64,000 bases of DNA from Rothia aerolata. GTDB lineage: Bacteria; Actinomycetota; Actinomycetes; Actinomycetales; Micrococcaceae. Shown one piece after another: positions 1 through 64,000 of the stretch; the first letter of the stretch is position 1; each line of letters begins with the position of its first letter. The translations under genes and the position numbers were made by a program. The DNA lies in NCBI RefSeq assembly GCF_014635585.1, contig NZ_BMDC01000001.1, positions 1,278,139-1,342,138 on the forward strand, read 5' to 3'. The notes under the pieces are model-generated. The model was not told the origin of the DNA. It ran no database searches and was given only the letters and a program-made list of their open reading frames with translations.

Positions 1-113
1 ACGTTCTGCTCGGTGAACTGGTGGGAGACGGCGTGGGAGCCGTCGCGCAGGGTGGTGTCAGTCAGGCGGACTTCGTAGGGGCCGCCGGGGTGGTGGGGAA
101 GTACCTGTACCAT
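1..113 (-). CDS. mhpE: 4-hydroxy-2-oxovalerate aldolase, N-terminal part
   Basis: The 5' end of a gene running off the left edge. The visible product starts MVQVLPHHPG and contains RLTDTTLRDGSHAVSHQFT, the metal- and substrate-binding start of the class II HMG-CoA-lyase-like aldolases that split 4-hydroxy-2-oxovalerate into pyruvate and acetaldehyde in aromatic meta-cleavage pathways. It begins 3 nt after the stop of mhpF, so the two are co-transcribed; in this family they form a channelling aldolase-dehydrogenase complex. Only about 37 residues are visible, so whether the rest is intact cannot be judged. Confidence 0.88.
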   Translation of the reverse strand, partial: MVQVLPHHPGGPYEVRLTDTTLRDGSHAVSHQFTEQN

Positions 114-116
114 GTC

Positions 117-1067
117 TTACTTACCTGCCTTTGCTTGGATTTTCTCAGCCATGATGTCTGCGGTGCGAGTTGCGGCCGAGGTGATGATGTCGAGGTTGCC
201 CGCGTATTCGGGCAGGTAGTCTGCCGCGCCACGCACCTGAACCAGCATGGTCACGCGACCCCAGCCGCCCCAGCGCTCGTTCGCTTCGTCGAACTGGGGT
301 TCAGCGGTGAGTTCGTAGCCGGGCACGTATTCCTGTACCTTGGCAACCATCTCTGCGATGGATTCCTTGATTTTCTCCTGGAGCTCGCCCGGGGCTGCCG
401 CCTCAGCGGGCAGGGCACAGTAGACGGTGTTGCGCATCATCACCGGCGGCTCGGCGGGGTTGAGAATAATAATCGCCTTACCCTTCTGAGCACCGCCGAC
501 CTTCTGCAGGGCCTCCGAGGTGGTTTCGGTGAACTCATCGATGTTGGCGCGGGTGCCGGGGCCAGCCGACTTGGAGGAAAGAGAAGCCACGATCTCGGCG
601 TACTCAACATCTACGACCTTAGAGACGGCGGCCACCAGCGGGGTGGTTGCCTGGCCGCCGCAGGTAATCATGTTGACGTTCCAAATATCTTCAACAGAAT
701 CCAGGTTCACCGGCGGGCAGATGTAGGGGCCCACCGCCGCCGGAGTCAGATCAATGGCGCGAATGCCCGCCTCTTTATAGCGGGGAGCGTTAGACTCGTG
801 GGCCTTGGCAGAGGTAGCTTCAAACACGAAGTCAGGAAGCTCATCTTTGGGCAGGGAGAGCAACCAGTCCACGCCCTCGTGGCTGGCGGTCAGACCCAGC
901 TTGGCAGCGCGCGCCAGACCGTCTGAGTTGGGGTCGATGCCAATCATGTACTTGGGGTTGATGAGCTTGGAGCGGCGCATCAGCTTGAACATGAGGTCGG
1001 AGCCGATATTGCCAGAGCCCACAATCGCCGCGGTGAAGGGGCGGGACTCCATTTCTTCGCGTGACAT
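117..1067 (-). CDS. mhpF: acetaldehyde dehydrogenase (acetylating)
   Basis: Converts acetaldehyde, NAD+ and CoA to acetyl-CoA, the last step of meta-cleavage degradation. The 316-residue product has the N-terminal Rossmann motif GSGNIGSDL and the catalytic cysteine in [12 protein letters not shown] (about residue 136), and its length is normal for the family. I chose the ATG at 1067, which has an AAAGGG ribosome site six bases upstream, over a GTG two codons earlier. The aldolase follows after 3 nt. Upstream pathway genes are not in the window, so the natural substrate is unknown. Confidence 0.93.
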
Positions 1068-1073
1068 AAGCAC

Positions 1074-1511
1074 CCTTTCTTGAGGTATCTGCTCGGCTGC
1101 TCAACGGTGAGAAGCCGGAGGTGGTGTCTGCCTCAAGATTAGGCGGGGCGAGAGCCCGGGCGCTCGCGGGTGTTCCGTTAGGTAGAACGGGAAAGGGATT
1201 TTAGTGGGGACGTCGCCGGTGGTGGTGCGTGCGGGAACGTGTGCAGGGTGCGTGTGGTGTGTCGGTCGGCCAACACCCTTAACGCCAGCCCCGAGCCAGT
1301 TGGCCGACCGACACCCCGCACGCAAACACTACTCACTCTGACCCCGGAAGATAAGCGAGAGCAAAAGAGAGATATCGCGCGATCAACTGGCATCGGGATG
1401 AAGCGACACGCGTGCGAGCGCGCGAGCACATGAGAGTGAGCGGAATCGCGAAGCGTGCGTTAAGGGTGTTGACGGGGCGGCGTCCCTTTGGAGCGCATAA
1501 GCGCGAGGGTC
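1074..1511. repeat. gene-free stretch with palindromic repeats
   Basis: I see no credible gene in these 438 bases. It holds an inverted repeat at 1259-1314 (outer arms GTGTCGGTCGGCCAAC and its complement) whose centre, AACGCCAGCCCCGAGCCAGTT, resembles the centre of the repeats at 12604, 15280 and 53157. A stretch near 1383-1415 (CAACTGGCATCGGGATGAAGC) recurs in related form near 12553 and 49903. The region is probably intergenic repeat debris; no promoter was assigned. Confidence 0.5.
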
Positions 1512-2321
1512 TTACTTCTCGAGCTCACCCTCCACAGCGCCGTCCTCACTCTTCGAAGAGGACGGCGCCGTAGTACCTCGTCCTTCAAACTTGGGTGCGC
1601 GCGGGGTCAGGGAGAGGGAGTCGGGGAAGATTGCCGGAGCGGGGCCGAAGGCCTCGTTGGCAGATTCGATCACCTTCTTGCCCAGCGCCAGGTTGGCACC
1701 GCCGCCCACCACAGCACCGATGCCGAAGGGCAGGGCGCGGCCCAGCAGAGCGCCCGACTGGCGGGTGAGGAATCGCTTGATGAACATGTTGCGGATGGTG
1801 CGCTCGACCGAGAACATCTTGCCGTTCTTTTGGTCCTTGCCCATCATCAGACCCCACTTGTTAGAGATACCCGATGCCTTGGACGACTGCGCCAGCAGGG
1901 AGTTCATTAGAACCGAGCCGTCTTCGCCCAGCATAATACCCATTACCATGGTGCGGGCTGCCTCGGGGTTTTCTACGTGAACACCGTGCAGCTCGGCCAC
2001 GGCCTGGGCGTAGATGGCGGTGCGTTCCAGGTAGCCTCCCACTGCCAGGGCGGAGAGACCAACAGAGGTTGCGGTACCGATACCGGGCACAAAGGCCGAG
2101 GCACCGATAGCTCCGCCACCCACGGTGACGTCGCGCAGGTACTGCTGTTCCAGGCGCTTAGCGATCTGTGCGGGGGTGTCGTTGGGGTACTTCTCGCGCA
2201 TCTTCTTGACCATGGAGAGCACCAGGGGGCGCTGCACACGCAAGACGGTGTCCAGGGTCTTGGTCAGAGCGGGAGTGGGCTGACCGTCCTTATCAAAGAC
2301 ATTCTTCATGGCGTTAAACAT
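1512..2321 (-). CDS. conserved hypothetical protein (possibly EcsC-like)
   Basis: A 269-residue protein of unknown function. The N-terminal third is charged and helical. A glycine/alanine-rich hydrophobic stretch follows (VGGGAIGASAFVPGIGTATSVGLSALAVGGYLE, about residues 67-100 in pieces), then a second hydrophobic stretch near residue 195 (GRALPFGIGAVVGGGANLALG), then a polar tail ending in an acidic segment. The paired glycine-rich amphipathic segments recall the EcsC family, which I suggest only weakly. It lies alone between repeat DNA and a divergent transporter gene. Confidence 0.6.
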   Translation of the reverse strand: MFNAMKNVFDKDGQPTPALTKTLDTVLRVQRPLVLSMVKKMREKYPNDTPAQIAKRLEQQYLRDVTVGGGAIGASAFVPGIGTATSVGLSALAVGGYLERTAIYAQAVAELHGVHVENPEAARTMVMGIMLGEDGSVLMNSLLAQSSKASGISNKWGLMMGKDQKNGKMFSVERTIRNMFIKRFLTRQSGALLGRALPFGIGAVVGGGANLALGKKVIESANEAFGPAPAIFPDSLSLTPRAPKFEGRGTTAPSSSKSEDGAVEGELEK

Positions 2322-2523
2322 GAAACCAGTAAATCATCTGGCTACTTACTTTTCCAGAGAATACGCCCAGAGCACACCGGCGTGAGGTTTTGTTTGCCCC
2401 AACAGTCGCATGGGGACTAGCACCTGCCCCGGGCAGTTGGGCATAATTTGTGAGACGCATGGGGCGCGAGAGCTTCTTGAGCCCTCTCAAGACACTCTCT
2501 CAGGAGCTACATAAGGAGCAGGA

Positions 2524-3498
2524 ATGAACCGCCGTATCTCAACTTCTGGCACCGGTGCCGGGGTGACGCTGGTGATTGGCTCCTGCATTTCTCTTCAGTT
2601 TGGTGCGGCCTTTGCGGTGCAGCTCTTTCCGCATTTGGGTTCCTGGGGAACCACCGTGCTGCGTCTGGGCCTTGCCTCGCTGATAATGCTGGCTCTGATA
2701 CGGCCACGGCTTGGTTCGTGGTCTTGGCACCAGTGGAGGGCCGCCATTCTCTTTGGCCTGACCATGGGCGGAATGAACGGCATCTTCTTCACCGCTCTTT
2801 CAATGATTCCGCTGGGCCTGGCTGTCTCGGTGGAGTTCGCGGGGCCGCTCCTGCTCTCGGTGGTTCTTTCCCGCCGCAAGATTGACCTGCTCTGGTCTGG
2901 CTTTGCCGCGGTGGGGCTAGGCCTGCTCGGCTACGAAGCCCTGGTAGCCGCCGATAACATCAATCCCCTGGGCGTGCTCTGCGCGCTGATTGCCGGTGGT
3001 TTCTGGTCTCTTTACATTCTTGCCAGCGCTAAGGTGGGCGAGGTGATTGACGGCGCTGGAGGCCTGGTGGTTGCCCTGGCGGTTGGCTCTCTGGTGCTTA
3101 TGCCGCTGGGTCTGGGTGGGGCGGTAGATGCTTTTTCCGACAGTAGGCTTCTGCTCTTTGCCCTGGCGGTAGCGGTACTCTCGTCGGTGCTCCCCTACTC
3201 TTTTGAGCTGGCCGCGCTGAGGCGGCTACCCCGCAATGTCTTCAGCATTCTGCTCTCCCTCGAACCGGCTTTCGCTGAGCTTGCCGGTTTGAGCCTGCTC
3301 GGCCAGGAAACCTCTGTGCTGCGGTGGAGCGCCATCGTTCTGCTCATTACCGCCAGCATCGGGGTCACCCGCACCCCAGCACCCGAGACCCACCGGGTAG
3401 ATATCACCTATGCCGAGGACCTCTCTACCGGCGCCCTCCCCACCGTCTCCGGCTTTCAGTCCCCCGACGACGTCGAGGAGCCCCCGCTCAAGCCCTAA
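2524..3498 (+). CDS. EamA/RhtA-type drug-metabolite exporter
   Basis: A 324-residue inner-membrane protein with about ten hydrophobic segments arranged as two EamA repeats (about residues 10-145 and 150-295) and a short polar tail. Features such as the early FGAAFAVQLFPHLGSWGTTVLRLG and the later FSILLSLEPAFAELAGL match the RhtA branch, which exports threonine, homoserine and other small amino acids. The start has a strong AAGGAG site seven bases upstream. It converges with the next gene, overlapping its 3' end by 4 bases. Substrate cannot be deduced. Confidence 0.85.
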   Translation: MNRRISTSGTGAGVTLVIGSCISLQFGAAFAVQLFPHLGSWGTTVLRLGLASLIMLALIRPRLGSWSWHQWRAAILFGLTMGGMNGIFFTALSMIPLGLAVSVEFAGPLLLSVVLSRRKIDLLWSGFAAVGLGLLGYEALVAADNINPLGVLCALIAGGFWSLYILASAKVGEVIDGAGGLVVALAVGSLVLMPLGLGGAVDAFSDSRLLLFALAVAVLSSVLPYSFELAALRRLPRNVFSILLSLEPAFAELAGLSLLGQETSVLRWSAIVLLITASIGVTRTPAPETHRVDITYAEDLSTGALPTVSGFQSPDDVEEPPLKP

Positions 3499-4283
3499 AG
3501 GCTCGCCACGAACTCCGCCGTCTCAAAGGTGTCAAGGATGGCGCCGGGGTGGGGCCCTGCCGCGGTGAGGTTTGCGCGGGTATCAGCGTCCAGTGCTCGA
3601 GTGGTTCCGACCAAAATAAGATTGCCCGCGTGTTTGCCGCTAAGCATCGAGGAGTCGGTGAGACACCAGACGTGCTCGAAAACCTCAAGCATTATCTGCG
3701 CCTGGGCTTTGAAGAAAGTCAGCCCGGGGTCATCACCCACGTTGACAGCCAGAAAGCCGTTCTCGGCGAGCGCAACGCGCATTTCTTCATAGAAGCCGCT
3801 CTCGGTCAGGTGGTCAGGAGCGCCCCAGCCCGAGAAGATATCAAGCACAAGAAGGTCAGGTGCCGCCCCGTGCAGTACCGGCCGTAACCGAGGAAGCGCC
3901 GCCCGCGCGTCATCAATTAAAACCTCAAGGCGACTACCGGCCGGCAGAGGTAGATAATCCAGCACCAGGGAGGGCAGCTCCCGCTCAATATCCACCGCCA
4001 CCTGGGCTGAGCCGGGCCGGGTTGCCTGAATGTAGCGAGCAAGAGTAAGCGCCCCGGCACCCAGGTGAGCGGCACGAATGGGCTGGCCGGGCTCGGCAAC
4101 GAGATCAGCGATATGGCCAATCCGGCGCAGGTACTCGTAAAAGATATTTTCCGGATGCGCCAGATCGACGTGGGACTGCTCAGCTCCGCCAATCTCAAGA
4201 ATAAAACCGGAATAGCTCAAGCCGTCAGGAATAATCCGCGCCGACTGGCCCGAGACAGAAAGCTGGATAGAAGGAGACTGCAT
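3495..4283 (-). CDS. spermidine synthase-like methyltransferase-fold protein
   Basis: A 262-residue protein with the Rossmann fold of polyamine synthases: AAHLGAGALTLARYIQ (nucleotide-binding loop), AVDIEREL (acidic residue after strand 2), LIDDARAALPRL and LLVLDIFSGWGAPDHLTESGFYEEMR. This matches the actinobacterial 'fused spermidine synthase-like' family that lacks a proven polyamine activity. It sits just downstream of a cation-efflux gene on the same strand (16-bp gap), so the two may be co-transcribed. The family assignment is good; the substrate is unknown. Confidence 0.78.
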   Translation of the reverse strand: MQSPSIQLSVSGQSARIIPDGLSYSGFILEIGGAEQSHVDLAHPENIFYEYLRRIGHIADLVAEPGQPIRAAHLGAGALTLARYIQATRPGSAQVAVDIERELPSLVLDYLPLPAGSRLEVLIDDARAALPRLRPVLHGAAPDLLVLDIFSGWGAPDHLTESGFYEEMRVALAENGFLAVNVGDDPGLTFFKAQAQIMLEVFEHVWCLTDSSMLSGKHAGNLILVGTTRALDADTRANLTAAGPHPGAILDTFETAEFVASL

Positions 4284-4299
4284 AGGTTTCAGGGTACAC

Positions 4300-5250
4300 C
4301 TAGGGCAGATCGGCGCACTCAGCCGAGCGGAAAGACTCCGGTTCTAGCTGGAAGGTCGCGTGCTTGATACTGACCTCAAAATGCTCGCTCACGCAGGTTT
4401 GCAGGGCCCGTAGTACCTGGCCGGAACCGCCGGTAATAAAGCATTCGTCGTGGATAATCACGTGGGCGGTGAGCACCGGCAGGTCAGAAGAAATCCTCGA
4501 AATATGCAGGTCATGCACCGCAACCACCTGGGGCAGGGCCTCAAGATGTTTCTGAATCTCCGGTAAATCGAGGTCGGGCGGGGTAGATTCCAGCAGAACG
4601 TCCAGGGTCTCCTTGAGCAGCTTGACCGTGCGCGGAATAATCAGGGCGCCGATAAAGAGCGCCACCAGGGCGTCTGCCTGATACCAGCCGGTTGTTGCAA
4701 TCACGATTGCTGAAATAACAACCGCCAGGGAGCCCAGGGCATCGTTGACCACCTCAAGAAAGGCAGCCCGCATATTGAAATTGGTGCGGTTGCCACCCAG
4801 GAGCACCAGAATCATCACAATATTGCCCACCAGACCCACGGCGCCAAAAATGAGCACGTCCACGCCGGGAATCTCGTGAGGAGTGAAGAACCTCTGCACC
4901 GCGGTAATCAGCACAAAAATACCCACCGATAAAAGAATCGCCGCCTGGAACATAGCGGCAATCACCTCAACCCGCTTAAAACCCCAGGTGCGTTTTGCCG
5001 AAGAAGGGCGGGCCGCCAGCTTCGCGGCACCCCAGGCTGCACTCACTCCCAGGGCATCGGTGAGCACATGCACCGTATCAAAGAGCAGGGCTAGCGAACC
5101 GGTGAGCAGGGCGCCCACCAGCTGCACCAGGCAGATCAGCCAGGCGATCCCCATCACCGCCAGCAGACGGCGCTGACCCAGGCCATCGGCATGGCTGTGG
5201 GAGTGTCCGTGCTGGTGCCCGTGGCTGCCGGGGCTGTGTGAATGCGACAT
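4300..5250 (-). CDS. cation diffusion facilitator (CzcD/ZitB-type)
   Basis: A 316-residue proton-coupled divalent metal exporter, probably for zinc. The N-terminus is histidine-rich (MSHSHSPGSHGHQHGHSHSH), followed by six hydrophobic segments and a cytoplasmic metal-binding domain with HDLHISRISSDLPVLTAHV. The TM2 site HVLTD keeps the HxxxD pair. The matching TM5 site reads EVVND, with Glu where zinc transporters usually have His, so specificity may differ. The histidine-rich start makes the 5250 initiation credible. Confidence 0.9.
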   Translation of the reverse strand: MSHSHSPGSHGHQHGHSHSHADGLGQRRLLAVMGIAWLICLVQLVGALLTGSLALLFDTVHVLTDALGVSAAWGAAKLAARPSSAKRTWGFKRVEVIAAMFQAAILLSVGIFVLITAVQRFFTPHEIPGVDVLIFGAVGLVGNIVMILVLLGGNRTNFNMRAAFLEVVNDALGSLAVVISAIVIATTGWYQADALVALFIGALIIPRTVKLLKETLDVLLESTPPDLDLPEIQKHLEALPQVVAVHDLHISRISSDLPVLTAHVIIHDECFITGGSGQVLRALQTCVSEHFEVSIKHATFQLEPESFRSAECADLP

Positions 5251-5324
5251 GGTGCTGGCTTTCGCTGAAAAAGGCTTACCCCACCAGAATATAGTTTCTG
5301 GCGGGCGACCTCTAGCAGCGTGTT

Positions 5325-5639
5325 CTAGTAGGTGGCAAAACCCTTATATTTGCCCTCGGGCTCGCCAATCTCGGCGTCAACATGCTCAACATGGCCTGCG
5401 GTATCGCCCGAGTTCAGGGTGTCCAGAAGCTGCTGGCAGGCAGACCGGCTACCCTGCGCGAGAACCTCCACCGTGCCGTCGTCCAGGTTCTTAGCAAAAC
5501 CCACCAGGCCCAGCGGCTTGGCTTCCCCCGCCGTCCACCAGCGAAAGCCCACGCCCTGCACCCTGCCGTGCACAATGGCGTGGAGCTGGGCCTCGGCCCG
5601 GCTGGGCTCTTTCTCGTCAAAAATTCCGAAAAATCCCAT
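5325..5639 (-). CDS. acyP: acylphosphatase
   Basis: A 104-residue enzyme that hydrolyses acyl phosphates. It has the family signature VHGRVQGVGFRWWTAGEAKPLGLVGFAKN in two parts: the phosphate-binding loop GRVQGVGFR with its arginine, and the catalytic asparagine in GFAKNLDDGTVEV. The N-terminal MGFFGIFDEKEPSRAE is a short extension, and downstream starts are possible. It begins 3 bp after the stop of the NAD-binding protein on the same strand, suggesting one transcript. Confidence 0.9.
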   Translation of the reverse strand: MGFFGIFDEKEPSRAEAQLHAIVHGRVQGVGFRWWTAGEAKPLGLVGFAKNLDDGTVEVLAQGSRSACQQLLDTLNSGDTAGHVEHVDAEIGEPEGKYKGFATY

Positions 5640-5641
5640 AG

Positions 5642-6319
5642 CTACTTCTTAAAATCTCGCTTGGCAGGGGCGGCGGCAATAGCCTGCTTCACCGAATCGG
5701 AGCCGGCCGAGAAGGGAATGGCCTTGCCGATGGTTGAGTCATCATCCACGACAGCCGCAATCACCTCGGCAACCAGCTCGCGCGGGGTCTCATTGTTCTC
5801 GGGGTCATTATTGACCTCGATACCCTCTGCAGGATCGGTGGTCAGCGCGCCGGGGCCCAAAATGGTGAAGTCTAGGTCGGAGTCGCGCAGGAAAGCATCG
5901 GCAACCGCCTTGGCAGTCTCGTAAGCGTAGAAGCCATTGGACTCGGGCACTCTGTGACCGTTGCCCGCGCCCATGTAGGAGACCATAATGTAGCGCTTGA
6001 CTCCGGTATACTGGGCCGCTTCCATGGTGCGAATAGCGGCGTCCTGGTCAATGGCGAAAGTGCGCTGCCGGTCGCCACCGCCCGCACCGGCAGACCACAC
6101 GAGCACATCGGTCTTGGTCTGCTTGAGCATGTTCTCGATCTCGGTAGTGGAAGCGTTCTGAATATCCAGAATGACGGCGCTGGCGCCGGTCTTCTCTACC
6201 TCTTCGGTTTGCTCGGGGTTGCGGATGACCGCGTTGACAGCATGACCCGCTTCAACGAGCTTGGGCTCTGCCAGTAGCGCCACCTTGCCGTGGCCACCGA
6301 TGATGGTTACGTTAGCCAT
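5642..6319 (-). CDS. NAD(P)-binding atypical SDR protein
   Basis: A 225-residue single-domain Rossmann protein of the NmrA/atypical-SDR group: MANVTIIGGHGKVALLAEPKL (dinucleotide loop GGHGKVA), VLVWSAGAGGGDRQRT, YIMVSYMGAGNG and a C-terminal FTILGPGALTTDPAEG. These proteins bind NAD(P) and often act as redox sensors or reductases; no catalytic Tyr-x-x-x-Lys is evident. I chose the ATG at 6319 because GGAGTAAAA lies directly upstream. An upstream extension exists but crosses that site and looks non-coding. Confidence 0.82.
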   Translation of the reverse strand: MANVTIIGGHGKVALLAEPKLVEAGHAVNAVIRNPEQTEEVEKTGASAVILDIQNASTTEIENMLKQTKTDVLVWSAGAGGGDRQRTFAIDQDAAIRTMEAAQYTGVKRYIMVSYMGAGNGHRVPESNGFYAYETAKAVADAFLRDSDLDFTILGPGALTTDPAEGIEVNNDPENNETPRELVAEVIAAVVDDDSTIGKAIPFSAGSDSVKQAIAAAPAKRDFKK

Positions 6320-6411
6320 TTTTACTCCTTTACCTTTGGAACCTACTCTAGGGGAAACAGAAGTAGGCTGACTATTATTCCCGGGCAGTGTCGGAGTGCT
6401 AGCGCGGCGTC

Positions 6412-6472
6412 TGACCGGCAACTGGCCCCGTGCCCGGCCAAAGCGCCGTCATTGGGGCCACTTGCCGGTCAA
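6412..6472. repeat. dispersed palindromic repeat, family 1, copy 1
   Basis: An inverted repeat with outer arms TGACCGGCAACTGGCCCC and GGGGCCACTTGCCGGTCA around a core containing CGGCCAAAGCGCCGTC. Near-identical copies lie at 9685-9746 and, less closely, 8612-8673; a related one is at 20576-20637. All are intergenic. Here it lies just downstream of the membrane-protein gene ending at 6473, where it could act as a terminator or mRNA-stabilising hairpin. Confidence 0.8.
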
Positions 6473-7846
6473 TCACCGGGAGGCTCTCCAGTGAGAAAAC
6501 AGAATAAAAACTAAGAACCCAAGCGCCAGCAAGACACCCACCACAGGGGGAAGAAGCAGAGCCACCACGTGCACACCTAGCACCACCGTCAAAGAAACCA
6601 CCAAAGTGACGTATTGCAGGGGAATCACGATGCCCTCGGCGGTGGTGATAGTGAGGTCATATTCAATGCCGCTTTGTGGCTCGGAGTCGCCCAGGCTTAC
6701 CGACAAGCCCATCAGAAAAGCTAGCGCCGTTATATGCAGGGGTATGGCAAACACAAAAGCCATCGCAAGGCTATACAAACAGGTTGCTACCGCTGGCCCC
6801 AGGGCAAATCCCACAAGCTGCCGCAGGTAGGAGCCGCCTATCCAAGCGCGCACACTGCGTTGTGCAATCCACTCACGGGCAAGCCACCGATTAAGCGTTG
6901 CTACCATCCAGCAACCGCAGATTACAGCAAGTCCGGCGCCCATCTCTCTCAAAGCGATCGAGAGAAAAATACCTACGGGTAGAGAAAATAGAAAAACTCC
7001 GAGCACGGTCAGCGAACTATCTGCCGATGAAGCAAGCGAGATGAAAGCAGGGTGGTTTGACCGAATTCGCGAACGAGCCCAGCGACGGGTGCCGCCGTAA
7101 TACTTATAACCGGCGGGAGAAGAAATATTTGATATCGCCGAAAGCACCACAGACCTGCGCTGAAAAGCCTCTGTTGCAGATACAGAACTAAGTTGAGAAC
7201 GTCTTGAGAGTAAGAGCAAGATAAGGCTCAGCAACAATCCACTACACAGGAGAGCTCCCGCTACTGCTAAGAAGCTAACTGAATTAGCCGGTAGCATCGC
7301 TGCCCACAGGGTGAGCGCAACGCCGGCTATCACCGAAGCTAGCGCCCAGACCTTCAGCATTTTCTCCCGCGACAAAAGCTGGGCCCCAGAAGCACCCCAG
7401 ATAAATGTAACCCCTAAAGCCGTGGTAACAAGGGCTGTTCCTACCAGCCAGCCGATAGAAAGTGGCGCGAAAATGGTAGCCAGAAGCACCGATACCAAAG
7501 ACCACCCTGCGATGAGAACCCAGGTGAGGGCAGATGCCCAGAGGTTCTTAGGCAGTTTTGCCCAGCCTGAAAATCTCCAAAAAATTTCTGCCTGCGAATA
7601 GGCTAGAGGTCCGAGCGAAAAGACTACCTGAATAAAAATTCCGCTCACAATTAGCATCGCCCCAACGAAGAAGAACACCGCGTTGGAATCAGAGAGACTA
7701 AACCACCTGTAGGTTCCACGAACATCGCGAAAAGCAAAACAGATACTCACAGCTACTGCCAGAAAACAGACCAGGGTAAAAATCCAGTTATAGAGATCAA
7801 GGAATCTACCTGTTTTCTGAGAACTTTTAGTGTTTGTTGAGCTCAC
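6473..7846 (-). CDS. large integral membrane protein, probable ABC permease
   Basis: A 457-residue polytopic membrane protein with about ten to twelve hydrophobic segments and a soluble stretch near the middle containing SSPAGYKYYGGTRRWARSRIRSNH in two pieces. It starts with GTG at 7846, overlapping the stop of the ABC ATPase gene as GTGA, so the two are translationally coupled and almost certainly form one exporter. I do not recognise the family precisely; similar ATPase-partner membrane proteins are common in Micrococcaceae. Substrate unknown. Confidence 0.68.
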   Translation of the reverse strand: MSSTNTKSSQKTGRFLDLYNWIFTLVCFLAVAVSICFAFRDVRGTYRWFSLSDSNAVFFFVGAMLIVSGIFIQVVFSLGPLAYSQAEIFWRFSGWAKLPKNLWASALTWVLIAGWSLVSVLLATIFAPLSIGWLVGTALVTTALGVTFIWGASGAQLLSREKMLKVWALASVIAGVALTLWAAMLPANSVSFLAVAGALLCSGLLLSLILLLLSRRSQLSSVSATEAFQRRSVVLSAISNISSPAGYKYYGGTRRWARSRIRSNHPAFISLASSADSSLTVLGVFLFSLPVGIFLSIALREMGAGLAVICGCWMVATLNRWLAREWIAQRSVRAWIGGSYLRQLVGFALGPAVATCLYSLAMAFVFAIPLHITALAFLMGLSVSLGDSEPQSGIEYDLTITTAEGIVIPLQYVTLVVSLTVVLGVHVVALLLPPVVGVLLALGFLVFILFSHWRASR

Positions 7847-8505
7847 CGAGGCTCCACCCCTGAACCTTCGAGAGGAAAGGAAATATTTACTGTTCCTGGA
7901 ATCTGGTTGAGTACCGGGTCGTGGGTTGCTATACAGACCATCGCCCCTGCCTCTACCCTGCTTTGAACCCAGTGGGCAATCCATTCAACACCTTGTGCGT
8001 CAAGTCTTTTCTCGGGTTCATCGAGGAAGTAGTAGCTGGCCGGCCTCACCAGCAAAGAAGCTAGACGCGCCCGCTGCTCTTGCCCCGAACTCAGCGCGTA
8101 TGGTTCCTTTTCAAATGCCTGAGGTACGCCCAATTCTTCAAGAGCTTCCTCCGGGCTGAGCAACTCCTGGTTCAGAAGGTTCGGCAGATTCTTCGAATTC
8201 TTTTCCATCAGTTTCAGGTGGTTCCCCACGGTGAGTCCCGGAAGCCACCCAATCGAATCATTAATTCCAAAGACCTGCTCAGCATAGGTCGCATTCGTTG
8301 CCAAGGTGTCTTTCCCGCACCACAGAATCTCACCTTCAGACAGCGCGGTCTGCCTCAGCAAACAGCTCATAAGCGTGGACTTGCCTGATCCATTAGGCCC
8401 GGTAAACGTGTAGTACGTGGCAGGTTCAAAAACTAGATCTATCTTCTCGAACACCTGATTTGACTGGAAATTTTTCGCACCGTTGCGAATCTCAATCACT
8501 ACCAA
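7843..8505 (-). CDS. ABC transporter ATP-binding protein
   Basis: A 220-residue ABC ATPase with Walker A GPNGSGKST, signature LSSGQEQRARLASLLV, Walker B SYYFLDEPEKRLD and switch His in CIATHDP. The signature reads SSGQE in place of the usual SGGQ, which is seen in some exporters. It is coupled by a 4-bp overlap to the membrane gene that follows. The pair resembles small antibiotic/lipid exporter modules; nothing here identifies the cargo. It lies outside the islands, so a link with the azole peptide is not indicated. Confidence 0.88.
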   Translation of the reverse strand: MVVIEIRNGAKNFQSNQVFEKIDLVFEPATYYTFTGPNGSGKSTLMSCLLRQTALSEGEILWCGKDTLATNATYAEQVFGINDSIGWLPGLTVGNHLKLMEKNSKNLPNLLNQELLSPEEALEELGVPQAFEKEPYALSSGQEQRARLASLLVRPASYYFLDEPEKRLDAQGVEWIAHWVQSRVEAGAMVCIATHDPVLNQIPGTVNISFPLEGSGVEPR

Positions 8506-8611
8506 CCTTCTTCCTTATGAAGTCTTTTACTCAGATTAGTTGAGCAGAGATGCTCGCTCCCGCACCCAGCTCAAGATTTTGACTGCCTGGCGGGGTGGGG
8601 GGGGTTCGAGC

Positions 8612-8673
8612 TTGACCGGCAAGTGGCCCCCATGACGGCGCTCTGGCCGTCCTCAGGGCCACTTTCCGGTCAA
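8612..8673. repeat. dispersed palindromic repeat, family 1, copy 2
   Basis: Arms TTGACCGGCAAGTGGCCCC and GGGCCACTTTCCGGTCAA around CGGCGCTCTGGCCGTC. The core differs from the copies at 6412 and 9685, but the outer arms are clearly the same family. It separates the ABC module from the AbiEi-like gene. Confidence 0.75.
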
Positions 8674-8729
8674 CCATGATTACTATTAAGTATTGTCAAA
8701 CTATATTAAAAAGCATAATAATTTATATT

Positions 8730-9671
8730 ATGAGTAGAACATATAGGAAAATAGATGAAATCAGCAGCCTAATCCATCGGAAGAAAGACCTACTCAGCAG
8801 AGGTTTCTCTAGCAAGGCAATTCAGAAGAACGTCCGCACCGGCAGTGCAGTAAGGCTCCGGCAGGGTATCTACATCAATGCCCAAGAGATTGAGAATTTC
8901 TCACCCTGGGAACGCTATTCGGCAGACCTTTTCGCCTACCACCTTTGTGCATCCAATCTTGGCCACCCGCCGGTCTTCTCCCACCAGAGTGCGGCACTTC
9001 TTCACGGGCTCTGGCTCGTTGGAAAACCTCCCACCAAACAGCACGTGTACTCCCCCGGGTCATCTCGCGGAACGACTCAGGGGGTCTCAAAACACGCCAC
9101 CGGTACGCCGTTTCACCTGGAAATTCCGACCCTAGGAATCCAAGCGACCGATGTTTATCGAACCGTCTTAGACTGCACCAGGACTCTGCCCTTTCTCGAA
9201 GCACTACCGATTGCTGATTCAGCCCTTCACCTGCAAAAATGCCTGCCCGCAGAACTCTGCACCTACCTCTCAGACTTTCAAGGCACCCATTCAAAGAAGG
9301 TGCACAGAATTGCCCGAGCCATGAGCGCTAAGGCCGAATCGCCCGGCGAGTCCCTCACCAGGGCAGTTCTCATCAACATGGGCGTGAAATTCATAGAACA
9401 GTACCCCGTCTATGTCGGCTACCGCGGCTACAGGGTGGACTTCTATCTGCCGGATTACAACATCATCATCGAGTTCGACGGCGACATCAAATACTCCCAG
9501 TTCGGCAACCAGACCGATGTCGAGCAGAACGAACGCTACCGCGAGAAAGTCCTGCAAAATGCTGGCTTTCTGGTCTACCGCACCTCCTGGAATAAGGTGC
9601 TCTTCTCCCCTGCCCAGGTAGAGGCAGAAATTTGGAACCTCATCAAAAATGCTCCCCGCCGGATGGGCTGA
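8730..9671 (+). CDS. AbiEi-like winged-helix protein fused to DUF559 endonuclease fold
   Basis: A 313-residue protein. Residues about 1-80 form the AbiEi antitoxin-type helical/winged-helix start (KDLLSRGFSSKAIQKNVRTGSAVRLRQGIYI in two pieces). The C-terminal 100 residues match the Vsr-like DUF559 fold, with VDFYLPDYNIIIEFDGDIKY as the acidic active-site region and a later VYRTSWNKVL. No AbiEii toxin gene lies alongside, so this is an orphan. Such fusions are widespread in actinobacteria with unproven function. I prefer the ATG at 8730 within an AT-rich leader. The gene is bracketed by family-1 palindromes at 8612 and 9685. Confidence 0.78.
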   Translation: MSRTYRKIDEISSLIHRKKDLLSRGFSSKAIQKNVRTGSAVRLRQGIYINAQEIENFSPWERYSADLFAYHLCASNLGHPPVFSHQSAALLHGLWLVGKPPTKQHVYSPGSSRGTTQGVSKHATGTPFHLEIPTLGIQATDVYRTVLDCTRTLPFLEALPIADSALHLQKCLPAELCTYLSDFQGTHSKKVHRIARAMSAKAESPGESLTRAVLINMGVKFIEQYPVYVGYRGYRVDFYLPDYNIIIEFDGDIKYSQFGNQTDVEQNERYREKVLQNAGFLVYRTSWNKVLFSPAQVEAEIWNLIKNAPRRMG

Positions 9672-9684
9672 GGGGCAGATGAAA

Positions 9685-9746
9685 TTGACCGGCAACTGGC
9701 CCCGTACCCGGCCAAAGCGCCGTCATTGGGGCCACTTGCCGGTCAA
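9685..9746. repeat. dispersed palindromic repeat, family 1, copy 3
   Basis: Nearly identical to the copy at 6412-6472: TTGACCGGCAACTGGCCCC at one end, GGGGCCACTTGCCGGTCAA at the other, and the same CCCGGCCAAAGCGCCGTC core. It lies just after the AbiEi/DUF559 stop and could serve as its terminator. Confidence 0.8.
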
Positions 9747-9938
9747 ACGCGGGAGGCGGGCCAAAGCAACGCACGCACCCCACCTTCTCGTGAGGTAGGG
9801 CGCACTTGCCCAAGATAGTCCTGAAGGCTAAGGTAGGCGCCAAAAGTACCCACTAAGCTAGAGAAGTACCTACCCACCCCGCGATTTGTGAACGCCCGGT
9901 CGAAGAGCGAACAAGCGGCGTCCTGCCCACGGAGATTC

Positions 9939-12491
9939 ATGAATACCAGTCGAGAGACCGCACTCGCCCCCGCCACCCCCCTGGGCAGCGGCCTGCCCGA
10001 GCAGGCACATGAGCTAGCACAGCGGGGTCTTACCGGTGCCCAGGTGGAAGACAAGCAACGTCAGGGGTTAGTCAACCGGCAAGATAACTCGACTTCGCGC
10101 TCCACCGCCACCATTGTTCGCACCCACCTTTTTACGCTCTTCAATCTGGTGCTGGGCGCCTGCGGTGCCGTGGTGATTATGCTGGGCCGCTGGCTAGACC
10201 TTCTTTTTCTCTTGGCAGCGATTGCCAATATTGTGGTGGGCTTTGTTCAGGAGTTCTCCGCCAAGAAGAAGCTCGACCGCATTGCCCTGCTCAAACGGGA
10301 TCCGGTGCAGGTAATTCGTGACGGCGCGCGGCAGCAGGTGCCCATGGAGCAGCTGGTTGAGGGGGACGTGGTGGTGCTGAGCCGCGGCGATCAGGTTCCC
10401 GCTGATGCCACCGTGCTGACGTCCGAGGGTCTAGACCTCGATGAGTCCATGCTCACCGGCGAGAACGATCCCGTGGCGAAGATGCCCGGCGACCGTGTGC
10501 TTTCGGCCAGCGCGGTGGTGGGCGGTAGTGGCCGGGTGCAGCTGACCGCCGTGGGCGCGAAGTCCCACGCAGCAAAGCTCTCTCGCGAGGCGAAGAAGTT
10601 CTCGACCATCCATTCTGAGTTGCGCGCCGCCATGGAGCGGGTGGTTCGCTGGATTACCTGGGCCCTTATTCCAATTATTGCCATTGTGCTCAACGGCCAG
10701 ATGGTTGCCGCGGGTGGCTGGGGCCCCGCCCTTGAGTCGGGCGCCTGGCAGGATGCGCTGATTGTTGCTGTCTCTTCCATCGCCTCCATGATTCCTCAGG
10801 GCCTGGCACTGATGACCACCATTTCTTTTGCCACCGCCGCGGTGAAGCTCGCCCAGCACGAGGTTCTGATTCAGGAGCAGCCCGCCGTTGAGGTGCTCGC
10901 CCGCGTTGACGTGGTCTGCTTTGATAAGACCGGCACCCTCACCGAGGGTGGGGTGCGGTTTAGTCAGCTTCTGCCGCTGGTAGATGAGGACGACGCCGCT
11001 GCGGCAGGCACCAGCCGGGCGGCAGGTAGCCCGGCGGCGTCCTTTCAGGCAAGCCCTCAGGCGCAGGCTGCACTTGCCTGGTTTGGCGCTGATGAGAACG
11101 CCAACCCCACCGCGGCAGCCCTGGCGGCGGGCTTTGAGAACCCGCCGGCGGATGGTCCCACCGGCACCATTGCCTTCAACTCGGCCGCCCGTTTTTCAGC
11201 CGTGGAGTTTGCCGACTCGGGCGCCTGGATTCTGGGAGCTCCCGAGGTTCTTCTGGCAGCAGGCTCCCGCGAGCGCCACCGCGCCGGTGAGCTGGCTGCG
11301 CGGGGCTTGCGCACCATGGTGCTGGCGGCGGCTGAAGAGCTGAACCGCGATGAAAAGGGGCAGGTACTTTCTTCCCTGCCCAAGGGGCTTTCCCCGCTTT
11401 TCTTTGTGATTTTCAAGGAGCAGGTGCGCACCGAAGCTCCCGAGACCCTGGCCTACTTCCGCGAGCAGGGTATTGAGCTGAAGGTGATCTCCGGCGATAA
11501 TCCGCGTACGGTAGCGGCGGCAGCAACCCAGGCAGGCATGATAGCGCCGGGCTCGGCTGAGGTTCAGGCGGTCGATATGTCTGAGCTTCCTGACGACGGC
11601 CCGGCACTCGAGCAGGCAGTGGCCAGCCACAGCGTGTTTGGCCGGGTCAACCCGCAGCAGAAGAAAAACATGGTCTTAGCACTTCAGAAGCAGGGGCGCA
11701 CGGTAGCCATGACCGGCGACGGTATTAACGATGCCTTGGCCCTCAAACACGCCGACCTCGGTATCGCTATGGGCAATGCGGCACCGGCCACCAAGGCGGT
11801 TTCCCGCCTGGTTTTGCTGGACGGTCGCTTTGACCGGCTACCTTCTGTTCTGGCCGAGGGACGCAAGATTATTGCCAATATCGAGAAGGTCACCCACCTC
11901 TTCCTCACCAAAACCAGCTTTGCCATTCTGCTGGGTGTGGTGCTGGGAATCCTCTGCTGGCAGTTCCCCTTCCTACCGCGCCAGTACTCCACCGCCGACC
12001 TGCTGATTGTCGGCGGCCCCGCCTTCTTCATTACGCTCTTTCCCAATACCCGCAAGTACGTGCCGGGCTTCCTCAACCGAGCCCTGCACTACGCGATTCC
12101 AGCCGCTCTCATTATCGTGGCCATGCTGGTGGCGGTGAACTTTATTGGTCGTTCCCAGGGGGTCGGAACCCGCGAGCTAGAGACAGCCTCCTTTATCACC
12201 CTGGTGATCATGGGGGTCTACAACATCACCACGGCAATTCGCCCCCTGCGCCCCTACCGCCTGGCGCTGGTGGCCGCCATGTACGCGGGTATGGCCCTGG
12301 CCCTCTTTGTTCCACTGCTTGCCACCTACCACCAATTTGCGCTTCCCAGCGGTTCTCTAGGCAGCTGGGCTCTGGGACTGGGTCTCATCGGCGTGGTGCT
12401 GATCGAGCTCAATCTGCAGCTGCACAGGCGCTGGTTAGCGCGCAAGCACCCAAATGCCGTGGCGGCAGAGAGGGCGAGTTTGCAGGCATAG
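9939..12491 (+). CDS. P-type cation ATPase, CtpE-like (calcium?)
   Basis: An 850-residue P-type ATPase. It has an actuator motif LTGEND, phosphorylation motif CFDKTGTLTEG, the hinge GDGINDALALKHADLGIAMG and about ten membrane segments, four of them near the C-terminus. The opening HLFTLFNLVLGACG followed by FVQEFSAKKKLDRIALLK and the absence of heavy-metal Cys motifs match the actinobacterial CtpE branch, linked to calcium uptake in mycobacteria. The start at 9939 has GGAG five bases upstream; an earlier start adds 17 residues. Specificity is inferred from family only. Confidence 0.83.
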   Translation: MNTSRETALAPATPLGSGLPEQAHELAQRGLTGAQVEDKQRQGLVNRQDNSTSRSTATIVRTHLFTLFNLVLGACGAVVIMLGRWLDLLFLLAAIANIVVGFVQEFSAKKKLDRIALLKRDPVQVIRDGARQQVPMEQLVEGDVVVLSRGDQVPADATVLTSEGLDLDESMLTGENDPVAKMPGDRVLSASAVVGGSGRVQLTAVGAKSHAAKLSREAKKFSTIHSELRAAMERVVRWITWALIPIIAIVLNGQMVAAGGWGPALESGAWQDALIVAVSSIASMIPQGLALMTTISFATAAVKLAQHEVLIQEQPAVEVLARVDVVCFDKTGTLTEGGVRFSQLLPLVDEDDAAAAGTSRAAGSPAASFQASPQAQAALAWFGADENANPTAAALAAGFENPPADGPTGTIAFNSAARFSAVEFADSGAWILGAPEVLLAAGSRERHRAGELAARGLRTMVLAAAEELNRDEKGQVLSSLPKGLSPLFFVIFKEQVRTEAPETLAYFREQGIELKVISGDNPRTVAAAATQAGMIAPGSAEVQAVDMSELPDDGPALEQAVASHSVFGRVNPQQKKNMVLALQKQGRTVAMTGDGINDALALKHADLGIAMGNAAPATKAVSRLVLLDGRFDRLPSVLAEGRKIIANIEKVTHLFLTKTSFAILLGVVLGILCWQFPFLPRQYSTADLLIVGGPAFFITLFPNTRKYVPGFLNRALHYAIPAALIIVAMLVAVNFIGRSQGVGTRELETASFITLVIMGVYNITTAIRPLRPYRLALVAAMYAGMALALFVPLLATYHQFALPSGSLGSWALGLGLIGVVLIELNLQLHRRWLARKHPNAVAAERASLQA

Positions 12492-12603
12492 CGGGCGAGC
12501 GCCGTCGTGCCAGATAAGCACGAGCAGGGGAGCAAGCGGGAGGCGGCGGGAGTCAACTGGCTGGGATGAAACGCCGCGAGTGCGAGCGTGGGGCACGCGC
12601 GCC

Positions 12604-12675
12604 GTCGTGAACTGACCCTCTCGCAGGCTCGCTAGCGCTCGCATGCGATTCACGCCAGCCCCAGCCAGTTCACGA
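12604..12675. repeat. dispersed palindromic repeat, family 2, copy 1
   Basis: Outer arms GTCGTGAACTG and CAGTTCACGAC flank a conserved interior beginning ACCCTCTCGCAGGCTCGCT and ending GCGATTCACGCCAGCCCC. The interior is nearly the same at 15280-15381 and close at 53157-53255, while the outer arms differ between copies. It is intergenic. Confidence 0.8.
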
Positions 12676-12805
12676 CACGCGCCCGTGCCCCACGCCAATG
12701 CAAGCATGCTGTCTAAAAATCCCTTATAACCAAATGTTGCAAGCATGTTACAAAGGGAGTAATGTATAGCGCGAACGGCGCGAAAGCGCCCTAGAAAACC
12801 AAACA

Positions 12806-12834
12806 GGATTGTTACTGGTTAAGCAGGCAAGACC
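12806..12834 (+). promoter_or_regulatory. ribonucleic antiterminator (RAT), BglG/LicT type
   Basis: The sequence contains GGATTGTTACTG followed by GCAGGCAAGACC, the two conserved halves of the hairpin bound by BglG/LicT antiterminator proteins. It lies about 180 bases upstream of the PTS gene. Its 3' end runs into GACCTGGGTTGCACC, which can pair with GGTTGCACCCCGGGTC at 12952-12967, just before a T-run. When the regulator is unphosphorylated the RAT forms and transcription reads through. No bglG-like gene is in the window. Confidence 0.82.
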
Positions 12835-12951
12835 TGGGTTGCACCACCTTGAAAGCCCACCGGTGAAAGCCGGGAAGCAGAAAGTTCAAGGTACCCGTAC
12901 ACCCTCTCAGGGGTGGAGCATAAGAGCGGAGCTCTATGCAGAATCGGGCAC

Positions 12952-12974
12952 GGTTGCACCCCGGGTCTTTTTTG
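12952..12974 (+). terminator. leader terminator upstream of the PTS gene
   Basis: A GC-rich 3' strand ending CCCCGGGTC followed by TTTTTTG. The best partner for a stem is the segment overlapping the antiterminator hairpin at 12831-12845. The loop would be over 100 bases, so an alternative local stem is possible. Confidence 0.5.
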
Positions 12975-13012
12975 TTTCCCAAAAAACAGTCACACACCAT
13001 GAATGGAACGCT

Positions 13013-15199
13013 ATGAGCAACAAAGACATGGGTGAGAGCATCCTCGAGGGCCTGGGCGGCCCCGATAACATCTCCCACTTCACCCACTGCGCAACGCGCC
13101 TGCGTGTTACCCCGAAGTCCCGCGGCGCAATCGATCAGGAACTGATCGAAAAGACCCCCGGCGTGCTCTCCGTCATCGAGCAGTCTGGCCAGACCCAGGT
13201 TGTTCTCGGTGACAAGGTTGAGTCCGTCTACAACGAAATGCTGAAACTGCCCGGCATGAACAAGGTCGGCGAGGGTGATTCCTCCGCCAAGACCGCCGAC
13301 GGCGACGAAAAGAAGGCGGGCGTGATCACCCGCATGTTCGACGTCCTCTCGGACTCCTTCCGCCCCGTACTCTGGGCGCTGCTGGGCTCCTCCATGATCC
13401 TGACCCTGATCGTTCTGCTCCAGCAGCTCGGCTACTTTGGTCACTACACCAACTTCGCCGGCGAATCTGTGGTCAAGGACTTGGTGAACGGCCCCAAGCT
13501 CGGCGACGACGCCCTCAACGGAGAGATGCTCAACGCTTGGCGCCAGGAATTCACCTTCTGGTTCCTGCTGCTGGCAGCTGCACTGTCGGTGCTGAACTTC
13601 ATGCCCATTATGATTGGTGCAACCGCTGCAAAGCGTCTGGGCGCTAACATGTGGGTTGGTGCTGCAATCCCCGCAGCTCTGATGACCGACGCTTTCCGCG
13701 GTCTCTCTGAGATTCTGCCCGAAGGCGCAACCCACCTGACCCTCTTCTCCATCGGTGGCTGGGACGTTCCCCTCTACCTCTTCTCCTACACCGGCCAGAT
13801 CTTCCCCCCGCTGTTTGCGGTAGCCCTGCTGGCTCCCCTGGAACGCCTGCTCAAGAAGATTATTCCCACCATGCTGCACATGGTCTTCGTGCCCATGATC
13901 TCCATTATGATTATGGTTCCGCTGACCGCTCTGGTGATTGGCCCCTTCGGTATTCTGCTGGGCCAGGGTATCTCTAACGCCTTCGAGTGGCTCAACGGCG
14001 TAGCTCCCTGGCTGGTGGGTGCTGTGATCGCAGGTGCCTACCTCTTCATGGTTCCCCTGGGTCTGCACTGGCCCCTGAACGCCGTGATGATCAACAACCT
14101 GCAGACCGACGGCTTCGACTTCATCCAGTCCCCCATGGGCGCGTTCAACTTCGCAGTCTTCGGTGCTGTTACCGCCGTTGCTATCCGTGCTGGTAAGAAC
14201 AAGGAACTGCGCCAGACCGCTTTCGGTGCTTCACTCTCCGGTCTGCTCGGCGGTATCTCCGAGCCCTCCTTCTACGGTGTGGTTCTGCGCTTCAAGCGCG
14301 TTATCCCGCTGATTCTGGTTCCCGCAGTGATCGGTGGTGCGCTGATTTCAACCCTGGGCGTTAAGTCCTACGCCTTCGCCTTCACCTCCCTGCTCTCCAT
14401 TCCCGCTATGCAACCCTCCCTGCTCTACGCACTGGGCCTGGCAGTAGCATTCTTCGGTGCTATGGCTGGCGTGCTGATCTTCGGCTACGACAAGAAGTCC
14501 TCCAAGAAGGCTGTTGACGAAGCCAAGAACGAAGAAGAGGTTGAGGCCGGCGTAGTAGACCGCAAGCCTGCAACCGTGGGTGCCACCGCAGGAAACTCCG
14601 CTACCACCGATGCATCTTCGGTGGTAGCCGGTAGCCCCGCAGCCCCCGCCGCAGCGGGCGGAGCAGCAGCCGGTGCCGGTGCTGCCGCAGCGGCGTCGTC
14701 CTCAGAACAGGGCGAGAGCAACCTGCCCTGGGCAAGCGAGTCCGCTGAACTCGTTATCCCCTCTCCCCTTGAGGGCCAGGCAATTGCGCTCTCCGATGTT
14801 CCCGACCCCATCTTTGCCGGCGCCAAGCTGGGCAAGGGCGCGGGCATCGAGCCCACCGGCGACACCGTGTTCGCTCCGATGGCGGGCAAGGTTATTGCTA
14901 CTCCTTCATCCGGCCACGCTGTGGGTCTGAAGCTGGAGAACGGCGTTGAACTGCTCATTCACGTGGGTATTGACACCGTGAACCTCGCCGGCGAGGGCTT
15001 CGACGTGAAGGTCACCAAGGGCCAGACCGTTGAAGCAGGTCAGGCACTGCTGACCTTCGACCGCGCGGTCATCGAGAAGGCAGGCTACCCCCTGACCACC
15101 CCCGTGCTGGTGACCAACACCGTCAAGTTCGCCGACGTTGAGGGCGAAACCGGCCCCGTTGTTCCCGGCGACAACCTGCTGAAGATTACCCAGAAGTAA
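13013..15199 (+). CDS. PTS beta-glucoside-type transporter, EIIBCA
   Basis: A 728-residue sugar permease that imports and phosphorylates its sugar. Domain order is EIIB (residues 5-85, phospho-cysteine at C26 in THCATRLRV), a ten-helix EIIC (about 105-470), an Ala/Pro-rich linker (about 525-570) and EIIA (about 580-728, with FAPMAGKVIATPSSGHAVGL and the phospho-histidine in LLIHVGIDTV). The order matches BglF/BglP and related aryl-glucoside, sucrose and trehalose permeases. The start at 13013 lies after the leader terminator. Control by a BglG-type antiterminator favours a beta-glucoside substrate, but no glucosidase gene is adjacent. Confidence 0.9.
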   Translation: MSNKDMGESILEGLGGPDNISHFTHCATRLRVTPKSRGAIDQELIEKTPGVLSVIEQSGQTQVVLGDKVESVYNEMLKLPGMNKVGEGDSSAKTADGDEKKAGVITRMFDVLSDSFRPVLWALLGSSMILTLIVLLQQLGYFGHYTNFAGESVVKDLVNGPKLGDDALNGEMLNAWRQEFTFWFLLLAAALSVLNFMPIMIGATAAKRLGANMWVGAAIPAALMTDAFRGLSEILPEGATHLTLFSIGGWDVPLYLFSYTGQIFPPLFAVALLAPLERLLKKIIPTMLHMVFVPMISIMIMVPLTALVIGPFGILLGQGISNAFEWLNGVAPWLVGAVIAGAYLFMVPLGLHWPLNAVMINNLQTDGFDFIQSPMGAFNFAVFGAVTAVAIRAGKNKELRQTAFGASLSGLLGGISEPSFYGVVLRFKRVIPLILVPAVIGGALISTLGVKSYAFAFTSLLSIPAMQPSLLYALGLAVAFFGAMAGVLIFGYDKKSSKKAVDEAKNEEEVEAGVVDRKPATVGATAGNSATTDASSVVAGSPAAPAAAGGAAAGAGAAAAASSSEQGESNLPWASESAELVIPSPLEGQAIALSDVPDPIFAGAKLGKGAGIEPTGDTVFAPMAGKVIATPSSGHAVGLKLENGVELLIHVGIDTVNLAGEGFDVKVTKGQTVEAGQALLTFDRAVIEKAGYPLTTPVLVTNTVKFADVEGETGPVVPGDNLLKITQK

Positions 15200-15214
15200 T
15201 TTTCCCGGTTACTG

Positions 15215-15251
15215 AAAGCCCCGCCCCTCGGTTGTGAGGGGCGGGGCTTTT
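15215..15251 (+). terminator. rho-independent terminator after the PTS gene
   Basis: Perfect hairpin AAAGCCCCGCCCCTC-GGTTGT-GAGGGGCGGGGCTTTT, 15 bases past the PTS stop. Runs of A and T on both sides would let it act in both directions. Confidence 0.92.
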
Positions 15252-15279
15252 ATCTGCAATCGCAAGGACAGCGCGGGTA

Positions 15280-15381
15280 GAGACGAGTGCGCCTCGCCGA
15301 CTGACCCTCTCGCAGGCTCACTGGCGCTCGCTTGCGATTCACGCCAGCCCCAGCCAGTCGGCTTGCGGCGCACTCGTCTCT
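15280..15381. repeat. dispersed palindromic repeat, family 2, copy 2
   Basis: Outer arms AGAGACGAGTGCGCC and GGCGCACTCGTCTCT enclose the family-2 interior (ACTGACCCTCTCGCAGGCTC and GCGATTCACGCCAGCCCC). It lies between the PTS terminator and the 3' end of the first acetyltransferase. Confidence 0.8.
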
Positions 15382-15393
15382 CCCAAGCTCCCC

Positions 15394-15906
15394 TTAGCGT
15401 TCCAGCACCAGGTTCATGTGGACATGCTCGATGCCGGCCTCTATGTAGGGCTCTCCCTCAGTGACAAAACCGGCCTTACCGTAAAGGCTGTTTTCGAGGT
15501 ACTGCTGGGCTGAGATTTCGATTCGTTCTGCATCGGTGTTGTCTCGAATCCACTCGATCGCCTCGGCAACAATGCGGCGGCCCAGACCGGTACCACGTGC
15601 TTCATCAAGCACAGCTACCCGGCCAATAGTCCAGGCACCGGGAGTAATCTCGTGGGATTCATCGGCGTATTTTCCAAGGTCGTACATGCGCAGGTAGGCG
15701 GTAACTTTCCCCTCTTTATTCTGGGTGAAGAGGTGAAAGCAGACCAGGTCGGTATCATCGACCTCCTGGTCGGTAATCTTCTGACCCACGGTAAAAACTA
15801 GGCCGCGGGTTACATAGATGGCGTGGAGCTCGCGGGTGGTGAGTTCATCGAAGGTCTTAATGTGAATCTGAGGCTGGGCATTCTCGGTCTGTGCTGCTTT
15901 GGTCAT
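15394..15906 (-). CDS. GNAT acetyltransferase, ElaA-like, paralogue 1
   Basis: A 170-residue acetyltransferase. FDELTTRELHAIYVTRGLVF at the start, the acetyl-CoA loop VAVLDEARGTGLGRR and the end ISAQQYLENSLYGKAGFVTEG match the ElaA group, for which the substrate is unknown. It closely resembles the gene at 16118-16597, indicating duplication. I chose the ATG at 15906; a GTG three codons earlier is possible. Neither start has a clear ribosome site. Confidence 0.82.
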   Translation of the reverse strand: MTKAAQTENAQPQIHIKTFDELTTRELHAIYVTRGLVFTVGQKITDQEVDDTDLVCFHLFTQNKEGKVTAYLRMYDLGKYADESHEITPGAWTIGRVAVLDEARGTGLGRRIVAEAIEWIRDNTDAERIEISAQQYLENSLYGKAGFVTEGEPYIEAGIEHVHMNLVLER

Positions 15907-15956
15907 GGGTACCACGGTAGCACCGAGTCAGAGGCTTGATAGGTACCAGCTCGAAC

Positions 15957-16003
15957 GGTGGATTTTAGGCTTAAAATTGCGAGATTTAAGCCTAAAATCC
16001 ACC
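15957..16003. terminator. perfect 19-bp inverted repeat
   Basis: Arms GGTGGATTTTAGGCTTAAA and TTTAAGCCTAAAATCCACC are perfectly complementary with a 9-base loop. Its place upstream of an acetyltransferase start and downstream of a decayed copy of its neighbour suggests a terminator or a mobile-repeat remnant. I cannot decide between these. Confidence 0.5.
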
Positions 16004-16019
16004 ATTCGCGAGTTCGTTT

Positions 16020-16055
16020 TTACCGTTCGATTTTCTTAATCATGCGAACGTGGGG
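16020..16055 (-). pseudogene. 3' remnant of a third ElaA-like gene
   Basis: Reads PHVRMIKKIER then a stop, identical at protein level to the last eleven residues of the intact paralogue ending at 16118. DNA upstream of it on the minus strand is not coding for the family. It is the tail of a lost duplicate. Confidence 0.75.
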
Positions 16056-16117
16056 ATGGAGCGCCCGAGAGCGAGCGCGCGAGCTCACAAGAGGGCGCGG
16101 AATGGAATGCCCCACTC

Positions 16118-16597
16118 TTAGCGTTCGATTTTCTTGATCATGCGGACGTGGGGCATTCCCGCCTCATCATACTCATCGCTGATTTGCTTAAAGCCGGCAC
16201 TCTTGTAGTAGGTATCTTTGAGGTAGGCCTGGGCAGAGATGTCTACGTAGGCGGCGTCGGTTTCATTTTTGATGTAGTCAAGAGCCTCTTCGAGAAGACG
16301 ACGACCTAGGCCGGTTCCACGGGTCTCTTCGAGAACAGAGACTCGGGAGAGAGTCCAGGAGTCGGGTACGGGCCCATACTTGGTGCCCTGAATATTCTCG
16401 TGGATGTCCATCAGCCGCATGTAGGCGAGAATCCGCCCGTCGTCGTCCTCGTGCATGAGGTGGATTGCTTCGCGGTCGGCAAGGTCGGGGTCGGGGTCTC
16501 CGAAGCCCAGGCCGATAGCGAATACCTTGGCGCGAATAATGTAGATGGCGTTGAGCTCTTCGAGGGTGAGCTCATTGAAGTGTTTTGCTACAAACAT
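16118..16597 (-). CDS. GNAT acetyltransferase, ElaA-like, paralogue 2
   Basis: A 159-residue acetyltransferase with the ElaA pattern: FNELTLEELNAIYIIRAKVF, DSWTLSRVSVLEETRGTGLG (CoA loop), ISAQAYLKDTYYKSAGF and the ending MPHVRMIKKIER. It is a tandem paralogue of the gene at 15394-15906, and a third copy survives only as its tail between them. Target unknown. Confidence 0.85.
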   Translation of the reverse strand: MFVAKHFNELTLEELNAIYIIRAKVFAIGLGFGDPDPDLADREAIHLMHEDDDGRILAYMRLMDIHENIQGTKYGPVPDSWTLSRVSVLEETRGTGLGRRLLEEALDYIKNETDAAYVDISAQAYLKDTYYKSAGFKQISDEYDEAGMPHVRMIKKIER

Positions 16598-16699
16598 AGG
16601 TGCCCTACCCTAGCAAGTCCCGCCCCGGCATGGCAGGTTTGAAGCGGGGTTTGGGAGGGACTTCACATGCCTCTGAGCAGGGTCTACTTCTAGGCTTTA

Positions 16700-16757
16700 G
16701 TACACATTCAGCGCGCCAGTACACATCTAGACATGTACTGGCGCGCTGAATGTGTAC
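16700..16757. repeat. perfect 24-bp inverted repeat
   Basis: Two 24-base arms, starting GTACACATTCAGCGCGCCAG on the left, are perfectly complementary around a 10-base loop. Further inverted GC-rich segments (CGAGTGGCCGC, CGAGCGGCCGC) follow to 16895, before the sdhB stop. There is no T-run, so a simple terminator is unlikely. The 308 bases from 16598 to 16905 hold no gene. Confidence 0.7.
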
Positions 16758-16905
16758 CAACCGGTTTGGTGCGGGAATTCAGGTGTACCAAACAAGCCAG
16801 CTTCCGTCCAGCCCACCGAGTGGCCGCAAAAAACGCCGAGCGGCCGCGAATACCCCGGCCACTCGGCGTCATCGCGGCCGCTCGGCAAAGCCCAGACAGC
16901 AAAAA

Positions 16906-17658
16906 CTAGTCGTCCTTGCCGCCCCGAATCATGGCACGCGCCCGCTCCCTATTAACAGCCGCAATGGCTGAGAGCGGAATACCGGCGGGGCATACCTGAG
17001 CACACTCACCGTAGACAGAGCAGGGGCCAAATGACTCGTCTAGCTCGGCAATAACTGCCCGTGCCCGCCTAGCCCTCTCGGGAGCCCCCTGGGGCAGGGT
17101 CGCCAGATGGTTCAATAGAGAACCGGCAAACAAGTTAGCTGCGCCGTTGGGGCAGGCTGAAATACAGGCGCCACAGCCAATACAGGCAGCAAAGTCCAGG
17201 GCCTTCTCCGCCCTTCCGTGGCTGATCTGCACAGAGTCGGCATCGGCGGCAGTACCGGCATCAACTGAGACGTATCCGCCAGCCTGCAAAATGCGGTCCA
17301 TAGCTGAACGGTCAACCACCAAATCTCGAATCACGGGGAAAGCACCGTTGCGGAAGGGCTCCAACCGCAAGACAGCGCCGTCCTTGAAAGAACGCAGGTG
17401 CTGGCGGCAGGCAGGGGTGTTGGCAACCGGCCCATGGGCCTGATCGTTGACCGTAATACCGCAGGTTCCGCAGATACCCTCGCGACAGTCAGAATCGTAG
17501 GCTATGGGCTCGCGCCCGGCTGAAACCAGCTGGTCATTGAGGTAGTCGATGAGCTCCAGCAGGGACATTTCTTCTTGGGCGCCCTCTACCAGGTGGGTCT
17601 CCAAGTGGCCCTCCACCTCGGGGGAATCCTGGCGCCATACTTCAATGGTCAAACGCAT
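16906..17658 (-). CDS. sdhB: succinate dehydrogenase iron-sulfur subunit
   Basis: A 250-residue subunit that carries electrons from FAD to the quinone. It contains the [2Fe-2S] motif CREGICGTCG, then CIGCGACISACP and CSVYGECAQVCPAGIP for the [4Fe-4S] and [3Fe-4S] clusters. Its start overlaps the sdhA stop by one base (TAATG), giving operon order sdhC-sdhA-sdhB. It acts at the cytoplasmic face of the membrane. Confidence 0.95.
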   Translation of the reverse strand: MRLTIEVWRQDSPEVEGHLETHLVEGAQEEMSLLELIDYLNDQLVSAGREPIAYDSDCREGICGTCGITVNDQAHGPVANTPACRQHLRSFKDGAVLRLEPFRNGAFPVIRDLVVDRSAMDRILQAGGYVSVDAGTAADADSVQISHGRAEKALDFAACIGCGACISACPNGAANLFAGSLLNHLATLPQGAPERARRARAVIAELDESFGPCSVYGECAQVCPAGIPLSAIAAVNRERARAMIRGGKDD

Positions 17659-19598
17659 TACTTGTAGTTCCTTGTCTGTAGCTTAATGGCTTCAAAGTGC
17701 AGGGGCTCGGCGTGGCGAATGTGCGCGCCGTCGGGGCCTTCTTCCCAGGCGGAGACAAAGCACCAGTCCTCGTCGTTGCGCGCCGCCTCGCCGTCCTCGG
17801 TCTGGAATTCTTCGCGGAAGTGGGCCCCGGCAGACTCCCTGCGGTCTAGGGCATCGACACACATGAGCTCAGCAAGGTAGAGGTAGTCCTCCACCCGGCC
17901 TGCCCGCTCTAGCTCCTGGTTGTAGGTTTCGCCGGTACCGGGAACGAAGAGGTCGCGGTAGAACTCGTCGCGGAGCTGACGAATCTGCTCAATCGCTCGG
18001 GTCAGTTTCTCTTCGTTGCGGGAGACTCCGCAGCCCTCGTAGAGAATCTCGCCCAGGCGCGCGTGGAAATGGTCTGTGGGCGTTTTACCTTTAATCCCCA
18101 CCAGCCGGTTGACGCGTTCGCGCACCTCGCGCAGGGTCGTGATGACGGCGTCGTCCTGCAAATCGAGCGGGGCAGTTCCCAGCTGGTCGGCGAGGTAGTT
18201 GGGCACCGAGTAGGGCAGAGTGAACCAGCCGTCTACGCAGGCAGAAAGCAGGGAGTTTGCCCCCAGCCGGTTGGCGCCGTGGTAGCCCCAGCCTGCCTCG
18301 CCGCCCACGAAAAGGCCGGGGATGTTGGTCATTTGGTCGTAGTCGCTCCAGAGACCGCCCATAGCAAAGTGGGCGCCGGGGGCAATGCGCATGGGAACCT
18401 CGTGGGGATCCTCGCCAGTGGCGTCCTGATACATCTCGAAGAGGTTGCCGTAGCGCTCGTCCAGCACCTTCACGCCCAGGCGCTGCTTGGCGTCGCGGAA
18501 GTCCAGGTAGACCGAGTTCTTCAGTGGCCCCACCCCGTGGCCCGACTCAATCTGCTCGCGCGCTGCGCGGGAGGCAATATCGCGCGGGGTCAGGTTGGCA
18601 AAGGCCGGGTACTTGCGTTCCAGGTAGTAGTCGCGCTCGTCTTCGGGAATCTCGTTGGCAGGGCGCTCATCGCCGGCCTTCTTGGGCACCCAGATGCGGC
18701 CGTCATTGCGCAGGGACTCCGACATCAGCGTGGTCTTGGACTGGAACTTATTGCTGATGGGTAGCGCGGTGGGGTGGAACTGAATGTAGGAGGGCGAGGC
18801 AAAGTAGGCGCCGCGGCGGTGGGCCCGCCAGGCGGCGGTGCAGTTAGAGTTCTTGGCCAGGGTTGACTTGTGGAAGACGTTGCCGTAGCCGCCAGTTGCG
18901 AGGACGACGGCGTGGGCGGTTTCAGCGCTAATTTCACCGGTGCGCAGGTTGCGGGAGACAATGCCTACCGCCCTGCCGTCTTTGACAATAAGATCCAGCA
19001 TCTCTGAGTAGGTGTGCAGGGTAACCGTTCCCGCTGCCACCTGCCGTTGCAGGGCACGGTGGGCTGATACCTGAAGCTGCTGGCCGGTTTGGCCGCGGGT
19101 GTAGTAGGTGCGGGAAACCTGCACGCCGCCGAAGGAGCGGGTGGCCAGCTCGCCGCCGTACTCGCGAGCGAAGGGGGCGCCAATGCCGTTCATGTGGTCG
19201 ATGACGCGCACGGATTCTTCTGCCAGACGGAAGGCATCTGCCTCGCGGCCCCGGTAGTCGCCGCCTTTGACGGTGTCTTTGACGAAACGGTGGATTGAGT
19301 CGTTGTCTACCTTGCGGGCCCGGGCCGCATTGATACCGCCCTGGGCCGCTACCGAGTGGGCCCGGCGGGAGGAGTCGTGGAAGGTGTAGTTAGAAACCTG
19401 ATAGCCCAGCTCCCCCAGAGCTGCCGCGCAGCCCGCGCCTGCCAGGCCGGTGCCCACCACAATCACTTTGAACTTGCGACGGTTGAGCGGGGAGACGAGT
19501 TTGTATTCGTCACGACGCCGCTCCCAGGCGGTTGCAGGGTCGCCCTCGGGTACCCTACCGCTGATGTCGTTTCCGTAGGAAATGTTGATATCTACCAT
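17658..19598 (-). CDS. sdhA: succinate dehydrogenase flavoprotein subunit
   Basis: A 646-residue catalytic subunit oxidising succinate to fumarate. It shows the dinucleotide motif VVGTGLAGAGCAAALGELGY, the covalent-FAD histidine in SSRRAHSVAAQGGINAA, and active-site segments HFAMGGLWSDYDQMTNIPGL and RLGANSLLSACVDG. The length and the single large cytochrome partner fit the b558-type enzymes of actinobacteria and Bacillus. The start lies 10 bases after the sdhC stop. Confidence 0.96.
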   Translation of the reverse strand: MVDINISYGNDISGRVPEGDPATAWERRRDEYKLVSPLNRRKFKVIVVGTGLAGAGCAAALGELGYQVSNYTFHDSSRRAHSVAAQGGINAARARKVDNDSIHRFVKDTVKGGDYRGREADAFRLAEESVRVIDHMNGIGAPFAREYGGELATRSFGGVQVSRTYYTRGQTGQQLQVSAHRALQRQVAAGTVTLHTYSEMLDLIVKDGRAVGIVSRNLRTGEISAETAHAVVLATGGYGNVFHKSTLAKNSNCTAAWRAHRRGAYFASPSYIQFHPTALPISNKFQSKTTLMSESLRNDGRIWVPKKAGDERPANEIPEDERDYYLERKYPAFANLTPRDIASRAAREQIESGHGVGPLKNSVYLDFRDAKQRLGVKVLDERYGNLFEMYQDATGEDPHEVPMRIAPGAHFAMGGLWSDYDQMTNIPGLFVGGEAGWGYHGANRLGANSLLSACVDGWFTLPYSVPNYLADQLGTAPLDLQDDAVITTLREVRERVNRLVGIKGKTPTDHFHARLGEILYEGCGVSRNEEKLTRAIEQIRQLRDEFYRDLFVPGTGETYNQELERAGRVEDYLYLAELMCVDALDRRESAGAHFREEFQTEDGEAARNDEDWCFVSAWEEGPDGAHIRHAEPLHFEAIKLQTRNYK

Positions 19599-19608
19599 GG
19601 GAGGTTCC

Positions 19609-20370
19609 TTACGAGATAATTCCGGTAAACACCGCGATGGGAATACTGATGTTGCCGAGCATGACGATCAGCGCAAAGAGGCCGCTGAGCAAGATGACCC
19701 AGGAGCGGACCTTCTGGCTCATGGTCACACCAAAGTCGCTCACCGCGGCGTAGAGGCCGTGGGCCAGGTGGAGGAAGAGAATCACCATGGCAAGTAAGTA
19801 GAAGAGGGAGACCAGCGGGCGGGAGAAACTGGCAATCAGGTTCTGGTAGGCATAGCTGGCTGCCTCGTTACCGTGCTGGAAGCCCTCGGGGGCAACGCCT
19901 ACCCCGGCGGTGAGGTCAAGGATGTGGAAGATAATGAAGAAGAGCAGAACCAGGCCGGTAACCGGCATGGTGCGGGTAGTAAAAGATTGGAAGCCCTTCA
20001 GTCCCCTGCGCTTGTGACCACCGCGGCGGGCCCTAGCCCGGGCTGAAATGAGCCAGCCGCAGTAGACGTGGCCGATCAGGCACACCAGCAAGGCCAGGCG
20101 GAAGAGCCAGAGAAAACCCTCAAAGGGTAGCAGCGGCATGAGCAGAGAGCGCAGAAAAAGCGCGTAGTCATTGAAATGTTCAGCGCCGGTATAGACCTTG
20201 AGATTGCCGTACATGTGCACCAGCACAAAGATTCCAAACACCACACCGGTAACCGCCATGATGTACTTGGCGAGCACGTTGCTCAGCCACTTAGGACCAA
20301 TCTGTTTGTGTTGCTTCGCCGCGCCAGTGGAGGTAGCTGATGTGGCGGCAACGGAGGATGTCGCACTCAT
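19609..20370 (-). CDS. sdhC: succinate dehydrogenase cytochrome b558 subunit
   Basis: A 253-residue membrane anchor with five hydrophobic helices. Conserved histidines in FVLVHMYGNLKVY, LIGHVYCGWL, FFIIFHILDLT and FLHLAHGLYAAVSDFG are candidate haem ligands. The basic loop ARARRGGHKRRGLKGFQSFT is typical of this type. It is the first gene of sdhCAB; the 333-bp region upstream (20371-20703) holds its promoter and a family-1-like palindrome. Confidence 0.92.
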   Translation of the reverse strand: MSATSSVAATSATSTGAAKQHKQIGPKWLSNVLAKYIMAVTGVVFGIFVLVHMYGNLKVYTGAEHFNDYALFLRSLLMPLLPFEGFLWLFRLALLVCLIGHVYCGWLISARARARRGGHKRRGLKGFQSFTTRTMPVTGLVLLFFIIFHILDLTAGVGVAPEGFQHGNEAASYAYQNLIASFSRPLVSLFYLLAMVILFLHLAHGLYAAVSDFGVTMSQKVRSWVILLSGLFALIVMLGNISIPIAVFTGIIS

Positions 20371-20575
20371 ATTTTCCCCATTTATTTAGGTGTTTTCACA
20401 GGATGTAGTACTTTCCACCGTGTCATGTTTAGCCTTTGATTACCTGTGCTGACCTGTGGTTTTGTTTATAAGTAGCAGAATGAAGTTTTGAGGTCTCTGA
20501 CCCTAAGTTTTCCGTAAGACTAATGTGCGTTTATTGGCCCGATAGGACTGTGGCGGCCCCGATGCTGGCTCGCAG

Positions 20576-20637
20576 TTGACCGGCTTCTGGCCCCAAGAGG
20601 TATCCGTGAACACCTCTTGGGGCCAGAAGCCGGTCAA
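20576..20637. repeat. family-1-like palindrome upstream of the monooxygenase
   Basis: Arms TTGACCGGCTTCTGGCCCC and GGGGCCAGAAGCCGGTCAA form a nearly continuous perfect hairpin with AAGAGGT/ACCTCTT inside. The outer TTGACCGGC and ...CCGGTCAA match family 1, with a different interior. It lies between divergent sdhC and the nitronate monooxygenase gene. Confidence 0.7.
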
Positions 20638-20703
20638 TCGTGTATTGTCTTCCCTGCCAGCAGACACTAGCGTGGGAAGAAAGCATCCGCGCGAAAGGTC
20701 ACC

Positions 20704-21720
20704 ATGAACTTTCTCAAGACCAAGCTACCCCTGGTGGCAGCGCCCATGGCAGGTGGACCCTCCACTGTTGCCCTGGCGAGAGCCGTTGCCGCCGCAGGCG
20801 CCTTTCCCTTTCTCGCCGCGGGTTATAAGACCGTTGAGGCCATGGCCACCGAAATCACCGAGCTCTCCCAGCACACCCAGAATTTTGGGGTCAACCTCTT
20901 TGTTCCCGGCCCCCACCCCTTCAACCGCGAAGACTATGACTCTTTCAGAAAAGCGCTGGCGGAAGACGCCACCCGCTTTGGGGTAGAGTTGCCCGCCGAG
21001 CCACGAGATAGCGATGATTTCTGGAAAGAAAAGCTCCGCTACCTTGAGGAAAACCCGGTTCCGGTGGTTTCTTTCACCTTTGGACTCCCCAGCGCCGATG
21101 TTTTTGAAAGACTCCGCGCAGTAGGTAGCACCACGGTCGTCAGCGTCACCACCCCCGCAGAGGCTCAGGCCGCCGCGCGTAACGGGGCGGCCGCGCTCGT
21201 CGTCCAGGGGCCTCGCGCCGGTGGACACAGCGCAACCTTCACCCCGGCCCGCACCATCGACGACGCTCCCACCCTTGAGATACTCACCGCCGTGCGCGAA
21301 GTCTGCGACCTACCGCTGATTGCCGCCGGCGGCGTAGACGATCCCAGCGCCGTCAAAGAATTGCTGGACGCCGGCGCCCAAGCGGTTGCCGTGGGTACGC
21401 TTCTGTTGCGCACCGACGAGGCGGGCACCGGTGCCACCCACCGAGAAGCCCTGGCAAATCCGCGCTTCACAGAAACCGCACTCACCAGTGCTTTCACCGG
21501 GCGGCCAGCGCGAGCGCTCGTCAACCGGTACCTTGAAAAGCACCAGCAGCAGGCAATTATCGCCTACCCCCAGGTACACTTTCTAACCCAGCCCCTGCGC
21601 AAAGCTGCCAACACCGCTGGCGCCCCAGAGTACCTGCACTGCTGGGCAGGAACCGGCTGGCAGGCGGCGCGCAGCGGCCCCGTACAAGACACCATCACCT
21701 GGCTCACGGAAGGAATCTAA
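20704..21720 (+). CDS. nitronate monooxygenase-family flavoprotein
   Basis: A 338-residue FMN TIM-barrel protein of the 2-nitropropane dioxygenase family: LVAAPMAGGPSTVALARAVAAAG at the start, VVQGPRAGGHSATF in the middle, and the phosphate-binding end LIAAGGVDDPSAVKELLDAGAQAVAVGTLLL. These enzymes detoxify nitronates such as propionate-3-nitronate; some relatives have other roles. It is followed by a quinone-oxidoreductase-type gene whose ATG overlaps its stop, so they form an operon. Confidence 0.88.
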   Translation: MNFLKTKLPLVAAPMAGGPSTVALARAVAAAGAFPFLAAGYKTVEAMATEITELSQHTQNFGVNLFVPGPHPFNREDYDSFRKALAEDATRFGVELPAEPRDSDDFWKEKLRYLEENPVPVVSFTFGLPSADVFERLRAVGSTTVVSVTTPAEAQAAARNGAAALVVQGPRAGGHSATFTPARTIDDAPTLEILTAVREVCDLPLIAAGGVDDPSAVKELLDAGAQAVAVGTLLLRTDEAGTGATHREALANPRFTETALTSAFTGRPARALVNRYLEKHQQQAIIAYPQVHFLTQPLRKAANTAGAPEYLHCWAGTGWQAARSGPVQDTITWLTEGI

Positions 21721-22694
21721 TGTTTCACGCTTGGTACGTAGAAGATAAGAAAACGCCGGCGGTCTTCAAGGAAGTCTCCGAAGACATTTTGCAGGGCGAC
21801 ACCCTGATTAAGGTGCACTCCTCCAGCATCAACTTTAAGGATGCCCTGGCCCTGCACGGCCGTCCCGGCGTGATCCGGAATTTTCCGCTGATTGCCGGTA
21901 TCGACGTGACCGGCGAGGTGGTGGAATCCGAGCACGAGAACTGGAAGCCCGGCGATATGGTGACCCTCAACGGCGCTGGCCTGGGCGAGAACCTGCACGG
22001 GGGCCTGGCCGAAATGGCGCGGGTCAAGGGGGCAGATCTGGTGGCTGTTCCCTCTGCTTTTACCCCCGCCCAGGCAAGCGCTATCGGCACCGCCGGTTTC
22101 ACCGCCCAGCTTGCCGTTACCGCGCTTGAGGGCAACGGTCTACTCCCTGACGAGCACCCCGTTCTGGTGACCGGTGCCGGTGGAGGCGCCGGTAGCATCG
22201 CTATCTCTTTGCTGGCTGCCGCCGGCTACGAGGTCACCGCGGCAACCGGTCGCGTAGATAAGCTTGGCCCCCAGCTGCGCGCCCTCGGCGCGACCGAGGT
22301 GATCCACCGCGATGAGGTGGCGGCCGCGCGTCGTCCTATGGACTCCACCCGCTGGTCTGCGGTGGTGGACGGCGTGGGCGGGGAAATCCTCGCCGGCGCT
22401 ATCGCCGCCACTGACCCGGACGGCGCTATTGCCTCCTACGGCCTCGCAGCAAGCTCCGATCTACCCACCACCGTGCTGCCCTTCATTCTGCGCGGAATCT
22501 CCCTGCTGGGCATCAACTCGGTGCAGGTCTCGGCGGGTATGCGCCAGCTGGCCTGGGACCGCCTGGCGGCGGATCTCTCGCCCGAGCACGTTGACCTGAT
22601 TACCTCCACGGTTTCGCTGGATCAGGCGCAGGACGCCGCCGCGGCGCTTCTGGAAGGCAAGGGCACCGGCCGTACGGTGGTTCAGGTGAGCTAG
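21720..22694 (+). CDS. MDR oxidoreductase, YhdH/AcuI-type acrylyl-CoA reductase
   Basis: A 324-residue NADPH-dependent medium-chain reductase. NFKDALALHGRPGVIRNFPLIAGIDVTGEVVES in two pieces, VLVTGAGGGAGSIAISLLAAAGYEVTAATGR (nucleotide loop) and the end LEGKGTGRTVVQVS match YhdH/AcuI, which reduce acryloyl-CoA to propionyl-CoA. There are no zinc ligands, as expected for this branch. The start overlaps the upstream stop (TAATG). Whether acryloyl-CoA is its true substrate here is inference. Confidence 0.87.
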   Translation: MFHAWYVEDKKTPAVFKEVSEDILQGDTLIKVHSSSINFKDALALHGRPGVIRNFPLIAGIDVTGEVVESEHENWKPGDMVTLNGAGLGENLHGGLAEMARVKGADLVAVPSAFTPAQASAIGTAGFTAQLAVTALEGNGLLPDEHPVLVTGAGGGAGSIAISLLAAAGYEVTAATGRVDKLGPQLRALGATEVIHRDEVAAARRPMDSTRWSAVVDGVGGEILAGAIAATDPDGAIASYGLAASSDLPTTVLPFILRGISLLGINSVQVSAGMRQLAWDRLAADLSPEHVDLITSTVSLDQAQDAAAALLEGKGTGRTVVQVS

Positions 22695-23485
22695 GCGCCC
22701 CTGGCCAGTGCTAGATAGATACCCAGAACGGGCTCGCCTCTGCGGTTGCGGGGGCGGGTCTGGCTGAGGAGCTTGAAGAGCGGTAAGTCTCGTTCACCGG
22801 TTTCTGGGTTAGCATCGACCACCGCGCAGCGGCCCAGAGGCTCACCGGCGATGAAGCGGGTGGGAGGGAGGCCCGCGTCGTCCTTGGCCTGCAAAAGCAG
22901 GGGCTGCCCCTGCCAGGTTTCTTCTTCAAAGGGTTCTTCGGTTTCTACCAGGAAGGTGGAGCGGATGCGGGCGTGCTCTTGCAGGAGTGGGTGTTTGAGC
23001 TGGGCGCCCAGGTAGTCCAGGGTGGCCGAGCCGATGAGGGTGAATGCTTCGCCGTAGACAACCTCGTTGGGTTGGGCCTGCGCTAAGGTAACTGGTTTTT
23101 TCAGAAAGGCTGAGAAGGCCCGGTTTGCCTCTGCGTTGAGCAGTTGCAGGGTGGTTTCGCGGCCCCAATAGTCGCAGGTGAGCTGGCCGGTCACGCTGAG
23201 GTTCTCTAGGTCGAGGGTTATTTCGGGCTGGCCGGGAATTGTGATAGCGAGATTCTGGCCGCGGTAGGTGCAGACCACCTGCATGAGTTCCAGGTGGCCG
23301 ATGGTTCTCAGTACCGCTTTCTTTTCAAGGTCTACCAGGCAGAAGCGGCGGTCGCCCACCGGGCCGGTGGTTGCCAGGTAGCCGGGATCGGCGGGGTGCT
23401 GGGGCTCCCGGCTTGCTCTAAAGGGCAGGTGCCGCACACTTTTGAGCGGGGAGAAACCGTAACTTTCGACGTTGAGAGTTCGCAT
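22691..23485 (-). CDS. MOSC-domain protein (YcbX-like)
   Basis: A 264-residue protein with an N-terminal MOSC beta-barrel (RTLNVESYGFSPLKSVRHLPF, PVGDRRFCLVDLEKKAVLRT) and a C-terminal MOSC domain (IRSTFLVETEEPFEEETWQG, GRCAVVDANPETGERD with the active cysteine). YcbX-type proteins use molybdenum cofactor to reduce N-hydroxylated compounds. I chose the ATG at 23485 since the longer reading adds only non-conserved residues. It converges with the reductase gene, overlapping by 4 bases. Confidence 0.85.
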   Translation of the reverse strand: MRTLNVESYGFSPLKSVRHLPFRASREPQHPADPGYLATTGPVGDRRFCLVDLEKKAVLRTIGHLELMQVVCTYRGQNLAITIPGQPEITLDLENLSVTGQLTCDYWGRETTLQLLNAEANRAFSAFLKKPVTLAQAQPNEVVYGEAFTLIGSATLDYLGAQLKHPLLQEHARIRSTFLVETEEPFEEETWQGQPLLLQAKDDAGLPPTRFIAGEPLGRCAVVDANPETGERDLPLFKLLSQTRPRNRRGEPVLGIYLALARGA

Positions 23486-23522
23486 GACCCCAGGATAGTG
23501 GGCTGTTCTTCCGTTCCCCCTG

Positions 23523-23591
23523 TCAAGGAGCCGGCTTCTCAACAAAAGGCCGTTTATTAAGCGGCTCTTTGCACAGAAGCTGGCTCCTTAA
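23523..23591. repeat. nested inverted repeat
   Basis: Outer arms TCAAGGAGCCGGCTTCT and AGAAGCTGGCTCCTTAA, with an inner hairpin AAAGGCCG/CGGCTCTTT. The gene-free stretch 23486-24069 otherwise shows nothing recognisable apart from a small hairpin near 23705 (GGAGTGGTTC and GCCACGACTCC). It marks the change from G+C-rich core to lower-G+C accessory DNA. Confidence 0.55.
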
Positions 23592-24069
23592 CGACAGCAA
23601 CCCCGGCGATGTGCGAGGTACAGGGATCGCTCCGGGGCTTTCACTCTCTAATGTAATACTATGAACCCGGGGAGACAGGAAGGCATCAACCACAGACTTA
23701 GAGGAGTGGTTCTCCGAGCCACGACTCCATAGGTACCGAATGTATTGTCATCCAGACACTTACATATCAGCGGAACACTCATATAACCAAGAAACTCTTA
23801 GTTGCCATCGACATCCTCGAGATTATGCTAAGGAATGCAGTAAATAGAGCCCTCAGCCAAGATGATAGATACGGAAAATACTGGTTTCAGACCCTGCCCT
23901 ATCTCTGAGCAATCAAGCCAAGAAAAATAAGGAAGCCATGAAGAAGATGTTACGCATACACAGGGCTTACTCACTTCTACCTATTTCTTAGCATCGCTCA
24001 TCTCAGACAGTGCTGCCTTGAGGATTGGGTAAAATCCATCGGTAGATGAAAGGTTAGGAAATCACCTAG

Positions 24070-24687
24070 ATGCCAATTAATGAGGCCCATGCGCAAACTA
24101 TCTCTGCCTATTCTGAGAGGGCTCAAGAGTATGCCACAGTGCTAGGGCATCTTACAGCTACAAAAGAGCCTGACCGGAGGCTGGTTAGTTCTTGGTCTAG
24201 TTCCGTGGCGGGGAGCATCCTTGACCTTGGGTGCGGACCTGGGCACTGGACAAACTTCATCGCTTCGTTGGGCAGAAGTGTAAAAGGAATTGATCCTACG
24301 TCCCGTTTCATTGAAATTGCCTCAGAAAAATATCCTCGTGAGCAGTTCGAGGTGGGAACAATTGCAGATGAGAGGGGAAATGAATACGGCGGCATTCTTG
24401 CTTGGTACTCGCTCATACATTGTTCCCCTGACGAACTCCTACAGGAACTTAAAGATATTTGGTCAGTTCTTTCTGAGGGCGGTACCCTTCTGCTTGGATA
24501 TTTTCGAGGAAGCTCCCTAGAAGCCTTTAACCACGCGATTGCCCCAGCCTGGTACTGGCCGGACAGTTTTATCACCGAGGTTCTTAAACAGGTAGGGTTC
24601 CATATCCTTTATCAAGAGCATCGAGCTGACCTGGATGCTCGTCCACATGGGGCAATAGTTGCCGCTAAAACAGAAACAAGTCTGTGA
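24070..24687 (+). CDS. class I SAM-dependent methyltransferase
   Basis: A 205-residue single-domain methyltransferase with motif I ILDLGCGPGHWTNFIASLG, the acidic loop VKGIDPTSRFIEIA, motif II GGILAWYSLIHCSPDELLQELKDIW in part, and LSEGGTLLLGYFRGS after strand 5. The pattern matches small-molecule methyltransferases of the UbiE/TehB type. Codon use and base composition are more AT-rich than the core genes to the left, suggesting acquired DNA. It stands alone; substrate unknown. Confidence 0.82.
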   Translation: MPINEAHAQTISAYSERAQEYATVLGHLTATKEPDRRLVSSWSSSVAGSILDLGCGPGHWTNFIASLGRSVKGIDPTSRFIEIASEKYPREQFEVGTIADERGNEYGGILAWYSLIHCSPDELLQELKDIWSVLSEGGTLLLGYFRGSSLEAFNHAIAPAWYWPDSFITEVLKQVGFHILYQEHRADLDARPHGAIVAAKTETSL

Positions 24688-24801
24688 AAGGTACAAGTGA
24701 GGCCCCCCGAGTGGCCACTTTTATACCGAAAATCGGAGGAAAACGGTCTAAAAATGGCCCCTCGGCAATCAAAGTAACCCGTGCAGTTGCCCCTGTTTCA
24801 T

Positions 24802-24868
24802 CGAGTCGCCGCTTCAGCGACATTTCGCCGGTACCGTACCGGCGAAATGCAACTGAAACGGCGACTCG
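24802..24868. repeat. imperfect 67-bp palindrome
   Basis: Outer arms CGAGTCGCCG and CGGCGACTCG, and inner arms ATTTCGCCGGTAC and GTACCGGCGAAAT, with mismatched bases between. It lies in the 780-base gene-free stretch 24688-25467, which otherwise contains no recognisable gene. It may be a mobile-element end or terminator. Confidence 0.55.
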
Positions 24869-25467
24869 GTGTGCTTGTCCTTTTTTGAATCTGCACACAG
24901 GTTGTTAGAAGACGCTTTTCTGCCGCTTTCTCGGGTGACACGCCCGGGAGGGGACACACTTTTCTGCCTATAACCCTCAAAGCCTAGAGTCCTACAGTGT
25001 CCAAATATCTCTCGGGACTTACCTATACCGGCGCTCGCTACCAGTAGCACTATTGCAACAAGTAGCGAACGCGGCGGGTGGTTTGGTGAGAAGAAAGCAA
25101 GTGTCGGAAGAAGCTCTATCCCCCGGGTTTCACTAGTTATTTAGGCTGTGGATTCTCCAGACTACTGGCTGAGTAGCTACCTGCCTTGCTTAGGTTAAGT
25201 GCCTAAATGCACCTCCCTGATAATGCGCCTAGAAGTTTGCCACTTTATATGCTGCTGAGCGTGGATTATAGCCCATCCAAGAGTTCTAGGATTGCAGGCT
25301 ACTGGGCCTCTACATCCTCATAGGGTTCACCATGGTCTACGAATCTCGGCAACCATCTACGTAAAATATGTGGTGGGTACACACTATCTAGTGTGAGCTG
25401 AGCAAAGAGGTAGACCTGGCTTCTAAATTGCTACCTCTCCCGTATTAGATAATCAGAAAGAGCAACC

Positions 25468-25626
25468 ATGTCAGATAAGAAATCAACTCCAGAAAAGCAA
25501 ATCCAGACAAGAGAATCTCTCACAGGTAGCGGCCACTTGGTCTACGATGTAAAGCCTGGGATTAGCAATGATATTGCGAACATGATCAACTCACATGGTA
25601 AGCCCCAGAACGAGAAGGAAAAATGA
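25468..25626 (+). CDS. small hypothetical protein, 52 aa
   Basis: Reads MSDKKSTPEKQIQTRESLTG through to KPQNEKEK and stop. It is hydrophilic and lysine-rich with no signal or membrane segment. Its stop overlaps the ATG of the DUF6338-type gene as ATGA, so the two are translationally coupled, which is the main reason to believe it. I recognise no family. Confidence 0.6.
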   Translation: MSDKKSTPEKQIQTRESLTGSGHLVYDVKPGISNDIANMINSHGKPQNEKEK

Positions 25627-26246
25627 TTCTCGGCTCAGTAGCAAGCCTCATTCTGTTTGCGTTTTTGGTAGTTCCCGGCGGTGCTTGGAGATTCATACGG
25701 AATAGACATGTAGCACCGGTGAAAGAGTCTGCCCTTACAGAGTTCTCTAGAATTGCTTTCTACTCAGTTATATTTTTAGTTATCGCCGCTTTAATTTGCG
25801 GGTGGTTCTGGGTTAGGTTCTTTCAAGAGCTCCCGATAGATGGCTATCTCGACAAGTACGCGTGGTTGCATCTTGGGTTTCTTACGACTGTTCATGTGCT
25901 ATTAGCAACCGCTATAAGTTGCATAACCGCTTACGTTTACTTCAAAGACAAGGCAACCTTTACTAGGTATTCTGCCCTGGATTGGGTGTTTGTTGAGCAG
26001 AAGCCACAGGGCACCCGACCTACTGTGGTACTAAAACTATCCGACGGCTCAACAGCAATAGGTTCACTACATTATTATGACGTGGGCCCTGAAACAACGG
26101 ACAAAACTGTTGTACTTGCTCCTCCATATCTCATTAAGCGAAGCGATGAAGACGAAGGAACAAAATTTTCAGATGGTTACTTTTTAGTTTCCTTTGGAAA
26201 AATTGAAAGCTGGCGGATCGGCTTTACGAACGTAGAAGTCAAATGA
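25623..26246 (+). CDS. DUF6338-like membrane protein
   Basis: A 207-residue protein. Three hydrophobic segments occupy the first 110 residues (LASLILFAFLVVPGGAWRF begins inside the first; AFYSVIFLVIAALICGWFW; LTTVHVLLATAISCITAYVYF). A soluble part follows, including VVLKLSDGSTAIGSLHYYD and GYFLVSFGKIESW. The layout and opening match actinobacterial DUF6338 proteins, whose function is unknown but which turn up in accessory regions. It is coupled to the small gene before it. Confidence 0.68.
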   Translation: MILGSVASLILFAFLVVPGGAWRFIRNRHVAPVKESALTEFSRIAFYSVIFLVIAALICGWFWVRFFQELPIDGYLDKYAWLHLGFLTTVHVLLATAISCITAYVYFKDKATFTRYSALDWVFVEQKPQGTRPTVVLKLSDGSTAIGSLHYYDVGPETTDKTVVLAPPYLIKRSDEDEGTKFSDGYFLVSFGKIESWRIGFTNVEVK

Positions 26247-26709
26247 CTCTCATTGCTTCTCAGATGCCGGCAAAACAACAACCGACACAGTAGAAAGCCA
26301 AGGTATTCGAACCGTTCTGGCCCAGTTACATTTAGTTGCCCCAGGCAAACACCGGAAACTTCTTGGAGAAGTAAGCACCGAGTTCACTCCAACTAAGACC
26401 TTTGTCAGTGGGGCCTACCTCATTACGGCAAACCGCGCATTGCCTCCTGAACATGAAGAAAAGCTAAATTATCCTTCCTTTGTAGAGCTTGGAGCGAACG
26501 GTCATAAAGGCAATCACAGGCTTGCGGCTCTATTGCCCTGGGGTGCTGCGCTTAGCGCGTTGCCGCGCCCAGGAAAGAAGATCGAGATTGTTTGGCGTAG
26601 CGACACTGAGCTAAAGAGGGAAGCGGCTGAGTTCAAGGCACTTCGTGAGAACATGCGTATAGTTCCAGGCCGTGAGTATGAGGTACTCGAGTACTGGGCA
26701 ACGTCATAG
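26236..26709 (+). pseudogene. open frame without a proper start, probable gene remnant
   Basis: An open frame from just after a stop at 26233 to 26709, with no ATG or GTG; the only conventional alternative is TTG at 26440. The reading runs through VLAQLHLVAPGKHRKLLGEV, FVSGAYLITANRALPPEHEE and IEIVWRSDTELKREAAEF, which looks like real protein rather than chance. I do not recognise it. It is best read as a 5'-truncated gene, or a short TTG-started one of 89 residues. A terminator follows. Confidence 0.45.
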
Positions 26710-26745
26710 CTAAATTATTGCTTCTTGGCATACTCTTCAAGCTAA

Positions 26746-26785
26746 AGCTGGTAGCCGTGGAAAATTCGGCTGCCAGCTCTTTTTG
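26746..26785 (+). terminator. rho-independent terminator
   Basis: Stem AGCTGGTAGCCG and CGGCTGCCAGCT (one G-U pair) with a 9-base loop, followed by CTTTTTG. It follows the gene remnant ending at 26709. Confidence 0.8.
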
Positions 26786-26859
26786 TATTCCGAGAGAGTA
26801 GCAAAGAACCTTTCGGAGGTCTAATTCTCACGGTGGCTTGTGCTGGTTGGTTGCGCTCG

Positions 26860-26881
26860 TGTTGTCAAATTGTTGTCAAAT
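26860..26881. repeat. tandem 11-bp direct repeat near att copy 1
   Basis: TGTTGTCAAAT occurs twice in perfect tandem, 70 bp before the first tRNA-Lys att core. A different 11-bp tandem repeat sits at the equivalent place before att copy 2 (35477). Arm-type integrase binding sites are a plausible reading. Confidence 0.55.
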
Positions 26882-26903
26882 GACCGTTTCTAGAAAAGTA
26901 AAA

Positions 26904-26941
26904 CCCCGCTGGTTCCCTACAAACAAAGGGAACCAGCGGGG
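26904..26941. terminator. terminator hairpin beside att copy 1
   Basis: Perfect 15-bp stem CCCCGCTGGTTCCCT and AGGGAACCAGCGGGG with an 8-base loop, 9 bp from the att core. On the minus strand this is where the terminator for a tRNA ending at the core would lie, matching the arrangement at the intact tRNA-Lys. Confidence 0.85.
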
Positions 26942-26950
26942 TTATAAGAT

Positions 26951-26986
26951 GTGCGCCCTGTGGGGCTCGAACCCACGACCCACGGA
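26951..26986 (-). other. att site copy 1 (3' end of tRNA-Lys)
   Basis: These 36 bases are identical to the 3' part of tRNA-Lys at 45526-45561, and to 35568-35603. With this copy the match to the tRNA extends two bases on each side (40 in all). No tRNA 5' half is attached. It is the far boundary of the stacked elements inserted at tRNA-Lys. Confidence 0.88.
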
Positions 26987-27129
26987 TTCTAAAATACAGG
27001 TTTCATTCAGTGGGCGTTCAGGTTCATTTATCGCCACTGACTAGGGGTAATTCACCCAATTAGTAACCTAGATTGGGCATGGCCTCGTGACATCCCTAAT
27101 CATGGGACATCAAGGTTGGTAGTTTCCGA

Positions 27130-27708
27130 TTACTTCTTGTCTCTATGCGATTCGCTTTCATGAGCAATGTTGTAGGAGCTATGGAACAAGGCGGAGTATA
27201 CCAACCCATGTCTCCGCTCGAAATAGCGCGCAATCAACGCAAATATACCCATATGGATTACACTGGGAATTGACCCAATTCTTAGATGAGTAAGGCCGAA
27301 CCCTGTACTTTCGATGAGTCGTGAGGTATATCCGCCGTCGGTTCTCCAGATAATTTCTTCTGCGGCTGCGACCGTTATAGTTTGTGCAAGCTGTACTTTT
27401 GACAGGGAGCGGAAATGGTACTGAGGCACCCGTCGTGCTAACACGAAAACGCTGAGACTGTGCCACGCCAAACCAGCGCCAATGGCCATCAAGCTGCAAC
27501 TCTTTCCCCCTTTCCATAGTAAGGGGAGGCTGTGGCATCGCAGCACTTCTTCACAGAGGGATATTCCAGCAATAATTGCTGTTGGGATGTCGTGATACCA
27601 CCCCGCGGAGGGGCGGAACTGTTTGGGCCATTGTTTCCGAGCTCGAGTTAGAAGTTCAGGTCCTTTGAATGTCCACGCCACATGAACGAACTTGGACAGA
27701 AAGGTCAT
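27130..27708 (-). CDS. CPBP/CaaX-like membrane protease of the azole-peptide cluster (PznE-like)
   Basis: A 192-residue membrane protein with the glutamic protease motif AAAEEIIWR (EExxxR) at about residue 115 and the later HSSYNIAHE, plus several hydrophobic segments. In plantazolicin-type clusters a protease of this family removes the leader peptide. Here the expected cut is between Ala31 and Arg32 of the precursor. It is the last gene of the operon, and its ATG overlaps the dehydrogenase stop as ATGA. Leader cleavage is inferred from position and family. Confidence 0.8.
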   Translation of the reverse strand: MTFLSKFVHVAWTFKGPELLTRARKQWPKQFRPSAGWYHDIPTAIIAGISLCEEVLRCHSLPLLWKGGKSCSLMAIGAGLAWHSLSVFVLARRVPQYHFRSLSKVQLAQTITVAAAEEIIWRTDGGYTSRLIESTGFGLTHLRIGSIPSVIHMGIFALIARYFERRHGLVYSALFHSSYNIAHESESHRDKK

Positions 27709-28538
27709 GTCTCAGATCCTAAGAGCACCACGTACAGGCTTGCGTCATCCACGCCGTTATGGTCGGAAAGAATCGAATTCACCTCACTGTCGATGAATCC
27801 ACCGAATACTCGAGATTGAATGTTGATGCTTGTAGCCACTGTGATCAGGTTCTGAGCAACGTGACCTGATTCCATCAGGCTGAAACGCAGAGCTCGCTGG
27901 GAGTATTTAAACCTGCTACGCCAGAAAGTAGCGCTGATTATTATGAAGGCCGACGCGTCCTGCGCTACCTCCGGCAACAAGAGGGCCTCGCCAAGCGAGT
28001 CGAGGTCAACATTACTTCGAATGTGCGCGAGCCCCTTTCTGTAAGGGTCGAAGTGGTGAAGGTCTCCTGCATCTAGGGTCTCAACGTTGCGAGACACGAG
28101 ATAAAGATCAAGCGGGTATAAAGCCCCACCTGAAGGCACATTTCTGCGTGTTTGGTGCCCATTATCGACAGGATAGGCTCCGTAGGAATGATGCAGGATT
28201 TGGTGAATCGAGTTCAGCGACAGTTTGCCTCCTCCGAATTGGGGGCATGAACGTCGTGATCGAAGTAATGAGTCCAGACCTCTCGGAAGCGGCTCAGGTT
28301 CGCCTAGTTCGGTGAAGGGACGCGAGGTGTAGCGTCTTGACGCTCGTCCACTCATCTTCTGAAGTTCTGGCGATTGCAGCAGCAGAGGGATGCCGGGTGT
28401 TTCCCAGGCAAGGCCGTCCCTAGTCAGTTTTGACGCTTCAAAGTAGTCCTCGCTGGGGTCGGATACTTCCGGTACGCCAGTGTTGTAAACGATTTCTCGA
28501 AGGTTGGCGCTGTGGCTTGCTTCGGCTGCGGATGACAA
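27705..28538 (-). CDS. SagB-type FMN azoline dehydrogenase (PznB-like)
   Basis: A 277-residue nitroreductase-fold enzyme that oxidises azolines to azoles. It contains RRNVPSGGALYPLDLYLVSR and KYSQRALRFSLMESGHVAQN, the flavin and active-site segments of McbC/SagB-type dehydrogenases, and a closing GVDDASLYVVLLG. The start is a TTG at 28538, supported by a perfect AAGGAGG seven bases upstream. It lies 11 bp after the YcaO gene and overlaps the protease gene by 4 bp. Confidence 0.9.
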   Translation of the reverse strand: MSSAAEASHSANLREIVYNTGVPEVSDPSEDYFEASKLTRDGLAWETPGIPLLLQSPELQKMSGRASRRYTSRPFTELGEPEPLPRGLDSLLRSRRSCPQFGGGKLSLNSIHQILHHSYGAYPVDNGHQTRRNVPSGGALYPLDLYLVSRNVETLDAGDLHHFDPYRKGLAHIRSNVDLDSLGEALLLPEVAQDASAFIIISATFWRSRFKYSQRALRFSLMESGHVAQNLITVATSINIQSRVFGGFIDSEVNSILSDHNGVDDASLYVVLLGSET

Positions 28539-28549
28539 GAATTTCCTCC

Positions 28550-29944
28550 TTATGGGAATGGGTGGGGAAGAGGGTTGAAATCTTCAAAACTGAGATCCTT
28601 AGAGCGAGCGCCGAGTTCGCGGGCGCGAGTTCGGAGACGTTGGCTTCCGAGGAACCGGCGGTGGAAACCAACATCCAGCATTTGCAGCTGCGGGCTAAAG
28701 ACCTTAAAAACCGCACCGCCTGCTTCGCGTACATCTGGGCTCGTGAGGTCTCTGGCGAACACATCGATCCCTTGTGTGTTCAAAGCCGATACTAACGTGG
28801 CGATCTCTTCATTTGGGCTGTCACCGGCGAAACTTCCGCCAGCAGATACATCAGTTCGTTCATCTGAAGAGATGAGGAACTTCACTCGGTCGCGTGCCTT
28901 CGCATTTGCATAGAAGCGAATGTGATCGTCGAAATCTCTGATGGAGGCTTTCATGTCACGAAGGTCCGGGTCAAGGGAATTTCCATCCCTCTGTTCCGCT
29001 TTAACCCAGTTCCTTGTCTGCAAGCACTCGATCGCTGCGTCTTTAGCAGCGGCGAGCAGTGTGGGGCCTGCGGCAGCACCCAGAGCAACGGGTGCGTGAT
29101 CCGTGTGTGGATTGATAGCTACTGCCAATACAACCGGGATCCTCGAGACGCTAGAGAGATCGACCAGATACACATCAACACCTGAGGGTTTAATGTAGCG
29201 GCACATGAACTTGGAAAGCTCAGGTTGCGACTCAATGTCGATGAGTGGCATTGTGAGCCGTGAGTGCCAGACGATCATGAACGCATCCCGTTCAATCAGC
29301 TCATAAAGACCGCCAAGAATAGCTTCCGCAGGCGTAGAATGGAAGGCTAACCCGCTACTGGTTGCGTAACCCACAGCTGATTGTTCATGATGCGGGTCCG
29401 TCGGATATAGATACAGCATCTGAGAAGGCACCCATACCGTTTTTCCGGTGGAAAGGTCCTGCATAGCAGACCAGTTTAGCTCCCTATCGTGCGTTAATGG
29501 ACGATATTCGAAACTCGTATCCTCGAACTGGCGGGCATGAAAGGGACTCCACACGTCTGGGTGTACGCCAGGCGTTGAGTCCTTACTCAGGGCCGAGTAG
29601 CTAGTCCGTCGAAGACTTTCCCACGGTACCCATGCACCACTGTAGCGTTCAACGCATTCACCGATGGCAGCTAGGTATGTGCCTGTCTCTGAGATCGCAC
29701 CACCGCCATTGAATTTATTGCTCGTCGAGCCTATCAGATATTCTCCGTTGGCCGTTTCCGAACCAATGGCATAGCAGTATGAGTCATCAATGTCATGTAC
29801 TTTGTCGAACACACGACTGACGATGCCCACTCGATCGGAAACCAGTAGGCGGGCTCGTTTCATTCCATCTTCTAAGCTTGACCAGCGATTCCCAGACGTC
29901 AGTTCAGTGTAGGCTGGTCGCGAAAATTCTGCTGATGCGGCCAT
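28550..29944 (-). CDS. YcaO cyclodehydratase (PznD-like), azoline-forming
   Basis: A 464-residue ATP-dependent enzyme that converts Cys, Ser and Thr of the precursor core to azolines. Conserved ATP/Mg sites appear as AAIGECVERYSGAW and GGLYELIERDAFMIVWHSR, and later as AAAKDAAIECLQTRNWV. The protein ends NPLPHPFP, the proline-rich C-terminus (PxPxP) diagnostic of azoline-forming YcaO proteins. I chose the ATG at 29944, with AGGAGTG just upstream and only one base after the C-protein stop. A longer reading overlaps that gene. Confidence 0.95.
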   Translation of the reverse strand: MAASAEFSRPAYTELTSGNRWSSLEDGMKRARLLVSDRVGIVSRVFDKVHDIDDSYCYAIGSETANGEYLIGSTSNKFNGGGAISETGTYLAAIGECVERYSGAWVPWESLRRTSYSALSKDSTPGVHPDVWSPFHARQFEDTSFEYRPLTHDRELNWSAMQDLSTGKTVWVPSQMLYLYPTDPHHEQSAVGYATSSGLAFHSTPAEAILGGLYELIERDAFMIVWHSRLTMPLIDIESQPELSKFMCRYIKPSGVDVYLVDLSSVSRIPVVLAVAINPHTDHAPVALGAAAGPTLLAAAKDAAIECLQTRNWVKAEQRDGNSLDPDLRDMKASIRDFDDHIRFYANAKARDRVKFLISSDERTDVSAGGSFAGDSPNEEIATLVSALNTQGIDVFARDLTSPDVREAGGAVFKVFSPQLQMLDVGFHRRFLGSQRLRTRARELGARSKDLSFEDFNPLPHPFP

Positions 29945-29945
29945 T

Positions 29946-30917
29946 TCACTCCTCATGAAACCAAATTTGTGGATAACCTGTCCCGGAAGCAGGTGAACAT
30001 TGAGGACATCGAGGAACACGCAGCACTCGGTGATTGGCTAATTCAAACCCTTCTAGCCCGTATTTCACTTCGACGAAACCACCGACCGGTGCTTGGCCTT
30101 GAGCTCCGTCGAGAGCTATGTGGGTGAGCATTGCATCGGTGAGCATCGAAATCATCATTGATGTCATCGCTGGCTGGCTGTCGAAACGATCATGCCTTGG
30201 TATGGCTGACTGGCCTTTTCGTTGGATGTCAGCAAGTACCGGTTCTCGTTCGACACTGCCCTCTCGCAGTCGGAGGCATTTGTAGCAGGCGGACTGATTG
30301 GGGTAGAACCAAGGGCCAACCCTGAACCTGCCGTTGCGGGTTGGTGTCAGTGGCGTCCAAACGCGAATATCAGAGTTCAGTGCAATTTTGTTCGCCTCGT
30401 CGAGCAGTGGGTCGTGTTCATCTGCGGCAACGACTACCATCAGGTCGGCTGAGCTGTGTTTCGGTAATTGTTGTACGACTGTCGGTTCAGCGATGGGGTA
30501 GTCTCTCATTGCTGCTGTCAAAGTACTCACTGTGGAGGAGCTATGCGGGTCCACGATGAGGATTTCTGCTGTTTCTAAACGGTGTGCAATGTCTTCTAGA
30601 GGAACGAGTCGTCCACTTCTGTTAGCTAATGAAACTATTGTATCCGGCCAAGGGGTGCGTTCAGATGGGATAAGAACTTCAGTTTCTGAAAGAATTTCAA
30701 ATGCTGCTTGAAGTCGTTCAATGTCTCTAGGCTCATACTCGTCATTGTTTTCTGGAATGGCGAGCTCCTCGGTGGTTGAGAGCACCTCAGAGATAAAAGG
30801 CCATAGGGCCTCATCGGAGAGACTATATGTGTTTGACGCGGCTTCTATAACAATCTGGTTGCCGTCGCGTGATACCCGCAGGTCTGGGTTAACTTGGTAC
30901 CTCTGAGTTTCAGCCAT
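29946..30917 (-). CDS. E1-like partner protein of the YcaO enzyme (PznC-like)
   Basis: A 323-residue protein of the ThiF/E1-like 'C protein' family, which binds the leader peptide and presents it to YcaO. The N-terminal 80 residues fit a RiPP recognition element (YQVNPDLRVSRDGNQIVIEA). Later come GPWFYPNQSACYKCLRLREG and RCPQCSPASGTGYP, giving two CxxC pairs that likely hold zinc. A strong AGGAAAG site precedes the ATG. The stop abuts the YcaO start. Catalytic help in heterocycle formation is known for the family. Confidence 0.87.
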   Translation of the reverse strand: MAETQRYQVNPDLRVSRDGNQIVIEAASNTYSLSDEALWPFISEVLSTTEELAIPENNDEYEPRDIERLQAAFEILSETEVLIPSERTPWPDTIVSLANRSGRLVPLEDIAHRLETAEILIVDPHSSSTVSTLTAAMRDYPIAEPTVVQQLPKHSSADLMVVVAADEHDPLLDEANKIALNSDIRVWTPLTPTRNGRFRVGPWFYPNQSACYKCLRLREGSVEREPVLADIQRKGQSAIPRHDRFDSQPAMTSMMISMLTDAMLTHIALDGAQGQAPVGGFVEVKYGLEGFELANHRVLRVPRCPQCSPASGTGYPQIWFHEE

Positions 30918-30926
30918 CTTTCCTCA

Positions 30927-31631
30927 CTACTTCTTTCTGCTTACGTACATTCGGAAGTCTTCCAATGCTTCCTCTCCGTTAGGGTTATCGATTGCGACCT
31001 CTGACACGGCGAGTTGCTGAGCGGATACGATACGGTTGCTGAGCTCTGCGCCCATCCCAGCAGTAACCATGACGTCGTATAGGTCCGCTGGTTTAACCCT
31101 CTCAGACCTAATGTTCTCATCGAACTCGGAGCTCAAGATCTTGGTGATGGAATCTGCAGGCACTGTCGAGGGCGTAACAGTAGATTGAAAATTAGCTCCG
31201 GCAGCCGTTGCATTAACGGCTGCCTGCACCATTTCAGTTCTCTGTTTACGACTGATCAGGCTTATGAATTGTGCTGGTTCTACAAGACAAAACACTTTGA
31301 ATTCGATGGCCTTGTTGATGTCTTCCTCCCAGTCTTCTACTGAACGGGGGAGGGTAAGAACTCTAGTTTCCCCAAACTGGCGCAATCTAGACTCGATTGT
31401 GTCGAGCCAGGCAAGGTAATCTGCAGCACGATCGGAAATGTCTTTGTTAATAACCGCTGGGCGAATCAACAATCGTTTTGTTGCATTCGCAGTAGTCTCG
31501 AGTTGCTCAACCAATCCCTCACGGTTCAAGGTGACAGCATCAACCACAACTGGTGGATCGACAATGCCACACTTATCCAGTATTTGAGCGATATGACTGC
31601 GAGCCCCAAGATACGTGGTTGCCACGTTCAT
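30927..31631 (-). CDS. PznJ-like protein of unknown role
   Basis: A 234-residue soluble, mixed alpha/beta protein with no motif I recognise. Segments include RLLIRPAVINKDISDRAADY and FKVFCLVEPAQFISLISRKQ. Its place directly before the C protein matches pznJ, which precedes pznC in the plantazolicin operon and whose function is unknown. The assignment is therefore by position. Its ATG overlaps the methyltransferase stop (GGAGGCATGA), with the ribosome site inside the upstream gene. Confidence 0.65.
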   Translation of the reverse strand: MNVATTYLGARSHIAQILDKCGIVDPPVVVDAVTLNREGLVEQLETTANATKRLLIRPAVINKDISDRAADYLAWLDTIESRLRQFGETRVLTLPRSVEDWEEDINKAIEFKVFCLVEPAQFISLISRKQRTEMVQAAVNATAAGANFQSTVTPSTVPADSITKILSSEFDENIRSERVKPADLYDVMVTAGMGAELSNRIVSAQQLAVSEVAIDNPNGEEALEDFRMYVSRKK

Positions 31632-32386
31632 GCCTCCTGGTAGTTTATGAAAAATAGGTTGCCGTAGTCCGAGGCGGTGTCGATTGTGGGGACGATCGTT
31701 TCTCGGTTATCGGTAAATGTTGAAATCTCGGCACCTGGTAGTGCCTTTCGGCAAAGGACTTTGAGATCCTCAGGTGTAAGCGAAGCGTTGTGCTGGTCGA
31801 TGAGAAATTGGTTGAGCTCGTTACTTGCGGCGTATTCAATACGCGAACCTGTTCTCAGAAGGTCAATGATGAGTATTCGACCACCAAGGCTGAGTCTTTT
31901 GCGTAAATCAATACACCGACGAATGGGATCGTCCCAAAGCGCGAGATTCAACGAGGACACAATAATGTCAGCGTGGGAAACTGAAGGCGGGATGTTTTCG
32001 ACACCAGCACGTATAAACTTCACCTTCGCGGATAACGCACTATTACCAGTATGTATGCCTGAATTATCTGGGTCGACTCCGATGTATTCTTCAAAGTCTT
32101 CCAATTGGCTGGCAAGCAAACCTTCGCCACAACCAACATCGATAATGCGAGGGGGAGTATTCATCCCAAGCATGTGTATTTGCTGGGCAACAAAACTGGA
32201 ATATCGGGGCTCCACGTCCGCGTCATGGTTCCGAGCAACAGGGACACGTTCAGGATCGCGGTACCATCGGCGAGCTCTGTGTTTGACCTCGTCAGCTACC
32301 AGCTGTGTCGGTTCCAAGTTAGTTGAATAGGTCACTCTATTCATCCGCAGGTTGTCGAGGAGAGGATTCTTCTGACGTAGATACAT
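31628..32386 (-). CDS. SAM methyltransferase, PznL-like N-terminal arginine dimethylase
   Basis: A 252-residue class I methyltransferase with motif I PRIIDVGCGEGLLASQLEDF, acidic loop EYIGVDPDN, and DIIVSSLNLALWDDP. In plantazolicin PznL places two methyl groups on the alpha-amine of the N-terminal Arg. The precursor here also presents Arg as first core residue, so the same reaction is expected. The gene lies before the J-like gene rather than at the operon's end as in Bacillus. Function is inferred from context and fold. Confidence 0.8.
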   Translation of the reverse strand: MYLRQKNPLLDNLRMNRVTYSTNLEPTQLVADEVKHRARRWYRDPERVPVARNHDADVEPRYSSFVAQQIHMLGMNTPPRIIDVGCGEGLLASQLEDFEEYIGVDPDNSGIHTGNSALSAKVKFIRAGVENIPPSVSHADIIVSSLNLALWDDPIRRCIDLRKRLSLGGRILIIDLLRTGSRIEYAASNELNQFLIDQHNASLTPEDLKVLCRKALPGAEISTFTDNRETIVPTIDTASDYGNLFFINYQEA

Positions 32387-32412
32387 TCTGAAGTTTAGCC
32401 GTTTTCATACTT

Positions 32413-32934
32413 TTACCGCGTTTCTTCTTTTTTCTCTCGATGCGGGCCAATAAACCACCACAACACCACGATAAATATGGCGACGATTATCCAATAAATC
32501 AACCAGAATGCACCTTGCAAACTCGTGATGGCGATACCAATAGTGAGCAGGACAACACTGATCAGCGAGGCCCAGCAGGCTCGTTTCCACGTTGTCATTG
32601 CTGATTCCGCAGTGCGGTTATCTGGACTGTTGGTGTTGTTCTCGTGTGTGCCGAATCGGCGAGCAAATCGCACGTCCAATGCGCGGATGATTGTCGGCCC
32701 TAGCGCGATTGAATATCCGATATATAAAGCAGAAAGGCCGTGAATAAAATTCGAAGATTTGCCTGAGCTTAAGTCGATATAAGTTAGGGTCAGTAGCAGG
32801 AGATCGACGATTGGAGTGGCAATGAGTAGTGCTGCACCGATGCGCGGAGCCTTCAATGCATATCGTGTCAACAGTCCGGCCAATAGCAGAATCCAGAATA
32901 AAACCTCGGCCACAACGATAGCGATGAGTATCAA
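32413..32934 (-). CDS. small polytopic membrane protein, candidate immunity or export factor
   Basis: A 173-residue protein with about five hydrophobic helices: IAIVVAEVLFWILLLAGLLT, GAALLIATPIVDLLLLTLTY, HGLSALYIGYSIALGPTII, then after a polar loop ASLISVVLLTIGIAITSL and FWLIYWIIVAIFIVVLWWF. It starts at TTG 32934 behind GGAGG. It is the first gene after the precursor and the only membrane protein besides the protease, so self-protection is the natural guess. I do not recognise the family. Confidence 0.65.
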   Translation of the reverse strand: MILIAIVVAEVLFWILLLAGLLTRYALKAPRIGAALLIATPIVDLLLLTLTYIDLSSGKSSNFIHGLSALYIGYSIALGPTIIRALDVRFARRFGTHENNTNSPDNRTAESAMTTWKRACWASLISVVLLTIGIAITSLQGAFWLIYWIIVAIFIVVLWWFIGPHREKKEETR

Positions 32935-32980
32935 TCTACGTGCCTCCAGAAGTTGGGTTCTTCACGCCGAAATCCTAAGG

Positions 32981-33032
32981 GAAGCCGCTGGGCACTTGCT
33001 CCTCTCAGTGATGGCAAGTGCCCAGCGGCTTC
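32981..33032 (-). terminator. strong hairpin between precursor and enzyme genes
   Basis: Perfect 19-bp stem (GAAGCCGCTGGGCACTTGC at 32981-32999 with its complement at 33014-33032) and a 14-base loop, starting 9 bases after the precursor stop. There is no T-run on the minus strand. It probably works as a partial attenuator or as an mRNA end-protector, letting the precursor outnumber its enzymes. Confidence 0.75.
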
Positions 33033-33041
33033 TTTGGTTGG

Positions 33042-33182
33042 TTAACCGCCGCAGCAGCAGCAACAAGGTACTGTGGTGCAGGAGCAACGAGCAGCGGTAG
33101 GCTCGAATGCCTGAACTTCGGAAACAATCTTTGAGGAACCAGTTGAAACTGCGGGAGGCAGCTTATTGATTAGTGTGGACAC
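33042..33182 (-). CDS. plantazolicin-type azole peptide precursor
   Basis: A 46-residue peptide. The leader (residues 1-31) ends AFEPTAA and the core is RCSCTTVPCCCCCGG. From memory, plantazolicin's precursor has FEPMAA before its core RCTCTTIISSSSTF, so the cleavage site, the first Arg and the CxCTT block all agree. There are ten cyclisable residues: C33, S34, C35, T36, T37, then C40-C44 after Val-Pro. The start is GTG at 33182 behind AGAGAGAAG. It is the first gene of an operon with dedicated YcaO, C-protein, dehydrogenase, methyltransferase and protease genes. Confidence 0.93.
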   Translation of the reverse strand: MSTLINKLPPAVSTGSSKIVSEVQAFEPTAARCSCTTVPCCCCCGG

Positions 33183-33249
33183 GTGCTTCTCTCTTTCGCG
33201 TATCAACTACATGGACTTCCCATGCAAGTGTGCTTCATGGCACACATTG

Positions 33250-33279
33250 ATGATAAACATACTTCGGAATGATATTCAA
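33250..33279 (-). promoter_or_regulatory. candidate promoter of the azole-peptide operon
   Basis: Minus-strand TTGAAT (33274-33279) and TATCAT (33250-33255) with an 18-base spacer, about 70 bases upstream of the precursor start. It is a moderate match to a housekeeping promoter in an AT-rich leader. Confidence 0.35.
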
Positions 33280-33415
33280 TACCTTTGGGTGACCTATCGC
33301 AAAGTTTTTGATCGGCAGTGCGAGAGACATACTTGTGGAGTGCCCTAGGTTTTAGTTCCAAGTAACTTAAGTATTTCCCATTGATGCCCTGCCTTCGAGT
33401 AGGGAGAGTGGAGCA

Positions 33416-33690
33416 ATGGCGAAAAAGTTCAGTAAACACACTCCCGAACAGATTGTTCGCAAGCTCGACAGAGTACGGAGTTGAAGGAATCAGAGGCGAC
33501 AACAGATCAAATTCTCACTAAACTGGGAATCAGTGAAGCCACGCTGGACTAATGGCAGTCAACGTACGGGGCGATGGCGAAGAGCAAAGTTAAAGAACTA
33601 CAACGACTTCGTAAAGAAAATACGCGTTTGAAGCGTTTGTTGGGCCAAACAGAGCCGGGTAAAAGCAGCCTGCAAAAAATTCTCAGATGC
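33416..33690 (+). pseudogene. IS3-family OrfA remnant
   Basis: Begins MAKKFSKHTPEQIVRKLDRVR then meets a stop. A +1 shift continues ELKESEATTDQILTKLGISE, then TAA replaces a codon before WQSTYGAMAKSKVKELQRL and RKENTRLKRLLG. This is the helix-turn-helix plus leucine-zipper N-protein of IS3-type elements, broken by one frameshift and one nonsense codon. No OrfB partner remains. The following 285 bases up to 33975 hold no recognisable gene. Confidence 0.82.
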
Positions 33691-34034
33691 CCCCTTCTCC
33701 GCTTGCCCAAGCTCCGAAAAACGCCCGAACCAAAACCTGACACAAGCTCCCCGCTATCTACACACAGGCGCTCATCTTTTGATCTCGATCTATGATCGTT
33801 GGGCGCCCAAGTTCATGATAAATCTGCGCAGATGAAATTACTGGCAGCAACTACGTGCGTACTGGGTGAGTTTTTAGACCATGACCCGCACTTTCCCTAC
33901 AGGTTTAGTCGAAACCCTTTTTCCATGGGTAAAGCTCCTACAGCTTATCGCTGGTACAAGATTGCAGTATTGATATGTACTGGGTTCAGTCCACACCTTC
34001 CACCCACACCCCACCGGAAGGAATAATAAAGACC

Positions 34035-34352
34035 ATGCCCACCAAATACCCCCAAGAATTCAAAGAACGAGCAGTACGACTCGTAGGCGACCGACTCAAC
34101 CACGCTGACGCTCCATCCATAACCGCGGCGATCAAAGACATCGCCCCTCGGCTAGGAATTTCCCACAACACCCTGGCCCGCTGGTGCAACACTGCTGCAC
34201 TGGACACCGGCAAAGAAATCAGTACTACTAGTGACGCGGCGGCCGAAATCAGACGCCTGAAACGAGAAAACGCGGAACTGCGTAGGACCAACGAGATTTT
34301 GAAAACCACCTCAGCTTTTTTCGCAGCGGAGCTCGACCGACCGGCCCGATGA
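34035..34352 (+). CDS. IS3-family transposase OrfA
   Basis: A 105-residue DNA-binding subunit: YPQEFKERAVRLVGDRL and ISHNTLARWCNTAAL form the helix-turn-helix, and AAAEIRRLKRENAELRRTNE is the leucine zipper. It overlaps orfB by 4 bases; a programmed frameshift would fuse the two into the active transposase, as usual for the family. The start at 34035 is the first ATG after the terminal repeat. Confidence 0.88.
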   Translation: MPTKYPQEFKERAVRLVGDRLNHADAPSITAAIKDIAPRLGISHNTLARWCNTAALDTGKEISTTSDAAAEIRRLKRENAELRRTNEILKTTSAFFAAELDRPAR

Positions 34353-35251
34353 TGATCCGATTCATCAACACTTATAAGGATCTTTTCGGGGTCGAGCCCA
34401 TATGCCGAGTCCTATCCGAGTATCTTGATGGTGGCTTCATTACGGCCAGCGGTTATTACCGCGCAATTGGCCGTGTCGCTTCAGCCAGATCACTATCCGA
34501 CCAGCTCCTCATTCCTGAACTGATCAGAATCCACCAGGAGAACTACGGAGTCTATGGCGTGCGCAAAATGTGGCAAGCGATGAGACGAGCAGGCTGGGCA
34601 GTCGGACGGGACCAGATCTACCGATTGATGCGTGCAGCTGGTCTCCAGGGTGTGCATCGGGGGCGTAAGCCTGTGACTACTAGGCCTGCCACTGTCTTGG
34701 ATCACCACCCTGATCTGGTCAACCGCCGTTTTACCGCTGATGCGCCGAACCGTCTGTGGGTCGCAGATTTCACCTATGTGCGTACTGCTGGAGGGTTTTG
34801 CTACACCGCGTTCATCACTGATGTGTTCAGCCGGAAAATTGTGGGCTGGGGCGTTTCCTCGACTATGCATACTCAGGGTATGCCGCTGATGGCTCTTAAG
34901 CAGGCTTTGTTTGAAGCCAGGCGTTCAGGGTCTGATTTGACGCAGGTGGTGCATCACTCAGACCGGGGCTCGCAGTATGTGGCTGAGGATTACACTCGTG
35001 AGCTGGTCCAGCTGGGTGTTCGGTTGTCCGTAGGATCTACTGGAGATTCATACGATAATGCCCTGGCTGAGTCGGTTAACGGTGCGTATAAGACTGAGCT
35101 TGTACGTGGCCGGTTCTTTGAATCTGTTGCTCAGTTGGAGGCTGCCACGGCGGGTTGGGTGTGTTGGTGGAATCGGCAGTGGTTGCATTCGGCTCTTGGT
35201 TATCGGGCTCCTCAGGAGGTGGTGGATGATGCTTTAGTTGCTGTTGTTTGA
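34349..35251 (+). CDS. IS3-family transposase OrfB (DDE integrase domain)
   Basis: A 300-residue catalytic subunit with the DDE residues in LWVADFTYVRT, HHSDRGSQYVAEDY and SYDNALAESVNGAYKTEL, and an N-terminal HTH_21 part (NYGVYGVRKMWQAMRRAGW). It appears intact, so the element may still be able to move. Confidence 0.92.
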   Translation: MMIRFINTYKDLFGVEPICRVLSEYLDGGFITASGYYRAIGRVASARSLSDQLLIPELIRIHQENYGVYGVRKMWQAMRRAGWAVGRDQIYRLMRAAGLQGVHRGRKPVTTRPATVLDHHPDLVNRRFTADAPNRLWVADFTYVRTAGGFCYTAFITDVFSRKIVGWGVSSTMHTQGMPLMALKQALFEARRSGSDLTQVVHHSDRGSQYVAEDYTRELVQLGVRLSVGSTGDSYDNALAESVNGAYKTELVRGRFFESVAQLEAATAGWVCWWNRQWLHSALGYRAPQEVVDDALVAVV

Positions 35252-35295
35252 TGTGTTAGTTTTTTGGGTGGTGGGTGTGACCGAAACCCAGTACA

Positions 35296-35476
35296 TATCA
35301 CTGTCGCGACCTATATTGCGAACTCTGAGAGCATATCTGCGGCCTCGTTGCAGTTGGGGCACTCGAGCGAGCGGATAACGGAACAGCACTACATCATGCG
35401 TGATGTTTTCGCCCCGGATATGTCGGCTCTGTTGCAGGCGTTCGGTAACCCTCAGCAAGCGGGTGTTGAGATTTGA
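35296..35476 (+). pseudogene. tyrosine integrase, C-terminal fragment
   Basis: Reads VATYIANSESISAASLQLGH then SSERITEQHYI and ends PQQAGVEI. LGHSS followed by the catalytic tyrosine in HYI is the C-terminal signature of phage/ICE-type tyrosine recombinases. Everything upstream has been replaced by the IS3 element. It points toward the att copy at 35568, the usual position for an island's own integrase. Confidence 0.85.
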
Positions 35477-35498
35477 AAGTGATGGGTAAGTGATGGGT
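35477..35498. repeat. tandem 11-bp direct repeat near att copy 2
   Basis: AAGTGATGGGT occurs twice in perfect tandem, starting right after the integrase stop and 70 bp before the att core. It parallels the repeat at 26860-26881 in length and position but not in sequence. Possible integrase arm sites. Confidence 0.55.
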
Positions 35499-35524
35499 TG
35501 GGCGTTTTTCGACCTCATATAAAG

Positions 35525-35565
35525 AACCCCGCCTCGCTAGTTTTACCTAGTGAGGCGGGGTTTTT
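35525..35565. terminator. terminator hairpin beside att copy 2
   Basis: Stem CCCCGCCTCGCTAG and CTAGTGAGGCGGGG (one G-U pair) followed by TTTTT on the plus strand. It ends the integrase remnant and also mirrors the hairpins next to the other two tRNA-Lys ends. Confidence 0.85.
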
Positions 35566-35567
35566 GC

Positions 35568-35603
35568 GTGCGCCCTGTGGGGCTCGAACCCACGACCCAC
35601 GGA
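35568..35603 (-). other. att site copy 2 (3' end of tRNA-Lys)
   Basis: Thirty-six bases identical to 26951-26986 and to 45526-45561. It separates the azole-peptide island from the copper island, and the sequences on either side differ from both other copies. No tRNA 5' half is present. Confidence 0.88.
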
Positions 35604-35660
35604 GCGTGAGGTCGGGGTGCGCACCTTGGCTGATCCCATCAAGGTCGATTCCTCGAATCA

Positions 35661-36501
35661 GTGCTGTTGCAAAGTTGGGGCAGTAGGAAGAGCGACGTGA
35701 AATAATCACAGCCATGGGTATCTTCTCCTGTCGTCATTTCCCCCGTGACATCATTCTGTAGGCAGTGCGGTGATACTGCCGCTACGGGGTGAGCTATCGC
35801 GATCTGGAGGAAATGATGACTGAGCGGGGTATGCCGGTCAATCACACCACGATCTACCGCTGGGTCCAGAAATACGGCCCTAAGCTGGACAAGCAAACAC
35901 GGTGGTGCCGGCAGGTACCTGACTGGCAGGCCAGTTCCTGGCAGGTGGATGAGACCTATATCCGGGTCAGCGGCAGGTGGTGCTACCTCTATCGGGCAAT
36001 CACCGCCGGTGGCCAGACCCTGGACTTTTACCTCTCTCCGAAGCAGAACGCGGTCGCAGCGAAGCGTTTCCTGGCCGAGGCCCACAGATCCAATGCGTCA
36101 GCCGGGTATCCCAGAGTGATCAACACCGATAAAGCACCCTCCCTAGCCAGGGCAATCGCCGAGTTGAAGTCAGAGGGAATCTGCCCGCCAACAGTGGAAC
36201 ACCGGCAGGTGAAATACCTCAACAATATCCTGGAAGGCGACCATGGTCGGCTGAAGCGGATCCTCGGTCCGAAAGGCGCGTTTAAGAACCGGACATCTGC
36301 ATATCGGACGTTGAAAGGGATGGAGGCGATGCACTCATTGCGGAAAGGGCAAGGCACGATGTTTACCTACGGGCAACCGAACCCGGGCGCGGTGATCGCC
36401 AACCGGGTCTTCGAGACGGCCTGAGAACGCCCACACGCAGCGGTGATCAGGGAATAAGAAACTGAGTCTTCGCTGCTCTCCGCCCAACTTTGCAACAGCA
36501 C
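35661..36501 (+). mobile_element. IS6-family element (IS1628-like), defective
   Basis: An 841-bp element with terminal repeats GTGCTGTTGCAAAGTTGG and CCAACTTTGCAACAGCAC. The flanking bases (CGAATCA at left, CCGACGC at right) show no 8-bp target duplication, as expected if the copper segment arrived by cointegrate recombination. Elements of this group are common in Corynebacterium resistance plasmids. Confidence 0.85.
35714..36424 (+). pseudogene. IS6-family transposase with two Trp-to-stop changes
   Basis: Read from ATG 35714 the frame gives MGIFSCRHFPRDIIL, stop (TAG), AVR, stop (TGA), YCRYGVSYRDLEEM, and then 211 uninterrupted residues. Family members have Trp at both stop positions. The DDE catalytic part is intact: WQVDETYIRVSGRW, VINTDKAPSLARAI and the Glu in NNILEGDHGRLK. 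Full length would be 236 residues, normal for the family. Two nonsense changes just before the start of a usable internal frame make it a likely pseudogene. Confidence 0.82.
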
Positions 36502-36632
36502 CCGACGCACGAGGAAGCGAACGAGATCAGATCTGCAGCTGCCGCAGCCAGGATGCCGATCATCAGTAACCCGGTGGGGAAGAAGACGGTTTTCTGGTTA
36601 TCCCGGAAGACCACAACACCGAGGAAGGTCAT
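36502..36632 (-). pseudogene. truncated small membrane protein cut by the IS6 element
   Basis: A minus-strand frame starting at ATG 36632 reads MTFLGVVVFRDNQKTVFFPT then GLLMIGILAAAAADLISFAS, one hydrophobic helix, before running into the IS6 terminus. It lies directly downstream of the multicopper oxidase and may be a lost member of the copper operon. Family not recognised. Confidence 0.4.
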
Positions 36633-36696
36633 CGTGCTGCCCGGTGGGCGGTCTGCAGCAACTCTGCCCACCTGGGCACTCAACCCTGCTGTGGGG

Positions 36697-38178
36697 TTAC
36701 TCGTAGCGAAGCGAGCTGACCATCCCGGCTTCCATGTGATAGGCGTTATGGCAGTGAAATGCCCACTCACCGGGGTTCTCAGCGATCAGGTCGGCGATTA
36801 TGGTTTCACCCGGGCGGAGAAGGACGGTGTCCTTGCGTAGCCCGCCGCTGCCGGGCAGCGCCCACGTGTGGCCGTGGATGTGCATGGGATGGGGCATCAT
36901 GGTCCTGTTGCGCATGACCATCCGCAGGCGCTGGCCCTCCTGCACGGTCGCGGAGGAGGATTGGCCGTCGGTGAGAATGCTCCATTCATACGGCATCATC
37001 TGCCCGCCCAGGTCGATGCTGACTTCTCGGTCTGGTGTGCCCTCGGGCAAGAGTGCACGGTCTGCTGGCTTCAGGGAGGACAGAAGCAGTCCGGTGGACG
37101 ACAACTCGGGGAAGTCGACATCGGGGCGGGGGGCCTGACCGCCGGCGGTGCGGATGACAGCGAAGGCGCGGTCGTCCTTACCCACCGCCAAAGCCGTGAG
37201 CGGGAAGACGCCGTCGCCGAGGATGACCTCGACGTCGACACGCTCGCCCATGGACAGATAGATCGATTCGGTCTCCCAGGGCTGGACAGGGAAGCCGTCG
37301 GTGTGGGTGACGGTCATGCGGTGACCACCGAGGGCCACCTTGAAGATGGTGTCACCGCCGGAGTTGATAAACCGCAGGCGGGCCTTGTCGCCCGGGCGAG
37401 CCTTGAAGGTCCGGTGAGCACGGGGGATACGTCCGTTGATGAGGTAGTGCGGATACATCACATCGCCGGCATCCCCGCCAAGTACCTGATCCGGGGTGCC
37501 GTGCATCATCTGGTCGTGACCTCCCATTCCCATTCCCCCGTTATGGTCGCCCGAACCCATTCCGGTGAGCTTGTCGAGCTCATCGTCGGGAGTGCCCTGA
37601 ATGCCATCGACCCAGTCGTCGAGCACGATGGTCCACTCGACGTCCTGGTCCTCAGCGTCTTGCGGGTCACGGATAATCAGTGGGGCGTGGAGGCCGCGAT
37701 CAAGCTGCAGGCCGGTGTGGGAATGGTAGAAGTAGGTGCCACCGTGGGGGACTTCAAAAACATAGGAGAAAGACTCGCCAGGTTCAATGGGGTTCTGAGT
37801 CATGCCGGGCACACCGTCGGCTGCGTTGTGGAGTGCGATGCCATGCCAGTGGATGGAGGTACTCTCAGGCAGTTCATTGGTGATATCGACCTGGAGGACG
37901 TCGCCAGCGGTGGCCTCAATGGCCGCATCCCCGGTGTCAGAGACGTACCCCCATGTCTTGGCTTCGATGCCGCCGATATCCAGGGAGAGGGGCCGGGCGG
38001 TCAGTGTCCGGCGCACCGTCGGCTCACCGAGCGCAGTGGGGGTGGGAATGGGGCGAAGGGAGGGACCTGATCCCGAGGCAGCGGGTCCAGGGGCGCTGGT
38101 GCAGGCGGTCAGGGCCCCGGTGCCGGCGAGGACGAGCCCGCCGAGCAGAAACTGTCGTCGGGAAGACGCGTTTGTCAT
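36697..38178 (-). CDS. multicopper oxidase, Tat-exported lipoprotein
   Basis: A 493-residue cuprous oxidase, probably detoxifying Cu(I) outside the membrane like CueO. It has twin arginines at residues 7-8 (SSRRQFLLGGL) and a lipobox ending in C26 (ALTAC). All four copper-binding motifs are present: SIHWHG, FYHSHTG, HPMHIHGHTW and HCHNAYHMEAGM. A Met/His-rich loop (GMGSGDHNGGMGMGGHDQMM) near residue 205 may gather copper. It is followed by a truncated membrane gene and preceded by cueP on the same strand. Confidence 0.93.
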   Translation of the reverse strand: MTNASSRRQFLLGGLVLAGTGALTACTSAPGPAASGSGPSLRPIPTPTALGEPTVRRTLTARPLSLDIGGIEAKTWGYVSDTGDAAIEATAGDVLQVDITNELPESTSIHWHGIALHNAADGVPGMTQNPIEPGESFSYVFEVPHGGTYFYHSHTGLQLDRGLHAPLIIRDPQDAEDQDVEWTIVLDDWVDGIQGTPDDELDKLTGMGSGDHNGGMGMGGHDQMMHGTPDQVLGGDAGDVMYPHYLINGRIPRAHRTFKARPGDKARLRFINSGGDTIFKVALGGHRMTVTHTDGFPVQPWETESIYLSMGERVDVEVILGDGVFPLTALAVGKDDRAFAVIRTAGGQAPRPDVDFPELSSTGLLLSSLKPADRALLPEGTPDREVSIDLGGQMMPYEWSILTDGQSSSATVQEGQRLRMVMRNRTMMPHPMHIHGHTWALPGSGGLRKDTVLLRPGETIIADLIAENPGEWAFHCHNAYHMEAGMVSSLRYE

Positions 38179-38249
38179 GATTTAACCTTTCTTGGTGCAA
38201 GATTTCAGTGATACGGGAGACAGGTACAGGTGAGGACCCTGCTGAGCCA

Positions 38250-38825
38250 TCACGTCAGGCGCAGGTCTGTGACACAGGTGGCACCGTCGTCGGTGGTGGA
38301 AAACTCCGTGGTGCCGGTACGCCCCTGGTAGCTGACCTCAATCAGGCCGGTGGTATCATCAGGAAGCCAGAAGCCAATAAACCCATTGTCGAAGGTGGTT
38401 GTCGCCTCGTCCACCAGCACCTCACCGGTCGCCTCATCGGTGATCGTGACCTGGATATCCTCATTGTTGAGTTCCCCCAGGCAGGTCGTGAGGCTGTGGT
38501 AGAAGCAGTCGTGGGTGGAGGTGAGATAGGGTGCGATCGAGACATACGTCTGATTGTCGGGAAGATCGACCACGACTTCCTGGTCATCGCTCGAGAGCAG
38601 CAGTTCATCGGCACGCACTGAGGCGATCAGATCCGTGGGACGCTCAGTGACCTTCTGCCGGTCGAGGTGATCAATGATCTCCACCGCGTCCATGTCGGCC
38701 AGGCCATGGGTAGTCAGGAATGTATCCTGGGACACTGTCCCGTCGGCGGTGGGTTCCGGGTCGGCGGCCGAACACCCCGTGAGGGCGAGGGCAAGGGCGG
38801 CGGCTGCGATCGCTGCTCGTTTCAC
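38250..38825 (-). CDS. cueP: CueP-family copper-binding lipoprotein
   Basis: A 191-residue exported protein with lipobox LALTGC (C18). It matches CueP, a copper-binding protein of the cell envelope: conserved cysteines in HDCFYHSLTTCLGEL and near the end in DGATCVTDLRL, and the DLPDNQTYVSIAPYL segment. The start is GTG 38825 behind AAGGAG. It lies upstream of the multicopper oxidase gene on the same strand, across a 71-bp gap. Confidence 0.87.
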   Translation of the reverse strand: MKRAAIAAAALALALTGCSAADPEPTADGTVSQDTFLTTHGLADMDAVEIIDHLDRQKVTERPTDLIASVRADELLLSSDDQEVVVDLPDNQTYVSIAPYLTSTHDCFYHSLTTCLGELNNEDIQVTITDEATGEVLVDEATTTFDNGFIGFWLPDDTTGLIEVSYQGRTGTTEFSTTDDGATCVTDLRLT

Positions 38826-39140
38826 GTCAATCTCCTTGGATCGTGGTAAGACCGTGAGAAGACACCGTCTCAAGGTCGATGCCATACCTTATGTCTAACA
38901 CGGGTGCCTGACGGACTAGAAAACAAAAACCCTGCTCACAGCACTATGACAGGGCGAAAAGGGGGTGAATTCGGTGGGCTGGGTCACCACCCCACAGCCG
39001 TGGGCGATGTCCTTCTACCCGCCCCGGATATGCGGTGCAGGCAGTGAAATCCCTGGTGGCACCTGCTGAACCGGCCAGTGGAGGCGATGCCGCCGGCCCG
39101 GGGTGGGGCACAGGGGTGACGGCGGTCGAAGGGTGATGTT

Positions 39141-39160
39141 TGAAGATTTGATGAAGATTT
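39141..39160. promoter_or_regulatory. CopR operator (tandem TGAAGATTT)
   Basis: Two perfect copies of TGAAGATTT separated by two bases, the tandem motif described for the CopR regulator of Corynebacterium. It lies 59 bp before copR, in the divergent gap with cueP, so it could control either or both. It would fall inside the coding frame if copR started farther upstream, which supports the 39220 start. Confidence 0.8.
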
Positions 39161-39219
39161 CCCCGCCGGGCACTGAGCGAGGGTGGTATTCCCCCCTGGC
39201 CGGAGCGATACTGGGGTCT

Positions 39220-39942
39220 ATGGCTGACTACACACCGACCACCGCCACGCCCCCGGGGCGGGTGCTGGTCGTCGATGATGAACAACCCCTGGCTCAGATG
39301 GTGGCCTCCTACCTCATCCGGGCCGGCTTCGATACCCGCCAGGCTCACACCGGCACCCAGGCCGTGGACGAGGCCCGTCGCTTTTCCCCCGATGTTGTGG
39401 TGCTGGATCTGGGGCTACCCGAACTCGACGGCCTGGAGGTGTGCCGACGGATTCGCACCTTCTCGGACTGCTACATCCTCATGCTCACCGCGCGTGGCAG
39501 CGAGGACGACAAGATCAGCGGTTTGACCCTGGGGGCGGATGACTACATCACCAAACCTTTTAGCATCCGAGAACTGGTGACCCGGGTGCATGCGGTGCTG
39601 CGCCGCCCGCGCACCAGCACCACCCCACCGCAGGTGACCACCCCCTTGATCGTTGGTGACCTCATCCTTGACCCCGTCGCCCATCAGGTGCGGGTGGGGG
39701 AGACGACCGTGGAGCTCACCCGCACGGAGTTCGAGCTGCTGGTTGCCCTGGCTCTGCGCCCCGGCCAGGTGCTGACCCGCCACGACCTGGTCACCGAGGT
39801 CTGGGACACCACCTGGGTCGGTGATGAACGCATCGTCGATGTCCACATCGGCAACTTGCGTCGCAAGCTCGGCACCGACACCCGGGGCCGGGGGTTTATC
39901 GACACCGTGCGTGGCGTGGGCTACCGGGTGGGGCAGCCATGA
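39220..39942 (+). CDS. copR: copper-responsive response regulator (OmpR type)
   Basis: A 240-residue regulator. The receiver domain has VLVVDDEQPLAQM, phospho-Asp in DVVVLDLGLPELDGLEV and the conserved Lys in DDYITKPFS. The C-terminal winged helix contains ELTRTEFELLVALALRPGQV and VDVHIGNLRRKLGTD. I chose ATG 39220 over an upstream reading that would cross the operator at 39141. It overlaps copS (ATGA). Copper as signal is inferred from the operator and neighbours. Confidence 0.88.
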   Translation: MADYTPTTATPPGRVLVVDDEQPLAQMVASYLIRAGFDTRQAHTGTQAVDEARRFSPDVVVLDLGLPELDGLEVCRRIRTFSDCYILMLTARGSEDDKISGLTLGADDYITKPFSIRELVTRVHAVLRRPRTSTTPPQVTTPLIVGDLILDPVAHQVRVGETTVELTRTEFELLVALALRPGQVLTRHDLVTEVWDTTWVGDERIVDVHIGNLRRKLGTDTRGRGFIDTVRGVGYRVGQP

Positions 39943-41066
39943 ATCACGGACCCGGCCTGACCTTCCGCTTCCTGGCCGCCCAGGTGTTGGTCGTGGTGAT
40001 TAGCCTGCTGGTGGCTGCGGCCGTGGCCACGATGGTGGGCCCGACCCTGTTCCATGATCATATGTTGATGACCGACCAGGAGGACCCCTCGCTGGAGCTG
40101 CTCCATGCCGAGCAGGCCTACCGGGACGCCAGCCTGATCACCCTGGCCGTCGCCCTGCCCACCGCCTTGATCAGCGCCCTGCTGGCCAGCCTGTGGTTGT
40201 CGCGTCGCCTGCGCACCCCCCTGCAGAATCTCACCCGCGCCGCTACCAGCCTGACGGCCGGCAACTACCGTATCCACGTGCCCGCCGGAGAAGCAGGCCC
40301 CGAGGTCACCACCCTGGCGCATGCCTTCAACACCATGGCCGACCGGCTGGAACGCACCGAACAGGTCCGCCGCCAGATGCTCTCTGATCTAGCCCACGAA
40401 ATGGGCACCCCCTTATCGGTGCTCAAGGTCTACCTCGATGGCCTCCAGGACGGGGTTGTGGACTGGAATAATGCCACCCACACGATCATGGCTGATCAAC
40501 TCGCCCGCCTGACCCGGTTGATGGAAGACATCGACGATGTCTCCCGGGCCCAGGAACACCGGATCGATTTGGACCTGGCGGAGGAAGGGCTCGGGGATCT
40601 GCTCCATACCGCCGCTGCTGCCGCGGGGGAAGCTTATGCTGACAAAGGCGTCGATTTACAGGTCGAGACCATTACGGACACCGCCCGGGTGCTCGTGGAC
40701 CGGCAACGCTTCGGCCAGGTGATGAGCAATCTCCTGTCGAACGCGCTACGGCACACCCCGGCCGGCGGGCAGGTCCGGATCAGCGTCCACCGACAGGAGG
40801 CATCCACCGCGCTCATCCACGTCGCCGATGACGGCGAGGGCATCCCACCTGGCCAGCTCGGACACATCTTCGAACGCTTCTACCGGGGGGATGCCGCCCG
40901 TAGCCGGGACAACGGCGGGGCCGGTATCGGTCTGACCATCTCCAAGGCATTGATCGAGGCCCACGGCGGCACTCTCACCGCCACCTCCCCCGGACCCGGT
41001 CGCGGAGCGGTGTTTACCCTCCTCCTCCCGCTGTCCCCTCCCGACAGTGAGGAGGCTGCTCGGTGA
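39939..41066 (+). CDS. copS: copper sensor histidine kinase
   Basis: A 375-residue membrane kinase. Two transmembrane helices flank a short extracellular loop with FHDHMLM, a plausible copper site. HAMP-type sequence follows (SRRLRTPLQNLTRAATSLTA), then the phospho-His in SDLAHEMGTPLSVLKVYLDG and ATPase boxes VMSNLLSNALRHT, DDGEGIPPGQL and GGAGIGLTISKALIE. Coupled to copR by a 4-bp overlap. Confidence 0.9.
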   Translation: MNHGPGLTFRFLAAQVLVVVISLLVAAAVATMVGPTLFHDHMLMTDQEDPSLELLHAEQAYRDASLITLAVALPTALISALLASLWLSRRLRTPLQNLTRAATSLTAGNYRIHVPAGEAGPEVTTLAHAFNTMADRLERTEQVRRQMLSDLAHEMGTPLSVLKVYLDGLQDGVVDWNNATHTIMADQLARLTRLMEDIDDVSRAQEHRIDLDLAEEGLGDLLHTAAAAAGEAYADKGVDLQVETITDTARVLVDRQRFGQVMSNLLSNALRHTPAGGQVRISVHRQEASTALIHVADDGEGIPPGQLGHIFERFYRGDAARSRDNGGAGIGLTISKALIEAHGGTLTATSPGPGRGAVFTLLLPLSPPDSEEAAR

Positions 41067-41113
41067 CCGTACCCTGCCCCGCGTGAGGGCCGTGCCCTCC
41101 CCCCCCCTTCCAA

Positions 41114-41134
41114 ATATACCCCCCTGGGGTATAT
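41114..41134. promoter_or_regulatory. CsoR-type copper operator
   Basis: A near-perfect palindrome built as ATATACCCC, CCT, GGGGTATAT. The TACCCC...GGGGTA form is the classical binding site of the copper repressor CsoR. It is 49 bases upstream of copZ, in the promoter region of copZ-copB. No csoR gene is in the window. Confidence 0.82.
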
Positions 41135-41182
41135 GCTAGAGGGTAGCATCGTCGCATCCCGCCAACCCGTAGGAGCTTTCCC

Positions 41183-41512
41183 ATGACGACCACCTCCCCG
41201 CCCCGCCTCTTGCCGATGGCCTCCCACGGCTGCAGCTGTTGCGAGCCTGCCTCACGTACCGGCACCGCCTCCATCCCTGCCGCCAACGACTCGTCAGCAG
41301 GAGGGTCCTCCCCTAGCTACCAGGTCACCGGTCTGACCTGCGGGCACTGCGCGAAAAGCGTGATCCAGGCCCTTCAGGCTCTTCCCCAGGTCGACGACGT
41401 CCAGGTTGATCTCGCTACTGGTGGTGTTTCCACCGTCACGGTCACCGGTGTCGTACCTCCGGAGATGGTTCGCCGGGCCATCGAGGAGGCTGGCTACGCC
41501 GTCTTATCCTGA
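41183..41512 (+). CDS. copZ: HMA-domain copper chaperone
   Basis: A 109-residue protein. Residues 43-109 form a heavy-metal-associated domain with the metal site GLTCGHCAKSV and the ending IEEAGYAVLS. The first 40 residues form an unusual extension with a further cysteine cluster (HGCSCCEPAS), possibly a second metal site. It lies before the copper ATPase gene, to which it would deliver Cu(I), and behind a CsoR-type operator. Confidence 0.88.
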   Translation: MTTTSPPRLLPMASHGCSCCEPASRTGTASIPAANDSSAGGSSPSYQVTGLTCGHCAKSVIQALQALPQVDDVQVDLATGGVSTVTVTGVVPPEMVRRAIEEAGYAVLS

Positions 41513-41563
41513 TCAGTTTTACCAATCACCTCAGCCCCGACCGGGTTGAGCGGAAGGAACCTA

Positions 41564-43798
41564 ATGAGCACTCCCCACCGTTCCGGTAATCACCATGGTG
41601 ATCACCCCGCTCCGGAAACAGACCACACCCGCCACCCGGATTATGCCAGCCACGAGCACCACGCAGATGCTGACACCCATGGCCAGGCGATGCCCTACGA
41701 TCACCCGCACTCCGTCCTGGACGAAGACCACCACGTTCATGGTCACGGCGAACACGCCGGGCACAGTACCGCAATGTTTCGTGACCGCTTCTGGTGGTCA
41801 CTGATTCTGTCCATTCCCGTCGTTATTTTCAGCCCCATGGTCGCCCACCTGCTCGGCTACCACCTCCCGGCATTCCCCGGATCCACCTGGATCCCCCCGG
41901 TACTGGGTACGATTATCTTCGTCTACGGCGGAACGCCTTTCCTCAAGGGCGGATGGACGGAACTGAAATCCCGCCAACCCGGGATGATGCTCCTGATTGC
42001 CATGGCCATCACCGTGGCGTTTGTCGCCTCCTGGGTCACCACTCTGGGGCTGGGCGGTTTTGACATGGACTTCTGGTGGGAGCTGGCCCTGCTGGTGACC
42101 ATCATGCTGCTGGGCCACTGGCTGGAGATGCGCGCTCTCGGGGCCGCGTCCTCCGCGCTTGATGCGCTGGCTGCCCTGCTGCCGGATGAGGCCGAGAAAG
42201 TCATCGACGGGACCACCCGCACCGTGGCCATCTCCGAGCTGGTCGTCGACGACGTCGTGCTGGTGAGGGCCGGTGCCCGGGTGCCGGCCGACGGAACCAT
42301 CCTCGACGGAGCCGCCGAATTCGATGAGGCGATGATCACCGGCGAATCCCGCCCCGTCTTCCGCGACACCGGTGACAAGGTGGTTGCCGGTACCGTGGCC
42401 ACCGACAACTCCGTCCGCATCCGTGTGGAGGCTACCGGCGGGGACACCACCCTGGCCGGGATCCAACGCATGGTTGCCGACGCCCAGGAGTCCTCCTCCC
42501 GGGCCCAGGCCCTGGCGGATCGGGCGGCGGCGTTGTTGTTCTGGTTCGCGCTGATCTCCGCTCTGATCACCGCGGTGGTGTGGACCATCATCGGCAGCCC
42601 GGACGATGCCGTGGTGCGCACGGTCACGGTGCTGGTCATCGCCTGTCCGCACGCCCTGGGCCTGGCGATTCCGCTGGTCATTGCGATCTCCAGCGAGCGG
42701 GCCGCGAAATCTGGGGTGCTCATCAAGGACCGGATGGCGCTCGAGCGGATGCGCACCATCGACGTGGTGCTCTTCGACAAAACCGGCACCCTGACCGAGG
42801 GTGCGCACGCGGTCACCGGTGTCGCGGCAGCTGTCGGCGTTACCGAGGGCGAGCTGCTGGCCCTGGCCGCCGCCGCGGAGGCCGACAGCGAGCACCCCGT
42901 GGCCCGCGCCATCGTGGCGGCCGCGGCCACCCATCCCGAGGCCTCCCGTCGGCAAATCCGTGCAACTGGTTTCAGCGCCGCCTCCGGCCGGGGGGTCCGG
43001 GCCACTGTCGATGGCGCTGAGATTCGCGTGGGCGGGCCGAACATGCTGCGCGAGTTCAACCTCACCGCCCCGGCCGAGCTCACCGACACCACCAGCGCCT
43101 GGACCGGGCGCGGGGCCGGTGTGCTCCATATTGTCCGCGACGGTCAGATCATCGGCGCGGTGGCCGTCGAGGACAAGATCCGCCCCGAATCCCGCGCCGC
43201 CGTGCAAGCCCTGCAGGATCGCGGGGTGAAGGTCGCGATGATCACCGGTGACGCGCAGCAGGTGGCCCAGGCGGTTGGCCAGGACCTGGGGATCGATGAG
43301 GTCTTCGCCGAGGTCCTGCCCCAGGACAAGGACACCAAGGTCACCCAGTTACAGGAGCGTGGCCTGAGCGTGGCCATGGTCGGCGACGGTGTCAACGACG
43401 CCCCGGCCCTGGCCCGCGCCGAGGTCGGCATCGCTATCGGGGCCGGCACGGATGTGGCGATGGAATCCGCCGGAGTGGTCCTGGCCAGTGACGATCCCCG
43501 GGCAGTGTTGTCAATGATTGAGCTCTCGCGGGCCAGCTACCGCAAGATGATCCAGAACCTGATCTGGGCCTCTGGCTACAACATCCTCGCCGTGCCGCTG
43601 GCCGCCGGAGTGCTCGCCTCGATCGGGTTCGTGCTGTCCCCGGCCGTGGGCGCGATCTTGATGTCTGCCTCGACCATCGTGGTGGCCCTGAACGCCCAGC
43701 TGTTGCGCCGGATTGATCTGGACCCGGCCCACCTGGCTCCCACCAGTCCGAAGGAGGAACACACCACGCCTACTCCGGCATCCACTGCCGTCCACTGA
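41564..43798 (+). CDS. copB: copper-exporting P1B-3 ATPase with CPH motif
   Basis: A 744-residue exporter. The first 75 residues are rich in histidine (NHHGDHPAPETDHTRH, DEDHHVHGHGEHAGHS). The membrane metal site is VIACPHALGLAIPLV: CPH, as in CopB-type ATPases, not CPC. Other motifs are MITGESRPV, LFDKTGTLTEGAHAV and MVGDGVNDAPALARA. There is no N-terminal CxxC domain; that role falls to the separate copZ. I chose ATG 41564 with GGAAGGAAC upstream. Confidence 0.93.
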   Translation: MSTPHRSGNHHGDHPAPETDHTRHPDYASHEHHADADTHGQAMPYDHPHSVLDEDHHVHGHGEHAGHSTAMFRDRFWWSLILSIPVVIFSPMVAHLLGYHLPAFPGSTWIPPVLGTIIFVYGGTPFLKGGWTELKSRQPGMMLLIAMAITVAFVASWVTTLGLGGFDMDFWWELALLVTIMLLGHWLEMRALGAASSALDALAALLPDEAEKVIDGTTRTVAISELVVDDVVLVRAGARVPADGTILDGAAEFDEAMITGESRPVFRDTGDKVVAGTVATDNSVRIRVEATGGDTTLAGIQRMVADAQESSSRAQALADRAAALLFWFALISALITAVVWTIIGSPDDAVVRTVTVLVIACPHALGLAIPLVIAISSERAAKSGVLIKDRMALERMRTIDVVLFDKTGTLTEGAHAVTGVAAAVGVTEGELLALAAAAEADSEHPVARAIVAAAATHPEASRRQIRATGFSAASGRGVRATVDGAEIRVGGPNMLREFNLTAPAELTDTTSAWTGRGAGVLHIVRDGQIIGAVAVEDKIRPESRAAVQALQDRGVKVAMITGDAQQVAQAVGQDLGIDEVFAEVLPQDKDTKVTQLQERGLSVAMVGDGVNDAPALARAEVGIAIGAGTDVAMESAGVVLASDDPRAVLSMIELSRASYRKMIQNLIWASGYNILAVPLAAGVLASIGFVLSPAVGAILMSASTIVVALNAQLLRRIDLDPAHLAPTSPKEEHTTPTPASTAVH

Positions 43799-43845
43799 TT
43801 CACCACTTCTCTCCACTGCCCCATATGACGCTGAAAGGCTCCACT

Positions 43846-44502
43846 ATGAAGCGCACCCTTGTTCTTTCCACTCTCGCCGTGGCCTCCGCCCTGGCGCTGG
43901 CCGCCTGCGGTGAGGCCACTGACGCCACCACCGACGCCACCACCTCTGCCACCAGCACTGCAACGACTACACCTGAGACGACCGAGACCACCACGGCGAC
44001 GACTGAGGCGGACGGGGAGATCTCCGCCGATCACAACGACGCGGACATCATGTTTGCCCAGATGATGATCCCCCATCACCAGCAGGCCGTGGAGATGAGT
44101 GAGATGCTCCTGGCCAAGGAGGGTATCCCCGCCCAGGTCGTGGAGTTTGCCCAGGGGGTTATTGACGCCCAGGGACCGGAGATTGACCGGATGAACGCCA
44201 TGCTCGAGGCCTGGGACCAGCAGCCGGTCACCGACTCTGGTGGCATGGATCATGGCAAGATGGGTGGCATGAGCGGGATGATGAGCCAGGAGGACATGGC
44301 AGCCCTTGAGGAAGCCCAAGGCACCGAGGCTGCCCGCCTCTACCTGGAGCAGATGACCACCCACCACGAAGGTGCGGTCGACATGGCCCGTGACGAGGTT
44401 GCTGACGGCCAGAATCCCCATGCGATCACCCTGGCCGAACAAGTTATCAGCGACCAGGAGGCCGAGATCGCCCAGATGCAGCAGATGCTCACTGACCTAT
44501 GA
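43846..44502 (+). CDS. DUF305 lipoprotein of the copper cluster
   Basis: A 218-residue exported protein with lipobox ALAAC (C21), a Thr-rich linker, and two ferritin-like DUF305 segments: IMFAQMMIPHHQQAVEMSEM and YLEQMTTHHEGAVDMARDEV, with a Met/His-rich loop (GGMDHGKMGGMSGMM) between. Such proteins often accompany copper resistance genes and may bind copper through the HH and Met residues. It lies 47 bp after copB. An upstream ATG at 43825 would add seven residues before the signal peptide. Confidence 0.85.
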   Translation: MKRTLVLSTLAVASALALAACGEATDATTDATTSATSTATTTPETTETTTATTEADGEISADHNDADIMFAQMMIPHHQQAVEMSEMLLAKEGIPAQVVEFAQGVIDAQGPEIDRMNAMLEAWDQQPVTDSGGMDHGKMGGMSGMMSQEDMAALEEAQGTEAARLYLEQMTTHHEGAVDMARDEVADGQNPHAITLAEQVISDQEAEIAQMQQMLTDL

Positions 44503-44696
44503 CAGGTGCCCGTCTTTTTCTGATCCCGAGGACAGGAATCTGAAAAAGAGGGATAACCGTGACGATTGCCACCTGCTGCGGGCGATGGGTCGTTGTCACC
44601 GCAGCAGGTGCACCGGGGTGGATGTTTCTTCTCCCTCTGGTCGCACCGCTGAGGAAAGGGGTAAGCTCCTGTGTCCAGACTCTTGGAGGACTAGGA

Positions 44697-45200
44697 CTAT
44701 AAAGAAGAATCCGCGTCTTTGATTCTTCGGTAGAGCGTCGCACGGGACATCCCCATATCCTTGGCAACTTGGGTTGCAGGTTCGCTGGCTTGGATGAGTT
44801 TGGATGCGGTGCGGATTTGGGATTCGGCGAAGGTGGAGCGTCGGCCACCGGGGTCGCCGCCGGTGGTGCGGCGTTTGGTGACGGAGTCGGTGATGCGTTC
44901 GCGTTTGATCTCTAGTTCCATTTGGGCCAGGGCTGCCATGACGGTGAAGACCATGGCGCCCATGGGTGTTTTAGTATCCACATCACCACCACCCAGGTTG
45001 AGCACGCGCAAACCGGTATTGCGATTTCGTAGTTCCTCGGCGAGTTCGAGTATTTTCTGGGTGGAGCGCCCGAGCCTGTCCAAAGTGGTGATCACGAGCG
45101 TGTCACCCGGATGCAGTGCGGTCAGTGCTTTATCCTAGCCGGGTCGTTTGGCCAGTGCGCCGGAGAGGCCATGGTCGGTGTAGAGGTCATCGCGCCGTAG
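44697..45200 (-). pseudogene. serine resolvase/invertase remnant
   Basis: The minus-strand reading gives YTDHGLSGALAKRPG, a TAG stop (45135-45137), then DKALTALHPGDTLVITTLDRLGRS and a full C-terminal part ending RATLYRRIKDADSSL. The N-terminal catalytic serine region is absent, so it is truncated and interrupted. Such resolvases come with Tn3-type transposons or plasmids, fitting the imported copper segment. Confidence 0.82.
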
Positions 45201-45206
45201 GGAGGC

Positions 45207-45587
45207 ATGATGCCTAAGACATGGACAAGTGGCCCTGTTTCTGAATTTGAACTAGCTGTTGCAGGGGAGGTAAAGGCCTGGATGGGAAGACGTGGACTAA
45301 GTGCCCGTCAACTGGCAGACAAAATAGGCATGGCCCACTCTGCTTTGTCAAAGAGACTTCGAGGAGTAAGCGCGTTTACCATCAACGACTTAGGTGTGAT
45401 TGCGGCACATATGGGAATCACCCTCGGACAGCTTCTTGGTTCTGTAGTTGATGTACCTCTCACCGGTGAAGATGCAGAAAACCCCGCTCCGGCATCGCCG
45501 GAACGGGGTGAATCTGATGAAGATGTGCGCCCTGTGGGGCTCGAACCCACGACCCACGGATTAAAAGTCCGATGCTCTACCAACTGA
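45207..45587 (+). CDS. XRE-type helix-turn-helix regulator running into tRNA-Lys
   Basis: A 126-residue protein. LSARQLADKIGMAHSALSKR and FTINDLGVIAAHMGITLGQL form the lambda-repressor-like DNA-binding domain (residues 29-85). The tail after about residue 108 (RPVGLEPTTHGLKV...) is simply the antisense of tRNA-Lys, so the reading frame ends inside the tRNA gene. It may be the repressor of the second island. GGGAGGC precedes the paired ATGs; the second (45210) has better spacing. Confidence 0.72.
   Translation: MMPKTWTSGPVSEFELAVAGEVKAWMGRRGLSARQLADKIGMAHSALSKRLRGVSAFTINDLGVIAAHMGITLGQLLGSVVDVPLTGEDAENPAPASPERGESDEDVRPVGLEPTTHGLKVRCSTN
45483..45509. terminator. hairpin downstream of tRNA-Lys (att copy 3)
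   Basis: Stem CCCCGCTCCGGC and GCCGGAACGGGG with a 3-base loop, 17 bp beyond the 3' end of the tRNA on the minus strand. It lies inside the XRE reading frame and matches the hairpins beside the two other tRNA-Lys ends. Confidence 0.75.
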
Positions 45588-45598
45588 GCTAAAGGCGC
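45527..45598 (-). tRNA. tRNA-Lys (anticodon UUU)
   Basis: A complete 72-base cloverleaf: acceptor GCGCCTT pairing AGGGCGC, D-arm GCTCAGTTGGTAGAGC, anticodon loop CTTTTAA, T-arm GTGGGTTCGAGCCCCAC, discriminator A. No CCA is encoded. Its last 36 bases, including one base beyond the mature end, occur twice more in the window as att copies. Confidence 0.95.
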
Positions 45599-45709
45599 AT
45601 CCACCGATAAAAATCAGCATCACCCACTATACATGACTCCCCGCCCAACCAAAAAATTTCGGTTCGTGTTGCTCGCCCCGCCCGTGACTGAGCCGCTAAG
45701 CTCAACATC

Positions 45710-46387
45710 ATGGAGATCCCCTTGGAGCAGCTTGCCCGCTACCTGCTTGGCCTTGCCCTGCTGGTAGCAACAACCCAGGTGCTCACCCGAATATTTTCTC
45801 TCCGACTCGGAGCGCTACCGGTCACGGCTATTCTCAGAGCTGTGGTTCAGCTGGGGCTCATCGCCCTGGTGCTGCGGGGAATTATCAGTTTCTCCTGGGC
45901 CGCTCCCCTTTTCTTTGTGCTCATGCTCTCCACGGCAGCCTACACATCGGGCAGGCACACCCGTCCTCTGCATCGGGGCCCGGCAGCCGCCACAGCAGGT
46001 CTTGCCCTGGGCGCCGTCCTCACCGTCACCGCCATTTTCGTTCTGGGGCTGGTACCTTTCTCTACCCAGAACTTCATTGCGATGAGCGGCATTATCATCG
46101 GCGGAACCATGACTGCGGTAACCTTCACCGCTAGAAACTTCATCTCCCAGTGCGAATACCGGGTGGGCGAGATTGAGGGCTGGTGGGCGCTGGGCACCCT
46201 GCCGGGCACTTTCGTGGGTGCTCTCATGGGTGGCGCCCCGCCCCTTCTAGCCGCGCAGATGCAAATTGCGGTGCTCGCCGGCCAAACCCTCTCCGGGCTC
46301 ATCGCCTCCCTTGTTTTTACCGCCTGGATCTCTAGGGCCCGGCAGCTTCCAGCCAGAAGAACTCCGCCAAGAGTAAACCCCCTTTAG
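45710..46387 (+). CDS. FetB-like ABC permease (UPF0014)
   Basis: A 225-residue membrane protein with about six helices. LRAVVQLGLIALVLRGIIS, AMSGIIIGGTMTAVTFTARN and ALMGGAPPLLAAQMQIAVLA match the UPF0014/FetB family, the permease half of an iron exporter in E. coli. No FetA ATPase gene is adjacent, so its partner must lie elsewhere or the role differs. It is the first core gene past the tRNA-Lys insertion site. Confidence 0.85.
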   Translation: MEIPLEQLARYLLGLALLVATTQVLTRIFSLRLGALPVTAILRAVVQLGLIALVLRGIISFSWAAPLFFVLMLSTAAYTSGRHTRPLHRGPAAATAGLALGAVLTVTAIFVLGLVPFSTQNFIAMSGIIIGGTMTAVTFTARNFISQCEYRVGEIEGWWALGTLPGTFVGALMGGAPPLLAAQMQIAVLAGQTLSGLIASLVFTAWISRARQLPARRTPPRVNPL

Positions 46388-46409
46388 CCAACCGGCACCA
46401 CCGCCTACA

Positions 46410-47144
46410 ATGGTAGCCATGCCTGAAAACACACAGCGCCATCACAAGCCCGTGAAGTTCTCCACCGAGAAGTTTGAGCTCTTCGAGGGAGGCAACGATC
46501 CCGCCACCCTCAACCTGGCAGCCCACCAGTCTGCCCACGCCATTGTGAACCGGGGCCGTGCCAACGGAGACCCTCAAGTCACCGAACGGCTGGTATCTTT
46601 CACCGATGTTTTTGGTCTAGAAACCATCGCTAGAATGTGGCGCCATGCCCCGGCGGTCTCCCTGCCTGGTGCCCTGTGGCGCATGTATGCCCTGCGCGAT
46701 ACCATCCGCAGAAACACCGAAAAAATTGCCCGCTTCTACGAACGGGGCATGAATACCGATTGGACTTCTCGGGTAGTTTCCGGTGTGGCTAATCCGCCGA
46801 CCGAAGACGAGATTGTTGCCACCGCCAATCAGATTCTCACCGGCGCTTACACCGGCGAGTTAGACATCGCCCTGGAACGCTTCGCCGCCTTCTGCCGCGT
46901 GATCGCCGCCGGCCAGCAAGCCACCGCCCAGGCGACCGAGCCGGGCACCTATTCTGCCGCTACAGCGCATATGAGACAGGACGGCGCCCGCCCGGCTCCC
47001 AGCCACAGCGCACCGAGCGCCGAAGTCAAGGCTGAGGCCGCCGCCCGCGCGTCGTCCTTGAGAAAGAGGGCCCACGCCCTGGTGGGGACAGCGGTGGAGC
47101 TAGAGGCCGCCGCCGCCAAGTGGCGGGCGGGTACCCTAGATTAG
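46410..47144 (+). CDS. conserved hypothetical protein
   Basis: A 244-residue cytoplasmic protein. The middle has VSFTDVFGLETIARMWRHAP and LPGALWRMYALRDTIRRNTE followed by ARFYERGM, then a helical stretch, then an Ala-rich, charged C-terminus with a probable coiled coil (AEAAARASSLRKRAHALVGT). Proteins of this kind are conserved in Micrococcaceae; I know no function. It begins 22 bp after the fetB-like gene. ATG 46419 is an alternative start. Confidence 0.68.
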   Translation: MVAMPENTQRHHKPVKFSTEKFELFEGGNDPATLNLAAHQSAHAIVNRGRANGDPQVTERLVSFTDVFGLETIARMWRHAPAVSLPGALWRMYALRDTIRRNTEKIARFYERGMNTDWTSRVVSGVANPPTEDEIVATANQILTGAYTGELDIALERFAAFCRVIAAGQQATAQATEPGTYSAATAHMRQDGARPAPSHSAPSAEVKAEAAARASSLRKRAHALVGTAVELEAAAAKWRAGTLD

Positions 47145-47211
47145 GTAAGTGCCTCCGCCGAAGTAGACACACCTGGCCCGGCGGAGCGAGCCCGGCCCAA
47201 GGAAGTATCGG

Positions 47212-47385
47212 TTTGACAGCCACCGGTAAACCTAGAAGACTGGTTAACAGGTGTCGGGCTGCTAATAGGTAGCCCCGGGCTCCAAATCATAGCCGCTACG
47301 AGCGGCCTTCCGCCGAGAGGCGCTCCCAGTCCGGCACCGCTAACTTTTAAGAGCCCACATGCCCTATGCGTGTGGGCTCTTTTTA
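47212..47385 (+). ncRNA. candidate structured small RNA or leader
   Basis: In the 369 bp between the hypothetical gene and the DUF47 gene, TTGACA at 47212 with a TAGAAG-like -10 box would start a transcript ending at the strong terminator at 47350-47385. The intervening DNA has no gene and several short complementary pairs (GTCGGGCTGC/GTAGCCCCGGGC, CGCTACGAGCG). I recognise no Rfam-type family. This is tentative. Confidence 0.3.
47350..47385 (+). terminator. rho-independent terminator
   Basis: Stem AAGAGCCCACA and TGTGGGCTCTT with a short loop, followed by a T-run. It lies 200 bases past the nearest upstream gene stop, which suggests it serves a separate transcript. Confidence 0.88.
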
Positions 47386-47513
47386 CCGGGTGTCGCAGAA
47401 CGTAACGCGGGCTCCTGGTTAATTTGGGTGCTCTATGATGGGCTTGTTTGGCGCTTTAGGCGACTGATCGCAACGGTGCCGAAGGAGCTGAAGCCAAAAG
47501 GTTCGGGGGAAGT

Positions 47514-48134
47514 ATGTTTGAGCGTCTCTTTCCGCAGGAGAGTGTGTCTCTGCGGTCTTTGTCGAGCCTTGCCAACAAGGTGGCTGAGGCGGCGGCTCTG
47601 CTCTCTGAGATGGTGGGCGAGAATGGCACCGATAACTATGAGCAGCTCTTCGACCGCATGGTGGAGCACGAGGCTGAAACCCAGGACCTATTTTTTCAGA
47701 CCATGACCCACGTGCGCTCCACCTTTACCTCCCCCATTCCCCGCGAAGATCTCTACTCGCTAGCAACCCATCTGATGACCGCTACCGAGCACCTGACCTC
47801 CGCCGGGCACGTGCTGACCCTGCACAAGATTGACCGTTTCACCAACCACGCCACCACCATGCTCGATATTATTCAGCGGGAGGCGGTGCTGACGTCCTCG
47901 GTTCTTCCCCGGCTTGAGGAACTCAAAAGCCTAGACCAGTACTGGATGGACATGCTGCGCATCTCCCGCCAGGCAACCCGTACCTCTGAGGCCTACACCG
48001 CTGAGATTATCGAGCACTACAAGACCAACCGCTTTTTGCAGACTGAGCAATTCATTGCCAAGCTGAAGGCCACCTCTGACTCGATGCGGGCGGTTTCCAC
48101 CCAGATTGGCCGCATTATCGTGCAGGAATCATAG
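47514..48134 (+). CDS. DUF47 (PhoU-like) protein paired with PitA
   Basis: A 206-residue all-helical protein with PhoU-type helices: FERLFPQESVSLRSLSSLAN, LFDRMVEHEAETQDLFFQTM, TSPIPREDLYSLATHLMTAT. DUF47 proteins are encoded beside Pit phosphate transporters and are thought to modulate them. The start codon of pitA lies 3 bp after its stop, which fits co-transcription. Confidence 0.9.
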   Translation: MFERLFPQESVSLRSLSSLANKVAEAAALLSEMVGENGTDNYEQLFDRMVEHEAETQDLFFQTMTHVRSTFTSPIPREDLYSLATHLMTATEHLTSAGHVLTLHKIDRFTNHATTMLDIIQREAVLTSSVLPRLEELKSLDQYWMDMLRISRQATRTSEAYTAEIIEHYKTNRFLQTEQFIAKLKATSDSMRAVSTQIGRIIVQES

Positions 48135-48137
48135 GCC

Positions 48138-49151
48138 GTGGTTCTGCTTCTTACCGTTCTTTCGTTTATCGGACTGGCAAGCTACCTGTTTGTCTCGGGC
48201 TTTCACGATGCCCCCAACTCCGTTGCGGTGCCGGTTCGTACCCGGGCGTTGACCCCCATGACCGCCCTGCGCATGAGCGCTATCTGCAACTTCTTGGGCG
48301 TAATTCTCAGCGGAATGGTTTTTAGTACCCTGGCCCACGAGTGGGTGACGATTCCCGAAAATGTGGTTGGCCTGGGGGTGCTTGCAACCGCCCTGATTGC
48401 CCAGTGTGCCTGGGGTTTTATCACCTGGTGGCTACGCATGCCCTCGTCCTCCACCCACGCGCTGATTGGTGGCTTGCTCGGTGCTACCTGGGCCTCAGGG
48501 GCTGTGGGGCTAGATAACTTTATTCCCTTCGCGGAATCTGCCTACACCTTTGTGCTGATTCCCCTGTTGCTCATGCCCGTGCTCATCTTTGTACTGGCCT
48601 GGTTCATGGTCTTTGCTACCGGCTGGTTTGCCCAGCGCGCCTACCCGCGCACGGTCAATCGGGTCTCGCGCAGCGTGATGTCCTTGGCCAACTCCATTAT
48701 TTCCCTGGTGCACGGCATGCAGATTGGGCAGCGAGCCACCATGCTTTTCGCGCTCATTATGGTTTCTGCGGGACTGGCTGGCTCCCCTACCCTGACGGCG
48801 GTGGCGCTGGTGCTCTGCGCTGTGGTTCTTGCCGCGGGAACCATGATGGGCGGCTGGCGTATCGGCTACACCTTCGCCCACAAGATGGTCTACCTCGATC
48901 CCTACCGCGGTTCGGTTGCCCAGGGAACCACCGCGCTGACCCTGTTGGCAGTGCAATTTTTGCTGGGGTCTTCGATCTCTTCATCCCACATGGCGGCCGC
49001 CTCAGTGCTGGGTGCGGGGCTGAACCAGCGGTTTAGCTCGGTTCGCCCGGGCATTGTGGTCAAGCTGATGGCCACCTGGCTGGCTACGATACCTGCCACC
49101 TTTGTTTTCTCAGCGACCCTCTTTCTCGCCCTCTCCCCGCTACTGGGCTAG
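48138..49151 (+). CDS. pitA: low-affinity inorganic phosphate transporter
   Basis: A 337-residue membrane transporter with about nine helices and the repeated PHO-4 signature: SGFHDAPNSVAVPVRTRALTP in the first half, then later SSSHMAAASVLGAGLNQRFS. MPSSSTHALIGGLLGATWAS is also typical. It starts with GTG 3 bp after the DUF47 gene. The high-affinity pstSCAB system lies 3 kb further on. Confidence 0.92.
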   Translation: MVLLLTVLSFIGLASYLFVSGFHDAPNSVAVPVRTRALTPMTALRMSAICNFLGVILSGMVFSTLAHEWVTIPENVVGLGVLATALIAQCAWGFITWWLRMPSSSTHALIGGLLGATWASGAVGLDNFIPFAESAYTFVLIPLLLMPVLIFVLAWFMVFATGWFAQRAYPRTVNRVSRSVMSLANSIISLVHGMQIGQRATMLFALIMVSAGLAGSPTLTAVALVLCAVVLAAGTMMGGWRIGYTFAHKMVYLDPYRGSVAQGTTALTLLAVQFLLGSSISSSHMAAASVLGAGLNQRFSSVRPGIVVKLMATWLATIPATFVFSATLFLALSPLLG

Positions 49152-49205
49152 CCGCGCGGGGCGGCCGGGGCCGGCGTCGTCCTTTTTCTCAGGACGACGC
49201 CGTCG

Positions 49206-49868
49206 CTAGTGCTCCTGCAAAAAGGCCAGTACCGCGCGCACCCGCCGGTTGCCCTCGTCAGCGGCTAGTCCCAGCTTGTCAAAGATGTTGCCAATGTGTT
49301 TGGCAACCGTAGCTGAGGAGACAAAGAGCTTCTGCTCGATTTCTTTGTTCGAGAGGCCGCCGGCCATCAGTTCCAAAATCTCTAGCTCGCGGCGGGAGAG
49401 ACATTCTAGCCTGCTGCCTGGGGTAGAGGCGGCGGTGGTCATCAGGTGGGTTACCACGTCGGGGTCAATAACCGTGCCGCCACCGGCCACCATAGTGACG
49501 GCACGGGAGAACTCCTCCACGTTACCCACCCGGTCTTTGAGCAGGTAGCCCAGGCCCGAGGCGCCGGCGGAAAAGAACTCGCGGGCGTAGGCTGCGGCGA
49601 TGTACTGGGACAGCACCAGAATGGGCATGCCGGGGTGCTTCTGGCGAATGGTGGCGGCGGCCTCAAGACCATCGTTGGAGTGGTGAGGGGGCATGCGCAC
49701 GTCGGTGATAATCACCTCGACCCGGGGATTCTCTTCCACCGCCGCCAGGAGCTCATCGGCGGTGGAGGCCTGCGCAATCACCTCGTGGCCCAAATGGGAA
49801 AGCACCATTACCAGGCCTTCGCGGAGCAGGGCGGAATCTTCGGCAAGGATGATTTTCATGGGATTCAT
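49206..49868 (-). CDS. NarL/LuxR-type response regulator
   Basis: A 220-residue regulator: MKIILAEDSALLREGLVMVL opens the receiver, the phospho-Asp lies in VEVIITDVRMPPHHSNDGLE, and the C-terminal HTH has CLSRRELEILELMAGGLSNK and SSATVAKHIGNIFDKLGLAA. I start it at ATG 49868, with a second ATG three codons later as alternative. It is the partner of the histidine kinase upstream. Confidence 0.9.
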   Translation of the reverse strand: MNPMKIILAEDSALLREGLVMVLSHLGHEVIAQASTADELLAAVEENPRVEVIITDVRMPPHHSNDGLEAAATIRQKHPGMPILVLSQYIAAAYAREFFSAGASGLGYLLKDRVGNVEEFSRAVTMVAGGGTVIDPDVVTHLMTTAASTPGSRLECLSRRELEILELMAGGLSNKEIEQKLFVSSATVAKHIGNIFDKLGLAADEGNRRVRAVLAFLQEH

Positions 49869-49987
49869 TCTTTCACAGGCAACTGAGAGGCTGAGAGCGC
49901 CGGTCAACTGGCATCGGGACTGGCGTTTAGGGGAGGTTGACCGGCGCCCTCAGTCTGGAAGCTTCGTCTTCATAATAATCGCGTGGC

Positions 49988-51394
49988 TCAGAGACTCGGC
50001 AGCTCCATGCGCAGGCGGGTGGGGCCGCCGGCGGGAGAGAATACGGTGAGCTGGCCGCCCAAGGCGGCTACCCGCTCGGTGAGTCCGGCTAGGCCGCTGC
50101 CACCGGCAAGGCTAGCGCCGCCTGTGCCGTTATCTTCGACGGTGAGTACCAGCATGCTGCGGGCAGTATATGCCTCAAGTTTGATCTCGTGCGCGCCGGA
50201 GTGCTTCAGGGCGTTCGCCACGCCCTCGGAGGCCACGTAGTAGGCGGTGCGCTCGACCTCGGGCGCCAGACGCTCATTGACCAGGTAGCTCACATAGACA
50301 GGGGTAAGGGTATTCCGCGAGAGTTCTTCAAGCGCTGCTCCCAGGCCGTGGGTTTCGAGCACTGCCGGGTAGATACCGCGTACGGTGTTGCGCAGAGTCT
50401 CTAGGGCGTGGGCCAGCTGTTCGCGGGCTCCAGCTACCTGTTCCTGAATAAGGGTGGCGTTGGCGCCCTCCTGCCCCAGGCGTTTGGCTTCCATTTCGGC
50501 CAGGCCCAGGCGCAGGTTGATGTTCACCAGTTCCTGTTGGACGCCGTCGTGGAGGTCGCGCTCGATACGGCGGCGTTCCGACTCGAAAGAGTCTACGATG
50601 GTGGAACGTGATGCAGACAAACGTGCCAGTTGCTTCTCGTATTCCTCAGGGCGGGGCTGCAAAATAACGTGGGAGAGCGAGCCCGATGCCGCTGCCAAAA
50701 TTCCGTTGATGTAGGCGAAGATGGGCAGCATCACCAGGGCTGCAAGCAGAGGAATCCACCAAGTGCCCTGGTGCAGATCGGGCAGGGCCAGCAGCAGTTT
50801 TTCGTTGGAGCGGGCGAACTCTGCCTGGGTAATCTGCCAGCTTTCTAAGCCGTTGGAGTAGATGCCCCAGCTGGTCAGAGTACCACCGTTGATGAGCCAA
50901 ATCATGGTGCCGATTGCGAGTACGAAGAGGATGATTTCAAAAGTTAGAACCAGACCGGCAACACTACCGAGAATGATAGCCACCAGCAGGGCACCTACCT
51001 CGCGCCAGGTGGCGGTCTCTTGATAGCGGAACTTGGCCCATTCCCAGAGATTGTTACGGTTCATGGCCACGTGGTTATCGCGGGTGGAATAGCCCAGCTG
51101 GGTTAGTCGCCAGCGCTCAAAGACAGCATAGCCAATTGCCAGTAGCGGAAGAAAAAGAATACCAACAATGGTGGAAGTAATTGCGACCGCTACCCCTGGC
51201 ACCACTGAAAGAATCACCAGGTGCAACAGAGCTATCCAGGGGGCCTTGGTCAGTAGAAAGAGGGGCGAGCGTAGCTGCCGCCAGAGGGTTGTGGGCGGTT
51301 CCTCCCAGGAATCGAGGCGCCGAGCACCGGTCTGAGCAACGGACGCAGCGCCAGCGGCGTCCACATCGGAAGAAAGAGTCTGAGTCATGTTCAT
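49988..51394 (-). CDS. NarL-type sensor histidine kinase
   Basis: A 468-residue kinase. A hydrophobic N-terminal sensor domain with several helices spans about residues 30-225. The HisKA_3 dimerisation domain has ERRRIERDLHDGVQQELVNI with the phospho-His, and the ATPase end contains VASEGVANALKHSGAHEI and VEDNGTGGASLAGGSGLAGL. Signal unknown. The 119-bp gap to the regulator gene carries a weak repeat (49902-49946). Confidence 0.9.
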   Translation of the reverse strand: MNMTQTLSSDVDAAGAASVAQTGARRLDSWEEPPTTLWRQLRSPLFLLTKAPWIALLHLVILSVVPGVAVAITSTIVGILFLPLLAIGYAVFERWRLTQLGYSTRDNHVAMNRNNLWEWAKFRYQETATWREVGALLVAIILGSVAGLVLTFEIILFVLAIGTMIWLINGGTLTSWGIYSNGLESWQITQAEFARSNEKLLLALPDLHQGTWWIPLLAALVMLPIFAYINGILAAASGSLSHVILQPRPEEYEKQLARLSASRSTIVDSFESERRRIERDLHDGVQQELVNINLRLGLAEMEAKRLGQEGANATLIQEQVAGAREQLAHALETLRNTVRGIYPAVLETHGLGAALEELSRNTLTPVYVSYLVNERLAPEVERTAYYVASEGVANALKHSGAHEIKLEAYTARSMLVLTVEDNGTGGASLAGGSGLAGLTERVAALGGQLTVFSPAGGPTRLRMELPSL

Positions 51395-51689
51395 GGCTTT
51401 AATTCTCCCGCTATCGGGTTCACGTTACAGTGGAGGAGATTCTACTCTCTGCGGGTAGAGCCAGCTATACCTTAAATCTACAAAGGGTACTGAGGATATA
51501 TAGATATCCTACAAAAAAGAGTAAACTTGCTAATCAGAGCAGACTATCAAGCCAATGAGGGTACAGAATCCTCCGAGGGCTATTTCGGTTTAAAAAGTAA
51601 ACTTTTTGTAGGCTCTACGTCTGCTGTGTAGCTTTAGCCACTGCCAGAGCACACCCAAAGCCATCACGCTTTTATTTTAAGGGGATTTT

Positions 51690-52238
51690 ATGTCTATTGA
51701 TTCACGATTTGTCGGTGATTGGAAGCTCGACCCGATACATTCACGGTTGGGTTTCTCTGCCCGGCACGCCATGGTGACCAAGATTCGCGGTGCCTTTAAT
51801 GAGGTAGAGGGCGAGGCCCACATCGACTCCGAAGACTGGGCGAATTCCACCGCCAGCGTCACCATTCAGGTCAATAGCATTGATACCCGCAACGATCAGC
51901 GCGATGAGCACCTGCGCAACGCGGACTTTTTCAACAGCAAAGAATTCCCCACCATCGAGTTCGTCTCAACCACCATTGATGAGGTAGATTCCGGCCAGTT
52001 TATTGTGGTGGGCAACCTCACCATGCGCGGTGTGACAAAGTCGGTCTCGCTTCCCCTGGAGGTCACCGGTATCGGTGAAGATTCCTCGGGGCAGATACGC
52101 GCGGGCCTTGAGGGTAACCGCCGCATTGACCGCAAGGAATGGGGTATTTCCTGGAACGAGAAACTCGATAACGGCGGAGTGATGGTCTCTGACAAAATCT
52201 CTCTGGAATTTGAGCTGTCTCTGCTGAAGGTTCAGTAG
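51690..52238 (+). CDS. YceI-family lipid-binding protein
   Basis: A 182-residue beta-barrel protein of the YceI family: GDWKLDPIHSRLGFSARHAM, ATVTIQ-like SVTIQVNSIDTRNDQRDEHL and FVSTTIDEV-like FVSTTIDEVDSGQFIVVGNL, ending ISLEFELSLLKVQ. There is no signal peptide, so this is the cytoplasmic type. YceI proteins bind isoprenoid lipids; their role is unclear. The 295 bp upstream (51395-51689) is AT-rich promoter DNA without a gene. Confidence 0.9.
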   Translation: MSIDSRFVGDWKLDPIHSRLGFSARHAMVTKIRGAFNEVEGEAHIDSEDWANSTASVTIQVNSIDTRNDQRDEHLRNADFFNSKEFPTIEFVSTTIDEVDSGQFIVVGNLTMRGVTKSVSLPLEVTGIGEDSSGQIRAGLEGNRRIDRKEWGISWNEKLDNGGVMVSDKISLEFELSLLKVQ

Positions 52239-52272
52239 GTCGGTTTGCCCCGGGGCGGCCCCGGAGCAACAA

Positions 52273-52298
52273 AAAAGGGAGCCCACGGGCTCCCTTTT
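52273..52298. terminator. bidirectional terminator between yceI-like and pstB
   Basis: AAAAGGGAGCCC and GGGCTCCCTTTT around a 2-3 base loop, with A and T runs on both sides. It lies between two convergent genes and can end both transcripts. Confidence 0.92.
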
Positions 52299-52302
52299 CT
52301 TT

Positions 52303-53082
52303 TTAGCCGAAACGGCCCGAAACATAGTCTTCGGTTGCCTTTTCTTTGGGGTTATTGAAGATCTCCTGGGTGGGAGCATATTCAATGAGCTTGCCGGGCT
52401 TGCCGGTGCCGGCGATGTTGAAGAAGGCGGTCTTGTCAGAGACGCGGGCTGCCTGCTGCATATTGTGGGTCACGATGACGACGGTGTACTCCTCCTTGAG
52501 CTCGTTGATGAGGTCTTCAACGGCCAGGGTGGAGATGGGGTCAAGCGCAGAGCAGGGCTCGTCCATGAGAATCACGTCGGGCTTCACCGCGATGGAGCGG
52601 GCGATGCACAGGCGCTGCTGCTGGCCGCCGGAGAGGCCGGAGCCGGGCTTATCCAGGCGGTCTTTGACCTCGTTCCAGAGGTTGGCACCGCGCAGGGACG
52701 ACTCCACCAGCTCGTCTGCATCGCTCTTAGAAATCTTGCGGTTGTTCAGTTTGACGCCGGCCAGCACGTTCTCGCGAATAGACATAGTGGGGAAGGGGTT
52801 GGGGCGTTGGAAGACCATGCCGATCTGCGAGCGCACCTTCACCGGATCAACGCCCCTACCGTAGAGGTCTTCGCCGTCGAGCAGAACCTTACCCTTGGCG
52901 TAGGCACCGTCGATGACCTCGTGCATACGGTTCAGCGTGCGCAGGAAGGTGGACTTACCGCAGCCTGAGGGGCCGATGAAGGCGGTGACGGAGCGGGCGT
53001 CAATGGTCATGTTCACGTCTTCGACAGCGAGGAAGTCGCCGTAGTACACGTTCAGATTTTCAACGTCAATGCGCTTGGACAT
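52303..53082 (-). CDS. pstB: phosphate ABC transporter ATPase
   Basis: A 259-residue ATPase with Walker [12 protein letters not shown], signature [15 protein letters not shown], Walker [17 protein letters not shown] and switch His in [15 protein letters not shown]. It is the last gene of pstSCAB and powers high-affinity phosphate uptake. A 215-bp gap with a family-2 palindrome separates it from pstA. Confidence 0.96.
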
Positions 53083-53156
53083 GGGGTAAATCTTTCTTCT
53101 TGGTCTGAAAACTTCTTAGGTTATTGCTGAGGTACTGCTTACTCTACTCGCCGCCA

Positions 53157-53255
53157 GGGACGCCGCTCGCCGACCTCCCTCTCGCGCGGGTTCGCTGGCG
53201 CTCACTTGCGCGATTCACGCCAGCCCCGGTGCCAGTCGGCTACGCGGCGTCCCTT
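53157..53255. repeat. dispersed palindromic repeat, family 2, copy 3, inside the pst operon
   Basis: Outer arms AGGGACGCCGC and GCGGCGTCCCT with GCCGAC/GTCGGC, enclosing the family-2 interior (CCTCTCGCGCGGGTTCGCT and CGATTCACGCCAGCCCC). It lies between pstA and pstB. As RNA it would be a long stem-loop that could set relative amounts of pstB. Confidence 0.78.
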
Positions 53256-53297
53256 CTGTCGAAGTCGGCGAGCGGCGTCCTTCAGCCACGAAGACCT

Positions 53298-54398
53298 TTA
53301 GCGGCCGGTCTTCGGAGCGAAGAACTTGGCAATCGCGCGGGCGATGAGGTTCAACAGCATCACGATGATGATCAGCACCAGCGCCGCAGCCCAGGCGCGG
53401 GTCTCCGAGATGGAGGCTGCGGTGGGTGAGGTCGGGGTCATGATCTGGTAGTAGATGTAGGTGGGCAAGGTAGCCATCCAGCCGCTGAAAGCGTTCCAGT
53501 TGATGGAGGTCACGAATCCGGCGGTCACCAGAATGGGGGCGGTTTCACCAATCACGCGGGCGATTGCCAGGGTAACACCCGAGGCGATACCGGAGATAGC
53601 GGTGGGAATAACCACCTTGACGATGGTGCGCCACTTGCGCACGCCGAGCGCGTAGGATGCCTCGCGCAGTTCGTTGGGCACAATCCGCAGCATTTCTTCG
53701 GCGTTACGCACCACGGTGGGAATCATGAGTACCGACAGCGCGACTGCCGCCACCAGACCGGTGCGCTCGGAGGGGTCACCGGTGGTCAGGGCGAAGAAGG
53801 ACGCCGCGAAGAGACCGGCCACGATGGAGGGAATACCGGTCATCACGTCCACGAAGAAGGTGATTGCCTTGCCCAATGGGCCGTTCTTAGCGTATTCCAC
53901 CAGGTAGATGGAGGTCAGCAGACCAATTGGCACCGAGATGAGGGTGGCCAAAAGGGTGATTTCCAGGGTACCGATAATGGCGTGGTAGATACCGCCGTAG
54001 ATGGGGCCGGCACCCTCGGCAGCGGCGTTATCGTGCACGCCGGTGACACCGCGCATAGAGGTGGAGAGCAGGTTCATGGAGAGGCCGGGAATACCCTTAG
54101 AGAGCACAACCCAGATTACAGAAACCAGCGGAATCAGCGCCACGATAAAGGCGCCGTAGACCAGGAATCGCACGAAGGAGTCTGCGCCCTTGCGCCGGCC
54201 CTCGATCATGCTAACGACCAGCGGTGCCACAATCACAAAGAGAAGGCCGGCGAAGATTGCCCAGGTGCCAATCGAGAAGCCGATGAGCGCCGAGAGGGCT
54301 GCTCCGAGGACGACGGCGCCCAGGCCGATTGCGGGAACCAGCCACTTGGGTGCCTGGCCGCTGGTGAGTCGGGAGGTAACAGCGGTGGATGAACTCAT
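53298..54398 (-). CDS. pstA: phosphate ABC transporter permease PstA
   Basis: A 366-residue permease. The first 130 residues hold extra hydrophobic helices, as in actinobacterial PstA. The transport part includes AIIGTLEITLLATLISVPIG and the permease loop ELREASYALGVRKWRTIVKV. Its start overlaps the pstC stop by one base. Confidence 0.95.
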   Translation of the reverse strand: MSSSTAVTSRLTSGQAPKWLVPAIGLGAVVLGAALSALIGFSIGTWAIFAGLLFVIVAPLVVSMIEGRRKGADSFVRFLVYGAFIVALIPLVSVIWVVLSKGIPGLSMNLLSTSMRGVTGVHDNAAAEGAGPIYGGIYHAIIGTLEITLLATLISVPIGLLTSIYLVEYAKNGPLGKAITFFVDVMTGIPSIVAGLFAASFFALTTGDPSERTGLVAAVALSVLMIPTVVRNAEEMLRIVPNELREASYALGVRKWRTIVKVVIPTAISGIASGVTLAIARVIGETAPILVTAGFVTSINWNAFSGWMATLPTYIYYQIMTPTSPTAASISETRAWAAALVLIIIVMLLNLIARAIAKFFAPKTGR

Positions 54399-55366
54399 TA
54401 GTTAGCTCCTGAGAATTCTTTGTAGCGGCTGGTAATCATGCGGGCAATCACATTGACCACCAGGGTAATCACGAACAGTACCAAACCGGCTGCGATGAGC
54501 TCTGACATGCGGATACCGTAGGCTTCGGGGAAGTTCAGGGCAATCTCCGATGCGAAGGTCTGGTTACCGGACTTGATGAGGGAGGCGGTGAGGGGCCCGG
54601 ATGCCAGCACCAGGGTCACTGCCATGGTCTCGCCCAGTGCACGGCCCAGGGCCAGCATGACAGATGAGACGATACCGGTGCGGGCGAAAGGAAAGACGGT
54701 CATGCGGATCATTTCCCAGCGGGTAGCGCCCAGACCCAGCGCTGCCTCCTGCTGGAGCAGGGGGGTCTGCACGAAGATTTCGCGGCACATGGCGGTGATG
54801 ATCGGCAGAATCATAATGCCCAGCACAATACCGGCGGTCAGAATGGTTTTACCGGTCTGCGAGGCCGGACCTTCAAAGATGGGAATAAAGCCGAAGTAGG
54901 TGGCCAGCCAGTCGTAGAAGGGCACAATCTTAGGTGCCAGGACCGAGGCGCCCCAGGCACCGAAAATAACGGAGGGAATAGCCGCCAGCAGGTCGATCAC
55001 ATAGCCCACAGCCTGAGAGATTTTCTTAGGTGCGTAGTGGGAGATGTACAGTGCCACACCAATGCCCACCGGGGTAGCCAGTAGCAGGGCAATGGCAGAA
55101 GCAATCAGGGTGCCGATTACCAGCGGGTAGATGTACTTGAGAAAGCTACCCTGAGAGAGGTCTTCAGAATCAGCGGTGAACACCGGCAGTGCCTGCGCAA
55201 CCAAGAAGATTGCCACGGCAGCCAGCACCACAAGAATCAAAATACCCGCAGCAAGCGAGATTCCAGAGAAAATCTTATCCGCAGCCGGGTTACCGACGTC
55301 GGGTAGCTCTTTTCTGCTCGACTTCGGCGAGCTGGGCCCTGTAGGCGCGTCAGATGAAATTGACAT
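54398..55366 (-). CDS. pstC: phosphate ABC transporter permease PstC
   Basis: A 322-residue permease with six to seven helices. SAIALLLATPVGIGVALYIS opens the transport domain and QQEAALGLGATRWEMIRMTV is the EAA-type coupling loop. It lies 137 bp after pstS and overlaps pstA. Confidence 0.95.
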   Translation of the reverse strand: MSISSDAPTGPSSPKSSRKELPDVGNPAADKIFSGISLAAGILILVVLAAVAIFLVAQALPVFTADSEDLSQGSFLKYIYPLVIGTLIASAIALLLATPVGIGVALYISHYAPKKISQAVGYVIDLLAAIPSVIFGAWGASVLAPKIVPFYDWLATYFGFIPIFEGPASQTGKTILTAGIVLGIMILPIITAMCREIFVQTPLLQQEAALGLGATRWEMIRMTVFPFARTGIVSSVMLALGRALGETMAVTLVLASGPLTASLIKSGNQTFASEIALNFPEAYGIRMSELIAAGLVLFVITLVVNVIARMITSRYKEFSGAN

Positions 55367-55503
55367 ATCCCTTGTGCTTTTCAGTTTGGTTCAGGTGGTC
55401 AGTGTGATTCAAGAAAACCGCTTACACGGCTGAACGGTGTGCTTGTGCCCGGCGCAGTTTCCCGCGCTGATCAGCACAAACACACCGTTATGTCGAGGCT
55501 GTT

Positions 55504-56619
55504 TTAGCTAGCAACCTCAATGGAGTCGATAGCCTTCTGAGCGTCCTCAAGCAGAGCGTCAGTCAGCGGTGCAGATGAAGCCGCATCGGCGGCGTCCTGC
55601 TGACCCTGCTCAGAGACAACGTAGGACTCGTAGGCCTTGACCAGATCAGCGGTGGCCTGATCCTCGTAGGAGGAGCAGACTACGTGGTAGGAAACCAGAA
55701 CGATGGGGTAAGCGCCTGCTTCATCGGGGGTGCGGTTGATGTCGATGGACATATCGTTTTCGTTGCCCACACCCACGCGGTCGGAGATTTCAACGGTCTT
55801 AGCCGCTGCCTCGGGGGAGAGCTCTACGGGCTCACCGTTAACCACAACGTTGACCTTGCCCAGGTCGCCTACAGCAGAAGCGTCTGCGTAGGTGATAGCA
55901 CCTTCGGTGGAGGTGGTGGTATCGACGACGCCGGAGGTGCCCTTGTTGGACTCACCGGCGTAGGCGGAGGGCCAGTTGCCATCGGGTTCCTGGCCCCAGG
56001 TATCACCGGCAGCAGCTGCCAGGTACTCGGTGAAGTTCTCGGTGGTACCGGAGTCATCGGAGCGGTGCACCACGGTGATGTTGGTGTCGGGAAGATCAAC
56101 GCCCTCGTTCTGAGAAGCGATTGCCTCGTCGTTCCACTTCTTAATGTCGCCCTTGAAGATCTTGGCGATGGTCTCGGCATCGAGGTTCAGAGAGTCGATA
56201 CCGGGCAGGTTGAAGGAAACTGCGATGGGAGAAATGTAAACGGGGATGTTCATGGCACCGTCGGGGCCACAGACGTCCTGGGACTGCTGGTATTCATCTT
56301 CAGTGAGGTGAGCGTCAGAACCAGCAAAGTCAGCACCGCCAGCCAGCAGAGCCTTACGGCCAGCGCCGGAACCATCGGGTGAGTACTGAACGGAAGCATC
56401 GGGGTTGGCTGAAGCGAAGCCTGATTCCCAAGCGGTAATAGCAGCCTGCTGGGATGAAGCGCCGATACCGGAGAGGGTACCTGAAACGCTTGATTCAGAA
56501 CCGGAACCCGACTCTGAGTTACCGGCTTCTCCGGTAGCGTTGTCTGAACCGCAGGCGGTGAATGCCAGCAGACCAACAAAAGCGAGTGAACCTGCGCTTG
56601 CGAATGCCTTAGTCTTCAA
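55504..56619 (-). CDS. pstS: phosphate-binding lipoprotein
   Basis: A 371-residue periplasmic-type binding protein with lipobox LLAFTAC (C23) followed by a Ser/Gly-rich linker. Phosphate-binding segments are ASSQQAAITAWESGF, QYSPDGSGAGRKALLAGGAD and TVVHRSDDSGTTENFTEYLA. It is the first gene of pstSCAB. A pho-type control is likely but I did not identify a box. Confidence 0.95.
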   Translation of the reverse strand: MKTKAFASAGSLAFVGLLAFTACGSDNATGEAGNSESGSGSESSVSGTLSGIGASSQQAAITAWESGFASANPDASVQYSPDGSGAGRKALLAGGADFAGSDAHLTEDEYQQSQDVCGPDGAMNIPVYISPIAVSFNLPGIDSLNLDAETIAKIFKGDIKKWNDEAIASQNEGVDLPDTNITVVHRSDDSGTTENFTEYLAAAAGDTWGQEPDGNWPSAYAGESNKGTSGVVDTTTSTEGAITYADASAVGDLGKVNVVVNGEPVELSPEAAAKTVEISDRVGVGNENDMSIDINRTPDEAGAYPIVLVSYHVVCSSYEDQATADLVKAYESYVVSEQGQQDAADAASSAPLTDALLEDAQKAIDSIEVAS

Positions 56620-56823
56620 AAACGTATCCTTTACAAAGTGCTCGAGCGTAGATGCCTAAGCCGTGTGTGTTTTCAAGTCAACGGTTTAGACTGTATGGGC
56701 CCAAGGTAGCGCACAAGATTAACCTTGGTGAACAAAGGCTTAACTCTGGGGCAACGTTTACTGTCAGTGGGTGGGTGACCGGGCTACCTGCGGCCACTCG
56801 ACTTTGCCCATAAACTTAAACAC

Positions 56824-58152
56824 ATGGCTGATACATGGACCCTTCTGAAAACTCGCGCAAAGAACCGTTTTACCACCGGAATGGCGCGCGTTCGCGAGGG
56901 TTTTGTGCAGTCCCTACAGATTGTAGTGGCGGGTGTGGGCGCCTACGCTTTCGCTCTGCACGTATTAGGCCACCACGAGCCGATTTTTGCCGCCACCGCA
57001 GCCATTGTGTCGCTGGGCTTTGTGCGCGGCTCCACTCATTCTCGCCGCATGCTCGAAGTAACCCTGGGCGTGACCCTGGGTATTCTCATTGGCGATGTGC
57101 TTATGCTGCTGCTGGGTCGCGGCCTCTGGCAGGCGGCGGTGGTTCTGCTAATTTCGGTGCTCACCGCCCGCTTTCTCGATAAGGGTATTCTCTTCTCCAT
57201 TCAGATGGGCTTGCAATCCTGCCTGGTGGTGCTGATGGAGCCGACCGGCGACGGCGTCTTCGCCCGCAGTCTCGACGGCGTGGTGGGCGGCCTCTTCGCT
57301 TTCCTGATGATGTTTCTCTTTCCCAAAGACCCGCGAGTTACTCCCCGCTTGAACGCCCACAAGCTCATGCAGGCCTACAGCAGCACGCTGGGAGAATCAG
57401 CCACCGCCATGCGCGCCTACGAGAGCGATTTGGGCCTGGCCGCCCTGGAATCTGCCCGCAAACTCGACCCCCTCTACAGCGCGGCGTCCGGGGATATCGT
57501 CACCGCCAAGGGCATGGCGCAGATTTCCGTGCTGGGCAAGTCGCACATGACCGAGCTGACCGAGTTCTCCGAGACCCTGCACGCGGTTGACCTGGCGATT
57601 CGCAACACCCGCATGCTCAACCGCCGCATGGCATCGACCATTAGCCACGTGCAGCTTTCCAGACCCGCTATTGACGCCATCGCCGACACCTTGCACGAGA
57701 TTTCGCTGGCGGTGACCATTCTTGGCGATGCCATGTCGAGCTCTGATGCCGATACCCGCGCCGCCCTGAAGAAGAAGGCAGCCAGCGACCTAGAACGTAT
57801 TGCCGGTACCCTCGACCCCGCCCTCATGGGGGTGCGCACCCTCGAAGGTGAATCCCTGGTGCTAATGATCCGCCCGCTGGTGATTGACCTGCTTGAGGCC
57901 TGCGGCCTAACCCACGCCCAGGCAACCGAGGTCATAATTCCCCTGGGCGAGTCAATGACCGAGCACGCCCCGCGTACCAACCAGATCTCGCTAGTGGAGC
58001 AGCAGCCGCGGCGCGTCGTCCTCAGCGAGGATCTCTCCACCAAGGAGCCGCTGTGCGAGAACGAGGACGACGCTGAGGACCTCGACGGCCTGGCGCCCGA
58101 CGACACCCGCGCGCTGAACATCGTGCTGCGCGCCCAACACCTAAAGGACTAA
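56824..58152 (+). CDS. FUSC-family membrane protein
   Basis: A 442-residue protein with six hydrophobic helices in the first 165 residues, then a long helical cytoplasmic part and an acidic end. EPIFAATAAIVSLGFVRGST, VTLGVTLGILIGDVLMLLLG and SLDGVVGGLFAFLMMFLFPK fit the FUSC/aromatic-acid exporter group. It stands alone between pstS (divergent) and radA. Substrate unknown. Confidence 0.85.
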   Translation: MADTWTLLKTRAKNRFTTGMARVREGFVQSLQIVVAGVGAYAFALHVLGHHEPIFAATAAIVSLGFVRGSTHSRRMLEVTLGVTLGILIGDVLMLLLGRGLWQAAVVLLISVLTARFLDKGILFSIQMGLQSCLVVLMEPTGDGVFARSLDGVVGGLFAFLMMFLFPKDPRVTPRLNAHKLMQAYSSTLGESATAMRAYESDLGLAALESARKLDPLYSAASGDIVTAKGMAQISVLGKSHMTELTEFSETLHAVDLAIRNTRMLNRRMASTISHVQLSRPAIDAIADTLHEISLAVTILGDAMSSSDADTRAALKKKAASDLERIAGTLDPALMGVRTLEGESLVLMIRPLVIDLLEACGLTHAQATEVIIPLGESMTEHAPRTNQISLVEQQPRRVVLSEDLSTKEPLCENEDDAEDLDGLAPDDTRALNIVLRAQHLKD

Positions 58153-58278
58153 AGGATTCGCCAGCATCGAGGAGTCAGCGCCGCCAGTGAGGGGGCCTGT
58201 CGACTTCTACGGTACGTCAAGCTGGCGCCCCGGCGCTGACGGCCTTAAAATGTCATACCCCCTTTCTAAGATAGAGCT

Positions 58279-59673
58279 ATGAGCCCTCGAAAAACCTCTC
58301 GATCAGCTAACACCTATAAGTGCACCGAGTGCGGCTGGACCACCGCCAAGTGGGTGGGCCGCTGCGGCCAGTGCCAGCAGTGGGGCACCGTAGAAGAAGC
58401 CGGCGGGCCGGTGGTGGCGAAGACTACCGCGGCGTCGTCCGTGCAGGCTCCCGCCAAACCTATTGCGCAGGTGGACTCAACGGTGGCGCAGTACATGTCT
58501 ACCGGCAACCCCGAGTTCGACCGCGTGCTCGGTGGCGGGCTGGTGCCCGGCGCGGTGATTCTCATGGCGGGTGAACCCGGCGTGGGTAAGTCCACGCTTC
58601 TGCTGGACGTCGCTGCCACCTTCGCGCGCGGAGTCGCTCCGGGCGCGGCGCGGGATGTTCTCTACGTGACCGGCGAGGAATCGGCGGCCCAGGTAAAGCT
58701 GCGTGCCGACCGCACCAACTCGGTAGCTGATACCCTCTATCTGACCTCGGAAACAGACCTGGGCACCGCCCTGGCCCACATTGAGCAGGTCAACCCGCAG
58801 CTTTTGATTGTGGACTCGGTGCAGACCCTGGCCTCTACCGAGGTGGAGGGCTCCGCCGGCGGGGTGACCCAGGTGCGCGAAGTAGCAGCCTCGATTATTG
58901 CCTCTGCCAAAGCGCGGAACATGTGTACGCTGCTGGTGGGCCACGTAACCAAGGAGGGCACCATCGCTGGACCCCGCCTGCTCGAGCACCTGGTTGATGT
59001 GGTCTGCCAGTTTGAGGGCGATAAGCACTCGGCCATTCGTATGCTGCGGGCGGTGAAAAACCGCTTTGGCCCCACCGACGAGGTGGGCTGTTTCGACATG
59101 CACGAGAACGGCATTGCCCCGGTGAGAGACCCCTCGGGTCTTTTTGTCTCCCGCACTCCCCGGCCGGTTTCGGGCACCTGCGTGACCGTGACCATGGAGG
59201 GCCGCCGCCCCCTGCTGGCCGAGATTCAGGCCCTGCTGGACCAGTCAGCAACACCCCAGCCCCGCCGGGCCACCTCTGGCCTGGATAACGCCCGCATTTC
59301 TATGTTGCTGGCTGTTCTGCAAAAGCGGGCGGGCTTTAACGTGGGCAAGCTAGACTGCTATATCTCCACCGTGGGCGGGGCTAAAATTTCCGAACCCGCC
59401 GTGGACTTGGCGGCGGTGATGGCTCTGGCCTCTGCGGCCCAGGATAAGCCCCTGCCCCGCAAGCTGGCGGTTTTTGGCGAGGTGGGGCTGGCGGGCGAGG
59501 TGCGCGCCGTCCCCGGAATTCGCCAGCGCATAGCCGAGGTAACCCGGCTGGGCTTTACCCACGTGATTGCCCCCGCCTCTCCCGCCGGTGTGGGTGAGGT
59601 GCCCGCCGGGGTCACGGTTCGAGAGGTTGCCTCACTACCGGAGGCGCTGGCCCTGCTTTTCCCGCAGAAGTAG
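58279..59673 (+). CDS. radA: DNA repair protein RadA
   Basis: A 464-residue RecA-like branch-migration helicase. It has an N-terminal zinc finger (YKCTECGWTTAKWVGRCGQC), Walker A AGEPGVGKST, the RadA-specific KNRFG motif (RAVKNRFGPTDEVG), and a C-terminal Lon-protease-like domain (LAAVMALASAAQDKPLPRKL). The length is standard and it is probably monocistronic. A hairpin follows at 59692-59748. Confidence 0.96.
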   Translation: MSPRKTSRSANTYKCTECGWTTAKWVGRCGQCQQWGTVEEAGGPVVAKTTAASSVQAPAKPIAQVDSTVAQYMSTGNPEFDRVLGGGLVPGAVILMAGEPGVGKSTLLLDVAATFARGVAPGAARDVLYVTGEESAAQVKLRADRTNSVADTLYLTSETDLGTALAHIEQVNPQLLIVDSVQTLASTEVEGSAGGVTQVREVAASIIASAKARNMCTLLVGHVTKEGTIAGPRLLEHLVDVVCQFEGDKHSAIRMLRAVKNRFGPTDEVGCFDMHENGIAPVRDPSGLFVSRTPRPVSGTCVTVTMEGRRPLLAEIQALLDQSATPQPRRATSGLDNARISMLLAVLQKRAGFNVGKLDCYISTVGGAKISEPAVDLAAVMALASAAQDKPLPRKLAVFGEVGLAGEVRAVPGIRQRIAEVTRLGFTHVIAPASPAGVGEVPAGVTVREVASLPEALALLFPQK

Positions 59674-59691
59674 GGTGCCCGACAGGTCACC

Positions 59692-59748
59692 GGTGCAGAA
59701 AAACGGTTTTCGGCGCCAAGTTCGCAGCCGAAAACCGCTTTCTGCACC
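59692..59748. terminator. bidirectional hairpin between radA and the aco regulator
   Basis: Outer arms GGTGCAGAAA and TTTCTGCACC, inner arms CGGTTTTCGGC and GCCGAAAACCG, with a 12-base loop. It lies between two convergent genes. Confidence 0.75.
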
Positions 59749-59756
59749 AGCGAGAA

Positions 59757-61049
59757 TCAGGAGGTCAGCTCCTGCATCAGCCGGTAGGGTGCCGCCGAGA
59801 CCAGCTCGGGGAACCTCTTGCGCAGCCGAGACATCTCGGCCCGGGCGGTTACCTTGGAAACACCGATTCCCCAGACAGCTGCCATAACGGCGTCCAGAGG
59901 CTGGGGTTGAGAGGAATCCGCCAGAAACCGCAGAATCTCACAGTGCCGGGGTGAAAGTTTAAAAACGTTTTCTGCCCCCGCTACCCGCACCAGCAGGCGG
60001 GAATGTTCGGTATCTAAGCGGTAAGAAGCGTGTTCTGCCTGGGAGATTGGCTGTACCGCAAAGCCGCTACCTGCCCGGGTGACCTCCACCGTACCCAGCC
60101 CCTCCAACATCCAAATTCCCGGGCTCAGATCCCGGGCAGTGGGACCAGGCCCAGGGTCAGCCCCTGTTTCACCGCCGGAAACTGCCGCCGGCCCCTCCCC
60201 CGCCGAGTCGGTGAGCGGGGTGAAGTGCGCAAGCCGGGTGCCGACGTCCAGCCCCGAGGACGCCGCCACCCAGCCCCAGCGGTCCACCAGCACCCAGGGC
60301 CCGGGCAGGGAGGCAACCGCCGCCCAGCCCGAGGAGCGTACCCGCTCCAGCTGCATCAGGTGGGAAGACCGCAGTTGCAACTCAACCTGCCGCGCCAGCG
60401 CCGTCACCATTCCCAACAGCGCCGGGTGAGCCTGGTCCAGGGGCCCGGAAATATCCAGTATCCCAAGTACCGAGCCATTGCGCGGGTCGAGAATGGGTGC
60501 GGCAGAACAGCTCCACTCGTGCTGACTCACGCACCAGTGTTCGGGGCCGTGAATTTGTAGCGGGCGACCGGTAACTGCGGCGGTTCCAATGGCGTTGGTG
60601 CCCACCACCGGCTCAGACCAGCGGGCACCGCGCACAAAGCCCAGGTGGTCTGCCCTGCGCAGGGACTGGGCCGGGCCAAAGCGGTCAATCAGCCGGGAAT
60701 CTGCGGTGGTAAAGATGCCCACCAGCTGGGTTCCCTCAAGAATGGGGGCGAGCTGAATTTTGAGAAAGTCTGAGATATAGGCGAGGTCCACGCTGGAGTA
60801 GGAATTGAAGGTGGCAAGGCTGTTTTCGAGGGCGTGAGCATCGACGTCGGGCACGGCAATGTGCGCCGAGAGATGGCGGCGTTGCATACGCTGCCAGGAG
60901 CTGTGGACGACGGCGCGCGGGTGGGCGGGGAGCCTACTGCCGCTGACGGCGGCGGCGTGGATGCTTTCGAGGGTGGCGAGGTAGGCGCTGGAGTCGAGGT
61001 CTAGGGGCACAGCGGTTTCAAGAGAGTGAGGTTCTTTGGTGGGTCGCAT
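59757..61049 (-). CDS. GAF-domain regulator, AcoR-like, of the acetoin operon
   Basis: A 430-residue regulator divergent from acoA. Its first 240 residues match the sensor half of AcoR/DhaR proteins: SRLPAHPRAVVHSSWQRMQR, FVRGARWSEPVVGTNAIGTA and WSCSAAPILDPRNGSVLGIL (GAF domain). There is no sigma-54 AAA+ domain. Instead the C-terminus has a winged-helix-like segment, FKLSPRHCEILRFLADSSQ and VSKVTARAEMSRLRKRFPEL. Control of acoABC by acetoin is inferred from position. Confidence 0.82.
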   Translation of the reverse strand: MRPTKEPHSLETAVPLDLDSSAYLATLESIHAAAVSGSRLPAHPRAVVHSSWQRMQRRHLSAHIAVPDVDAHALENSLATFNSYSSVDLAYISDFLKIQLAPILEGTQLVGIFTTADSRLIDRFGPAQSLRRADHLGFVRGARWSEPVVGTNAIGTAAVTGRPLQIHGPEHWCVSQHEWSCSAAPILDPRNGSVLGILDISGPLDQAHPALLGMVTALARQVELQLRSSHLMQLERVRSSGWAAVASLPGPWVLVDRWGWVAASSGLDVGTRLAHFTPLTDSAGEGPAAVSGGETGADPGPGPTARDLSPGIWMLEGLGTVEVTRAGSGFAVQPISQAEHASYRLDTEHSRLLVRVAGAENVFKLSPRHCEILRFLADSSQPQPLDAVMAAVWGIGVSKVTARAEMSRLRKRFPELVSAAPYRLMQELTS

Positions 61050-61223
61050 GGGGCCTCCTATGCTCTACCAGGCTGAGGGGCTGCCTCCTGGTCAGGGCTT
61101 GGTGAATTAGCCCCAGCCTACTCTTTCCAGCCCATTAATCAGTGACCCACAACACATGCCCAAAAGGGGTTGCAGAAGGTTGCAAAGAAGAGTTTCACCT
61201 AGCCAGAGCATGTTTTGATAGAT

Positions 61224-61240
61224 AGGGTCACTGTGACCCT
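61224..61240. promoter_or_regulatory. palindromic operator candidate upstream of acoA
   Basis: AGGGTCACTGTGACCCT is a perfect 17-base palindrome in the 297-bp divergent region, with a further half-site-like CAGTGACCC at 61138. It is a good candidate for binding by the divergent GAF regulator. Confidence 0.55.
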
Positions 61241-61346
61241 TGTTACATTTTTTACTCAAAATTAAAGTAAAAGCACTTATCGGGGCCACCAGAAAAGCCC
61301 TCTATCGATTCGCGTCGAAGAAGGAATAAGCAGAAAGGAGAAAGCG

Positions 61347-62309
61347 ATGGCGCTTTCAAAGGAGCAGCTGCTCCACGCTTATCAAAAGATGACCGAGATT
61401 CGAGAGTTCGAAGAACGGTTGCACACAGAGAACCTCAGCGGTGAAATTCCGGGTTTTATTCACCTCTATGCCGGTGAGGAAGCAATTGCGGTAGGCGTGT
61501 GTGAGAACCTCACCGATGCCGACTACATCGCATCTACCCACCGAGGCCACGGCCACTGTATTGCCAAAGGCTGTGACATTGAGAAGATGATGTATGAGAT
61601 TTACGGCCGCTATGACGGTCTGTGCCACGGCAAGGGCGGATCCATGCACATTGCCGATCTCTCCACCGGCATGCTGGGCGCTAACGGCATTGTGGGCGGT
61701 GGCCCGCCGCTGATGATTGGTGCAGCGCTGACCGCTAAGACCAAGGGTGAGGGCAATGTGGCGGTTTCCTTCACCGGTGACGGCGGTTCCAACCAGGGCC
61801 TTGTCTTTGAGGCGATGAACATGGCGGTGGTGCTGAATCTGCCGGCAATTTTCGTTTTTGAAAACAACGGTATCGGTGAGGCAACCGGCGCCAGCTACTC
61901 GGTGGGCTCAAAGGATATTTCGGCCCGCGCAGAGTCCTTCGGTCTGCCCGCCTACAAGATTGATGGAACCGACTTTGAGACCGTCTACAACACAGCCAAA
62001 GAAGTAATTGACCGTGCCCGCTCCGGTGGCGGCCCCGCCGTCATTGAAGCCCAGTGCACCCGCTTCTACGGCCACTTCGAGGGCGACCGCTACCTCTTCC
62101 GCACCAAGGAGCAGCTGAAGAAGCTGCGCGGGGAGACCGACCCACTGATTAAGTTCAGGGAAAAGTTCGGCAAGAAGGTAGGGGTTAAGAAACTTGACTC
62201 CCTCGATCAGGCAGCGCGCGAGCTTGTTGACCAAGCGGTTGCTAAGGCGCATGAGGCTGCATGGCCCGAACCCTCCGAGGTTCTGACTGACGTTTACGTC
62301 TCATACTAG
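61347..62309 (+). CDS. acoA: acetoin dehydrogenase E1 alpha subunit
   Basis: A 320-residue thiamine-pyrophosphate subunit. FTGDGGSNQGLVFEAMNMAV followed by FVFENNGIGEA is the GDG...NN cofactor motif, and HGKGGSMHIADLSTGMLGAN is typical of the family. AcoA and AcoB split acetoin to acetaldehyde and an acetyl unit. Its identity as acetoin rather than pyruvate enzyme rests on small size, acoB/acoC order and the AcoR-like regulator. GAAAGGAG precedes the ATG. Confidence 0.9.
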   Translation: MALSKEQLLHAYQKMTEIREFEERLHTENLSGEIPGFIHLYAGEEAIAVGVCENLTDADYIASTHRGHGHCIAKGCDIEKMMYEIYGRYDGLCHGKGGSMHIADLSTGMLGANGIVGGGPPLMIGAALTAKTKGEGNVAVSFTGDGGSNQGLVFEAMNMAVVLNLPAIFVFENNGIGEATGASYSVGSKDISARAESFGLPAYKIDGTDFETVYNTAKEVIDRARSGGGPAVIEAQCTRFYGHFEGDRYLFRTKEQLKKLRGETDPLIKFREKFGKKVGVKKLDSLDQAARELVDQAVAKAHEAAWPEPSEVLTDVYVSY

Positions 62310-62326
62310 AAGCAGGTGATTGAGCA

Positions 62327-63346
62327 ATGGCACAGATGAGTTTTCGCGAAGCAATCAATGCCGGTATGGCTGATGCCATGCGCGAAGATGAAACAGTTAT
62401 TCAGATGGGTGAGGATTTGCGCGGTGGCAACGGTGCCCAGAATCCTGACATTGAGACCCTCGAAACCTTTGGTGGCGTGTTTGGTGTAACCAGCGGCCTG
62501 TGGACCGAGTTCGGCAATGACCGCGTGATCGATACCCCCATTACCGAGTCAGCTATTTTGGGTATGGCAGCCGGTGCCGCTGTCACCGGCCTGCGCCCGG
62601 TAGCCGAGCTCATGTTCATGGACTTCTTTGGTGTTGCCTATGACATGGTCTGGAACCAGGCGGCCCGCTTCCGCTACATGTTTGGCGGCAAGGCCAAGAC
62701 TCCCCTGGTGATTCGAGGCATTATTGGAGCGGGTGCTGGAGCGGGTGCCCAGCACTCGAATTCTCCCTACCATATCTTTACCTCCACCGCCGGTGTGAAG
62801 GTGGTAGTCCCCTCGAACGCCTACGATGCCCGCGGCCTCATGCTAACCGCTATCCGCGATGATGACCCGGTGATTTTCTGCGAGCACAAGGCAATCTACG
62901 ACCTCAAGACCGAGGTTCCCGATGAGCCCTACACCATTCCTCTGGGTGTGGCGGCCTACCCCCGCCAGGGCACAGATGTGACCGTGGTGGCCCTGGGCAA
63001 CGTGGTCAACACCGCTATTAAGGTAGCAGACCGCCTGGCAGGCGAGGGTATTTCGGTAGAGATTGTTGATCCGCGTACCACCTCTCCCCTGGATGAAGAC
63101 GGAATCCTAGAATCGGTGGCTTCTACCGGCCGCCTGGTGGTGGCCGATGAGTCGGTGGCCCGCTGCGGCTTTGCCCACGACGTTGCTGCCATGGTTGCCA
63201 TGAAGGGTTTTGACTCCCTCAAGGCGCCGGTTCAGCTGGTTACCCCGCCGCACACCCCCGTTCCTTTCTCAACCCCGCTTGAGCAGGAGTGGCTCCCCAA
63301 CGAGAAGCGCATCGAGGCGGCAATTCGCGCAGTAGTGGAGGCTTAA
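62327..63346 (+). CDS. acoB: acetoin dehydrogenase E1 beta subunit
   Basis: A 339-residue transketolase-type subunit: MSFREAINAGMADAMREDET, TPITESAILGMAAGAAVTGL, PLVIRGIIGAGAGAGAQHSN and VEIVDPRTTSPLDEDGILES are characteristic. It starts 18 bp after acoA and forms the E1 heterotetramer with it. Confidence 0.92.
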   Translation: MAQMSFREAINAGMADAMREDETVIQMGEDLRGGNGAQNPDIETLETFGGVFGVTSGLWTEFGNDRVIDTPITESAILGMAAGAAVTGLRPVAELMFMDFFGVAYDMVWNQAARFRYMFGGKAKTPLVIRGIIGAGAGAGAQHSNSPYHIFTSTAGVKVVVPSNAYDARGLMLTAIRDDDPVIFCEHKAIYDLKTEVPDEPYTIPLGVAAYPRQGTDVTVVALGNVVNTAIKVADRLAGEGISVEIVDPRTTSPLDEDGILESVASTGRLVVADESVARCGFAHDVAAMVAMKGFDSLKAPVQLVTPPHTPVPFSTPLEQEWLPNEKRIEAAIRAVVEA

Positions 63347-63347
63347 A

Positions 63348-64000
63348 ATGGCTGACATTCGCTCCCTTGAAATGCCCAAATGGGGCATGACCATGGAGGA
63401 GGGCACGCTGACTAAGTGGCTCTTCTCTGAGGGTGACTCGGTATCTGAGGGGGATGTTCTGGCTGAAGCCGAGTCATCGAAGCTCACCGGTGAGATTGAG
63501 TCTCCTATGAGCGGTAAGCTTGCCCGCATTCTCGTTTCTGAGGGTGAGACCGTAGCGGTTGCAGCCGCCCTGGCGGTGCTGGCTGATTCATCAGCCAGCG
63601 ATACCGAGATTGACCAGTTCGTCGCGGACCTGGGTGGCTCCGGTGCGGGGGCTTCTGCCCAGGACGACGCCGCCGCGGCACCTCCCGCCGAGACCGCCCA
63701 GACCGGGGATTTGAGTCAGGAATCTGAGGAGCTTCCCTCTACCCAGAAGGCAGCTGCCGAATCTGACCCCGGCCGGGGCAGTTCACCTCAGGGAGGCACC
63801 TCTGCTGAGCCCTCCCGTAGGCAGTCTGCTGTTGCTCAGCAGACCGATGCGGGTCAGGCAGATTCCATTCCCGACTCTCTCAGGGGCTCTGACTCCGAAG
63901 AGGTTGCGGCAACTCCCCACGCTGCAAAGCTGGCAGAGAAGCACGGCATTGCCCTCTCACAGATTGAGGCAACGGGCCGCGGCAACCGGGTCACGGTGGC
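63348..64000 (+). CDS. acoC: dihydrolipoyl acetyltransferase (E2), N-terminal part
   Basis: Runs off the right edge after 217 residues. Residues 3-80 form a lipoyl domain (SLEMPKWGMTMEEGTLTKWL; lipoyl Lys in AESSKLTGEIESP). A long Ala/Ser/acidic linker follows, then an E1/E3-binding domain (ATPHAAKLAEKHGIALSQIE). The catalytic domain lies beyond the window. The lipoyl motif has Ser-Ser-Lys in place of the common Asp-Lys. It begins one base after the acoB stop. Confidence 0.9.
   Translation, partial: MADIRSLEMPKWGMTMEEGTLTKWLFSEGDSVSEGDVLAEAESSKLTGEIESPMSGKLARILVSEGETVAVAAALAVLADSSASDTEIDQFVADLGGSGAGASAQDDAAAAPPAETAQTGDLSQESEELPSTQKAAAESDPGRGSSPQGGTSAEPSRRQSAVAQQTDAGQADSIPDSLRGSDSEEVAATPHAAKLAEKHGIALSQIEATGRGNRVTV

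Follow-up and report, generated by a model that had tools for sequence, protein, structure and literature searches.

The window, a stretch of 64,000 nucleotides from a Rothia-like bacterium, carries eight intact and uninterrupted genes on the minus strand at 27130-33182, in the order precursor, membrane protein, methyltransferase, J, C, YcaO (D), SagB (B) and CPBP protease (E) (Table 1). An ORF check found all frames open and the end coordinate correct, confirming the eight-gene same-strand cluster proposed by the first-pass annotation. Adjacent genes overlap by 4-11 bases or are separated by 9-26 bases, save for one gap of 107 bases between the precursor and the membrane protein gene, which contains a hairpin of 18 pairs. 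GC content is ~47-55% versus about 60% over ~24-36 kb of the window (2-kb windows). Promoter-like sites in a scan of the region were at chance level (5 found, 7.6 expected), as was the number of terminator-like sites; one promoter-like site, at 33279-33250, lies 68 bases ahead of the precursor. The nearest named protein is from 'uncultured Rothia sp.' (89%) and the next named from Kocuria (78%), in line with the Rothia-like host that had been proposed.

Table 1. Features of the plantazolicin-type cluster and the surrounding tRNA-Lys array (positions in the window).
Feature	Position	Strand	Remarks
Precursor	33042..33182	-	46 aa, GTG start, predicted core RCSCTTVPCCCCCGG, leader ...EVQAFEPTAA
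RNA hairpin, 18 pairs, no T run	32981..33032	-	directly 3' of precursor
173-aa membrane protein	32413..32934	-	~4 hydrophobic segments (hydrophobicity profile)
SAM methyltransferase	31628..32386	-	nearest solved chains BpumL/BamL
J protein	30927..31631	-	modelled NmrA/atypical-SDR fold with eroded nucleotide loop
C protein	29946..30917	-	TIGR03882; two CxxC pairs
D protein, YcaO cyclodehydratase	28550..29956	-	TIGR03604, tree; start codon uncertain
B protein, SagB-family azoline dehydrogenase	27705..28538	-	TIGR03605
CPBP/Rce1-like membrane protease, predicted leader peptidase	27130..27708	-	PF02517 just below cut-off; EExxxR motif
tRNA-Lys (TTT), intact, array anchor	45525..45598	-	
tRNA-Lys 3'-end copy, att-like, outer end of plantazolicin module	26951..26986	-	
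tRNA-Lys 3'-end copy, boundary of plantazolicin and copper modules	35568..35603	-	
Terminator-like hairpin just outside the 26951 tRNA-end copy	26902..26943	-	
IS3-type element within plantazolicin module	33971..35301	+	HTH_Tnp_1 and rve
IS6/IS240-type element, 19-bp inverted ends, in copper module	35661..36501	+	
Copper module: multicopper oxidase, CueP, response regulator, histidine kinase, P-type ATPase, DUF305	36526..44693		
Third, outermost module	23594..26988	+	methyltransferase 24070-24687, DUF6338 25623-26246

Profile searches placed the precursor in the NCBI plantazolicin model TIGR04218 (77.4 bits, cut-off 45), the YcaO protein in TIGR03604 (298 bits, cut-off 219), the C protein in TIGR03882 (49 bits, cut-off 36.9) and the SagB protein in TIGR03605 (109 bits, cut-off 78.4). 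The three enzymes whose families the first-pass assignment depended on, YcaO, C and dehydrogenase, thus all passed, and the YcaO protein groups with Brevibacterium. Profile searches, the BpumL/BamL-like methyltransferase and the YcaO tree agree on the plantazolicin-type class. With 46 aa, the precursor fits the short (~45 aa) type of the family, and the F, E, P and A of its FEPxxA motif are the same in all 19 precursors of the alignment. According to PMC4603692, plantazolicin cores have Arg first, then 5 heterocyclizable residues, two nonpolar residues and 5-6 more; the core layout here, R-CSCTT-VP-CCCCC-GG, follows this family pattern. As read from its sequence, the cluster belongs to the cysteine-rich branch of the plantazolicin family, with RCSCTTVPCCCCCGG as the predicted core. 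The mass computed from this core is an [M+H]+ of 1323.24 with ten azoles and 1325.26 with nine azoles and one azoline, and the same calculation on the Bacillus core gives 1336.478.

That the cluster belongs to another LAP/TOMM family of linear azole peptides and merely resembles the plantazolicin type is highly improbable and largely refuted already. YcaO proteins do occur in 6 further genus genomes, PMC10668837 reports a LAP cluster with YcaO and SagB proteins in R. dentocariosa, and D is only ~39% identical to its B. safensis counterpart, but the TIGR04218 match with FEPxAARC, the methyltransferase near BpumL/BamL, the presence of J and the two-block core all argue for plantazolicin. The R. 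dentocariosa LAP cluster may or may not be plantazolicin-type, and we therefore do not claim the first plantazolicin cluster of Rothia.

The plantazolicin cluster was first identified in B. amyloliquefaciens FZB42 (PMC4603692). The J-C-D-B-E order, which the first-pass annotation had likened to that of Bacillus, is indeed the same in a B. safensis locus (L044), and the two systems share the FEPxAARC site and the dimethyl-Arg methyltransferase family. Unlike the Rothia cluster, L044 has its precursor on the opposite strand and its methyltransferase last, and the second half of its core, RCTCTTIISSSSTF, is oxazole-rich, whereas that of the Rothia core consists of five Cys. In L044, tblastn found no counterpart of the 173-aa membrane protein and, at E 1e-3, none of J. 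Upstream, L044 carries an ABC transporter, an ArsR-type regulator and a pentapeptide-repeat gene (recognised by eye) that have no counterpart in the Rothia module; the earlier description of the cluster as complete needs qualifying to this extent.

In Brevibacterium aurantiacum ATCC 9175 (L032), the same eight genes stand in the same order and on the same strand, with identities of 89% for A, 65% for the membrane protein, 53% for the methyltransferase, 53% for J, 72% for C, 79% for D, 86% for B and 52% for E. The DNA is 71-78% identical in alignable pieces, a hairpin lies behind the precursor there too, and the core is RCSCTTLPCCCCSGG as against RCSCTTVPCCCCCGG here. Unlike the Rothia locus, the 16.7-kb B. 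aurantiacum locus has no tRNA-Lys end at up to 5 mismatches, and no ABC transporter was recognised by eye among its ORFs (upstream scope 2.2 kb, to the contig end). A TRAP-like permease lies ~3 kb downstream of that cluster. The Corynebacterium timonense precursor (P0003), compared on the precursor alone, is 83% identical over the matched part, against 87% for the B. aurantiacum precursor in that search; leader and core are nearly alike, and the core, RCTCTTLPCCCCCGG, has five Cys and differs at two residues. Gene order and peptide type had both been considered possibly new. Judging from the identical eight-gene order in B. aurantiacum and the precursor identities in both species, both are already known from B. 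aurantiacum. What is new is the module setting at tRNA-Lys, the J fold and the hairpin conserved in Brevibacterium.

The YcaO protein ends in NPLPHPFP; its longest frame has 489 aa, the start used here (29956) gives 468 aa, compared with 464 aa for the database copy P0005. In the tree, D falls into a 100/100 clade with Brevibacterium, apart from Auritidibacter, and because D groups with Brevibacterium and not with Auritidibacter, whose precursor type occurs in the host's own family, the cluster was likely acquired horizontally. The CxxC pairs of the C protein are CYKC at 211 and CPQC at 304. For the methyltransferase, the best solved matches are BpumL and BamL (PDB, E 2e-15 to 1e-11); the 6 best of 7 PDB matches are of BpumL/BamL type, one group being titled only 'Methyltransferase domain family', and its predicted role is dimethylation of the product's N-terminal Arg. 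The CPBP protein scored 19.9 bits against PF02517, below the cut-off of 22.4, and contains EEIIWR, FGLTH and HSSYN, which we take to agree with CPBP motifs; this assignment is weaker than that of the other cluster enzymes.

No Pfam model matched any of the 15 members of the J family. The predicted structure of J has the NmrA/atypical-SDR fold, and its superposition on QOR2 by Foldseek was loose (TM 0.49, rmsd 8.9). SDR-type proteins bind the nucleotide through a GxxGxxG loop; within the first 40 residues, only 2 of the 15 J rows show GxxGxx[GA], both from Rhodococcus and both ending in A. As modelled, J is an NmrA/atypical-SDR protein with an eroded nucleotide loop. It aligned to three Bacillaceae J proteins with 15-17% identity and a common YxGxR start, a divergence beyond the reach of tblastn. 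The 173-aa membrane protein matched no Pfam or NCBIfam family above cut-off; its identity is 65% in B. aurantiacum and 45% in two Rhodococcus loci, and in all of these its gene comes next after the precursor. Our guess is that it is a candidate immunity or export protein. A fold claim for it was dropped when the structure model failed (pLDDT 51.6).

The hairpin behind the precursor folds with z -6.6 in the window and z -5.7 in its Brevibacterium counterpart. Between the two, 18 of 18 pairs are kept and 3 are changed on both sides, a covariation from two sequences that 58 of 500 shuffles equal. Behind the precursors of the Rhodococcus loci z was -0.7, which speaks against conservation of the hairpin. 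From its predicted folding, the structure is likely an attenuator or mRNA stabiliser.

In a comparison of Rothia genomes for the cluster, as had been suggested, TIGR04218 exceeded its cut-off in only 1 of 35 sampled genus genomes, the present one; it did so in 3 of 395 family genomes and 1 of 394 class genomes. Five more surveyed genomes matched below cut-off and were left uncounted, two of these matches lying in 437-aa frames. Loci L137 and L138 each contain two precursor-like ORFs that have FEPVxA and lack an initial Arg in the core, which we read from their sequences as real relatives of plantazolicin precursors; both were missed under the cut-off, and TIGR04218 therefore undercounts distant relatives. 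A further sub-cut-off locus, L139, had no precursor-like ORF. In the literature, PMC6891442 contains both the terms plantazolicin and Rothia. Among the matches listed, there was no report of a Rothia plantazolicin, nor, by title or start of abstract, of Rothia tRNA-Lys islands.

The cluster is part of a module of 8.6 kb that is flanked by exact tRNA-Lys 3'-end copies and adjoins the copper module. The tRNA-Lys end is identical over 36 bp in all three window copies, and the 43 bp at 26946-26988 are identical to 45520-45562; for the third module, no outermost copy was found in 23.2-26.9 kb at up to 12 substitutions. The IS3-type element, which has a 96.7% identical copy in genome G018, lies 0.8 kb upstream of the precursor. 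A plasmid origin was considered and rejected: a single plasmid record shared a match with the cluster DNA, of 51 bases only, and the best-listed plasmid-borne YcaO protein is just 37% identical. A PF00589 profile search of the genome found no integrase in or near the plantazolicin module, the only two matches (C1:12774 and C1:555970) being more than 700 kb from the window (C1:1278139-1342138), and a Pfam scan of the eight cluster genes and two IS3 frames found no conjugation or relaxase families. With direct repeats at the integration site and no PF00589 integrase of its own, the module shows these two features of a cis-mobilizable element (CIME). Stacked modules bounded by copies of an RNA gene end, many without integration genes, are described in PMC3146451 and PMC5704250 for cis-mobilizable elements and for the tandem islands at ssrA in Dehalococcoides. 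The Dehalococcoides islands use ssrA as target and a serine recombinase, whereas the Rothia-like genus has tRNA-Lys and, in relatives, tyrosine integrases; the cargo of its array, in contrast, consists of small copper, arsenic-like and antibiotic modules.

At least two copies of the tRNA-Lys end motif were present in 16 of 34 motif-bearing genus genomes, compared with 1 of 31 for tRNA-Arg and 4 of 32 for tRNA-Val as controls (where the copies of all four lay just 114-129 bases from each other), and at up to 1 mismatch in 15 of 27 genomes within the genus versus 2 of 81 outside (Fisher 2e-9), related genomes being taken as independent and the counts including some copies that are on different contigs or at the end of one (G015, G021). 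The copper module is 98.0-98.6% identical in DNA over at least 8 kb in four relatives, with a cut-off piece in a fifth, an identity set only against the poorly conserved tRNA neighbours of the same relatives. Of 20 relatives examined, 5 have it at the same site, and all 5 lack the precursor. At the tRNA-Lys site of relatives, modules for copper and with a methyltransferase are seen again in different arrangements, and stacked modules appear to have been swapped between related species; the plantazolicin module itself was seen there in a single genome. In G002 and G034, the tRNA lies 0.7 and 0.2 kb from a MOSC gene, which we read as the empty site. Exact end copies, multi-copy genus genomes and the recurring copper module support the mobile island of the first-pass annotation.

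The tRNA-end copies might instead have arisen without an integrase, by homologous recombination or duplication that happened repeatedly at the tRNA. The integrase-free surroundings of the module in the present genome would allow this, as would the finding that only 2 of 16 multi-copy genomes have a PF00589 match no farther than 5 kb from a copy. However, the window repeats lie on the 3' side of the tRNA and stop with its 3' end. Integrase genes are also close by in two relatives, at most 0.2 kb from the tRNA in G007 and at 1.7 kb from a copy in G026, and G022 has an integrase fragment at 0.3 kb from its tRNA. The two control tRNAs have no such arrays, and we consider this origin unlikely. Insertion remains our preferred reading: the integrase-less module was likely placed at tRNA-Lys by the integrase of another element, in the manner of a cis-mobilizable element.

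We thus assign a probability of about 85% to the reading that an intact plantazolicin-family cluster, likely making a linear thiazole/oxazole peptide against competing Gram-positives, is cargo in a module bounded by tRNA-Lys 3'-end copies. The enzyme roles are those generally known for plantazolicin synthesis. The C protein would bind the 46-aa precursor through its leader, and together with D it would convert Cys, Ser and Thr of the core to azolines with ATP; B would then oxidise the azolines to up to ten azoles, in two blocks of five split by Val-Pro, the second block being five thiazoles. The CPBP protease E would cleave after Ala-Ala, and the methyltransferase would dimethylate the Arg thus freed. 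With its damaged nucleotide loop, J may hold enzymes or peptide together rather than perform redox chemistry, the hairpin may raise precursor mRNA over enzyme mRNA, and the 173-aa membrane protein may provide immunity or export.

A silent or decaying cluster, with intact genes and no expression, export or released peptide, would fit a module without transporter or regulator, promoter-like sites not above chance and an IS element just upstream; all eight frames are open, however, and B. aurantiacum keeps the same gene order, likewise with no ABC transporter recognised, which makes silence rather unlikely. The five consecutive Cys and the adjoining copper module could also suggest a metal-binding or signalling compound, with a thiol/thiazole-rich tail suited to copper handling, rather than an antibiotic. 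Yet the copper module stands without the precursor in relatives, and no copper genes were recognised by eye among the listed neighbours of the Brevibacterium cluster, which argues for a shared dock and not one pathway; we regard this function as very unlikely and retain an antibiotic as the probable product.

A probable Rothia therewith joins the predicted plantazolicin producers, with an exact product mass now predicted, and the SDR-like fold of J suggests a hypothesis, open to experiment, on a gene of the family that has no Pfam match. A broader reading, which we put forward tentatively and at less than even odds, is that the tRNA-Lys 3' end serves as a genus-wide cassette dock in Rothia-like bacteria, where integrase-less modules (copper, arsenic-like, methyltransferase, antibiotic) would be lined up head to tail and exchanged among species via integrases of other elements. 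Antibiotic production would then be a plug-in trait, here a plantazolicin with a second half of five joined thiazoles, a new small membrane protein replacing the ABC transporter, and a dead SDR that scaffolds assembly. If true, the tRNA-Lys array would show how a rare antibiotic cluster gets into the genus, as a single cassette in the company of others for metal resistance, and would be a clean system for the spread of integrase-less islands.

A complete plantazolicin-type cluster of eight genes had been proposed for the window from the sequence alone, and we found it at that place, on a single strand and with all reading frames intact. The NCBI plantazolicin model gave the precursor, computed on a 54-aa frame, 77.4 bits against a cut-off of 45. 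Profile comparison of the YcaO (D), C and dehydrogenase (B) proteins with RiPP families likewise agreed with the annotation, all three exceeding the cut-offs of the TOMM models. The plantazolicin N-methyltransferases BpumL and BamL were the top solved-structure relatives of the methyltransferase, and the CPBP protease, which scored slightly below the Pfam cut-off, contains the expected motifs.

Features of the plantazolicin cluster and the tRNA-Lys island in the window
Feature	Position	Strand	Remarks
Plantazolicin cluster	27130-33182	-	eight genes
Precursor	GTG start 33182	-	preceded by AAAGAGAGAAG; 46 residues, C-terminal end ...FEPTAARCSCTTVPCCCCCGG
tRNA-Lys	45525-45598		last 36 bases repeated exactly at 26951-26986 and 35568-35603
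Third module			outside the other two; contains small methyltransferase gene
Small methyltransferase gene	24070-24687		

For relatives, 23 aligned YcaO proteins served as the query in a scan of named genomes; of the 410 relatives confirmed, the 80 best were retained. The gene order, which the first-pass annotation had thought possibly new, proved not to be, since Brevibacterium aurantiacum ATCC 9175 already has all eight window genes in identical order. Two Rhodococcus loci differ in carrying J-C-D-B on one strand and precursor, membrane protein and methyltransferase on the other. In Bacillus safensis the order is J-C-D-B-E-methyltransferase with the precursor on the opposite strand, and upstream we noted by eye an ABC transporter, an ArsR-type regulator and a pentapeptide protein. 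PMC4603692 lists plantazolicin clusters from Clavibacter, Brevibacterium, Corynebacterium, Nesterenkonia and Sorangium, in line with the parallels drawn earlier to the first three. The window cluster adds a new member to a known family, and its gene order already occurs in Brevibacterium.

A tree built from 32 YcaO proteins placed the window protein in an eight-row clade of Brevibacterium and mostly unnamed proteins (support 100/100); a separate six-row clade comprised Bacillaceae, Auritidibacter and two MAGs. The Auritidibacter core was also found in G049, which belongs to the same family as the window, and this means that the window cluster is not its family's version. The precursor model exceeded its cut-off in 1/35 genus, 3/395 family and 1/394 class genomes, with the own genome included in each count and with distant relatives escaping the model; the comparison of Rothia genomes suggested earlier returned a single carrier above the cut-off. 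Based on the YcaO grouping, the G049 core and these low counts, the cluster was most likely acquired sideways and is rare within the genus.

Several further precursor-like ORFs were seen. A family member (G195, loci L133/L136) has two tandem plantazolicin-type precursor ORFs with cores RCTTTTLISTTCTWA and RCTTTTLISTTSCWG. Two class members (L137 of G643, L138 of G582) scored below the model cut-off and have two tandem precursor-like ORFs each, with FEPVxA and Ser/Cys-rich cores without a leading Arg. A near-identical precursor filed under Burkholderia multivorans (P0001), where no contig concerned exceeds 566 bases, is probably assembly contamination. Small ORFs near YcaO genes in a Propionibacteriaceae MAG (L045, 6898-7056) and a Rhodococcus (L046, 8341-8508) have very Cys-rich tails (AAAKCCCSSKFCCCTSKICCCSCCCW and similar) and apparently represent another azole-peptide family.

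The aligned precursors fall into two core types, split by their second half, which is serine-rich in Bacillaceae and Auritidibacter and cysteine-rich in Brevibacterium, Corynebacterium, Rhodococcus and the window. The predicted [M+H]+ of the product is 1323.24 if Arg is dimethylated and all ten Cys/Ser/Thr become azoles, or 1325.26 with one azoline.

The tandem array covers 23594-45598 of the window. Copies of the tRNA-Lys end delimit an 8.6-kb plantazolicin module and a 10-kb copper module; no outer copy was recognisable for the third module. Its small methyltransferase shows weak similarity to the PADLOC mad2 model (E 1e-8), and the module is common to several relatives. With modules bounded by exact copies and a copper module that recurs at tRNA-Lys in relatives, the proposed mobile island is supported.

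The window SdhA-like protein is 89% identical to an 'uncultured Rothia sp.' protein, with Kocuria next among named matches (78%); many matches without a name rank higher. Across the genus, a 33-base tRNA-end motif (at most 2 mismatches) was present in 34 of 35 genomes, with 2-5 copies in 16/34. At no more than 1 mismatch, several copies occurred in 15/27 matched genus genomes vs 2/81 of the family genomes sampled outside the genus (Fisher 2e-9). One of these two, G373, has two same-strand copies 4.7 kb apart (C1:1006954 and 1011661), possibly a similar island. Of the control tRNA ends, tRNA-Arg had several copies in 1/31 genomes, on two contigs, and tRNA-Val in 4/32, at a spacing of 114-129 bases taken as neighbouring tRNA genes.

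Stretches were fetched from 20 of the 34 relatives, covering 14 of 15 multi-copy genomes and six of the other 19. Five of them have the copper module at tRNA-Lys (truncated in one where the contig stops), and five have the methyltransferase gene there (a fragment in one); the arrangement of the two modules varies. Four relatives share the main copper stretch at 98.0-98.6% identity over at least 8 kb; a remnant in G003 is 98.8% identical over 1.1 kb, and shorter pieces close to the tRNA are 95-97% identical. The UPF0014 and 46410 proteins adjoining the tRNA (40-61% identity) are poor yardsticks of divergence, because identity of the SdhA-like protein reaches 90% in G002. A MOSC gene (40-42% identity to that of the window) lies 0.7 kb from the tRNA in G002 and 0.2 kb in G034, which is read as an empty site. 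The module of G011, with ArsR, SBF-transporter and low-molecular-weight-phosphatase family genes, reads as putative arsenic resistance. In G016 (L123, 574-900), two tRNA-end copies 289 bases apart hold nothing but the two termini of the methyltransferase module, which looks like a loss of its cargo. Possible defence cargo was seen in G028, where a protein (L119, 1201-1866) of a 1-kb tRNA-Lys module matches PADLOC PD-T4-5 (E 1e-12).

The own genome has two matches to the integrase model PF00589, each more than 700 kb distant and likely Xer proteins. Among the 16 multi-copy genomes, only G007 and G026 carry a match that shares a contig with a tRNA-end copy and is no more than 5 kb from it. In G007 a 404-aa integrase lies at most 0.2 kb from the tRNA within a 5.6-kb bounded element, and in G026 the distance to a tRNA-end copy is 1.7 kb. 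G022 has an integrase fragment 0.3 kb from the tRNA, and in G019 and G004 the nearest integrases are about 12 and 16 kb distant. The modules are best read as cis-mobilizable elements that have decayed or lack an integrase, a reading also put forward for some ssrA islands of Dehalococcoides (PMC3146451); such elements are described in an IME review (PMC5704250). We regard the genus-wide tRNA-Lys cassette array, which goes beyond the mobile island first noted, as the more interesting part.
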